This document shows positions 1-42,302 of a DNA stretch of 42,302 nt, in pieces. The notes under the pieces were generated by a model that saw nothing but the letters and a program-made list of their open reading frames with translations, was not told where the DNA came from and searched no databases. Within the stretch, counting starts at the first letter, position 1. Every line of letters begins with the position of its first letter. Made by a program: the position numbers and the translations under genes. Source of the DNA: Bacteroidota bacterium (GTDB taxonomy: Bacteria; Bacteroidota; Bacteroidia; Bacteroidales; JAIFNL01); the NCBI GenBank assembly GCA_020047755.1, contig JAIFNL010000047.1:1-42302 (forward strand), read 5' to 3'.

Positions 1-1107
1 AATTTTAAAATTTTCAGAAACATGCCTTTGTGGCTTGAAAAATTTTTTAATTCAAACGCAATTCTTCGCTATGCCGCCAAAAAGGCTGGTTCTACACGTG
101 CCGATGGTTTGGAAGAAATGACGATTTCGATGCTAAATGGTGATGAAGGTTACCAAAGCAAAGAACTACAAGAATTGATTGATTTTTTGAAAAATCACGA
201 AAAACCAGACGTGGTGCATTTGTCGAATGCTTTGTTGATGGGATTAGCAAAAAAAATAAGGCAAGAGCTTAATATTCCGGTAGTTTGCTCTCTTCAAGAC
301 GAAGATGTTTGGGTAGATGCAATGAAGCCCGATTTTCAAGAAAAATTGTGGAAATTGTTGCACGAAAAATCGAAGGATATTGATGCTTTTATTGCAGTTA
401 GCGATTATTTTGCCCAATATATGCAAAAAAATATGAAGCCAGAAGCCAGCAAAATGCACACTATTAGTATTGGAATTGATACTAGTTTGTATAAAGTTTC
501 GAGTTTTAAAGAAACGCCAGAAGCTGTTGGTTTTCTCTCGCGTATGTATGAACCGCATGGCTTTGGAATTTTTATAGATGCCTTTATTTTATTGAAACAA
601 AATCCTGATTTTAAACATATTAAGGCTATTGTTACAGGTGGAATGACAGGTGATGATAAAAAATATGTAAAAAAACAAATAAAGAAATTAGAAAAAAACA
701 AATTACTTTCAGATGTCGAATTTATTGAGAATTTTAAGACTGAAAATTTGATTCATTTTTTTGAAAAAATAAGTTTGCTCAGTGTTCCTGTTTTGAAGGG
801 CGAAGCTTTTGGTACTTACCAAATTGAATCGCTTGCATCGGGAGTTCCATTGGTGCAGCCGAATTTGGGTGCTTTCCCCGAAATTATTGAAAAAACAGGT
901 GGAGGCGTAGTTTTTGAGCCAAATACTCCCGAAGAACTGTCGAAAACTTGGGCAAAAGTTCTTTCTAATCCTTTGAAATTAAGAGAAATGCGAGAAAATG
1001 GAATTAAAGCTGTAAATGAAAAATTTACGAGCATGGTTTTGAGTAAAGAGGTTTTAGATGTTTATGAAAAAGTAGTTAGTAAAATGAGAAATTCTACAAA
1101 AAAATAG
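1..1107 (+). CDS. GT4-type glycosyltransferase, 5' end outside the window
   Basis: The reading frame is open to base 1: seven sense codons precede the first ATG at 22, and no ribosome-binding site precedes that ATG. The N-terminal part, normally carrying a glycine-rich nucleotide-sugar loop, is therefore missing. What remains is the end of the first Rossmann domain (around VVHLSNALL and VVCSLQDEDVW) and a full second one. The GT-B donor-site signature is clear near residues 253-290 counted from the ATG: GEAFGTYQIESLASGVP followed by GAFPEIIE, the E-x7-E arrangement of family GT4. The protein should transfer a sugar from an activated donor to a surface glycan or lipid; the substrate cannot be told. 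It ends 63 bp before an ABC exporter on the same strand, so the three genes may be co-transcribed. Confidence 0.85.
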   Translation, partial: NFKIFRNMPLWLEKFFNSNAILRYAAKKAGSTRADGLEEMTISMLNGDEGYQSKELQELIDFLKNHEKPDVVHLSNALLMGLAKKIRQELNIPVVCSLQDEDVWVDAMKPDFQEKLWKLLHEKSKDIDAFIAVSDYFAQYMQKNMKPEASKMHTISIGIDTSLYKVSSFKETPEAVGFLSRMYEPHGFGIFIDAFILLKQNPDFKHIKAIVTGGMTGDDKKYVKKQIKKLEKNKLLSDVEFIENFKTENLIHFFEKISLLSVPVLKGEAFGTYQIESLASGVPLVQPNLGAFPEIIEKTGGGVVFEPNTPEELSKTWAKVLSNPLKLREMRENGIKAVNEKFTSMVLSKEVLDVYEKVVSKMRNSTKK

Positions 1108-1170
1108 TATAAATTCAATCTGTTTTTTAGCTTATTTTATTTGTTTAGATAATTAAATTAAATTGGTATT

Positions 1171-1854
1171 ATGTTAGTTGATATTCAAAAAGTAAATAAA
1201 TTTTATCAAATAATTCCCCAACAAAAGCGCGAGGTATTGATTGATTTGGATTTAGAGATACGAAAAGGAGAAACAATTGCTATTGTTGGGCGTTCGGGTT
1301 CTGGAAAAAGTACCTTATTAAATGCAATTGGTTCTCTTGATATACCTAATTCAGGAAAAATTTTGTTTAAGGGGCGAGATTTGGTTGATTTCACTGAAAA
1401 AGAGCGAGCAGATTATCGAAATTCTTCAGTAGGATTTATTTTTCAGGCGCATCATTTGTTGCCTCATTTGTCCCTTCTCGAAAATATTTTACTACCTTTA
1501 GTTGTGGTTAAGGATAAATCTGAAAAACAATTAGCCAAAGCAAGGGCTTTGCAACTAATTGATTACGTAGGATTAACTAAAAACATCGAACAATTACCTG
1601 GGCAATTATCTGGAGGTGAATGTCAGCGCACTGCTGTTGTGCGTGCTTTAATCAATCAGCCCGATTTGATATTGGCAGATGAACCAACAGGCTCGCTCGA
1701 TGATAAAAATGCTGAATTAATTACTGATTTGCTTTGCGAAATTAATAAAAAATACGGTGTAACAATTGTTATGGTTACTCATTCTGAAAAATTTGCACGC
1801 AAGATGCAAACTATTCTTTCGTTGGAAAATGGAAAATTAGCGAAAATTATGTGA
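1171..1854 (+). CDS. ABC transporter ATP-binding protein (LolD/YbbA/MacB type)
   Basis: This 227-residue protein is a complete single-domain ABC ATPase. Walker A is GRSGSGKST (residues 40-48), the Q-loop is Gln92, the signature LSGGE is at 146-150, Walker B is LILADE (166-171), the D-loop SLD is at 175-177 and the switch His is His204. The GECQR signature tail and FIFQAHHLLPHLSLLEN around the Q-loop are typical of the LolD/MacB/YbbA group that energises FtsX-like permeases. It acts at the inner face of the cytoplasmic membrane. The permease gene starts 27 bp downstream, so the two form one transporter. Such systems use ATP for mechanical work on periplasmic substrates (lipoproteins, lipids, peptides) rather than transmembrane import. 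Which substrate applies here is unknown. Confidence 0.93.
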   Translation: MLVDIQKVNKFYQIIPQQKREVLIDLDLEIRKGETIAIVGRSGSGKSTLLNAIGSLDIPNSGKILFKGRDLVDFTEKERADYRNSSVGFIFQAHHLLPHLSLLENILLPLVVVKDKSEKQLAKARALQLIDYVGLTKNIEQLPGQLSGGECQRTAVVRALINQPDLILADEPTGSLDDKNAELITDLLCEINKKYGVTIVMVTHSEKFARKMQTILSLENGKLAKIM

Positions 1855-1881
1855 TTTTGTAGTATAAAAATAGAATTTTAG

Positions 1882-4800
1882 ATGTCGATATATAAATATA
1901 TAATAAGAAGTTTGCTTTTTTATTGGAAACAAAATTTAGCTGTTTTTTTTGCTATTTTGTTGAGCTCTGCAATATTGAGCGGTGCTTTGATTGTGGGCGA
2001 TTCGGTTGAGATGAGTTTGCGAAAAATTGCTACAATGCGTTTAGGTAAAGTGAGTTATGCTTTACTTTCTGGCGAAAGATTTGTTCGTTCTGAGCTGGCT
2101 ACTGCACTCGAAGCCGAAATTAAAAGCACGTGTTCGCCTATTTTGCTACTCGAAGGAATTTCTATTAATACATCTGAAAATAAGAGAGTTAATAAAACTT
2201 CAGTTTTAGGTGTCGATTCCAGCTTTTGGAAACTTTCAGCAGTAAAACCTTTTTTTATCTCTGAAAATGAGGTTATTATAAGCCAGAATTTGGCTGAAAG
2301 ACTGAAATTGAAACTAGGTGACGATTTATTGCTTAGAATGACCAATGCCTTAGTAATTCCGATAGATGCGCCTTTTGCTTCTACTAACGAATCAGAAACT
2401 GTTTTAAGCCTGAAAATCAAATATATAGCTAACAATGACCAGCTGGCACGCTTTAGTTTGAAAAATGACCAAAAAGCTCCTTTTAATGTATTTATAGATA
2501 GAGATTTTATTGCTAAAAATTTGAAAATTAGCAATTTATCGAATGCAATTTTAATTTCGGAAACTGAAAAAAGCATAGAGGAATTGAATGTTATTTTACA
2601 AAAAAAATGGACATTAGCCGATGCCGGATTATTTTTTCGAGATTTACCAAAATTTTCTGGGTACGAATTAATTTCAAACAGAATTTTTATAGATAATGTG
2701 GTATCGCAGAAGCTAGAAGAATTAGATATTCAATGTACTCAAAATTTAACTTATTTAGTTAATTCATTGTATTTCAATGATAAATCAACACCCTATTCGT
2801 TTGTGGTGGCAAGTAATGCTTTTGGCGATTTAGATACTTCCGAAATAATTGTAAACGATTGGATTGCAGAGGATTTAGGACTAGAAGTGGGCGATTCTAT
2901 TGGCTTAAATTATTTTATCATCAATCCTTTAAAAAAAATACAGGCAGCTAAAAAGCTTTTTTCGGTAAAGGCTATAATTTCTACCGATAATTATTTGATT
3001 GATAGTTTGTTAATGCCAAATTTTTCGGGAATGACCGATTCTGAAAATTGCAGAGATTGGGAAGCCGGAATTCCAATTGATTTAACCAAAATTAGGGACA
3101 AAGACGAAGCTTATTGGAAAAAATTTAGAGGTAAACCAAAGGCAGTAATCTCCTTACAATCAGGTATTAACTTGTGGAGCAATCCATTTGGAAATTTTAC
3201 TAGTTTACGCTTTAAGCAGGCTGCTGTATCAAAGTCAGAATTGGAAAATAAATTGCTTAAAACCTTATATTTTAAAGATTTTAATATTCAATTCTTTCCG
3301 GTTAGCTTTAATGGACAAAAGTCTGTTGATAATGCGGTTGATTTTGGCGAATTATTTTTGAGCCTTAGTTTTTTTGTTATTGCTGGCGCACTTTTATTGT
3401 TATTCATTATTTTAAAATTAAACACTGATTCTCGTTCACATGAAGTTGGTATTCTAAGTGCGTTGGGTTTTTCTAAATCTAAAATTTTAAAAATTTATCT
3501 TTGGGAGGCTTTAGTCATTGCTTTTTTTGCATCAATTTTGGGTAGTTTGGGAGGTATTTATTATAACAAATTATTGCTTATTGGTATCAATTCGGTTTGG
3601 TTTGATATTGTAAGAACAGATATGTTGGAAATGTATATTTTGCCAAAAACGTTGATAATTTCACTAGTTCTAAACTTTTTTATTGCATTGGTTGTTATTT
3701 ATTGGGTTATTAGCTTGAAGCTGAAAACATCGGTTGTACGACAAATTGCAGCCTTGGATTCGATTAGTAAAACTGGAAATTACTTTTGGGTAAAAGTTTT
3801 TTTCTCAATAAGCTTTATTTCAAGTATTTATCTTTTAGTTTATATTTTTGCCACCTCTTTTGAACTCAATGCTGGCTTGTTGATGCTTACAAGTGGTATA
3901 ATTTTGATTTCCTTTGTTTTAGCTTTTTATATTCTATTACTTTTTGTCTCTAAAAAAAGAGATATTACTTCTTTATCTTTTACCAATTTAATTCTTCTAA
4001 ATTTAGCTAGTAATAAAGCGCGTAGTTTGTCGGTTGTTGTTTTATTAGCTCTTGGTGCTTTTACTATTTTGGTAACGGCTTCAAATAGAAAAACTTTTTT
4101 CGACTCAGATACTAAAAATGCCTCTGGAACAGGTGGTTTTTTATTTTGGGCTGAAAATACTTTAGCTTTAGAACACGATTTAAACACTTTTATAGGCAAA
4201 AATGCCTATAATTTAAATAATTTGACCAAATACGACACCGATTTTATGCAATTTACTCTGTTAGATGGCGACGATGCCAGTTGTTTAAACTTAAATCAAG
4301 TTTCAAAGCCTGCAATTTTAGGAGTTGATGCGCGAAAACTTGCTTCTCGCTCTTCATTTTCTTTTTCTCAATCTATTTTGGGAGAGAATATTTCATGGCT
4401 TGTTTTAGACAAAGAAATGGGAAAAAATATTATTCCTGCTATTGCTGACCAAACTGTAATTACCTGGGGCTTAATGAAATCCGTTGGCGACACGTTGGCT
4501 TACTTGAACGAAGCTGGACAAGAGTTGAAATTGGTGCTTGTTGCTAGCTTGAATAGTTCTGTTTTTCAAGGACATATATTAATTTCAGATAGTCTTTTTG
4601 CTAAAAACTTTCCGGCTTCAGGTGGTTCAAAAGTGATGCTTATTGATGGAAATGAGGTTAAGAAAAATCAAATTGCTGAAGAATTAAACTCGGCTTTGGT
4701 CGATTATGGAATAGAGTTAGAGCCTACAAATCAAAGACTTGCTGAATTTAATTCCGTTACAAACACTTATCTCTCTGTTTTTATGATTTTGGGAAGCTTA

Positions 4801-5145
4801 GGCGTTTTAATTGCAACTATTGGCATGGGCATTGTTTTGTTACGTTCTGTTTTTCAGCGCAAAAGCGAGCTGGCATTGTTGTTGGCTATTGGTTTTTCGC
4901 AGCAAAAAGTTTTTAGGCTCATTGTACTTGAAAATCTTATTTTGCTTTTTGTAGGCTTGTTTATTGGCTTAATTTCGGCGTTTGTGGGCGCATTACCTAG
5001 CCTTTTGAGCGATTCTTTTTCTGCATCGTGGCTATTTGTGGGTGCTATTATTTTACTCGTTTTTTTCAATGGCTGGCTTTGGATACATTTGGCTGCAAAA
5101 TTTACTATAAAAAATAATCTGGTAAAATCCTTGCGGCAAGAATAA
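1882..5145 (+). CDS. Large ABC transporter permease with two FtsX-like domains
   Basis: This 1087-residue protein has about ten predicted membrane segments. One is N-terminal (about 18-38). Three (about 491-615) form the first FtsX bundle. Two more lie at about 637-692 and one at about 713-738. A final trio (about 962-1073) forms the second FtsX bundle. Two large extracytoplasmic domains (about 40-490 and 740-960) separate them. The helix after each first bundle segment carries the usual FtsX coupling pattern (SHEVGILSALGFSKSKI at about 518-534; KSELALLLAIGFSQQKVF at about 994-1011). Ten segments with two periplasmic domains match the YbbP branch of type VII exporters, not four-TM MacB or LolC/E. 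It pairs with the ATPase 27 bp upstream. Known members act on envelope components; the substrate is not evident. Confidence 0.9.
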   Translation: MSIYKYIIRSLLFYWKQNLAVFFAILLSSAILSGALIVGDSVEMSLRKIATMRLGKVSYALLSGERFVRSELATALEAEIKSTCSPILLLEGISINTSENKRVNKTSVLGVDSSFWKLSAVKPFFISENEVIISQNLAERLKLKLGDDLLLRMTNALVIPIDAPFASTNESETVLSLKIKYIANNDQLARFSLKNDQKAPFNVFIDRDFIAKNLKISNLSNAILISETEKSIEELNVILQKKWTLADAGLFFRDLPKFSGYELISNRIFIDNVVSQKLEELDIQCTQNLTYLVNSLYFNDKSTPYSFVVASNAFGDLDTSEIIVNDWIAEDLGLEVGDSIGLNYFIINPLKKIQAAKKLFSVKAIISTDNYLIDSLLMPNFSGMTDSENCRDWEAGIPIDLTKIRDKDEAYWKKFRGKPKAVISLQSGINLWSNPFGNFTSLRFKQAAVSKSELENKLLKTLYFKDFNIQFFPVSFNGQKSVDNAVDFGELFLSLSFFVIAGALLLLFIILKLNTDSRSHEVGILSALGFSKSKILKIYLWEALVIAFFASILGSLGGIYYNKLLLIGINSVWFDIVRTDMLEMYILPKTLIISLVLNFFIALVVIYWVISLKLKTSVVRQIAALDSISKTGNYFWVKVFFSISFISSIYLLVYIFATSFELNAGLLMLTSGIILISFVLAFYILLLFVSKKRDITSLSFTNLILLNLASNKARSLSVVVLLALGAFTILVTASNRKTFFDSDTKNASGTGGFLFWAENTLALEHDLNTFIGKNAYNLNNLTKYDTDFMQFTLLDGDDASCLNLNQVSKPAILGVDARKLASRSSFSFSQSILGENISWLVLDKEMGKNIIPAIADQTVITWGLMKSVGDTLAYLNEAGQELKLVLVASLNSSVFQGHILISDSLFAKNFPASGGSKVMLIDGNEVKKNQIAEELNSALVDYGIELEPTNQRLAEFNSVTNTYLSVFMILGSLGVLIATIGMGIVLLRSVFQRKSELALLLAIGFSQQKVFRLIVLENLILLFVGLFIGLISAFVGALPSLLSDSFSASWLFVGAIILLVFFNGWLWIHLAAKFTIKNNLVKSLRQE

Positions 5146-5677
5146 TTTCTTGCTTTAAACTTGCAAAAGTTGTGTATTTTTTGTATTTTGAGTGTTATTA
5201 TTTTCTATGAATTGTTAAATTTTGATAAATCTACTATTAAGTAAATTGGTTTTGGTTTATTTTTTATTTTTATTATTCTACTTTTTATTTTGTTTCTGTA
5301 ATTGTCTTATTTTAAGGTATTTAATGCTGATTTTTTTAGTATTTCTCAATTTTATTTCCTTTTTTTTCTGATTCTTTTTTACCTAATTTGCAACTTAATT
5401 GTATCTTTTTATGTTTTATTTTATGTAACAACAACTGTTTTTTTTCGTATTAAACTTTGGTTTAGCAGTCTATCTATTTTTTCTTTTTTAGAATTTGTTT
5501 TACTTTTTTCGTTTGTTGTTAATTATGTGGACTTTACATTTAAAAATTTGACTCCATTATTCTTAATATTTTTTTGTTAAGGTGAATGAATGGTTACTTA
5601 ATCTGTTTTGTGCAAGAGCTTTTGTGTCTTTTTGTACGTGGAATGTTTATTTATTGAAAATTCAATTTTTTAGGAAT
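5146..5677 (+). other. T-rich intergenic leader upstream of the giant gene
   Basis: This 532-bp stretch has no convincing gene. The plus strand is extremely T-rich and A-poor through about 5580, with many runs of five or more T. An open frame beginning with TTG at 5302 and ending at 5580 encodes a Phe/Leu/Ile-rich string that the base composition alone would produce. A GTG at 5582 opens the frame of the giant gene, but its first 32 residues are not signal-peptide-like and precede a proper signal peptide. The region probably holds the promoter and a long untranslated leader. No exact TAnnTTTG -7 element was found by eye. Confidence 0.5.
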
Positions 5678-8600
5678 ATGGAAAAAAAATTATTCAAATC
5701 GTTCAAACTTAAAGGCTTATTTTTGCTTTTTAGTTTAATGTTGAGCACTCATTTTCTTTTTGCTCAAACTATTTTTTACTCTCAAGGCGATGGCGATTTT
5801 AGCTCTTTATTTAATTGGGATACCAACCCAACTGGAGGAGCTATCGGTCCTTTAAGCACCCAACTTACTGATGGATTGAATATTTTTGTTGTTCAAGATG
5901 GGCATCATATTGTTGCCGACCAAGACCTAAATGTTAAGAAAATTCAGATTGGGCAAGGTGCTGTTCAAGCTACTTTAACTATCGGAAATAGTGCTACTGC
6001 TCGCAATTTGGTTTTGGGAGGATTGGAAATTGCTACAAACTCAGTTTTGGGTGTTAACGATTTTATAACTACCCATTTACTTACTTTGAAAGGAAATTTT
6101 GTGAACAATGGGACAGCAAATTTCAAATTTGGAAACTACAAAGTTTGCAACCTTATTTTTGATGGAACTTTTGCTGTAAGTGGTTCTAATTCACCACATT
6201 TCAACGATTTGAAATTCCTCACAGGTGCCCTAACAGCTGCTGTGAGCTTTGATATTAATGGAAACGTAGTAATAGAAAACAACGCCGATTTTAACGACGG
6301 AAATCTTACGCACACTATTGCCGGCAATTGGACTGAAAATGGTACTGGTGAGCGACTTGGCACAGGCACGATTGTTTTTGATGGCAGTAGCATACAAGCA
6401 ATTATAGGCACAGGAATTTTTCATCATCTTACCGCAAATGGCGGTAATACGCTTATTATCAATCAAAATACAACTATTAATGGTGATTTTTTACTTACCA
6501 ACAATACCATTATTAATACTGCTTACAGCCATACTTTTAAGGGAAATTTTACCGTTACCGATGGCTCTTTTATTGATGCAACCAATGGAACGTTTACGTT
6601 TGATGCCACCGCTCAAACTCAAAATTTGAATATTGGATTTACTGGCGGGCTTAGTGCTGTTTGGTTTTATAGGGTTTATTTTGATAACGGAAATGCCGCT
6701 TTTCCTAAAAATTTTAATGGCGAACTTCGCGCAAAAACGACCACTTATATTTATCCCGATGCTGTTTTGAATGGAGATATTGCCCGAAACCACGATTTGA
6801 ACGATTTACGAATCGAAGGACAATGCAATTTACTAGGCACAATTATTTTGAGAGGCGGTACTATTTATGACTATTTTCAAAATGATATTTACTTGAATAC
6901 CAATTTGATAATTCAAGGTGGTGTTTATCTGAATAACAATGATATTTTGCACTTAAATGGCGATTTTACGCTCAATTCTAATTTTTTTGTCCTTTCCGAT
7001 GGAGCTAAATTAATTGGCGACGCTTCAAAAAGTATGTTGGTAAAAGAAGCAGCTAGACTCTACATTCGCGGAGCTAACAATTTTCCTACCGGTTTTGCTT
7101 CTATCACTTTGCACGAACGCTCTTATGTACGCTACGATGCCAACATAAACCAAATTATAAAAAGTGGTATTCCGTATGGTGGTTTGGAAATGTATTATCA
7201 AACCAAAACGGCTGAAGGCAATTTGGATATAAATTATGGAGTAAGTATGTACCAAGGAACTTTTGATATGGGGAATTATACTCACACCATTGCAGGAAGT
7301 TTTGCTAACGACAATACTGCTGATGGAATTTATCTTAGCACAGGAACTGTAATTTTGGATTCACCCGATGCTGACCAATACCTTAATGCTTCCGATGGCG
7401 GCTCTTATGTATTTAATAATCTGTATTTTACAAACCCAGCACCAACTGCCGTTCGCGAAAAAAGAATTTATAAAAACATTCAAGTAAATGGCAATTTTTC
7501 GATTACAAATACTGGCGGTGATGCGATTCGATATTTGAATGTCAATATCTATGATTCTGAAATTCAGGGTAATAACGGTAGTTTTACACTTGGTTCAAAC
7601 GTTCGATTATATACAAATGGTTCCAATAGTTTTAGCAATACTGTGCAGTCTTTCGACCTTTGGGGTGGTTTGGTACAACTTGCTTCTACCTCATCAGTTT
7701 ATTTTAATCGTCATCTTTCCGACCAATATATTCCCGCTTTTGGTGCGCTTTTGGCTTACGGCAACGTCGATTTTTGGGGCGATGGAAAGAAAATTTTGCA
7801 AGGAACTTCCCTCGATATCAACGGAAATATTACACGTTCGGGTTACCTTGCTATTTTTAAAGATTCGGGAAAAAATGTAAATGTAGCCGGAAATTGGAAT
7901 TTAGGACTTGGATTTACCGAACTCACAGGAACGGTTATTTTCGATGGTGCTTACCAAGAAATTGGAACTTCTAATTTTAACCATATTACTTTTGCCGGAA
8001 CGAATATTAAAAAAATAATTGGCGATTCGTATGTGTTTGGAAATTTGACAATTAAAGGAAATTCTACTGTCGAAAACCCTGCAAGTACCATTTATATTCA
8101 AGGAAATTGGGTAGAAGAAGCCAATGCTCTTTTTAAGCAACCCACTAGTTGGACTGTTTTTAATGGAACTGTAAATCAAACAATTACTGCGCAACCTGCT
8201 TCTTATTTTGGCAATTTTAGAATCGACAAAGCTGGTGTAAATAAAACGGTTACCGCAAATTCTAATTTTGCAGTGAAACAATCTTTCGATTTTATTGATA
8301 ATAATGCTTCTTTTAATTTGAATGGAAAAGTTTTGTATTTAGGTTTGAACTGGAATTTTAGATTGGGTTGCACATTTGCAGGTGCAGGTGGAAAAATTGT
8401 GTTTAATGGAAACGATGGCGTTCAATACATTCGCAATTACAACGGCAATATTGTTTATCCAAATTTAGAATTTCAAAACAATGCTTTCAAATATTTAGAG
8501 CAAGATACTTTTTATGTAAATGGGAATTTTGTAATTGACAAATCGGTTGTAACTGCTGGTGGTTGGCATATTTATGTGTCGGGAAATTGGCAAAATACAG

Positions 8601-11600
8601 GAACTTTTCAACACTCAGGGCATGTAATTTTGACGGGAGCCGACCAAACCATCGGAACGTCGCAATTTTATAATTTGTACATTGATGGTTCTGGAACAAA
8701 AACCTTGGCTGGAAATATTCAACTCAACGGGTCGCTCGAAATTAGAAACAATGTTACTTTAGATATTTCCCCCAATAATTACACCATCTCGTTGCAAGGA
8801 AATTGGCAAAACGATAGTACTGGTTCGTTTGTGGCGCGGCAAGGAACGGTTGTTTTTGTTGGAAATTCATCGATTGTTTGGACTGGAAAAGGCAATAAAG
8901 TTTATGGAACAAGCCTTCTCTTTTTGCCACCTAAAGCAGGTTTGAAAGATTTTTACAACCTCGAAGTTTCTCAAATTTCGGGTGCTGGACTTAGATTAAG
9001 AGGCGATTTGAGGGTCGAAAATAATTTTATTATCAACTCTGGAACTCTTTGGCAGTCAGAAAATCCGATTAATTTTGGAGTGAACGATATTTCGGTAGGA
9101 GGCGATTTTGTAAACGAACAATATTATGGTTATGCCTATGAACCTGGTATTTTGTTTTTGAATGCCACAACCGGAACTAAACGTTTCAAACCTGGAATTA
9201 ACAGTTACGGACACGTAACTATTAACGCCGATGCTTCGGTTAAGTACATATTGGAAAGTAATTTTTACATGGAAAATAATTTCGATTTTCAATTAAATAA
9301 TGCTACTTTCGATTTGAATCATTACGAAATGCGTATGTGGGGAGCGTCGGGTTTTGTTAATTTGAACAGTGGAACGTTTGAAATTAATTCAGGCGCAATT
9401 TTGCGAATTTATTCTGGTTCGCGAATTAATAACAACGGAGCGACTTTCAAATTAGTGGGAAATGAAACTACACCGGCCACGCTTTCTATTTCTACCACAG
9501 GAAATTACGATTTTGTTCAAACAGCAGGAGTGTTTCATGCTAAGTATTTTAGAGTCGAAAGTACTCGTAATGCCGGAATTGATATTCAAGGAGGAAGTAT
9601 TGACCCAGTCAATAATTTTTCGGAAGGTACATTTACTTCGGGCATTGGAACATCGTATATTTGTTTGAATGGATTGGATTTGGGTGCTGGAATTACTCCT
9701 ATAAATACCGGTTTTAATATTGGAACTACCAACAACGTAGCCCGAACTTCAGGTACGGGAATTGTTAATTTTCAAAATGCAACTGGCTCGCTTGCTGGCG
9801 AAAATTACGACAATGACCCTGTGAATATTGTAAACTGGACTTACCCGGGAGTTTACTCTTGGACGGGTGCAGGCGATGGTACAAACTGGGACGATGGCGC
9901 AAACTGGGCAAGTGGCACGGTGCCAACTTCGAGCTCGAATGTTATTCTCGACCATTCTGCCGTTGGCTCAGCTTATACTGTTCGCATTCAAAATGCCAAT
10001 GCTGTTGTGAATCGGCTTACGCTCGACATTCAGGCTGGAGCGGCAATTAGTTTGGTGCTCGATTCTAAAGAGCTGACTATCAAAGAGAATCTGACTGTTA
10101 ATGCCGGTGCAACACTTCAACAAACTCAATCTACCGACACTATTAGAATAGGTGGAAATTGGTCAAATAATGGAACTTTTTTATCAGGAACAGCTACTGT
10201 TGTATTCAATCCGCTTAGCGGAACTAAAAATATAATTAATTCAGTTTCGAGTCCATTTTACAATCTAAAAGTGAAAACCGAAGGTGCTGTTTTGGCATTG
10301 GCTTCAAACATCGAAATTAATAACGATTTAGAATTAGCCAAAGGCGTTTTTGATGCTTCGGCTGCTTACAATATTTATGTGCGTGGAAATTGGCTCATGC
10401 GTGGAGGCTCTTTTAATGCACGCACTTCGGTGGTTTATTTCGACAAAGGAGGCAATTCAACTCAAATTATAGAAGGTGGTGCTTTTCATAGTATAATCAT
10501 TAGCAATAAGTTAGCTTCAGGAACAGCCATCAAACAAATTGCTTCAAACATTTCTATCGAGAACGATTTGACCATTCAAGCCAATTCCGTTTTTGATGGC
10601 GGACAGTACATCGTTTACCTGAAAGATGATTTGCTCAACTACGTGGGAGATGCCGGTTTTGTTCAAACAGGAAGCGGAACATTGGTTTTGAGCGGAGGCG
10701 ACCAACTTTTTACAACTACTGGAGTTTCTACTACCATCAATCATTTAATTTGTGCCGGAACGGGTAGAAAAGAAGTGCGCACGAACTTAAATGTAAACGG
10801 AGATATTAGCATAACTACTGGTAGTTTAGATATTTACGATGGATTTTTTGTTACTGGAATGGGTACAAACTCGCTTATTCAAACAGGTTCGTACATTTAC
10901 GTTCGTGGTGCAGCTAATTTTCCACAAGGTTTTGAAAACATTGCTTTGAATAACGGTTATGTTTATTATTATGCCGATGTGCCTCAAACTATTTATCCTA
11001 CAATCTATTATAGTTTACTTTTTGGAAGACCCACTGTGGGAGTTATTGCCGATAAAATTGTTACTAACAATTTGGTTATCAATGGAGGTTTGACACTTTA
11101 TGACCAAACTTTCCTTCGTGTAAACAATTATACCATTACATTAAAGGGAGGAATTGATTTTTATCCTTTGGCAAAACAAATCGAATGGGGCGCAAACGGA
11201 ACTTTAATTCACAATGGTGGCGATTGGGCGATTGATGGAGATATTACTTCGTTCAATAATTTATTTTTTACCGGAACCGGAACAAAAAGTTTCTGGTATC
11301 GAAGCATGAAAATTACCGGCGACTTGACAGTAGATAATGAATGTGGAATACAACAGCATGACACTGTTAAAGTTACATGCACATCGCCCAACAAAACTTT
11401 TTCGCTTATCGGGCAAGCTTATTATTACGTTTATACCAATAATCTTTATAGCAAAGCCTTTGCTTTGGGTTTCACGTACTACAATCTCGACAAGCAATCG
11501 CGCGTATATTTGCGTGGAAATGCAAACCAAACCATTTTCACAACACCCGTTTATGGCAATTTGTATCTTTATACCACTAAAATTATTACTCAAACGCTTG

Positions 11601-14600
11601 ATGGAAATTTAAAAGTAGAGAATGATTTTTTGATGAGTTACAACGAATTGACCTTGAACGATGCCGGTTTTAATATTTCGGTAGGACGCAATTTTGAACA
11701 CCGAAATTACATTCCTTCACCAAACACAACCTTCACCTTTCATGGCGAAAACCAATCTATTTACGATTATAGAACTGGAAACGTAGATTTGATATTTGAA
11801 AACTTGGTTTTTTCGGGTTCGGGAATCAAAACCATTCGCGATGGAGGCGATTTTATTGTCGTAAATAAAAACCTTACAATTGCCGAAAATGTAGAAGTTT
11901 TCACAGACAGAGTTTACACCATGAAAGGGCAAGCTTGGACTGACAATGGCAAATTTAATCAAACCTCAAATTGGGTTGAATTTACCTCAAATTCACCTCA
12001 AACCATCGAGCCTTCGCAAATACATCAGTTTTATGGAATGAAATTTTCAGGCACAGGGCTTAAAACCGTTCAAGAATACGGCTTAAATTCGTACAATGGA
12101 GTGTTTGAAATTGCGGTTGGAAGCACTTTGCAGCTTGGTAATTTAACGCATCGCTTGGCTACCATTCGCCCGCTGATTAATGGAACTTGGATTACCAATA
12201 ATGCCAATTTTGTTTTGTATAGAGCTGAAACACAATATATTCCGGCTTTAACTTGCAATAATATTACTTTCGGAAATGGAGATATAAACATTAGAAACAG
12301 ATATTTAGAAGGAAATTTAGTTTGCAACGATTTGTTGATAGAAGACAAAGCACAACTGGTTGCTTCTATCGACAATTTAACCACATCGCCCAAATATTCA
12401 ATTACTTTGTCGGGAAATTGGACAGACTTGGGGCGTTTTTATGCTTACGGAAATACCGTTAATTTTGAAAGCAACAACACCGATGCAAAAACAATTAAGT
12501 TGAGCCAATACGGTTATTTTTTCAATTTGAATTTCAATCAATCAAACACCAATGCACGCAACTACACCGTAAATGGCGAAATGCGTGTGCTCGAAGTATT
12601 GAGAATTGGCAACGGAGCAAGTGTAAATATGGCAGGACAAAATTTATATTTGGGCGACGATGACACAAATGCGCCTGCTGCCGAACAACATTTTATTGAT
12701 GTGGGAGGAGAATTAAAACTTAGCGCAGCCGGAAGTTTGCTTTTCAATACCGACGACGCTGGAAATCCAAAACTTACCGTAAATGGAACGCTCGAATTGA
12801 TTGGCTCGGTAGGTAATTATGTGAATATCAATAAAAATGGAGGAGGAAATTACATTGATATTTTGATTTCCAATTTAGGTAAAATCAAAGCTAAATATTA
12901 TCATTTTCAATATATTAGCCCAAATGGTTTTGAAGTAATGAATGGTGCAACTATTGACCCTGTAAACAATTTTTCGGAAGGAACGTGGTCTAATATGCAC
13001 CCAAATGCAAGTTTGGGAAAATGCTATTATTTAAAAATCAATAACGATGTTAGCACTTTGCCCGCAATTGAAAATGTAACCTTCAATTTTAATGGAACTC
13101 CTACATCTGCAATACATTACAACGTTTTTCGTAGTTCAAGTGCCACCGGAGTTTTGACCTTTGCTGGTGATATTAACGGTGTGTTGGGTGGGAAAATTTA
13201 CGAAGATGATGCCTTTGAAATTAGCAATGGTGCACCCGGAAAAATTGTGTGGCCCCCCATTTCGGCTGTTGCTTGGAATGGTTCGGTTAGCATCGACTGG
13301 TTCAACCCAAACAACTGGACTCCAGCTATTGTGCCCGATATTTCTATTCAAGCTACCATTCCTATTCAGGCAAATAATCCGGTAATTTACAATGCCAATG
13401 CAGCTTGCAAAGACCTTATTATTTCCAACGGCTTTCTTACGCTCGACGAAGCCAAATCGCTTAGAATTGCCAACAGCGTTACCATTGGAAATGCTGCCGA
13501 AGTTGCTATTTTGAGCGTTAATAATCCACTTTGCAACATCGAAGTGGGTGGAGATTGGAACAGAGGCGCAAATGCCGTTTTTAATCACGGAAACGGAACC
13601 GTTCGATTTACCAAAGAAATTGGTTCGAATGTTATAAGTCCAAGAAATTCACCATTTTACAATGTTATTTTTGTGGGTGGTGCTACTTATTATTGGTCTG
13701 GAGCAGAAACTTTTGTGCATGGAAATTTTATTCTTTCTGCCGGAATTTTTAGCCCAAGTACCGATTGGTATTTGCTGCATCTTCGTGGAAATTACAACAA
13801 TACCGGAGGACAATATTTTTTCAATCGTGCCGGAACTTTAATTCTCGATGGTAGCAATCAAGACATTACAAAAGGTACTTTCAATCGACTCGAAGTTTCG
13901 GGTTCTGGAATCAAAACCTTTAGCGACTCGCTTTATTTGAATTTGTCGAACGGACTTTTGACCGTAAAATCAACCATGAAAGCAGCCCCAAATTGTACTA
14001 TGGACATTAATAGTTCCGATGTAATAATCGAAAATACAGGCACTTTCGACGATGGCAACGAAACACACTATTTTGGCGGTTATCGCTGGTACGGAAATGG
14101 GAATTATGCCGGAAATGGAACTATTGTTTTTGATAGACCCGATTGGCAATATATTTATAGCGGAACGTTTTACAATTTAACTTTTGAGCAAAACTGGAGA
14201 GCTTTAGGTGGAAATATCTCGGTATTAAATAATTTTTACAACAAAGGTTACTTCCAAACACAAACCTTTTTGATGACAAACCCAACCGGAAATGGTATTT
14301 TTACCTTAACCGACAATTCCAGAGTGTATGTACTTGGCGCAAATAATCACCCTACTGGTTTTGGCTCATATCAAATTTCGCCCATAAGCAATTCTTATTA
14401 CGAAGGCTATTTGAATCAGACCATCAAGGGAAATATTCCTTATGGAAATTTGAATCTTTCGCATGGAACAAAAAGCTTAGGCGGAGATGTGGACATCAAC
14501 GGACAGCTTTATTTGTATTCCGATGCTATTTTTGATGTTAGCACAAACAATTACAAAATTAACATTTCGGGAGCTTGGAACAATAGCGTGGGCGGCGAAT

Positions 14601-17600
14601 TTGTTTGCCGACAAGGTGAAGTGGTGCTAGACGGAACCACAAGCCGCGATATTACTTTGAAAGAAGGCGCAAAAAATGATTTTTACAAACTTACAGTAAA
14701 TCTAACAAATCCAACTACTTACTGGAGAGTTCTTTATGCCGATATTTCTATCAAAGACAATTTGCGTGTTTTGGGTGGGCGTTTTAGTGCATACAATCGA
14801 ATTATTGACGTTTATGGCGATATGACTGCAATAGGCGGAACATTCACTACCGAAGGCACTTACCGATTAGTAAAACCTAGCGGAACTGCAAGCATTAAAA
14901 TGAACGGCTCTATTTTGAATAACTTATACATCAGTTCATCAGCAACTTACACACTTCAAGACGATTTAGCGTTGAATGGAAATTTCATGCTTACTTCGGC
15001 TACTTTTGATGCCAACGGAAAGCAAGTTCGTTTAGGCTACGATTACGATATTATTTCTATCTCAGGAACTTACAAAATGGGAGTTGGAGGAAGACTTTCC
15101 ATTGGAAACGGTTCTACTTTAACCGTAAATAATGGCGGAATTTTTTATGCCGTGGGAGCTGAAAACCAACCTGCAATAGTTACAAATTATGGCGGACGAT
15201 ACAATTTTTCGGTCGAAAGTGGCGGTACAATTCATGCCAAATATCATTGGTTTGAATTTATGAATACCGGAGGAATTTATGTCAAACAAGGCGCTTTGAT
15301 TGACAATACAAACAATTTTAGTTACGGCGTTTTTACAAATTGCCCTAGTGGTGGTTATGCTTTGAGAATAGAAAATAATCAAAGCTTTACCGAGGCTCTT
15401 GGCAATCGAATTGTCGATCTTTCCTTTCCGGTAAACCCTTCCAATGGTGCTGCAAACGTTGCTAAATTTGAAAATACTTCTGGAATTATCGAAATTTATC
15501 ATTCTGTCGGCTCTTTCTCGGGCGAAACTTTCGATTACGACCCTCAAAACCTTATTATTTGGACTGGCGAAACCGTACTTACTTGGGTGGGAACCATCAA
15601 CTCTAACTGGCACAATGCCGCAAACTGGCGTGCAAGCATAGGAGCTGACATTGTTCCTACACGCAACGAAGATGTGGTAATTGCAGATGCTACAAATCAG
15701 CCAATTATCTCTCAATCAAAAGCTTATGCCAAAAGCATAGTGATGAATCCAAACACGTATTTAACCCTCAATATTCAAAATGCCGCCGATACTTCGCTTC
15801 AAATAATGAAAGATTTGGTTATCAAAGGCAATTTGATTATGCAATCCGACAAAGACATTCTTACCGTAGGCGGAAACTGGATAAATACCGGAACTTTTTC
15901 TGGTGGCGAAGGCTTAGTTATCTTCAAACCACAGCAAAATTTAATTACGGTTGATAACTATACAAGTATGTTTTCTAATTTAGCAATCGATGGAATTGGG
16001 ACAGTTTCCTTGAATAGAAATGCCATTGTAAGCAATAATTTGGAAATTAGAAACGGAATTTTTGATGTAACAACCAATAATTATACGCTTGCCGTAGGTG
16101 GCGATTTTCTAAATTTGGCTACTTTCAATCCTCGCGCAGGGCGTTTGACTCTCAACTCAACCAGAGTGGGCGACGTAGTATTTAACCCAGGAAATGCTAT
16201 TTATAACTACATCGACATCGAAGCCGGAAATGCTTCTGTTTATAAATTGACAACTTCCGATTTGAGAATGACTCGTAGCATGAATATTAATTCGGGTATT
16301 TTCGATTTGAATAAAAAAACATTTTTCTTTGGCGATGCAATTAGTACCGACATTATTACGGTTGTTGGTATTTTAAAAATATCTGGAGGTTCTTCTCTTA
16401 AAATGGCAAATACATCGAAAATGATAGTTGCCAATGGAGGACAGTTGAATTTAGTTGGCGAAGAAAATCTTTACTCAACTATAAACAACCAAGGTACTGG
16501 TTATTATGGAGTTGAAATTAACTCGGGAGGTTTGTTAAGTGCTAAGTATTACAACATTTCCAATATCAATGGAATTGGAATTTGGTTAAAATCAGGCTCT
16601 TTGCTCAATGCTACCCACAATTTATCGTTCGGAAATTTCTTATATTGCGAAACAAACGGACGTTATTTGCTCATGGAAAACGATTTGCCTTTAAATACTC
16701 AAATTCAATTTGTCGATTTCGGACAAGGTGCGAAATACAATGTAAAAAGACCATCGGGAGCAAACTTTGTTACTTTTGTCGATGCTTTTGGCTTGCGTGG
16801 TGGATATTTATTTGAAGAAGATGATTTTTCGGCAAATTTAGGCAATGTTCGTTGGGAATTTACCGATCCAACGCTTTTTTGGACTGGAAATGTAGATGAA
16901 AAATGGGACGATTTGAACAACTGGGACGATGGAGCAGGAGGAACCGGTGTGCCAAATCATTTAACACGTGTTTTTATTCCAAATGTAACTGCCACAACCG
17001 GTAATTATCCGATAATAAATCAATCGAATGCAACTACTCGGAGCGTTACAATTTACACAGGAGGTCGCTTAGAACTTCAAGCAAATTTGAGCCTTAGAAT
17101 TGCAGAAAATTTTGAAAACTCTGGAAATTTCTCAATTCAAAATACCTCACTTTCTACCGTAGAAGTTGGAAAACAATGGGTTTGCACCGGAACTTTTAGC
17201 TCGGGAACTAATTCGACCGTTATTTTTCAAGCTTTGTCGGGAGCTGTGAGCATTACAACCAACGGGCAGCCATTCAACAATGTCTCTTTTACAACAGCAA
17301 GCAATGCCGAATACAAAACCGTTGATGCTTTCACTGCCAAAAAGAATTTTGAAATAATGCAAGGTTCCTTTACCGTAACCAACTCGGCGCATACAATAAC
17401 CGTGGGAAGCAACTGGAACAACCAAGCCACATACAATCATGGAAATGCCGATTTAGTTTTTAATGGAAACAACAATCAGAACATTACAAACACAGGAACT
17501 GGACGATTTTTCAACGTCTTTTTTGCAGGCAGTGGAACCAAAACTTTGTATTCAGATATTTATGTTGAAGGCAACTTAGAAATTTTGAGCACGCTCAATG

Positions 17601-19969
17601 CTAAAAATAAAACCATTCGATTGCTCAAAAACTGGAAAAACTCTGGAACTTTCATTCCCGAAACAAGTACTATTATGTTATTAGGCTCTGAAATGCAACT
17701 CGTTGAAAAACTTTCGGGCGAAACATTTTACAATTTAACTATCAATAATACAGCTAGTTCGGTGCCGCAGGTTTTATTTAATGGAAATGTTCTTGTAAAA
17801 AATGGAACTTTTGCTTTGATAGATGGAGTAGTGGAAACGAGCTCTTCCAACTTGCTAACCTTGGAAAATGCTTCTCTTTCAGGTGGCACAACCACAGCTA
17901 GTTACATCACTGGACCTATGCGCAAAATAGGAAGTGCCAATTTTGTTTTCCCTATCGGAAAAGGCAGTAAATTTGCACCTATTGCCATTTCGGGAATGAT
18001 TAGTTCGGCTTCGTTTACTGCCGAATATTTTGAAGCTTCGCCCGTAAACACAGGCGCAGTAACTGGCGCATTAACCCACGTGAGCGGAAAAGAACATTGG
18101 TTTTTGAACCGCGAAAGTGGAACCGGAGAGCCGCAAGTTACTCTTTATTGGAACAACGGACCAAACAGCGGAATTGATAATCTCGACGAACTCACTGTGG
18201 CAGCCTACAATGGCTCGGTTTGGAATGAATTTGGAAGCTCCATTATAGGTTCGCTTTTAAGCGGAGCAGTGCGTTCCATTTCGCCCGCAACTTATTTCGG
18301 ATATTTCACATTTGGCTCATTAAGTGCCGATTACAACCCATTTAGTAGCGGAACGCAATGGTTGGGAAGCATTTCGTCTGCTTGGGAAATATTGGCAAAT
18401 TGGAGCAATGGAATACCCAACCAATTAAACAATGCTACAATTACGGCAGCTCCTATTAATCAGCCTGTTATATCGAGTGCCGCCGTTTGCAAAAGCTTGA
18501 CTATTCATACAGGAGCCAAACTTGTTGTTACCGAAGGATACTCACTTACAGCACATTCAGGAACTTACAACAACGGAGAGCTTTTACTGAAATCGCCTAT
18601 AAATTCAGGCGCAGCAGCCTCTTTTATCGACAATGGAACTGTAGAAGGTGCCGGACAATACATTATCGAACGTTTCTTCTCGCGAGACGAATGGCATTAT
18701 CTTTCAACGCCTGTAAATTACGGAAATGCAAGTAGTTATCTGTTTACAAATCCTTTTGGAACAAGCTTTTATAATTCAAATTTCATCACTTACAACGAAC
18801 CAAGTTCCTCTAATAGTTGGATGAACGGTTGGGTTAAAGGCTATACAAACGAAACAACGCCCAAAAATCTCGAAATAATGAAAGGCTATGCGTTCATTTC
18901 AAACCAATACCACAACATTCTTTTTGCAGGAACTTTCAACACAGGAGAGCAAACTCGACTTACAACTTACACCAACGGAACCGAAATTGCGGCGCACGAA
19001 GGCTGGAATTTGGTCGGAAATCCTTATCCTTCGGCAATAGACTGGAATGCAGCAGGTTGGGATAAACAAAATATCGACAACACCATTTATTTCTGGGATG
19101 GCAACAATTACTCATATTATGTAGGAACTGGCGGTTCGGCGGGCGTTGGTATCAATAATGGCACAAATATAATTCCGGCTATGCAAGGTTTTATGGTGAA
19201 AGCCTCTAACAACGGGCATTTGAGAGTAAATAACTTGGCAAGAACTCATAATAATTCCGTTATTTATTATAAATCTGGCAACAACGATGAATTTTTGAAA
19301 CTTTCGTGCCAAAACCAAAATACAAAAGACGAATTGATTGTTCGCTTCAACGATGAGGCTAGTAATGAGTACGATGGCGGTTTTGATGCCTATAAATTGT
19401 TTGCAGATAAAGAAGGAGTGCCCCAAATTTTTACGTATTCCAAATCGGGCGAAACAAAATTAGCCATAAATACATTGACCAATATTGCTGATAATTACCA
19501 TGTTGCAATGGATTTCAACTCGCTAACTGCTGGTCAATATACCATTGATGCCGACCAAATTTCGATTGATTTAAAATATCCTGTTCTTTTGGAAGATTTG
19601 CTCGAAAACAAATTAACAGACTTGCGCAAAGATGGTTCATATACATTTAGTTACGACCCTAGCATTGCAAAAACTCCTCGTTTTGTTATCCATTTTACTA
19701 CCGATTTAGAAGATGATGGTTTTGATGAGGAAAATTTGGCACAAATACAAGTAAGTGCTTTTAAAAACAATGTTACAGTCAAATTATCAAACACTTACGA
19801 TTTTTCGGGTAAAATTGAAATTGTAGATATGCTGGGTAAGGTTTTAATTACCAAAATGATAGACCAAAATGTTACCGAATTCAATTTAGAGGCTGCAAAT
19901 GGAGTGTATATTGTAAAAGTGCAATCGAATGAAAAAACAATTTCAAAACGAGTTTTAATACAGGAATAA
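5678..19969 (+). CDS. Giant T9SS-sorted surface protein with nested beta-strand repeats
   Basis: The ATG at 5678 gives 4763 residues and is chosen because it begins a clean signal peptide (basic MEKKLFKSFKLK, hydrophobic core, then THFLFAQ at 24-30). The GTG at 5582 would bury that signal behind 32 extra residues. Most of the protein is rich in Asn, Gly, Thr and Phe and consists of about 70-residue units of the form GNW-x-NxGTF-x-GxGTVVFNG-x-Q-x-FYNL-x-GxGTKTL-x-VNGNL. At least fourteen unit cores of the GNW kind can be picked out. The units are grouped into five modules. Residues about 4228-4688 resemble the conserved tail of Bacteroidota secreted proteins (GWNLVGNPYPSAIDW at 4442). Residues 4689-4763 form a type A T9SS sorting domain ending ANGVYIVKVQ...KRVLIQE. 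It should be exported by Sec, moved by T9SS and anchored or released at the surface. An adhesin, coat or motility role is possible but unproven. Confidence 0.9.
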   Translation: MEKKLFKSFKLKGLFLLFSLMLSTHFLFAQTIFYSQGDGDFSSLFNWDTNPTGGAIGPLSTQLTDGLNIFVVQDGHHIVADQDLNVKKIQIGQGAVQATLTIGNSATARNLVLGGLEIATNSVLGVNDFITTHLLTLKGNFVNNGTANFKFGNYKVCNLIFDGTFAVSGSNSPHFNDLKFLTGALTAAVSFDINGNVVIENNADFNDGNLTHTIAGNWTENGTGERLGTGTIVFDGSSIQAIIGTGIFHHLTANGGNTLIINQNTTINGDFLLTNNTIINTAYSHTFKGNFTVTDGSFIDATNGTFTFDATAQTQNLNIGFTGGLSAVWFYRVYFDNGNAAFPKNFNGELRAKTTTYIYPDAVLNGDIARNHDLNDLRIEGQCNLLGTIILRGGTIYDYFQNDIYLNTNLIIQGGVYLNNNDILHLNGDFTLNSNFFVLSDGAKLIGDASKSMLVKEAARLYIRGANNFPTGFASITLHERSYVRYDANINQIIKSGIPYGGLEMYYQTKTAEGNLDINYGVSMYQGTFDMGNYTHTIAGSFANDNTADGIYLSTGTVILDSPDADQYLNASDGGSYVFNNLYFTNPAPTAVREKRIYKNIQVNGNFSITNTGGDAIRYLNVNIYDSEIQGNNGSFTLGSNVRLYTNGSNSFSNTVQSFDLWGGLVQLASTSSVYFNRHLSDQYIPAFGALLAYGNVDFWGDGKKILQGTSLDINGNITRSGYLAIFKDSGKNVNVAGNWNLGLGFTELTGTVIFDGAYQEIGTSNFNHITFAGTNIKKIIGDSYVFGNLTIKGNSTVENPASTIYIQGNWVEEANALFKQPTSWTVFNGTVNQTITAQPASYFGNFRIDKAGVNKTVTANSNFAVKQSFDFIDNNASFNLNGKVLYLGLNWNFRLGCTFAGAGGKIVFNGNDGVQYIRNYNGNIVYPNLEFQNNAFKYLEQDTFYVNGNFVIDKSVVTAGGWHIYVSGNWQNTGTFQHSGHVILTGADQTIGTSQFYNLYIDGSGTKTLAGNIQLNGSLEIRNNVTLDISPNNYTISLQGNWQNDSTGSFVARQGTVVFVGNSSIVWTGKGNKVYGTSLLFLPPKAGLKDFYNLEVSQISGAGLRLRGDLRVENNFIINSGTLWQSENPINFGVNDISVGGDFVNEQYYGYAYEPGILFLNATTGTKRFKPGINSYGHVTINADASVKYILESNFYMENNFDFQLNNATFDLNHYEMRMWGASGFVNLNSGTFEINSGAILRIYSGSRINNNGATFKLVGNETTPATLSISTTGNYDFVQTAGVFHAKYFRVESTRNAGIDIQGGSIDPVNNFSEGTFTSGIGTSYICLNGLDLGAGITPINTGFNIGTTNNVARTSGTGIVNFQNATGSLAGENYDNDPVNIVNWTYPGVYSWTGAGDGTNWDDGANWASGTVPTSSSNVILDHSAVGSAYTVRIQNANAVVNRLTLDIQAGAAISLVLDSKELTIKENLTVNAGATLQQTQSTDTIRIGGNWSNNGTFLSGTATVVFNPLSGTKNIINSVSSPFYNLKVKTEGAVLALASNIEINNDLELAKGVFDASAAYNIYVRGNWLMRGGSFNARTSVVYFDKGGNSTQIIEGGAFHSIIISNKLASGTAIKQIASNISIENDLTIQANSVFDGGQYIVYLKDDLLNYVGDAGFVQTGSGTLVLSGGDQLFTTTGVSTTINHLICAGTGRKEVRTNLNVNGDISITTGSLDIYDGFFVTGMGTNSLIQTGSYIYVRGAANFPQGFENIALNNGYVYYYADVPQTIYPTIYYSLLFGRPTVGVIADKIVTNNLVINGGLTLYDQTFLRVNNYTITLKGGIDFYPLAKQIEWGANGTLIHNGGDWAIDGDITSFNNLFFTGTGTKSFWYRSMKITGDLTVDNECGIQQHDTVKVTCTSPNKTFSLIGQAYYYVYTNNLYSKAFALGFTYYNLDKQSRVYLRGNANQTIFTTPVYGNLYLYTTKIITQTLDGNLKVENDFLMSYNELTLNDAGFNISVGRNFEHRNYIPSPNTTFTFHGENQSIYDYRTGNVDLIFENLVFSGSGIKTIRDGGDFIVVNKNLTIAENVEVFTDRVYTMKGQAWTDNGKFNQTSNWVEFTSNSPQTIEPSQIHQFYGMKFSGTGLKTVQEYGLNSYNGVFEIAVGSTLQLGNLTHRLATIRPLINGTWITNNANFVLYRAETQYIPALTCNNITFGNGDINIRNRYLEGNLVCNDLLIEDKAQLVASIDNLTTSPKYSITLSGNWTDLGRFYAYGNTVNFESNNTDAKTIKLSQYGYFFNLNFNQSNTNARNYTVNGEMRVLEVLRIGNGASVNMAGQNLYLGDDDTNAPAAEQHFIDVGGELKLSAAGSLLFNTDDAGNPKLTVNGTLELIGSVGNYVNINKNGGGNYIDILISNLGKIKAKYYHFQYISPNGFEVMNGATIDPVNNFSEGTWSNMHPNASLGKCYYLKINNDVSTLPAIENVTFNFNGTPTSAIHYNVFRSSSATGVLTFAGDINGVLGGKIYEDDAFEISNGAPGKIVWPPISAVAWNGSVSIDWFNPNNWTPAIVPDISIQATIPIQANNPVIYNANAACKDLIISNGFLTLDEAKSLRIANSVTIGNAAEVAILSVNNPLCNIEVGGDWNRGANAVFNHGNGTVRFTKEIGSNVISPRNSPFYNVIFVGGATYYWSGAETFVHGNFILSAGIFSPSTDWYLLHLRGNYNNTGGQYFFNRAGTLILDGSNQDITKGTFNRLEVSGSGIKTFSDSLYLNLSNGLLTVKSTMKAAPNCTMDINSSDVIIENTGTFDDGNETHYFGGYRWYGNGNYAGNGTIVFDRPDWQYIYSGTFYNLTFEQNWRALGGNISVLNNFYNKGYFQTQTFLMTNPTGNGIFTLTDNSRVYVLGANNHPTGFGSYQISPISNSYYEGYLNQTIKGNIPYGNLNLSHGTKSLGGDVDINGQLYLYSDAIFDVSTNNYKINISGAWNNSVGGEFVCRQGEVVLDGTTSRDITLKEGAKNDFYKLTVNLTNPTTYWRVLYADISIKDNLRVLGGRFSAYNRIIDVYGDMTAIGGTFTTEGTYRLVKPSGTASIKMNGSILNNLYISSSATYTLQDDLALNGNFMLTSATFDANGKQVRLGYDYDIISISGTYKMGVGGRLSIGNGSTLTVNNGGIFYAVGAENQPAIVTNYGGRYNFSVESGGTIHAKYHWFEFMNTGGIYVKQGALIDNTNNFSYGVFTNCPSGGYALRIENNQSFTEALGNRIVDLSFPVNPSNGAANVAKFENTSGIIEIYHSVGSFSGETFDYDPQNLIIWTGETVLTWVGTINSNWHNAANWRASIGADIVPTRNEDVVIADATNQPIISQSKAYAKSIVMNPNTYLTLNIQNAADTSLQIMKDLVIKGNLIMQSDKDILTVGGNWINTGTFSGGEGLVIFKPQQNLITVDNYTSMFSNLAIDGIGTVSLNRNAIVSNNLEIRNGIFDVTTNNYTLAVGGDFLNLATFNPRAGRLTLNSTRVGDVVFNPGNAIYNYIDIEAGNASVYKLTTSDLRMTRSMNINSGIFDLNKKTFFFGDAISTDIITVVGILKISGGSSLKMANTSKMIVANGGQLNLVGEENLYSTINNQGTGYYGVEINSGGLLSAKYYNISNINGIGIWLKSGSLLNATHNLSFGNFLYCETNGRYLLMENDLPLNTQIQFVDFGQGAKYNVKRPSGANFVTFVDAFGLRGGYLFEEDDFSANLGNVRWEFTDPTLFWTGNVDEKWDDLNNWDDGAGGTGVPNHLTRVFIPNVTATTGNYPIINQSNATTRSVTIYTGGRLELQANLSLRIAENFENSGNFSIQNTSLSTVEVGKQWVCTGTFSSGTNSTVIFQALSGAVSITTNGQPFNNVSFTTASNAEYKTVDAFTAKKNFEIMQGSFTVTNSAHTITVGSNWNNQATYNHGNADLVFNGNNNQNITNTGTGRFFNVFFAGSGTKTLYSDIYVEGNLEILSTLNAKNKTIRLLKNWKNSGTFIPETSTIMLLGSEMQLVEKLSGETFYNLTINNTASSVPQVLFNGNVLVKNGTFALIDGVVETSSSNLLTLENASLSGGTTTASYITGPMRKIGSANFVFPIGKGSKFAPIAISGMISSASFTAEYFEASPVNTGAVTGALTHVSGKEHWFLNRESGTGEPQVTLYWNNGPNSGIDNLDELTVAAYNGSVWNEFGSSIIGSLLSGAVRSISPATYFGYFTFGSLSADYNPFSSGTQWLGSISSAWEILANWSNGIPNQLNNATITAAPINQPVISSAAVCKSLTIHTGAKLVVTEGYSLTAHSGTYNNGELLLKSPINSGAAASFIDNGTVEGAGQYIIERFFSRDEWHYLSTPVNYGNASSYLFTNPFGTSFYNSNFITYNEPSSSNSWMNGWVKGYTNETTPKNLEIMKGYAFISNQYHNILFAGTFNTGEQTRLTTYTNGTEIAAHEGWNLVGNPYPSAIDWNAAGWDKQNIDNTIYFWDGNNYSYYVGTGGSAGVGINNGTNIIPAMQGFMVKASNNGHLRVNNLARTHNNSVIYYKSGNNDEFLKLSCQNQNTKDELIVRFNDEASNEYDGGFDAYKLFADKEGVPQIFTYSKSGETKLAINTLTNIADNYHVAMDFNSLTAGQYTIDADQISIDLKYPVLLEDLLENKLTDLRKDGSYTFSYDPSIAKTPRFVIHFTTDLEDDGFDEENLAQIQVSAFKNNVTVKLSNTYDFSGKIEIVDMLGKVLITKMIDQNVTEFNLEAANGVYIVKVQSNEKTISKRVLIQE
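5771..9853 (+). repeat. Giant protein module 1 (about 1361 residues)
   Basis: The module opens with the N-terminal cap (FYSQGDGDFSSLFNWDTNP, residues 33-51), a variant of the W-x-G...NW cap. It continues with strand repeats whose GNW cores lie near 6323, 7889, 8102, 8582 and 8799. It ends in a closing segment that starts AKYF at residue 1288 (base 9539), runs through SIDPVNNFSEGTF and ends GSLAGENYDNDPVNIVNW just before the next cap. It is the longest module. Repeat units are well diverged from each other, so this is an old expansion. Confidence 0.75.
9854..13270 (+). repeat. Giant protein module 2 (about 1139 residues)
   Basis: The cap is WTGAGDGTNWDDGANW with Trp1395 as its first Trp. GNW cores lie near 10154, 10384 and 12412, with less regular units between. 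The closing segment starts AKYY at residue 2405 (base 12890) and repeats the motif IDPVNNFSEGTW almost exactly as in module 1. It ends GVLGGKIYEDDAFEI and IVWP before the third cap. The distance from AKY to the next cap Trp is 128 residues. Confidence 0.75.
13271..15580 (+). repeat. Giant protein module 3 (about 770 residues)
   Basis: The cap is WNGSVSIDWFNPNNW with Trp2533 first. Unit cores include GDWNRG near 13551, GNYNNTG near 13786 and GAWNNS near 14569. The closing segment begins AKYHWF at residue 3187 (base 15236), contains IDNTNNFSYGVF and ends GSFSGETFDYDPQNLIIW. AKY-to-cap distance is 116 residues. Confidence 0.75.
15581..16876 (+). repeat. Giant protein module 4 (about 432 residues)
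   Basis: The cap is WVGTINSNWHNAANW with Trp3303 first. It holds only a few units, with a GNWINTGTF core near 15872. The closing segment begins AKYYNI at residue 3622 (base 16541), with LLNATHNLSFGNF in place of IDPVNNFSEGTF, and ends GLRGGYLFEEDDF. AKY-to-cap distance is 113 residues. It is the most compact complete example of cap, units and closing segment, and so the best reference for defining the module. Confidence 0.75.
16877..18355 (+). repeat. Giant protein module 5 (about 493 residues), no closing segment
   Basis: The cap is WTGNVDEKWDDLNNW with Trp3735 first. Unit cores are SNWNNQA near 17407 and KNWKNSG near 17627. The AKY closing segment is absent. Instead the module runs into YITGPMRKIGSANFVFPIGKGS and KEHWFLNRESG, a pattern seen near the C-terminal end of many Bacteroidota secreted proteins. 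A sixth cap (WLGSISSAWEILANW, Trp4228) then starts the C-terminal region. Confidence 0.7.
19742..19966 (+). other. Type A T9SS C-terminal sorting domain of the giant protein
   Basis: Residues 4689-4763 form an Ig-like domain of about 75 residues with the usual order of motifs: VSAFKNNVTVKLS, then SGKIEIVDMLGKVL, then FNLEAANGVYIVKVQ and a basic end KRVLIQE. In characterised T9SS cargo this domain is recognised by the translocon and removed at the surface. Its position at the extreme end shows the gene is complete at the 3' side. Confidence 0.9.
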
Positions 19970-19989
19970 TTTTATTGGATAAAATTTTA

Positions 19990-20040
19990 AACCTCAAACT
20001 TTTCAATCTATGATTTAAAAGTTTTGAGGTTTTTTATTTT
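19990..20040. terminator. Hairpin terminator between the giant gene and manA
   Basis: AACCTCAAA (19990-19998) pairs with TTTGAGGTT (20023-20031), and further partly bulged pairing (ACTTTT with AAAAGT) extends the stem inward. A T-run follows on the plus strand (20030-20035). It lies between two converging genes ending at 19969 and 20034 and probably serves mainly the giant gene. Confidence 0.7.
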
Positions 20041-21008
20041 ATATAAATTTCGAGAAGTTTCGCTTTTTTGGGAGCATTTATCATTGCTTTTTTTATGCAA
20101 GCAGGAACTAATACCGATTCACCTTTTTGCAATGTAATCTTTTCATTTCCAATTGTTTCTATTTCCATTTTGCCTTCTACACACACATAAATTACAAACG
20201 AATCGAGCAGTTGAAATTCTCTTTCAACCAAAGTGTTAAATTCCAATAAATTAACTGTGAAAAATTCATTACTTTCTAGCTTTATGCTTTCGTTTAGCTT
20301 AGGCGTATATTGAGTTTTATAGTTGTCATATTTTTGAAAATCAATTACATCTAAAGCATCTTTGGTGTGTAATTCTCGCAGTTTGCCGTTTTCCAATCTG
20401 TTATAATCGTAAAGACGATACGTAATATCCGATGTTTGCTGAATTTCGGCAACTACTATTCCTTTGCCTATCGAATGTACTCGCCCCGAAGGAATGAAAA
20501 AAACATCGCCGGTTTTTACATTTTCATAATTGAGTATTTCATCTAAAGTATTGTTTTTCAAATGTTTTTCAAATGTTTCTTTGTCTATATTTTCCGAAAA
20601 ACCGCTTATTAGTTTTGCATCTTTTTCGGCATGTAACACGTACCAAATTTCAGTTTTTCCATACGAGTTGTGTTTATCTTTTGCCTGTTTATTATTTGGG
20701 TGAACTTGTATAGATAAATCTTCTTGAGCATCAATAAATTTAATTAAAAGTGGAAATTCTGTTCCAAATTCATCATAAATTCTATTACCTACAAGTTCGT
20801 TCTTATAAATTTTTATTATTTCGTGTAAGTTATTTTCCTGCAAAAAGCCGTTGTTTATAATTGAAACATTGTTTCTTATGCCCGAAATTTCCCAGCTTTC
20901 GCCAATATTTGGATATATATTTTTTTTGTTAAGTAATTGATTTAGATAGTTTCCACCCCATATTTTTTCTTTTAATATTGGCTCAAATTTTAAAGGATAT
21001 AAATTCAT
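20034..21008 (-). CDS. manA: Mannose-6-phosphate isomerase, class I
   Basis: This 324-residue protein interconverts mannose 6-phosphate and fructose 6-phosphate in the cytoplasm, feeding GDP-mannose for glycans or mannose catabolism. The cupin metal site is complete: Gln101 and His103 in SIQVHPNN, Glu120 in YGKTEIWYVL, and His178 in PSGRVHSIGKG. Family features include the N-terminal KIWGG and GESWEISG motifs and TSDITYRLYDYNR after the metal site. It has the short length of the Bacillus/Bacteroidota form rather than the longer enterobacterial ManA. It is divergent from the leucine-rich-repeat gene, with 81 bp between start codons, and its 3' end abuts a terminator shared with the giant gene. 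Two glycosyltransferases elsewhere in the window are plausible users of its product. Confidence 0.93.
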   Translation of the reverse strand: MNLYPLKFEPILKEKIWGGNYLNQLLNKKNIYPNIGESWEISGIRNNVSIINNGFLQENNLHEIIKIYKNELVGNRIYDEFGTEFPLLIKFIDAQEDLSIQVHPNNKQAKDKHNSYGKTEIWYVLHAEKDAKLISGFSENIDKETFEKHLKNNTLDEILNYENVKTGDVFFIPSGRVHSIGKGIVVAEIQQTSDITYRLYDYNRLENGKLRELHTKDALDVIDFQKYDNYKTQYTPKLNESIKLESNEFFTVNLLEFNTLVEREFQLLDSFVIYVCVEGKMEIETIGNEKITLQKGESVLVPACIKKAMINAPKKAKLLEIYIK

Positions 21009-21089
21009 TTTGAAGAAAATCTGTTTTTGTTTGAAAAAATAATGTATTATTGCAATTCTATTTTAGCAATGCAAAATTATTTAAAAAAA

Positions 21090-22211
21090 ATGAAGAATCT
21101 TCTGTTTGTTGTTTTAATTATTATTAAATCTTTTAGCTGCTTTTCGCAAGCAAAAAACCTTTCCGATTATCGCTTATTTTCCAATATCGACGATGCTTTG
21201 CTTGCAAAAGATTCGGTGGTTAGACTTATTTTGTCCAACCAAAAATTAGAAAACAACTTGCAACACTTGTCCGAATTTACAAATCTACGTGAGTTGCAGT
21301 TGATTTCATGTCCGTTTTATGTTTTTCCTGATGAATTGTTACAATTATCTAAAATAGAAAAACTTGTAATAAATTTGAACCCAAAAATGCAAATTGATAC
21401 TCTTTTCAATCGTTTGCAAGTTTTTTCCAGCCTAAAAGTGCTAGATTTATCGTCGAATAAAATCACAAAAATACCTGATAATATTTATAAATTATCAAAT
21501 TTGGAGTTCTTAAATTTACGTAATAATTTAATTACAGATTTTCCTTTGTGTATTGTCGAGAACACTTGTTTAGAAAATATTGATTTGAGTCATAATTTAC
21601 TTAACGAATTTCCCTTTGGTATTTGTGATTGTTACTTTTTGCGTAAAATAAACTTAGAAAATAATAAAATTAAAGAAATTCCTTTTGAAATTAAAAAATT
21701 ACAGAAATTAGAATGTTTAATTTTATCTAAAAATTTACTCTCTGAATTATCGTTTTCTATCTGTTATTTATCTAATTTAAAACAACTTTCGATGTCAGAA
21801 AACAGAATTACAAAAATTAGTTCCTCTGTTTCTAGCCTAATTAATTTGGAAGAACTTTTTTTGCGGCACAATAAAATTAGTTATTTGCCTGAAACAATTG
21901 GTGGGTTGATTTCTTTAAAAAAATTAAATCTTTCTCAAAACAAATTGACTTTTTTACCTAATTCAATAGTTGAAATAACCACTCTTAATAAGCTAACTTT
22001 GTGGGGAAATGAACTTAAATTTTTGCCCGAAGCAATTGGAAATTTAGTCAATTTGACCGAATTAACTATTTATGATAACCAATTATCTGTTTTGCCAAAA
22101 AGCATTTTGAATATGAATAAGTTACAAACATTATTGCTTAGCCGAAACAATATTTCATTAGAAACGGAGCTTTGGCTGAAACGAAATTTACCTTTTACTG
22201 TAATTGATTGA
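21090..22211 (+). CDS. Secreted leucine-rich-repeat protein
   Basis: The ATG at 21090 is preferred because it starts a signal peptide (MKNLLFVVLIIIKSFSCFSQ); a TTG at 21027 and an ATG at 21069 are in frame upstream. The 373-residue product has eleven consecutive repeats of exactly 23 residues (about 109-361), matching LxxLxxLxLSxNxLxxLPxxI, with two weaker ones before and a 12-residue tail after. The 23-residue period with LP in the second half is the Shoc2/PIRL-like bacterial LRR class. LRRs form a curved solenoid used for protein binding, so a binding role in the envelope is likely, but no partner can be named. Cys17 in the signal region is not in a convincing lipobox. There is no T9SS sorting domain. 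Confidence 0.85.
   Translation: MKNLLFVVLIIIKSFSCFSQAKNLSDYRLFSNIDDALLAKDSVVRLILSNQKLENNLQHLSEFTNLRELQLISCPFYVFPDELLQLSKIEKLVINLNPKMQIDTLFNRLQVFSSLKVLDLSSNKITKIPDNIYKLSNLEFLNLRNNLITDFPLCIVENTCLENIDLSHNLLNEFPFGICDCYFLRKINLENNKIKEIPFEIKKLQKLECLILSKNLLSELSFSICYLSNLKQLSMSENRITKISSSVSSLINLEELFLRHNKISYLPETIGGLISLKKLNLSQNKLTFLPNSIVEITTLNKLTLWGNELKFLPEAIGNLVNLTELTIYDNQLSVLPKSILNMNKLQTLLLSRNNISLETELWLKRNLPFTVID
21414..22172 (+). repeat. Eleven tandem 23-residue leucine-rich repeats
   Basis: The units are contiguous and in phase without any insertion: 253 residues are exactly 11 x 23. Examples are IGGLISLKKLNLSQNKL and IGNLVNLTELTIYDNQL. Unit sequences differ at the DNA level, so no recent tandem duplication is visible. 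Confidence 0.85.
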
Positions 22212-22235
22212 TTTTTGCTTTTTTTTTGAAATACA

Positions 22236-22268
22236 TAGATTTTTATATCCAAAAATTTTATATATTTG
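22236..22268 (+). promoter_or_regulatory. Candidate Bacteroidota promoter for the S46 peptidase gene
   Basis: TTG (22236-22238) is followed after 22 bases by TATATTTG (22261-22268), an exact match to the phylum's TAnnTTTG -7 element with a -33 TTG inside the accepted 17-23 spacing. The peptidase ATG is 147 bases beyond, implying a leader of roughly 140 bases. Confidence 0.5.
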
Positions 22269-22414
22269 TAAACTTTATTGTTCAATTTTTGTTGTTAAAT
22301 ATTTAATTATTAGTTATTTATAGACAGTTATCATATTCAAAGCCAAACAAACTTACATATACATAATCAAATAGGGACAACATTTAATTTTAACCTCAAA
22401 ATTATAAATTAAAA

Positions 22415-24568
22415 ATGAAAAAAATCGTATTACTTTACTTATTATCAGTGTTTTTTATTCGTGTTGCCTTGGCAGACGAAGGCATGTGGTTGCCTTTGTT
22501 TTTGAATAAATACAACATCGAAGATATGCAAAAAAAAGGCTTTAAGCTTACTGCTGAAGATATTTACAGCGTAAACAATGCTAGCCTGAAAGACGCAGTT
22601 CCTATTTTTGGCAGAGGCTGCACTAGTGTAATGGTTTCCAATGAGGGCTTGTTGCTTACAAATCACCATTGCGGATATGGTCAAATTCAAGAACATAGCT
22701 CTGTGGAGCACGATTATTTGACCAACGGATTTTGGGCAATGAACAAAGCACAAGAACTTCCAAATCCTGGATTGGCTGTTACTTTTTTAGTGCGAATGGA
22801 AGATGTTACCGAACAGCTACTTAGCGATGTTACTGACGAAATGTCAGAAGAGCAACGCGCTACTATCATTCGCAATAAATCGGCTGAATTAATAAATAAA
22901 GCGGTTATTGGAACTCACTACAAAGCAAAAATAAAACCCTTTTTCTTGGGAAACAGATATTTTTTATTTGTAGAAGAAATTTTTACCGATGTTCGTTTGG
23001 TCGGGACACCACCTTCGGCAATCGGAAAATTTGGAGGTGACACCGACAACTGGATGTGGCCTCGTCATACAGGCGATTTTTCTGTTTTTAGAGTTTATGC
23101 CGATAAAAACAATAAACCTGCTGATTATTCGCAAGATAACGTACCTTACAAACCGAAAAAATTTATGAAAGTTTCGATGAAAGGTGTTCAACAAGGCGAT
23201 TTTACTATGGTTTTGGGTTACCCGGGAACTACTCAAGAGTACTTACCTTCGTATGCCGTCGATTTAATCGAAAAGCTTTACAATCCTCACAAAATAGCCT
23301 TGCGGCAAAAAAGAATTGACATCATGAATTTCGAAATGGAAAAAAGTCCAGCTGTTCGGATTCAGTATTCCGCTAAATATGCGGGAGTTAGCAATTCTTG
23401 GAAAAAATGGATTGGAGAGTCGCGAGGTTTAAAGCGATTGAAAGCTGTTGAAAAGAAACAATTACTCGAAAAAAACTTTCAAGCGTGGGCTGATTCTAAG
23501 CCTGAATTAAAAGCTAAATATGGCAATTTACTATCAGAGTATGAAAAAAACTACGCCGAAATAGGTAAATTTCAGCATATTACAAACTTTATTATCGAAG
23601 GCATTTTTAGTATTGAGGCGATTTCTGTTGTAAGGCGTTTTGAAATTTTATCGGAGATAAATTCAGAAACTACAAAAGAGCATATTGATGCCGACAAAAA
23701 AACATTGCTTACTTGGACAGACGATTTCTTCAAAGATTATTACCAACCTATCGATAAAAAAACTTTTGAAGAAATTTTAAAAATGTATTCAAAAAATGTT
23801 GATTCTAAGTATAAAACAGCTACTTTTCAGTTAATTGACACAAAGTATAAAGGCGACTTTAACAAATTTACTAATTTTGTTTACGAAAAATCAATTTTTG
23901 TTTCAAAGCAAAAATTAATAGATTTTTTAAGTACATTTTCGCACAAATCTGTTAAAAAATTAGTATCCGATCCTATTTTTGTCCTTTTTCTTGAGATTAG
24001 AACAATGTATATTAATGAGATTGACGCAAAGTACGTACAACTTCAAAATGCTGTAAACGTGTTAGATAGAAAATATATGCAAGGACTTATAGAAATGAAT
24101 CCTAATAAAATATATTATCCCGATGCTAATTTCACAATGCGTGTTTCGTATGGGAAAGTAGATGATTATATGCCTAAAAATGGTGTTAAATACTTAGCTT
24201 TCACTACAATAGATGGAATTATTGAAAAGGACAATCCAGAAATTTACGATTACGATGTGCCTCAAAAATTGAAACAACTCTATGAAGCTAAAGACTATGG
24301 AAAATATGGGCAAAATGGACAAATGAATGTTTGTTTTACTGCATCGAACCACACAACTGGCGGTAATTCAGGGAGTCCCGTAATAGATGCAAACGGGAAT
24401 TTATTGGGTTTGAACTTTGATAGAAATTGGGAAGGAACCATGTCGGACATAATGTATGACCCTGAGCAGTGCCGAAATATTACCTTAGATATTCGCTATG
24501 CACTTTTTATCATCGACAAGTTTGCAGGTGCAGGGCATTTGGTGGAAGAAATGGAGCTTGTTTATTAG
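22415..24568 (+). CDS. S46 family dipeptidyl-peptidase, DPP11-like
   Basis: This 717-residue protein has a signal peptide cleaved after residue 20 (VALA then DEGMWLP, the usual S46 mature start). The chymotrypsin-like triad is visible: His85 in LTNHHCGYGQ, Asp221 in RHTGDFSVFRVY, and Ser652 in TGGNSGSP. The length matches DPP7/DPP11 (about 710-720). Position Ser+18 is Arg670 in NFDRNWEG. In Porphyromonas enzymes this residue is Arg in DPP11 (Asp/Glu at P1) and Gly in DPP7 (hydrophobic P1), so acidic specificity is inferred. The enzyme should act in the periplasm, releasing dipeptides for uptake, which fits an amino-acid-using anaerobe. A candidate promoter lies at 22236-22268 and a strong terminator follows. 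Confidence 0.93.
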   Translation: MKKIVLLYLLSVFFIRVALADEGMWLPLFLNKYNIEDMQKKGFKLTAEDIYSVNNASLKDAVPIFGRGCTSVMVSNEGLLLTNHHCGYGQIQEHSSVEHDYLTNGFWAMNKAQELPNPGLAVTFLVRMEDVTEQLLSDVTDEMSEEQRATIIRNKSAELINKAVIGTHYKAKIKPFFLGNRYFLFVEEIFTDVRLVGTPPSAIGKFGGDTDNWMWPRHTGDFSVFRVYADKNNKPADYSQDNVPYKPKKFMKVSMKGVQQGDFTMVLGYPGTTQEYLPSYAVDLIEKLYNPHKIALRQKRIDIMNFEMEKSPAVRIQYSAKYAGVSNSWKKWIGESRGLKRLKAVEKKQLLEKNFQAWADSKPELKAKYGNLLSEYEKNYAEIGKFQHITNFIIEGIFSIEAISVVRRFEILSEINSETTKEHIDADKKTLLTWTDDFFKDYYQPIDKKTFEEILKMYSKNVDSKYKTATFQLIDTKYKGDFNKFTNFVYEKSIFVSKQKLIDFLSTFSHKSVKKLVSDPIFVLFLEIRTMYINEIDAKYVQLQNAVNVLDRKYMQGLIEMNPNKIYYPDANFTMRVSYGKVDDYMPKNGVKYLAFTTIDGIIEKDNPEIYDYDVPQKLKQLYEAKDYGKYGQNGQMNVCFTASNHTTGGNSGSPVIDANGNLLGLNFDRNWEGTMSDIMYDPEQCRNITLDIRYALFIIDKFAGAGHLVEEMELVY

Positions 24569-24584
24569 AAAAAATTATAGAAAT

Positions 24585-24619
24585 AAAAAAAACGTGCTAA
24601 AATTTTAGCACGTTTTTTT
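24585..24619. terminator. Perfect bidirectional hairpin terminator
   Basis: AACGTGCTAAAA (24591-24602) is followed directly by its exact complement TTTTAGCACGTT (24603-24614), flanked by an A-run on the left and a T-run on the right. It can end transcription on both strands and sits between the converging peptidase and citF genes. Confidence 0.88.
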
Positions 24620-24630
24620 GTTTAAAAATA

Positions 24631-26187
24631 TTATAAAACTTGTCGAACGCAGTCAATCACAGTTCCATCTACCCATTTTATGGCTGCAATTACTTTTTCT
24701 CCAAGCTTAGGAAGCGCAGGTTTTCCACAAATTGCTTCTGCTTCTTCTTTTAATTCTTGAATTGTTTTGAGCGGCAAGCCTGAATTTTGGGCTTTTTCAA
24801 TCAAATCGGTGCGAAGCGGGTTTATTGCAATTCCGCGCTCGGTAATGATTACGTCTATCAATTCGCCCGGACCACAAAGTGTTGTAACTTCCTCACGGAC
24901 AACTGGAATTCTATCTCTAAACAGAGGAATTGGCAGAATAACGGTTTTAGAAAACAAGCAATTTTGCCAGCCGCCGATTCCATGGAGCATATAACCATCG
25001 GAATGTGTTACTACGTTGGCATTGAAATTTACATCTACTTCGGTTGCTCCAAGTATCACTACATCAACTAATTGAGCGAAGTTTCCTTTTCCATGATAAT
25101 TGTAGCTTGTAAATGGGCTTGTCCACACATGGTTGGCATTATCGCGCATCGAACGAACTCCATCTAAATCAAATGTTTGACCATCTAAAATATATTCAAT
25201 TAAGCCTTCTTCGAGCATATCTACTAAATATTTATTACTTCCTCCACGTGCAAAGCGTGCTTTTATGCCCTTTTCGCGCATAATTTTGGCAAAATAATCA
25301 CTTACTGCCAGCGAAGTTCCACCCGCACCGCTTTGAAAACTAAACCCGTCTTTTATTATTCCCGTTACATCACAAAATTTGGCAGTCAATTCGGCAAGAT
25401 ACAATCGGTCTGGACTTTTTGTAATTTCAGTGGTTCCCGAAACTATTTTTTCTGGGATACCTATTTTATCCATAACAACCACAAAATCAACATAATTTCC
25501 TTGAATTTGCCAAGGAATACATGGAAATTGAACAAAATTATCTGTTACAACTATCACTTTTTCAGCATATTGCGAATCTGCTAGCGCAAAGCCAAGCAAG
25601 CCACTGGTCGAAACACCATTTACACCGTTTGCATTTCCAAAACAATCTGACGACGATGCGCCAATTACGGCAATGTCTATTTTCACTTCACCATCTTGAA
25701 CTGCTTGATATCTACCGCCATGCGAACGCAAAATTGCGGTTCCTTGCATTTTGCCTTGCGATGCGTATTTGCCCAAAATTCCGTTCATACTTCCTTCGAT
25801 GTGGCTTATTGTGCCGTCTTCCAAATACTTAAGTACTGGTTCGTGGCAAGGAAATGAAGCTGACGGGAACCAGCGAAGATTTTTAATTCCAAGTTCGTGT
25901 GCAACATCAAATATCTGATTAGCAATCAAATCGCCATTTCTAAAGTGGTGGTGAGTAGAGATGGTCATACCATCTTTTAACCCCGATTTTATAAGAGCTT
26001 CTTTCAGCGAAGCCACTTGCTTGTTGCCATCTTGCGGGAAATTTGCTATGCTCTGAATTGTTGGAGCATGCTTTTTGCCTTGCGGTATATATTTTCCAAT
26101 TCCCTGATACGGAACATGGTTTTCGCCATTTATTACGGTAGGAACAAGTCGTCCTGCTGCATTTTTTACAAAATTTGAACTAGACAT
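24631..26187 (-). CDS. citF: Citrate lyase alpha subunit (citrate CoA-transferase)
   Basis: This 518-residue protein matches CitF in length and along its whole span: GRLVPTVINGENHVPYQG near the start, HHHFRNGD, GAGGTSLAVSDYF, then CGPGELIDVIITERGIAINPLR near the end. CitF exchanges acetyl on the acyl carrier protein for citrate; CitE then cleaves citryl-ACP to oxaloacetate, and CitD is the carrier. No citC, citD, citE, citX or citG lies beside it, and terminators lie on both sides. Either the partners are elsewhere, or the protein acts as a stand-alone CoA-transferase of this fold on another substrate. The family call is firm; the reaction in this cell is less so. Confidence 0.9.
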   Translation of the reverse strand: MSSSNFVKNAAGRLVPTVINGENHVPYQGIGKYIPQGKKHAPTIQSIANFPQDGNKQVASLKEALIKSGLKDGMTISTHHHFRNGDLIANQIFDVAHELGIKNLRWFPSASFPCHEPVLKYLEDGTISHIEGSMNGILGKYASQGKMQGTAILRSHGGRYQAVQDGEVKIDIAVIGASSSDCFGNANGVNGVSTSGLLGFALADSQYAEKVIVVTDNFVQFPCIPWQIQGNYVDFVVVMDKIGIPEKIVSGTTEITKSPDRLYLAELTAKFCDVTGIIKDGFSFQSGAGGTSLAVSDYFAKIMREKGIKARFARGGSNKYLVDMLEEGLIEYILDGQTFDLDGVRSMRDNANHVWTSPFTSYNYHGKGNFAQLVDVVILGATEVDVNFNANVVTHSDGYMLHGIGGWQNCLFSKTVILPIPLFRDRIPVVREEVTTLCGPGELIDVIITERGIAINPLRTDLIEKAQNSGLPLKTIQELKEEAEAICGKPALPKLGEKVIAAIKWVDGTVIDCVRQVL

Positions 26188-26313
26188 TTTATTGAAAATG
26201 AGGTTTATAGCTTTGTTTTTTTCAAAAAAAAGATTATTTATCGAATTGTAAAAGTAATACTTTACTTTTTTATTTCTTTTATAAAAAATATGTTTAAGAA
26301 TATGTTCTCAAAA

Positions 26314-26356
26314 AAAAACGCAAGTTTAAGATATACATCATTAAACTTGCGTTTTT
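26314..26356 (-). terminator. Perfect 16-bp hairpin terminator after the prohibitin gene
   Basis: AAAAACGCAAGTTTAA (26314-26329) pairs exactly with TTAAACTTGCGTTTTT (26341-26356) around an 11-base loop. On the minus strand it is followed by a U-run. It begins 21 bases past the stop codon of the prohibitin-like gene and separates it from citF. Confidence 0.88.
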
Positions 26357-26377
26357 AATAAATTAAGCGATTGATTT

Positions 26378-27202
26378 TTAGTTATTTCCAAGAATTAAAG
26401 GCAAACCATCGCCGCCACTTCCTATAATAACTGTTTTTGAATTTGGAGATTTTGATAATTCTATGGTCGCTTCTATACCACGCATTTTCAAAAGTGCAGG
26501 AGTTAAACTGCTGTTTATAATTGCGTTAGCTCTTGCTTCACCTTCGGCAGCAATACGCTTTCTTTCGGCTTCGCTTTTTTCGCTTTCAAGCCTAAACTGG
26601 TATGCTAAAGCTTCTTGCTCTTGTTGCAATTTCGATTCGATAGCAGCTTTTATCTTTTCTGGCAAAATAATACTTCTGATAAGCAATGCGCGCATATCAA
26701 TATTATTTACTTCGCTTCCAAGTATCGCTTTAGTTTCGCTAATTATTTTAGCTTCAACTTCTTGGCGTTTTGTTGCATAAATCTCTTCGGCTGTATAACG
26801 TCCCATTACACTTCGTACCGACGAACGTACTTCGGGAGCTACTAGACGTGTAATATAATCATTACCAAACTTTTCGTGAAGATAACCGATGCGCTCATGG
26901 ATAGGATTGAAACGAACCGAAATTTCTACTCTCACAGTAAGACCGTTTTTGTCTAAAACTTCCATTTCTTCTTCTACCTTCTGCTCGCGTACATCATAGA
27001 CATACAGCGTATTCCAAGGAGCTATGATATGAAAACCGGCATTAAATATTTCGTCTTTTGCCAAACCAGAAGTGAATTTTCTAAAAATTACACCTTTTTC
27101 CCCTGGTTCTAGCGTTTTGAAAATATTGTTGCTCAGTATTATAACAAATATTAACCCTACTGCTATTATTACAATTAGAGGAGATAGTTTACTATTTTTC
27201 AT
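26378..27202 (-). CDS. Prohibitin/SPFH-domain membrane protein
   Basis: The ATG at 27202 gives 274 residues and starts with a short basic end and one membrane segment (about 7-27). An in-frame upstream start at 27241 would add an unlikely 13-residue lysine-rich extension. The rest is an SPFH (band 7) domain of the prohibitin type, recognisable by LEPGEKGVIFRKFTSGL, FHIIAPWNTLYVYDVREQK, DKNGLTVRVEISVRF, then VRSVMGRYTAEEIYATKR. A helical region rich in Glu, Ala and Arg follows (ESKLQQEQEALAYQFRLESEKSEAERKRIAAEGEA). Prohibitins form large ring or cage assemblies in the membrane and are linked to membrane-protease control. No NfeD or FtsH partner is adjacent. It is transcribed alone and ends at a strong terminator. 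Confidence 0.9.
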   Translation of the reverse strand: MKNSKLSPLIVIIAVGLIFVIILSNNIFKTLEPGEKGVIFRKFTSGLAKDEIFNAGFHIIAPWNTLYVYDVREQKVEEEMEVLDKNGLTVRVEISVRFNPIHERIGYLHEKFGNDYITRLVAPEVRSSVRSVMGRYTAEEIYATKRQEVEAKIISETKAILGSEVNNIDMRALLIRSIILPEKIKAAIESKLQQEQEALAYQFRLESEKSEAERKRIAAEGEARANAIINSSLTPALLKMRGIEATIELSKSPNSKTVIIGSGGDGLPLILGNN

Positions 27203-27666
27203 TTTTATCGTTTTTAGTTTAATTTTTTTATAAAATAGCAATTCGTTTTAGATTACTAATTTTATATTTTTCAAATTTCAAATATGAAATTTTATTTGTG
27301 CGAAAATACTATTTTTTTGTGAAATTAAAAGTATTTTTCTTATTAAATTCTTTTAATTATATTTATTTAACATATTTTTTTTTATAACCTTATAATTTGC
27401 TTTCTACTAATCAGTTAATTTCTTTTTTTCCTTTTTTTTAAATTTTTATTAGCCTAAATGTGATTAATGTTTGTAAATTTGCCAATTATTAATAATTTTG
27501 AGCTTTAAATTTTTCTCTTTTAAGATTTTATTTATTATTTTCAAATGAACTTTTTGTATTGAATGATATAATTTGTTCATTATTAATCTATTAAATTGAA
27601 AATCTTCTAAAAAAATATTTAATTGATTAAGAGTAATATAAATATATAATAAATTAGGAACAGACA
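27203..27666. promoter_or_regulatory. Divergent intergenic region with palindrome and -7-like element
   Basis: This region lies between the prohibitin-like gene (minus) and the nucleoside phosphorylase gene (plus). It is very AT-rich and contains no gene I can support. AAATTTCA (27273-27280) and TGAAATTT (27285-27292) form a perfect inverted repeat with a 4-base spacer, 71 bases upstream of the prohibitin ATG and so in operator position. TAAATTTG (27474-27481) matches the -7 consensus in the direction of the phosphorylase but lacks a clear -33 element and would imply a leader of about 180 bases. Confidence 0.35.
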
Positions 27667-28542
27667 ATGAAAAAAATAGGAGAATCGGAGCTAATTCTAA
27701 ATAACGATGGCAGTATTTTTCATTTGCATTTGCTACCCGGCGATATTGCACAAGATATAATACTTGTGGGCGATCAAGATAGAGTGGAGGTAATTTCTGC
27801 ATACTTTGACAAAGTAGAAGTAAAGAAAAAAAATAGAGAATTTGTAACGCATACAGGATATTACAAGGGCAAGCGACTTTCTGTTATTTCTACAGGAATA
27901 GGTACGGATAATGTTGATATTGTTATAAATGAGTTAGATGCAATAACCAATATCGATTTAAATTTGCGTGTTGAAAAAAGTGAAAAAAAATCGCTTACTT
28001 TTGTTAGAATCGGCACTTCGGGGGCTTTACAGTCTGATATTCCGGTAGATACGCCTGTGGTTTCTAAATATGCAATTGGTTTTGATGGAATGCTCAATTT
28101 TTATGCTGGTAGAAATTCTGTTGCTGATTTGCAAATGGAGAGCGCATTCAAAAAATTTGTTGATTGGAATCAACTTTTGGCTTCTCCCTATTTTGTAAAA
28201 GCTTCTGATAGAGTTTTTAACACAATTGCAAATGACTTTAGAAGCGGTATAACCATCTCTGCTAATGGATTTTATGGTCCTCAAGGACGAGTTTTGCGCT
28301 TGCCAATTGTAGATGCAAATTTGAATGAAAAAATTAGTAATTTTGATTATAATGGAATGAAAATTACCAATTATGAAATGGAAAGCTCTGCTATTTATGG
28401 ACTTTCTGCTCTTTTAGGTCATGAGGCTGTTACCGTTTGCAATATTATTGCCAACCGAATGAGAAAAGAATACAGCAAAGATTATAAAAAATCACTTAAA
28501 ATTTTAATAGAAAGCGTTTTAGATAGATTAGCTGATGCTTAG
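27667..28542 (+). CDS. Nucleoside phosphorylase, uridine-phosphorylase-like
   Basis: This 291-residue cytoplasmic enzyme belongs to the PNP/UDP phosphorylase family, which splits nucleosides with phosphate to a free base and (deoxy)ribose 1-phosphate. The phosphate-site motif appears as VGDQDRVEVI (residues about 34-43), STGIGTDNVDIV is the strand-loop near 77-88, and FVRIGTSGALQ is the central glycine-rich motif near 117-127. NYEMESSAIYGL near 237-248 carries the Met-Glu that binds ribose and matches the NYEMES form of uridine phosphorylase rather than purine enzymes. Base preference remains an inference. It stands alone, with 425 bp before the next gene. Confidence 0.87.
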   Translation: MKKIGESELILNNDGSIFHLHLLPGDIAQDIILVGDQDRVEVISAYFDKVEVKKKNREFVTHTGYYKGKRLSVISTGIGTDNVDIVINELDAITNIDLNLRVEKSEKKSLTFVRIGTSGALQSDIPVDTPVVSKYAIGFDGMLNFYAGRNSVADLQMESAFKKFVDWNQLLASPYFVKASDRVFNTIANDFRSGITISANGFYGPQGRVLRLPIVDANLNEKISNFDYNGMKITNYEMESSAIYGLSALLGHEAVTVCNIIANRMRKEYSKDYKKSLKILIESVLDRLADA

Positions 28543-28967
28543 CAAAATTTCATAGCGAGTAGTTTTTACGAATTTTCATTTTAGAATGCAGTTTTTTTGC
28601 TGTAAATTAACTTTTTAGATGTAAAATTCAAAATTTGCGAGCATTCTCGTTATTTTGTAAATGACACTTCTAAACAGCATGTTTAGTTGTGTATATTTTG
28701 TTGAAATAGGCTTGATGGAAATAAATGCGAATGTAAACTTTTTTCTGTTTTTGTTGAAAATCTTAATTTTTATGTGTTTACTGAAAAATGCAAATTGTTT
28801 TGCTTGTTTTAAATTGTAACCAAAATTAATTGTATATTTTGTTTTGCTAAGTGCTTAAAAATAAGCAAGTAGCTGCGGTTTTGTTCAAAAATAAATACTA
28901 ATGGTGCTTATTTTAACCAAAACAAGAAATAGACATTCATTTTTTTTTACTATTAATTTGTAATTAT
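28543..28967. other. Intergenic stretch with no supported gene
   Basis: These 425 bases hold no convincing ORF or RNA gene. The 12-base string GTATATTTTGTT occurs twice (28691-28702 and 28832-28843), and TGCTTA/TAAGCA (28852-28857 and 28862-28867) makes a small hairpin with a 4-base loop. These may be promoter pieces or chance in AT-rich DNA. Confidence 0.4.
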
Positions 28968-29837
28968 ATGATTGAGGATAAAGAACTTAAAGCTCTTATT
29001 AGTCTTTTGGAAGATCCAAGCGAAGATGTTTTTATGGTTGTTAACGACAAGCTTAAAAGCATGGGAACTCTCATTATTCCTCAATTAGAGCATGCTTGGG
29101 AAAACACCCTCAATCTGTTCTATCAAGATAGGATTGAAAATTTGATTCAAGATATTCAATTTAGCGAGCTTACTTTTGAATTGAAAAATTGGACTGAAAA
29201 AGGCTCGCACGATTTGTTGCTCGGTTCGTTTTTGGTTTCTAAATATAAGTATCCTACACTCGATTTTGAAACCACTCGTAGGCAGGTAGATTCTTTAATT
29301 TCCGATGTATTAGAAATTTACGATGAACGATTTACACCTTTAGAAAAAATTAAAGTCATCAATCACATTGTTTTTGATGTGCATCGATTTTCTCGAAACG
29401 ACACCCATTTTTATGCAATAAACAACTCGTATTTGAATAAAGTTTTAGAAACAAAAAAAGGTAATTCTTTAACGCTGGCTATTGTTTATTTACTTATAGC
29501 TCAGGCATTAAAGCTACCTGTTTATGGTGTTAATTTACCTAAAAATTTTATTTTGGCTTTCATGGACGAACGCTGTGAAGATGAGCGTTTTAAAGACGAT
29601 GTTTTATTTTATATCAATCCTTTTAATAGAGGTGCTGTTCTGGGAAAACGAGAAATTGACCATTTTTTAATTCATCAGCAATTGCCATCTAAATTAGAGT
29701 ATTATGCTCCATGCAAAGTTGCAGTTATTATTTATCGATTATTTTTGAGCTTGGTTTTTTCTTACGAGCAAAAAGGTCAAAAGACTGATGTTAAGGCTAT
29801 TGGACAATTATCCGAAATCATAAAAGCTCACTTGTAA
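28968..29837 (+). CDS. SirB1/transglutaminase-like (Transglut_core2) family protein
   Basis: This 289-residue protein has no signal peptide. The N-terminal part (about 1-95) is helical and resembles the HEAT-like start of Bacteroidota members. The rest matches the SirB1 family: LISDVLEIYDERFTPLEKIKVINHIVF, then HFYAINNSYLNKVLETKKGNSLTLAIVYLLIA and LPVYGVNLPKNFILAF. In families with catalysis a Cys sits before the helix beginning here with SLTLA, and a His in the GHF turn; this protein has neither (GNSLTL and PKNFI). It is therefore probably a non-enzymatic member. Family members are often found near protein-methylation or polyketide genes, but nothing nearby gives a hint here. Confidence 0.8.
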   Translation: MIEDKELKALISLLEDPSEDVFMVVNDKLKSMGTLIIPQLEHAWENTLNLFYQDRIENLIQDIQFSELTFELKNWTEKGSHDLLLGSFLVSKYKYPTLDFETTRRQVDSLISDVLEIYDERFTPLEKIKVINHIVFDVHRFSRNDTHFYAINNSYLNKVLETKKGNSLTLAIVYLLIAQALKLPVYGVNLPKNFILAFMDERCEDERFKDDVLFYINPFNRGAVLGKREIDHFLIHQQLPSKLEYYAPCKVAVIIYRLFLSLVFSYEQKGQKTDVKAIGQLSEIIKAHL

Positions 29838-29870
29838 CTAGTCATTGTTTTTTTTATAAGCTAAAATTTT

Positions 29871-29901
29871 AAATATAAATTTTTATAACAAATTTATATT
29901 T
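29871..29901. terminator. AT-only hairpin between converging genes
   Basis: AAATATAAATTT (29871-29882) pairs exactly with AAATTTATATTT (29890-29901) around seven bases, followed by a T-run. It lies between the converging SirB1-like and metallo-hydrolase genes and overlaps the stop codon of the latter. With no G or C in the stem it would be a weak terminator, and in AT-rich DNA it may be accidental. Confidence 0.4.
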
Positions 29902-30682
29902 TTTCAATAATCTCAATCTTCCCATTTTTTATTACAATTTGTTGCTCGTCAAAAGCAAAAAATACATTTTCGGGTAGTGCTTTCGATTCTACCTCGTGTT
30001 TTCCCATCAAATGAGAAATATGCGTGAGAAACGCTTTTTTAGGTTTTACTTTCTTTATAAGTTCTAAGCTCTCTGCTAAGCTAAAATGCGAAATGTGTTT
30101 TTCTTTCCTTAATGCGTTGATTATTAATACATCTAATCCTTCTAACTTTTTTGTTTCGAGTACTAAATTAGTGTCAGTTAGGTAAGCACAATTTCCTATT
30201 TTAAAGCCCAAAATTGGCAATTTGTGATGAAAAATACGGATAGGTTCTATGGCAACTGTGCCAATAAAAAAAGTTTCTTCGGCTATTTCGTGCAAATTCA
30301 TTTTAGGTATTCCTGGATACTTCAACTCGGCAAAAACATACGCATATTCGCGTTTTATGGCAGAATGAACGCGTTTTTCGGCATAAATATCACATGCTTT
30401 TTTCATTACATAATTGAAAGCTCTCACATCGTCCAATCCGCCAATATGGTCTTTATGTTCATGCGTAAGTAGCACAGCATCAAGTTTTTCTATCTTTGCA
30501 CGAAGCATTTGCTGCCTAAAATCGGGACCGGCATCAATTAACAAGTTTTGTCCATTTAGTTCAATCAAAACCGAACTTCGTAAACGCTTGTCTTTACTAT
30601 CAGAAGAGCTACAAACATCACATTTACAAGCAATAACAGGTACACCTTGCGATGTACCTGTTCCTAAAAAAGTTATTTTCAT
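29894..30682 (-). CDS. MBL-fold metallo-hydrolase, PhnP-like
   Basis: This 262-residue protein has the metallo-beta-lactamase motif THEHKDHIGG (His74, His76, Asp78, His79). Before it lies FLGTGTSQGVPVIACKCDVC, whose Cys19, Cys21 and Cys24 match the structural zinc site of PhnP, a cyclic phosphodiesterase. Further metal ligands are expected at HHK (about 152-153) and in the LTDTN strand. A late His in LTHISHLMGKHE completes the fold. The family hydrolyses cyclic or other phosphodiesters; no phosphonate genes are nearby, so the natural substrate is open. It starts 15 bp after the thioredoxin-domain gene and is likely co-transcribed with it. Confidence 0.88.
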   Translation of the reverse strand: MKITFLGTGTSQGVPVIACKCDVCSSSDSKDKRLRSSVLIELNGQNLLIDAGPDFRQQMLRAKIEKLDAVLLTHEHKDHIGGLDDVRAFNYVMKKACDIYAEKRVHSAIKREYAYVFAELKYPGIPKMNLHEIAEETFFIGTVAIEPIRIFHHKLPILGFKIGNCAYLTDTNLVLETKKLEGLDVLIINALRKEKHISHFSLAESLELIKKVKPKKAFLTHISHLMGKHEVESKALPENVFFAFDEQQIVIKNGKIEIIEKI

Positions 30683-30697
30683 GCAATTTTTTTTTGT

Positions 30698-32773
30698 TTA
30701 CTCTAATTTGTATTTTTTTCTATTTTCAAAATACGTCATTGTTTTTTCATCGGCATTATTTTCTTTCAATTTTTCAATCAAAAAGTCGATATCATTTATA
30801 TTGAAAAAACTATCAGCAAATTCTTCCAAAGCCTTAGTACGTTCTGGTTCACTTAGTTTTAGCTTTGTTTTGAGTTCATTTTCCAAACTTTTTTGTTTTG
30901 CCGCAATTTTTGAATCTAAAAACGTTTCCATTTCTTTTTTATCTTTTTCTTCGAGCACACGCATCAACGTTTCTTTTAAGAATGTATATTCGCGTAAGCC
31001 AAAATTTTCATTGGTAGCAAATTTTTTAACTGCTTCAATGCGTTCATTTCCTTGCTTTTGGTCAAAAATTTGTTCCAATTCTTTATCGAGTACTACGCTT
31101 ACTACTTGATCTACGCCAATGCGTTTTGCTATAATTCGCTTATCTTTATCGAGCAAGAATGGTACCGGAGAACTATTTATATCGTAAAGCTCTCTAAATT
31201 TAGTAAAGTGGTATGGATCGTACACATTATTCCACTCATACATTTTGTTGGTTTTTACAAATTCGAGCCAATTTTTTGTTTCTTTTATTGTTTTGTCCCA
31301 ATCGTAAGTCATGTTGTGAAGACTTACTGCATATACCTCTAAACCAATACTTTTTATTCGTTTTGTGGCTTCTACTAGCTGAGGAGTTGCTTTGCGGCAA
31401 TGGCTGCAACTTTCTTCCCAAAACCAAAGCAATGTATATTTTGAATTTATCGAATACATTGATTTTGTGCCATCTAGCTTTGAATTAAATCCATCAACAA
31501 GTGGAACTAAATTATTTACTTCTTCTTGAGATATGCGAATTGAATCTTGTTTAAAGCTTGCTTTGCCTTTGGCTGCCTTTAAATCGTTTTTGTATTTCTC
31601 TGAAAAAGGTTTACCTTTCTCATGTACTTTGTCCAATTCTTTCAATAAATTTTCTATCGATTGCTCATTATTAGGTAGTTTCGACATTGACAAATCTTTT
31701 GCTGTTCTGCCAATAAAAAGCGGTGTTTTTTTCTTCACATCTTCTTTTAATTTGTCAATATATTGCTGATTGCTCCAAGTTGCATATTTTATATAGTAAT
31801 AGTAAGTCTCATAAATAAAAGATTCTTCCATTCCCATTATTTGACTGCTAGCCAAATGATTGTGTAAAGTTATTAGCACATATCTCAGCAGTTCGTCATT
31901 TGATTTTGGATTATTGTAAACTTTTTCCTTTTCCATTTCTGGTTTCGTGTAATCTTTTCGTATTTCGGTATTTTTTTGAATTACACGACTCATTAAATAA
32001 TCAACTACTTGATTCATAGTATCAGCCATTTGGGGAACAACTTTTTCTATATATAATTTGAATTTATTTTCGTAAATTGGAGTACGCAAAAGGCGTGCAT
32101 CGCCAAAATCAAAGTTATCCCAAAAGTGCATTCTAAAAAAATATAAATAATCAGGTATTAATTCTTGTTTTATCTGATTTTTTTCGTCTAAAAAGCGAGT
32201 TGGTATTTCTATTTCTTTGGTTGCTTTTAAAAAGGTTGCAAAGAGCAAATTGGGATTATTTTTTATAACTTCATCTATTTTTGTATTTACTTCTTTGCCT
32301 ATTTCAGTCATTCGCTCATTTATCTGCTTCTTTTCCTGTTCGTTAGCTGTTTTTTCTTTTTCGCGCAAGCTGGTGGCTTCGTTATTTTTTGATTTTATAA
32401 ATCGTTGATAATCATAGAAAACATCATTTTCTATACTGCCTGTGCTCTTGAAGTTGTTAATCATATCTAGCGTGTCATTTTCGAGCGAGAATATCTGGTC
32501 ATCGTCGAGGAAAATATCGAAGTAACTTCTTGTAGGCAAGAATACTAAGTACATTCCGCCTGGTAGTTTTGTTTTGCCTTTGAATGTTCCCTCGCCTTTT
32601 ACATCGAGTTTTATTGTGTCATCGGGGTGAATAGAACTTGCAAAGTGATGCCCCAAAATAATTTCTTTATTTGCAAAGTCTTTGAGTTTTACCTTGATTT
32701 CATATCCTTGCGAAAATGCCGAAATAGAAATGAGTATTAGTAAAAATGAAAATAATAATGGTCTTTTTTTCAT
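30698..32773 (-). CDS. Exported thioredoxin-domain protein (DUF4369/DUF5106/TlpA-like)
   Basis: This 691-residue protein has a signal peptide ending SISAFSQ (about residue 22). The N-terminal beta domain (about 23-120; GYEIKVKLKDFANKEIILGHHF, GTFKGKTKLPGGMYLVFLP) is DUF4369-like. A helical middle (about 120-400) resembles DUF5106. A TlpA-like thioredoxin domain (about 425-575) carries FWEESCSHCRKATP with Cys456 and Cys459, later SSPVPFLLDKDKRIIAKRIG with the cis-Pro. A helical tail of about 115 residues rich in Lys and Glu follows. It should act in the periplasm as a thiol-disulfide reductase or a sensor. It leads a two-gene transcription unit with the PhnP-like hydrolase. Confidence 0.87.
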   Translation of the reverse strand: MKKRPLLFSFLLILISISAFSQGYEIKVKLKDFANKEIILGHHFASSIHPDDTIKLDVKGEGTFKGKTKLPGGMYLVFLPTRSYFDIFLDDDQIFSLENDTLDMINNFKSTGSIENDVFYDYQRFIKSKNNEATSLREKEKTANEQEKKQINERMTEIGKEVNTKIDEVIKNNPNLLFATFLKATKEIEIPTRFLDEKNQIKQELIPDYLYFFRMHFWDNFDFGDARLLRTPIYENKFKLYIEKVVPQMADTMNQVVDYLMSRVIQKNTEIRKDYTKPEMEKEKVYNNPKSNDELLRYVLITLHNHLASSQIMGMEESFIYETYYYYIKYATWSNQQYIDKLKEDVKKKTPLFIGRTAKDLSMSKLPNNEQSIENLLKELDKVHEKGKPFSEKYKNDLKAAKGKASFKQDSIRISQEEVNNLVPLVDGFNSKLDGTKSMYSINSKYTLLWFWEESCSHCRKATPQLVEATKRIKSIGLEVYAVSLHNMTYDWDKTIKETKNWLEFVKTNKMYEWNNVYDPYHFTKFRELYDINSSPVPFLLDKDKRIIAKRIGVDQVVSVVLDKELEQIFDQKQGNERIEAVKKFATNENFGLREYTFLKETLMRVLEEKDKKEMETFLDSKIAAKQKSLENELKTKLKLSEPERTKALEEFADSFFNINDIDFLIEKLKENNADEKTMTYFENRKKYKLE

Positions 32774-32907
32774 AATGAATTTATTTTAAAATTATGTAAA
32801 AAATTTGATTTATTTTATTTTTTTATGTTATGTTGATTTTATTTATTTTTTATTGTAATTTTCTAAATTAATTTTAATACTCAAACAGATTTTTGTTAGA
32901 AAACCGA

Positions 32908-34029
32908 TTAATTTAAAATTGCGCTAATTATTTTTTTTGCATTTTGTTCATTTGAATATTCTTTTTCTAAAATTATTTGTCGTTCTTGCCAATTATTAAC
33001 GCTAAATTCTTGCCGAAAGTACTTATTTATTTCTAAAATTATACTTTCTGGCAAGTTGGCTATAATACAAATTTTATCCAAATTTGTGCCAAATAACATT
33101 TTGTCATTGGCTATACAAAATCGACCTTCGTATAGCGAATTGAGCAATTTTAGCTTTAAACCAGTCGTTTGGAACGTAAAAAGTACCGAAATTTGCGAAT
33201 TTGCTATTAAATCTGACATTTTTTCGTGGTTCACATTTTTTTGCAGTTCAATATTTTTAACGTTTTTTATTTTTTTTTCTAATCGTGTACTTGGATTTTT
33301 TCCTGCTATTTTTACAGGAAAATCTATTTTTGAAAATACCTTGTCAATTAAAAAAAACACTGCCTCTTCATTTTCTTTTACCGATAAATTTCCATGATAA
33401 AGAATATAGTTACCTTTTCCAAAGTTACTTTTTAATGTAGAATGTTCGTGAAATGCTGGAATTAGAATAGATTTTTTGTATTTTGAACTAAAATATTCGT
33501 TGTCCTTTTCCGAAATACTTAAAATTAAATTTGATTTGAGCAAAATCTGTTCGTAAAAATACAATTTTATCGCTTCTAACTTTAAATATAGCTTTTTAAT
33601 TAAGTTTCTTTCTTGTTTTGCTAAATTATAATAATATTCATGCTCAATATTATGCGTTCTGACTACTTTTTTTCGAAATTCTAATTTTTTATGCGAAATC
33701 AAGTGAGTAGAATGCAGACCTTCAAATAAGATTGGGAAATTATTTTTCAATAAGTTTTCTAGTAAATATTCATTATTTCGTGTTTCTATTATAAACGGTT
33801 TTTTTGAAACGAGATTTATTACTTTTAGTTTTCTTTCGTAGTAAGTTACTGTTTTACAGTATTTTTCAAGCTCTTTTGATTCTTCCCTTCCATACTTAAA
33901 ACAATGTAAGTGCAATTCAACATTTTGTTCGTGCAGACATTTTATTTTGTAAAAAATATCTATAACTCCACCATAATCAGCTGGGTAAGGAATATCAAAG
34001 GCAATAATATTTAAACCAGCTTTTTCCAT
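32908..34029 (-). CDS. GT4-like glycosyltransferase
   Basis: This 373-residue protein has two Rossmann halves. It begins NIIAFDIPYPADYGGVIDIFYKIK, the donor-side loop with a Gly-Gly pair as in sugar-transferring GT-B enzymes. It continues with VVRTHNIEHEYYYNLA, typical of Bacteroidota GT4 proteins, and NYILYHGNLSVKENEEAVFFLID, opening the second half. The usual E-x7-E is weak: the region TGLKLKLLNSLYEGRFCIAND keeps only the KLLN-LYEG form common in this subgroup. Sugar and acceptor are unknown. It is divergent from argS, and an inverted repeat with a -7-like element lies just upstream. It is not in an obvious polysaccharide cluster. Confidence 0.83.
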   Translation of the reverse strand: MEKAGLNIIAFDIPYPADYGGVIDIFYKIKCLHEQNVELHLHCFKYGREESKELEKYCKTVTYYERKLKVINLVSKKPFIIETRNNEYLLENLLKNNFPILFEGLHSTHLISHKKLEFRKKVVRTHNIEHEYYYNLAKQERNLIKKLYLKLEAIKLYFYEQILLKSNLILSISEKDNEYFSSKYKKSILIPAFHEHSTLKSNFGKGNYILYHGNLSVKENEEAVFFLIDKVFSKIDFPVKIAGKNPSTRLEKKIKNVKNIELQKNVNHEKMSDLIANSQISVLFTFQTTGLKLKLLNSLYEGRFCIANDKMLFGTNLDKICIIANLPESIILEINKYFRQEFSVNNWQERQIILEKEYSNEQNAKKIISAILN

Positions 34030-34345
34030 TTTTTAAAATTATATTTTTTTGTTTTACAATCGATTACGTGTAAATTTTAGATTTTTTTTGAACTTAAATG
34101 CTAGTTGCATTTATTTATAATTGTGAAATTGTATTATTTCACAAAAATAAGTAAAAATGTTAAAATAAAGCTTTCTTTTCAAAAACAAAAATATAAATAG
34201 TTATTCATAAATGGAATATTTTTTATCTTTGTGCCTTCAAATTATAAAATAGCCTTTATTTCGAAAACCTACAAATTTAGGAGTTCTGACTTATTTTATA
34301 AAGCATAATTGAAAAACAAGATATTTTTTTTTGAAAAAACATAAA
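34030..34345. promoter_or_regulatory. Divergent promoter region between glycosyltransferase and argS
   Basis: The 316-base region holds TATCTTTG (34224-34231), an exact TAnnTTTG -7 element pointing to argS with a leader of about 110 bases. In the other direction, CAAAAATA (34142-34149) reads TATTTTTG on the minus strand. GTGAAAT (34123-34129) and ATTTCAC (34136-34142) form a perfect inverted repeat with a 6-base spacer that touches this second element. A good -33 element is not seen for either direction. Confidence 0.45.
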
Positions 34346-36136
34346 ATGAACTTAGAAAAACTTATTGTCGAAAATGTTAAAATTGCTTTGGAAAATCTTT
34401 ACAATCAAAGTGTTGATGACAAATTAATTCAAGTACAAAGTACCAGAAAAGATTTTGAAGGTGATTATACTCTTGTGGTTTTCCCTTTTTTGAAAATCTC
34501 GAAAAAAAATCCAGAACAAACGGCTTTGGAAATTGGGAATTTTTTGAAAGAAAATGTTTCTGAAATAGCTGATTATAATATAGTTAAAGGCTTTCTGAAT
34601 TTATCAATAAGCAATTTATATTGGCTTAGTTTTTTTAATGGGCATTGTGCAAATCCTAGCTTTGGACATATTGGCAGTGATGAAAATTCGCCTAAAATAA
34701 TGATTGAATATTCATCGCCAAATACCAATAAACCACTGCATTTAGGGCATATTCGTAATAACTTATTGGGTTTTTCTGTTTCTCAAATTTTAAAAGCAGC
34801 CGGAAAAGAGGTCGTAATGGTTAATTTGGTCAACGATAGAGGAATTCATATTTGCAAATCGATGTTGGCTTGGCAAAAATTTGGAAATGCTTCAACACCA
34901 AGTTCTTCTGGAAAAAAAGGTGATCATTTGGTAGGCGAATATTATGTGAAGTTTGATGTTGAATATAAAAAACAAATTGCCGAATTAATTACACAAGGAA
35001 GGACAGAAGAACAGGCAAAAAAAGAAGCTCCAATTTTACTCGAAGCCCAAGAAATGCTCAGAAAATGGGAAGCAAAAGATACTGAAATTTACAGCCTTTG
35101 GAAAGAAATGAACTCATGGGTTTATGATGGATTTGAAAAAACATATAAAAAATTAGGCGTTTATTTCGATAAAATGTATTACGAGTCAGAAACGTATTTG
35201 CTTGGTAAACAAAATGTTATCGATGGACTTAAAAAAGGCGTTTTAATTCAAAAAGACGATTCGTCTGTTTGGGCTGATTTAACTGCCGATGGTTTGGACG
35301 AAAAAATCTTATTGCGCTCCGATGGAACTTCTGTTTACATGACTCAAGACATAGGAACAGCCATTTTGCGACACAACGAGTTTAATGCCGATGAAATGAC
35401 CTATGTTGTTGGAAATGAGCAAGATTATCATTTTAAAGTACTTTCGCTTGTTTTGCAAAAATTGGGCTATGAGTGGGGAAAAAAACTTCATCATTTGTCG
35501 TATGGAATGGTGGAACTGCCTGAAGGTAAGATGAAATCGCGCGAAGGAACAGTGGTTGATGCCGACGATTTGATTGACGAAATGATTGAAACTGCTCGCA
35601 AAACTTCGCAAGAACTTGGAAAACTCGATGGCTTGTCGCCAGAAGAAGCCGAAAAAGTCTATTATACAATAGCAATGGGAGCGTTGAAGTATTTTATTTT
35701 GAAAGTCGATCCGCGTAAAAATATGACCTTCAATCCGAACGAATCCATTGATTTTAACGGAAATACAGGACCATTTATTCAATATACCTACGCCCGTATT
35801 CAGTCTATTTTGCGCAAAGCAAAAGAGCAAGAAATAGAAATTCCCAACGAATTTAACTATTTGAATATCAATAAAAAAGAAATAGATTTGCTTAAATATT
35901 TGCACCGCTTACCCCAAACTGTGCAAGAGGCGGCTGCGGGCTATAGTCCTGCGCTGATTGCAAATTTTGTGTATGAATTAGTCAAAGAATTTAACCAATT
36001 TTACCACGAATTTTCTATTTTGAAGGAGACCGATGAAAATGCGAAGAAATTTAGATTAATGCTTTCTAAATCAGTTGCTTATGCTATTAAAAATTGCATG
36101 AATCTTTTAGGGATAGATGTGCCGGAGCGAATGTAG
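34346..36136 (+). CDS. argS: Arginyl-tRNA synthetase
   Basis: The ATG at 34346 gives 596 residues; an in-frame TTG at 34331 would add only MKKHK. This class I synthetase charges tRNA-Arg. The N-terminal tRNA-binding domain (about 1-110) is followed by IEYSSPNTNKPLHLGHIRNN, where HLGH is the HIGH motif. The core includes YVVGNEQDYHFKVL, and GMVELPEGKMKSREGTVV has KMKSR in place of KMSKS. The DALR anticodon domain lies at the C-terminus (about 480-596). The length is normal for the enzyme in this phylum. An exact -7 promoter element lies about 115 bases upstream. Confidence 0.97.
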   Translation: MNLEKLIVENVKIALENLYNQSVDDKLIQVQSTRKDFEGDYTLVVFPFLKISKKNPEQTALEIGNFLKENVSEIADYNIVKGFLNLSISNLYWLSFFNGHCANPSFGHIGSDENSPKIMIEYSSPNTNKPLHLGHIRNNLLGFSVSQILKAAGKEVVMVNLVNDRGIHICKSMLAWQKFGNASTPSSSGKKGDHLVGEYYVKFDVEYKKQIAELITQGRTEEQAKKEAPILLEAQEMLRKWEAKDTEIYSLWKEMNSWVYDGFEKTYKKLGVYFDKMYYESETYLLGKQNVIDGLKKGVLIQKDDSSVWADLTADGLDEKILLRSDGTSVYMTQDIGTAILRHNEFNADEMTYVVGNEQDYHFKVLSLVLQKLGYEWGKKLHHLSYGMVELPEGKMKSREGTVVDADDLIDEMIETARKTSQELGKLDGLSPEEAEKVYYTIAMGALKYFILKVDPRKNMTFNPNESIDFNGNTGPFIQYTYARIQSILRKAKEQEIEIPNEFNYLNINKKEIDLLKYLHRLPQTVQEAAAGYSPALIANFVYELVKEFNQFYHEFSILKETDENAKKFRLMLSKSVAYAIKNCMNLLGIDVPERM

Positions 36137-36300
36137 TTGTTTTTTATTGAAAGTTAATATCTATGCCAATTTTTTTAGAATTTTTTTTCGAAAAAGTTGG
36201 TTTTTTATTCAAAAAAGTGTAACTTGCAAAGATTTTAATTTCTTGTAATTTAAGCCTTTAATTTTTATTCAAAAAAAATAAATTTTTTTTTGAAAATTTA

Positions 36301-36332
36301 TTTGTAAAGTAACTTTAAATGTTTTAATATTG
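36301..36332 (+). promoter_or_regulatory. Candidate promoter for the superoxide reductase gene
   Basis: TTTG (36301-36304) is followed after 20 bases by TAATATTG (36325-36332), seven of eight positions of TTTG-N20-TAnnTTTG. The gene starts 48 bases later. Confidence 0.4.
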
Positions 36333-36379
36333 CAGAATAAAATAAATTAATATGTAAAACTCTTTTAATAGATAGTAAA

Positions 36380-36760
36380 ATGCCAAAAATTAATAAATAC
36401 GAAGACATAAGCCAAATAGATCGCGAAGCAAAAAAAGACTATATCGATAGGCACTCAGCTTTTGTACATTGTGAAGATTCTGCTGTAAAAGGCGAAAAAT
36501 TCAAGGTAAAAGTGAAGGTAGGCGACCAATACAAACACCCAGATGATTTTGACCATTTCATTAAGTATGTTCAACTTTGGAACGGTGAAACTTTTTTAGC
36601 CGAAACACATTTTACCCCTGGAACTTTTGGAAATGCGCCAGCTAATGTAGAAGTTGATTTTTATATTGTTCCGCAAAAAAACTTGAAATTGACAGCAATG
36701 GCTTACTGCACAAAACACGGTTTGTGGCAGAGTGATGAAAAAACTGTAACAGTAGAATAA
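36380..36760 (+). CDS. Superoxide reductase, 1Fe neelaredoxin type
   Basis: This 126-residue cytoplasmic protein reduces superoxide to peroxide at a mononuclear iron with four His and one Cys ligands. The predicted ligands are His25 (DRHSAFV), His53 (YKHPDD), His59 (DHFIKYVQLW), and Cys110 plus His113 (YCTKHGLW). The order and spacing match the active-site domain of desulfoferrodoxin and neelaredoxin. The extra N-terminal desulforedoxin iron site of 2Fe forms is absent. The Glu-Lys pair that usually precedes the first ligand is Asp23-Arg24 here. Superoxide reductase suggests an anaerobic or microaerophilic life. No rubredoxin gene is adjacent. A candidate promoter precedes it and a hairpin terminator follows, so it is probably monocistronic. 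Confidence 0.9.
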   Translation: MPKINKYEDISQIDREAKKDYIDRHSAFVHCEDSAVKGEKFKVKVKVGDQYKHPDDFDHFIKYVQLWNGETFLAETHFTPGTFGNAPANVEVDFYIVPQKNLKLTAMAYCTKHGLWQSDEKTVTVE

Positions 36761-36787
36761 ATTATATTTTTTTATAATATTTTAGAG

Positions 36788-36818
36788 AGCTTCCTTTATT
36801 TAGAGGAAGCTTTTTTTG
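36788..36818 (+). terminator. Hairpin terminator after the superoxide reductase gene
   Basis: AGCTTCCT (36788-36795) pairs with AGGAAGCT (36804-36811) across an 8-base loop, followed by a run of seven T. It lies 28 bases past the stop codon. Confidence 0.85.
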
Positions 36819-36857
36819 TTTTTACAACTTTTTCCTTTTTTGATAGACTGTTTTTTG

Positions 36858-36865
36858 TATTTTTG
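36858..36865 (+). promoter_or_regulatory. -7-like promoter element before the hydrolase gene
   Basis: TATTTTTG matches TAnnTTTG, 83 bases before the hydrolase ATG and just after the superoxide reductase terminator. A TTTG lies upstream, but the 15-base spacer is shorter than usual. Confidence 0.4.
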
Positions 36866-36948
36866 CGTTACTTTAGATAGATTTTAAACCTTGTCTTTTG
36901 TTCCAAAATAGGCAAGTTTTGTAAATAATTTTGCTTAAGTACATAAAA

Positions 36949-38220
36949 ATGAAAAATTTAATTTTAATAATTTTGCTATTTTTTGTTCAGTTTTCTTTTG
37001 CTCAGCGGACAGAATATTTTGGAGGCGAGCGATTTTTAGATTCTAAATTTGCAGTAGATTGCATTGAAAACGTAAAATATGGCGAAAATTTTACTCACAA
37101 AGGCAAAAAACAGGAACTTTTTATGGACATTTATGTGCCTAAAAATGATACTATGCAAAAGCGTCCTGTTATTATTTTGGCATATCCAGGAGCTTTTATG
37201 GCTGGTTCTAAGCGGCTTGGAATTATGAAAACCATGGCATATCAATTAGCTGAATTTGGCTATGTGGTTGCAAGTATTGATTATAGGCGTGGTTACGGAA
37301 AAGGAAAGAGTGAGGACGAAATTGGCAAATCGACCGTTTTGAGGGCAATGCAAGATATGAAAGCTGCTGTTCGTTTTTTTAGAAAAGACGCAGCACTACA
37401 AAACAGTTATCATGTTGATTCAAAGCTTATTACAATTGGTGGGTCGTCTGCTGGAGCTATTGTTGCTTTGCAAGCTGCTTATTTGAAAGATACGATTGAT
37501 TTTCCCTGCCTTGATTACGAAGCCTTGGGTGGCTTTGAAGGCAATTCGGGTAATTTAGGCTATTCTTCTGAAGTACAATGTGTTATTGCGCTTGCCGGTG
37601 TTGTTGGCGACACTTCTTGGCTTGCAAGAAACGACCCTCCTGTATTACTTATGCAAGGTGACCAAGATTATTTTGTTCCTTTTAGACATGGAAAAATACG
37701 CATGAGGGTTGGTCGAATTGCTTCTCTTTTTATTCCTCATGTACCTGAAGTAGAGGCTTTTGGTAGCTTGCCTATTTCTCAGCGTGCTAAGCATATTGGC
37801 TTGAATTACGAACTTTTTGTTTTTGAAAACAAGGGGCATTGCCCGTATGATATGTACATGAGTCCCAAAACGTATGCGAAGGAACAGGATTTGGTAATTA
37901 ATTATATTCGCAATTTTTTATATACTAATTTATTAAGAAAGGAACAAAAAATAATAAAAACTGATATTTCGTATTTAGGAAAAGTTTATGTTTCTGAAAT
38001 TAAAAAAGGGGAAGATATTATAATTGAACTACCAGATAAATACTTGAAAACCATAAAAGTATATATTAGAGATGGAAATGATGAAAAAAAATATCTCGAA
38101 AAAAAATTGAGGAGCAAAAATGGCTTTTATACGTTAAAAAATAATTTAAAGCAGGGGAAGTATATTTTAAAAATCCGGTGGGGAGAATATCGAACAAGAG
38201 TTTATTTTGAAATAAAATAG
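36949..38220 (+). CDS. Exported alpha/beta hydrolase (esterase-like)
   Basis: The ATG at 36949 gives 423 residues starting with a signal peptide (MKNLILIILLFFVQFSFAQ); an in-frame TTG at 36931 adds six residues and is less likely. The fold motifs are in order: LFMDIYVP and RPVIILAYPGAFMAGS (a degenerate oxyanion HGG loop), the nucleophile elbow ITIGGSSAGAI (G-S-S-A-G), DQDYFVP for the acid and NKGHCPYDMY for the His. This is close to carboxylesterase/BD-FAE type hydrolases. After the catalytic domain, about 85 residues form a beta-rich tail ending GKYILKIRWGEYRTRVYFEIK, which resembles a T9SS sorting domain without being a clear match. The substrate is unknown. It is first of four exported-protein genes on this strand. 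Confidence 0.85.
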   Translation: MKNLILIILLFFVQFSFAQRTEYFGGERFLDSKFAVDCIENVKYGENFTHKGKKQELFMDIYVPKNDTMQKRPVIILAYPGAFMAGSKRLGIMKTMAYQLAEFGYVVASIDYRRGYGKGKSEDEIGKSTVLRAMQDMKAAVRFFRKDAALQNSYHVDSKLITIGGSSAGAIVALQAAYLKDTIDFPCLDYEALGGFEGNSGNLGYSSEVQCVIALAGVVGDTSWLARNDPPVLLMQGDQDYFVPFRHGKIRMRVGRIASLFIPHVPEVEAFGSLPISQRAKHIGLNYELFVFENKGHCPYDMYMSPKTYAKEQDLVINYIRNFLYTNLLRKEQKIIKTDISYLGKVYVSEIKKGEDIIIELPDKYLKTIKVYIRDGNDEKKYLEKKLRSKNGFYTLKNNLKQGKYILKIRWGEYRTRVYFEIK

Positions 38221-38417
38221 CTTGATATACTTGAAATTAGGATTCTATTTTAGAAAAATCTAATTCAATTTGCTTTTTGTAGATAGTTAGGAACAATCTT
38301 TGTTATTAGATGAATAATACTTGAAAATATATTTATTTAAGTCTGTTTTTACAAAAATAAAGCTAAAAAAATAGTATATTTTAGTATAATCTGTTTATTA
38401 TTTATCAATTAATTTTA

Positions 38418-39746
38418 ATGAATATGAAAGTCAAATATATTGCAGGTTTGTTGCTGTTTTCATTTTATAGCTCTTTGGTGCTGGCTCAGTATGATAAATT
38501 TCCGAAGCTAGATGAACTTTACGAAGTTGGAAATTATTTAGAGTGTATTGAAAAGGCTGAAAAATATTCTGACAAGGATAAAAAACAGGCTTTGCCTTAT
38601 TATTATTCAGCATTGTCGTATTTTGAACTAGGAAAAATAGCGCAAGATGAAAAGGAAAAGTCAAAAAACTTGAAAAAAGCACTTTCTACTTTGAAAATAG
38701 CACAAGTTAAGGACAAGGAATCTGTTTTTGAATCGCAATTTGGACATACAATTGACGAACTTCAAATAGAAACACGCACTTTTGCATCTATTCTTTATCA
38801 AAAAAATAAGGAAACATCAAAGCCTTTTTATAATTATTTGGTTTCTGTTTTTAGTGATACTACACAGCAATTTAGAGAATTGAATGGTCTAGTAGATACT
38901 AAAAAGACCACAGGAGTTGGTATAGATTTAGAAGCAAAAGCCCAAATAGGACCTAATGTAACAGATGAAAATGGCTTAAAACAAGGTCTTTGGCGAAAAA
39001 TTTATCCCAATGGTGAAATTGCCTATGAAGCTAGGTTTAAAGATGATATTCCCGAAGGAACGATTAGGCGTTACCACGAAAATGGAAAATTGCAAGCAGA
39101 ACTTGCTTATAATCAGGCAGGTGTAGATTATGCGCAAGCTACAATTTATTCTGCCGAAGGGCTTCTTGTAGCAGAAGGATTTTACCGAGGAACTAAAAAA
39201 GATAGTACTTGGAAATATTATTCGAGTGATAGAAACTTGGCTGAGGCTGAGGCTACTGAAAAGAAGTTGAGTGTAACTAGCGGTAAATTACATTATTTAA
39301 TTTCGGAAGAAAATTTTAAAGATGGCATTAAAAATGGGCGCGATGTAAAGTATTTTCCTAGCGGAAATATGTCGCAGCTTGTTACTTGGAAAATGGGTAT
39401 TTTGCATGGTCCATCGAAAGAATTTTTTACAAACGGAAAGGTAAAAGTGGAATTTTATAACAGAGAAGATAAACGAACAGGTGTTTATAATCAGTACTTT
39501 ACAAGTGGACGACCTGAAATTATTGGTTATTATTTAGCTGGGCACAAGCATGGAAAATGGGTGTATTATACTTCAACTGGTGAAGTTGAAAATGAAACTT
39601 ATTATTTATATGGTGTGGCAAAAAATCAAGATGACTTTGATGAAAAAGAAACGAATTTGTTGAAAGAATTTGAAAAAAATAAAGGGCAGTTAGATGACCC
39701 TGAGAATTACAGAAATGACCCTGATGCTTTTTTGAGAAAGTTTTAA
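38418..39746 (+). CDS. Exported MORN/YwqK-like repeat protein
   Basis: The 442-residue protein starts MNMKVKYIAGLLLF with a signal peptide ending LVLAQ (about 24); a second ATG two codons later is equally possible. Residues about 25-165 are helical and TPR-like (YEVGNYLECIEKAEKYS, ALPYYYSALSYFELGK). Residues about 185-420 carry MORN-like units with the pattern GxWxxYYxxGxLxxExxYxxGxxxG: GLWRKIYPNGEIAYEARF, GTIRRYHENGKLQAELAY, GRDVKYFPSGNMSQLVTW, GPSKEFFTNGKVKVEFY, GVYNQYFTSGRPEIIGYY and GKWVYYTSTGEVENETYY. Such proteins are common in Bacteroidota envelopes, often with OmpA-family genes as here; the OmpA gene starts 34 bp downstream. Function is unknown; a structural or binding role is likely. 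Confidence 0.85.
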   Translation: MNMKVKYIAGLLLFSFYSSLVLAQYDKFPKLDELYEVGNYLECIEKAEKYSDKDKKQALPYYYSALSYFELGKIAQDEKEKSKNLKKALSTLKIAQVKDKESVFESQFGHTIDELQIETRTFASILYQKNKETSKPFYNYLVSVFSDTTQQFRELNGLVDTKKTTGVGIDLEAKAQIGPNVTDENGLKQGLWRKIYPNGEIAYEARFKDDIPEGTIRRYHENGKLQAELAYNQAGVDYAQATIYSAEGLLVAEGFYRGTKKDSTWKYYSSDRNLAEAEATEKKLSVTSGKLHYLISEENFKDGIKNGRDVKYFPSGNMSQLVTWKMGILHGPSKEFFTNGKVKVEFYNREDKRTGVYNQYFTSGRPEIIGYYLAGHKHGKWVYYTSTGEVENETYYLYGVAKNQDDFDEKETNLLKEFEKNKGQLDDPENYRNDPDAFLRKF

Positions 39747-39780
39747 TTTTTTATAGCTAATTTATTTAATTATATATTAT

Positions 39781-41085
39781 ATGCAGAAAATTGTAATATT
39801 AATAGCTCTATTTTTTTATTTGGGGCAAACTTTTGCACAAAAAGATGTTTATTTTCGCGACGACTTTAAAGACAATACTTTTAAATGGAATTACGATCCT
39901 AATCGAGAATTAACTATATATATTGAGGATAGTTGTTTGATTATAAGTAATATAAGTTCGATTCATAAACCAGTGCGGTATGTTCGTAACTTGTTTTTGT
40001 GCAATGATAGCGATTTTGTTATTGAAACAAAATTTCGATTTTTTGATGTTCAAGACGAGAGTTTAGCTGCTTTGATTTGGCATAGCAAAGATAATGCAAA
40101 CGGTTTTTATTTCGAAATTAAAAATACAGGAAATGTGCATATTTGGGGTAATAAAATGAATAAAAATGCCGATTTTTTGCCACCAACTCAATTTCCTTCT
40201 TTTTCTGGAACGGATTGGCTGACTCTGAAAATAAAGAAAACGGGGCAAACTCAAGATTTTTATGTTAATAATATTTTGGTTTTTACTTCGCCGTATAGAG
40301 GTCTGTTAGGTTCAGAATTGGGTTTTGCTGTAGGAAAATATACTAATATTCTCGTAGATTATATTCAAGTAGAACATGCGCCTATCAAGGAGACAAATCC
40401 AAAAATAGCTGAAAAATTAAGTGATGATGATTTATATTGGATTATAAAAGAAGAAAAATATAAGGAACAAATTACCATCTTGGGAAAAATTTATGACATG
40501 AACACGGGTGGAATAATTAGAAATGCTGACGTCTCTATATTTGATACTCTTGATAATCAATTAAATAACTTAAAATCGGATACCGAAGGTAATTTTTTGA
40601 TTCAGACCAAATTCACTGAGCGAATTAACTTAAAAGTAAGGCAAGATGGATATTTAATGAATGCTAAGGAATTTTATTTTTCGGTAAATGACGAAAGCTT
40701 TGAACGAAGGTACGATTTTCAATTGCAACGAATTGAGGTAGGGAAGGTATTTGCCCTAAAAAATGTACTTTTTGAGCAAGGAAATTCAGAATTATTGCCG
40801 GAATCTTATGTTGAACTCAATAAATTGGTTGATATGATGAAAGATAACCCAAAATTAGAAATTGAATTGGGTGGACATACAGATAATAGTGGAACAGTAG
40901 AAAAAAACCTTCGTTTGTCTGAGGATAGAGTGGAAGTTGTTAAAAACTATTTAGTGAAGAAAGGTATTCACGCTTCGCGAGTTGTTGGAAAAGGCTATGG
41001 TGGTGATTTTCCGATTGCTAGCAATAATAGCGATCTTACCCGACGGTTAAATAGGAGAGTAGAATTTAAGATAACAAAAATGTAA
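39781..41085 (+). CDS. OmpA-family protein with LamG-like N-terminal domain
   Basis: This 434-residue protein has a signal peptide ending QTFAQ (about 20). The N-terminal domain (about 22-200) is a jelly-roll of the LamG/DUF1080 kind (YFRDDFKDNTFKWN, LAALIWHSKDNANGFYFEIKN, DWLTLKIKKTGQTQDFYVNNILVF). A carboxypeptidase-regulatory-like beta domain follows (about 233-315, ILGKIYDMNTGGIIRNADVSIFD). The C-terminal OmpA domain (about 329-434) has VLFEQGNSELLPES, GGHTDNSG, NLRLSEDRVEVVKNYL and RRLNRRVEF, the residues that hold diaminopimelate of peptidoglycan. It is probably a periplasm-facing linker between cell wall and outer membrane or surface partners. It sits 22 bp before a paralogue and 34 bp after the MORN-like gene. 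Confidence 0.9.
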   Translation: MQKIVILIALFFYLGQTFAQKDVYFRDDFKDNTFKWNYDPNRELTIYIEDSCLIISNISSIHKPVRYVRNLFLCNDSDFVIETKFRFFDVQDESLAALIWHSKDNANGFYFEIKNTGNVHIWGNKMNKNADFLPPTQFPSFSGTDWLTLKIKKTGQTQDFYVNNILVFTSPYRGLLGSELGFAVGKYTNILVDYIQVEHAPIKETNPKIAEKLSDDDLYWIIKEEKYKEQITILGKIYDMNTGGIIRNADVSIFDTLDNQLNNLKSDTEGNFLIQTKFTERINLKVRQDGYLMNAKEFYFSVNDESFERRYDFQLQRIEVGKVFALKNVLFEQGNSELLPESYVELNKLVDMMKDNPKLEIELGGHTDNSGTVEKNLRLSEDRVEVVKNYLVKKGIHASRVVGKGYGGDFPIASNNSDLTRRLNRRVEFKITKM

Positions 41086-41107
41086 TTCATTATAATTAAG
41101 ATTTGAT

Positions 41108-42302
41108 ATGTATAAATTTATAGCAACTTTTTTGTTTTTAATAATTTATTTTTATAGCTTTTCGCAAGAAAATATTTATTTGCGTGATGATTTTACATCG
41201 AATAGGTTCAAATGGAATTTGCAGGAAACCAATGATTTAATTACAAAAATAGAGAATGGAAATTTGTTGATTGTGAACAAAACCAAGGAATCAAAATCTG
41301 TTCGTTTTGTCCAAGATATGTTTATGTATAACGATAGTGATTTTTTTATTGAAACAAGGATAGAGTTACAATCTACTGAAAAAGAACAATATGGAGGTCT
41401 AATTTGGCACAGTCTAGATGAAAATAATGGTTTTTACTTTGAAGTTTCAAACAAAGGCAAAGCTAGAGTTTGGGCAAATAGAGAGGGAGGTGTTTTTAAT
41501 TTATTATACTGGACTGAATTTCAAGAGCTTATTGGAAATAAAACGTTTGTATTAAAAATAGATAGGAAAGGCAACTTTATGAATCTTTATGTGAATGATG
41601 TTTTGGTTTATCCTTCAAAATATAGGGGCTTATTTGCTTATCAAATAGGCTTTATAGCTGGTAGTGAAACTAGCTTATCTGTTGATTATTTGTTGGTTAA
41701 GCACCCAAAAGTAGATATTTCGGATAAAAAAATAGCTGATAGAATAAACAAAAAAGATTTGTATTGGATTTTGAATGAAGAGATGACCTTTAAGGCTAAA
41801 ATTGTAGGTGATGTTCGCAATGAATTTACAAATGAGATAGTTGAAAATGTAAGTGTTAATTTAGTTGATTCTGATGGGAATTTGATTGATATTGAAAATA
41901 AAAATACAAAGCATGGTTTTTTTGAATTTGATGTAGCTGAAAAAAAACAATTTTTTTTGAAGATTCGTGCTAAAAATTATATAACTCAATCTCTTTTGAT
42001 TGATATGAATATAGATGAAAATTTTGTAGAAATTACCAAAAATATTCTTTTGAGTCCTGTTGAATTAGGAAAAATAATACAGCTCGAAAATGTTCTTTTT
42101 GAGCGGGGACAGGATGTTTTATTGCAAAGTTCGTATAAAGAGTTGGATAAATTGGTAGAATTTATGACGGAAAACCCAAAAATTGAGATAGAATTGAGTG
42201 GACATACCGATAATTCTGGAAATGCAGCCTTGAATTTGGAACTTTCGGAAAAAAGGGTGTTAAAAGTGAAACAATACTTGGTTGAAAAAGGAATTGTGGA
42301 GG
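41108..42302 (+). CDS. Second OmpA-family paralogue, cut by the window end
   Basis: Translation from the ATG at 41108 is open to the last base (398 full codons). It starts with a signal peptide MYKFIATFLFLIIYFYSFSQ. The domains match the preceding protein in order: LRDDFTSNRFKWN, GGLIWHSLDENNGFYFEVSN, a middle region with KIADRINKKDLYWILNEE, a regulatory-like beta domain, then OmpA with VLFERGQDVLLQSS, SGHTDNSG and ELSEKRVLKVKQYLVEKG. Only the last part of the OmpA domain, expected to be about 35 residues including the RRV motif, is missing, because of the window edge. It is a tandem duplicate, well diverged, of the gene 22 bp upstream. Confidence 0.9.
   Translation, partial: MYKFIATFLFLIIYFYSFSQENIYLRDDFTSNRFKWNLQETNDLITKIENGNLLIVNKTKESKSVRFVQDMFMYNDSDFFIETRIELQSTEKEQYGGLIWHSLDENNGFYFEVSNKGKARVWANREGGVFNLLYWTEFQELIGNKTFVLKIDRKGNFMNLYVNDVLVYPSKYRGLFAYQIGFIAGSETSLSVDYLLVKHPKVDISDKKIADRINKKDLYWILNEEMTFKAKIVGDVRNEFTNEIVENVSVNLVDSDGNLIDIENKNTKHGFFEFDVAEKKQFFLKIRAKNYITQSLLIDMNIDENFVEITKNILLSPVELGKIIQLENVLFERGQDVLLQSSYKELDKLVEFMTENPKIEIELSGHTDNSGNAALNLELSEKRVLKVKQYLVEKGIVE

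Follow-up and report, generated by a model that had tools for sequence, protein, structure and literature searches.

A giant predicted T9SS type A cargo with nested repeat modules, from an unnamed phylum-spanning family with nearly frozen length and module order

The giant gene, its export signals and its surroundings

The window (the whole 42,302-nucleotide stretch of DNA that was analysed) carries at 5678-19969, on the forward strand, one open frame of 4,763 residues with zero internal stops, as the initial annotation had proposed. The following features were distinguished along it.

5678..5767, + strand: signal-peptide-like N-terminus, residues 1-30 (MEKKLFKSF...FLFAQ), hydrophobic
5768..9859, + strand: module 1, residues 31-1394; NW-type cap at the N-terminus, then about 12 short units and a closing domain at about 1215-1394
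9860..13273, + strand: module 2, residues 1395-2532; WTGAGDGTNWDDGANW cap followed by about 11 units and a closing domain at about 2330-2532
13274..15583, + strand: module 3, residues 2533-3302; WNGSVSIDWFNPNNW cap followed by 6 significant units and a closing domain at about 3110-3302
15584..16879, + strand: module 4, residues 3303-3734; WVGTINSNWHNAANW cap followed by 2 significant units and a closing domain at about 3545-3734
16880..18358, + strand: module 5, residues 3735-4227; WTGNVDEKWDDLNNW cap, 3 units, distinct C-terminal part (GPMRK...FPIGKG); less conserved
18359..19768, + strand: variable linker region, residues 4228-4697, with the sixth cap (WLGSISSAWEILANW) at residue 4228
19769..19969, + strand: T9SS type A sorting domain, residues 4698-4763, and stop codon; TIGR04183, 6.2e-9

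Both ends of the protein carry the export signals that had been claimed for it. Based on inspection and hydropathy, the hydrophobic N-terminus ending in ...FLFAQ is predicted to be a Sec signal peptide, and a hydrophobic N-terminal stretch was also present in 34 of the 36 full-length homologues, while two Flammeovirga open frames lacking it may be mis-started. At the other end, the NCBIfam search matched the tail to TIGR04183 with 35.7 bits (cut-off 23), and Pfam added a sub-threshold match to the same tail. All 22 family members scanned had a type A tail match. The predicted fold of this C-terminal domain (CTD) resembled those of RemA, NucA and RemZ, resolved in T9SS complexes, and that of mirolase (Z 9.6-10.6), superposing on the RemA and mirolase domains with Z of 10.5-10.6 and rmsd of 1.6-1.8. 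The T9SS translocon SprA was encoded in the host genome (G000:C194; 2,596 bits) and was found in 12 of 12 carrier genomes that were at least 90% complete. Overall, these results support the protein as a T9SS type A cargo, predicted to be exported and anchored at the surface through its CTD.

Concerning SprA itself, the family match in genome G138 (C7:260525-263974) lay inside a 6,523-residue open frame, compared with about 2,400-2,500 residues elsewhere, and this frame may represent a fusion or an unusual protein.

From about residue 4475 onwards, the C-terminal part of the giant protein resembled other T9SS proteins of the host genome, where a genome search detected no full second copy. A sequence search of the PDB returned one match, a leucine-rich repeat at E 0.19, attributed to chance. 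The GC content was 37-39% across the gene, against about 27-33% in most of the window; as the conserved neighbour at 24631-26187 was also GC-rich (0.40), the raised GC may reflect protein composition rather than transfer.

The genes around the locus did not form a conserved operon: recurring neighbours were found within close relatives only, and the neighbourhood differed between clades, so that it gives no hint of function. In one genome of the same genus (G001), neither the gene nor its flanking genes were found, so this genome offers no empty site for comparison. In Reichenbachiella (L107:16724-22867), Fulvivirga (L111:16311-20030) and Ekhidna (L095:4307-7432), the next gene encoded a large secreted protein starting with GPGGVG..., alike among the three. 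Elsewhere in the window (39781-42302), two adjacent similar genes were present, the first secreted and bearing a C-terminal OmpA-like region, and the second running off the end.

Repeat anatomy and predicted fold

Repeats nested at two levels, as initially annotated, were recovered at both scales. At the upper level, module-versus-module BLASTP gave E-values down to 1e-33 (module 1 against module 3, over 401 residues), with caps aligning to caps, including the sixth at residue 4228. At the lower level, a short-unit profile of 77 positions found 34 stretches at E<=1e-7, compared with a best value of 2e-4 in the reversed protein, which is a fair control for a profile trained on this family. The units are therefore real, at about 72-78 residues instead of the 70 or so first given. 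They are strongly diverged, and the autocorrelation of the raw sequence was weak for this reason and a poor detector here.

The initial description of five modules, each opened by a W-x-G cap, applied to modules 2-5, which open with W-x-G...W...NW; module 1 opens with an NW cap without W-x-G, and the cap at residue 4228 is a sixth. Modules 1-4 share a closing domain of ~190 residues (...NFSxGTF...GxFxGExFDxDPxNLIxW), and module 3 is the most conserved of the modules. Residues 4228-4697 were common to other T9SS proteins of the host genome and weakly conserved in the family.

Among the giant protein and the relatives scanned, no Pfam or NCBIfam model covered the modules; both databases recognised the tail only, in agreement with the first impression of an unfamiliar architecture. 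Pfam matches of the giant protein to FixG_C and Amnionless were below cut-off. The caps at residues 1401-1428 and 3299-3379 (window 9878-9961 and 15572-15814) weakly resembled the N-terminal beta-helix of animal Amnionless, a likeness resting on two weak independent hints (Pfam, E 0.08; VIA, Z 4.2 over 73 residues). The G8 domain (PF10162) had no Pfam match in the giant protein and, among relatives, was matched weakly in 2 of 43 and in 1 of 22.

The AlphaFold2 model of residues 2341-3460 (module 3 and its flanks), for which the input included 43 family sequences, was all-beta, with a mean pLDDT of 91.5, a pTM of 0.58 and about 24 residues per three strands. It aligned by VIA-align to right-handed parallel beta-helices with Z of 12-16. 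As Foldseek gave zero matches at E<=0.001 with this model, the assignment rests on the VIA-align Z and the secondary structure. The modelling thus supports a module 3 folded as a right-handed parallel beta-helix, a fold whose coils run to about 20-25 residues, in line with the beta-solenoid first suggested. Model confidence fell at the module joints, and the cap-like breaks placed at residues 2533 and 3303 appeared as lower-confidence joints with small helices. A second model, of residues 3601-4763, had pLDDT <50 over most of model residues 725-937 and was unreliable over about 725-1000; only its module 5 and CTD parts were good enough to be used.

Adhesins were among the best VIA matches, including Fap2 (Z 15.3), the HMW1 secretion domain (15.2), Ag43 (13.4), Hap (12.9) and EtpA (11.1), with lyases and tailspikes ranking beside them (PL6 alginate lyases, Z 15.9; HK620 tailspike). 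A modelled beta-helix of this type can also be an enzyme, since alginate lyases and depolymerases rank as high, and carbohydrate activity is common among beta-helices. An extracellular beta-helix enzyme that degrades or binds polysaccharides nevertheless seems unlikely: in module 3, the residues that never vary are mainly Gly, Trp, Asn, Phe, Tyr and Pro, which is what a structural role would predict, no Pfam or NCBIfam enzyme model matched, and about 34 tandem units without one conserved special region suit a scaffold better. The analysis revealed neither a ligand nor a partner nor an enzyme motif for the giant protein.

Distribution of the family and constraint on length and order

In a search of 60 relatives of the same order, five other genomes proved to encode full-length colinear homologues, with 36-89% identity over about 2,770 residues. 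One of them (G027) held two full-length copies (C280:37703-52525 and C82:3980-17329), 63% identical to each other and the only duplicate seen. A genome scan using an alignment of module 3 yielded 75 loci, of which about 44 encoded this architecture, either complete or truncated where a contig ended; many of them aligned as a single HSP of >4,000 residues. Recruitment relied on module 3 similarity, and relatives further removed have architectures of other kinds; both points limit the length comparison given below. Of 392 genomes sampled across the phylum, 14 matched module 3 at E<=1e-20, the window's own included, and 8 of these 14 encoded a full-length or near full-length giant protein.

The family was distributed over Bacteroidales, Cytophagales-type bacteria and Chloroherpeton. 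Named carriers included Breznakibacter xylanolyticus DSM 6779, Reichenbachiella versicolor DC003, Flammeovirga aprica and Flammeovirga sp. SJP92, alongside many MAGs, a good number of them from rumen or sediment. The homologue of genome G064, which we take to be Chloroherpeton thalassium, was 3,968 residues long, with much of module 5 missing. MAG species labels in these records are unreliable; those labelled Draconibacterium orientale (L051, L058, L065, L100) carried quite different versions of the family, so the label is wrong for some. Viral or plasmid origin was considered and set aside, as two limited tests found no relative of module 3 on viral contigs and no near match of window 9857-14000 on plasmids. 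No paper on this giant protein was found in the open-access literature. The analysis supports the initial annotation on the object and its likely class, and the colinear conservation in dozens of species goes beyond what could be seen from the window.

Long surface repeat proteins usually gain and lose repeats fast. Here, about 3,500 repeat residues keep their order and length between bacteria about one third identical in this protein. Across 36 full-length proteins, the core (residues 201-3735) measured 3,584 +/- 69 residues at a median pairwise identity of 35%, so that the length of the 3,535-residue reference core was kept within 1.9% (s.d.); the lengths of the individual modules varied by 1.6-3.3% (s.d./mean). 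Between residues 200 and 4200 of the full-length sequences, there was essentially no indel of at least 25 residues, with two exceptions: three relatives have one further unit, about 100 residues long, at 3956, and Chloroherpeton has its deletions. Where indels are listed for truncated sequences, they are artefacts of the sequence ends. Whole units were almost never gained or lost in the family.

In phylogenetic trees, the closing domains of modules 1-4 formed four clades by position, each holding 44-48 of 46-50 members with SH-like support of 0.85-0.99. This clustering by position indicates that the modules diverged before the family radiated. The cap trees agreed less clearly with module position, above all for module 4. 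Compared with a close relative (G002), dN/dS was 0.072 for the whole gene and 0.055-0.077 per module, absolute values being approximate with dS near 1. The same ratio was 0.21 for the upstream ABC permease and 0.067 for the neighbouring peptidase, placing selection on the giant protein at the strength of that on the peptidase.

The control was a sister family of T9SS-type proteins, 2,649-2,659 residues long, from Chitinophaga and its relatives (L091, L094, L098, L099, L105, L108, L109). Its length was near-constant among relatives 62-85% identical, and units of the GNW...GTVVFNG type recur in numerous other T9SS-type proteins, as would be the case if the giant protein were an ordinary, freely evolving repeat adhesin with similar lengths owing to short divergence. 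This explanation is disfavoured and very improbable, as the length of the giant protein is constant at 35% median identity whereas two members of the Chitinophaga family, with identities of about 50% or below, already depart by -16% and +40%, and as both the dN/dS of 0.07 and the positional clustering of the closing domains speak against it. The giant protein is thus a constrained protein of fixed length, probably a rod, and not a fast-changing repeat adhesin.

Proposed role and comparison with known systems

The reading that we consider probable is a T9SS-exported, surface-anchored rod of about 80 nm acting as an adhesive or structural filament. The protein would leave the cytoplasm by its signal peptide and then cross the outer membrane via the T9SS using the type A CTD, and the type A cargo studied so far suggests, by analogy, anchoring at the C-terminus. 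A series of five beta-helix modules would keep the N-terminus well away from the cell, the rod reaching roughly 80 nm if fully stacked (about 4,200 residues, about 24 per coil, 0.48 nm per coil). Such a filament of fixed length, neither phase- nor length-variable, would hold cells to surfaces or to each other. Anchoring, rod length, extension and the adhesive or structural function are what we infer from these features. The fixed-length role is likely because reach and module order are under selection; the modules may extend in a single line, though the model has a pTM of 0.58 and weaker confidence at the joints.

Alternatively, the giant protein could be a gliding adhesin doing the job of SprB in Flavobacterium, that is, a long surface filament moved by the T9SS/gliding motor. 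SprB is likewise a huge T9SS-exported filament (6,497 aa; PMC9870892), the CTD of the giant protein folds much like that of RemA, which is a mobile lectin of F. johnsoniae gliding, and the cultured carriers with a motility record glide. Chloroherpeton thalassium glides, unlike Chlorobiaceae (PMC9318685), Reichenbachiella versicolor is recorded as positive for gliding (PMC10752948, Table 1), and Breznakibacter xylanolyticus, formerly Cytophaga xylanolytica, is called an 'anaerobic gliding bacterium' in the title of a reference. Gliding is common in the phylum, however, which makes a few cultured carriers weak evidence, and MAGs from rumen or sediment, with motility unrecorded, account for many of the carriers. 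Two possible tests were discarded. Co-occurrence with gldD cannot discriminate, this gene being nearly universal (55 of 60 order relatives, carriers and non-carriers alike). Chlorobiaceae were of no use as a non-gliding contrast, since the 8 tested all lacked SprA and hence the T9SS, making absence of the gene from them uninformative. SprB carries a type B CTD and depends on a PorP-like partner, whereas the giant protein has a type A tail and no PorP-like gene was seen adjoining it among the window's open reading frames, judged by eye. A role in gliding of this kind therefore appears doubtful.

Returning to the surface-anchored rod, a costly and constrained giant protein probably has a defined job. 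One tentative suggestion, to which we give a low probability, is that this protein is an undescribed, anciently fixed filament spanning the phylum and serving as a dedicated machine part of the Bacteroidota envelope, such as a gliding filament where SprB is missing or a set-length spacer from cell to cell or from cell to surface, its length itself being selected. The novelty lies in the constraint and not in the size: in an unnamed family spanning the phylum, length and module order are nearly frozen. The culturable carriers (Breznakibacter, Reichenbachiella, Flammeovirga aprica and, by our assignment, Chloroherpeton thalassium) make the job directly testable.

Among known systems, the G8 domain and the Amnionless N-terminal beta-helix show a weak sequence and fold likeness to the W-x-G...NW caps, with matches that are weak or limited to few members; they belong to animal proteins with a single such region. 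SprB of Flavobacterium johnsoniae (6,497 aa) is also a very large T9SS-exported surface protein, presumably filamentous; it differs from the giant protein, which has a type A tail and is not known to act in motility. HMW1, EtpA, Ag43 and Fap2 of Proteobacteria and Fusobacteria share the beta-helix fold and, likely, the extended rod, but differ in their type V export, their identity of 9-12% and their lack of nested modules with caps and closing domains. The T9SS type A cargo proteins RemA, RgpB and mirolase have the same signal-peptide-like N-terminus and type A CTD, with a matching fold; they are lectins or proteases of ordinary size, whereas the giant protein carries, as its cargo part, about 4,100 residues of predicted beta-helix modules.
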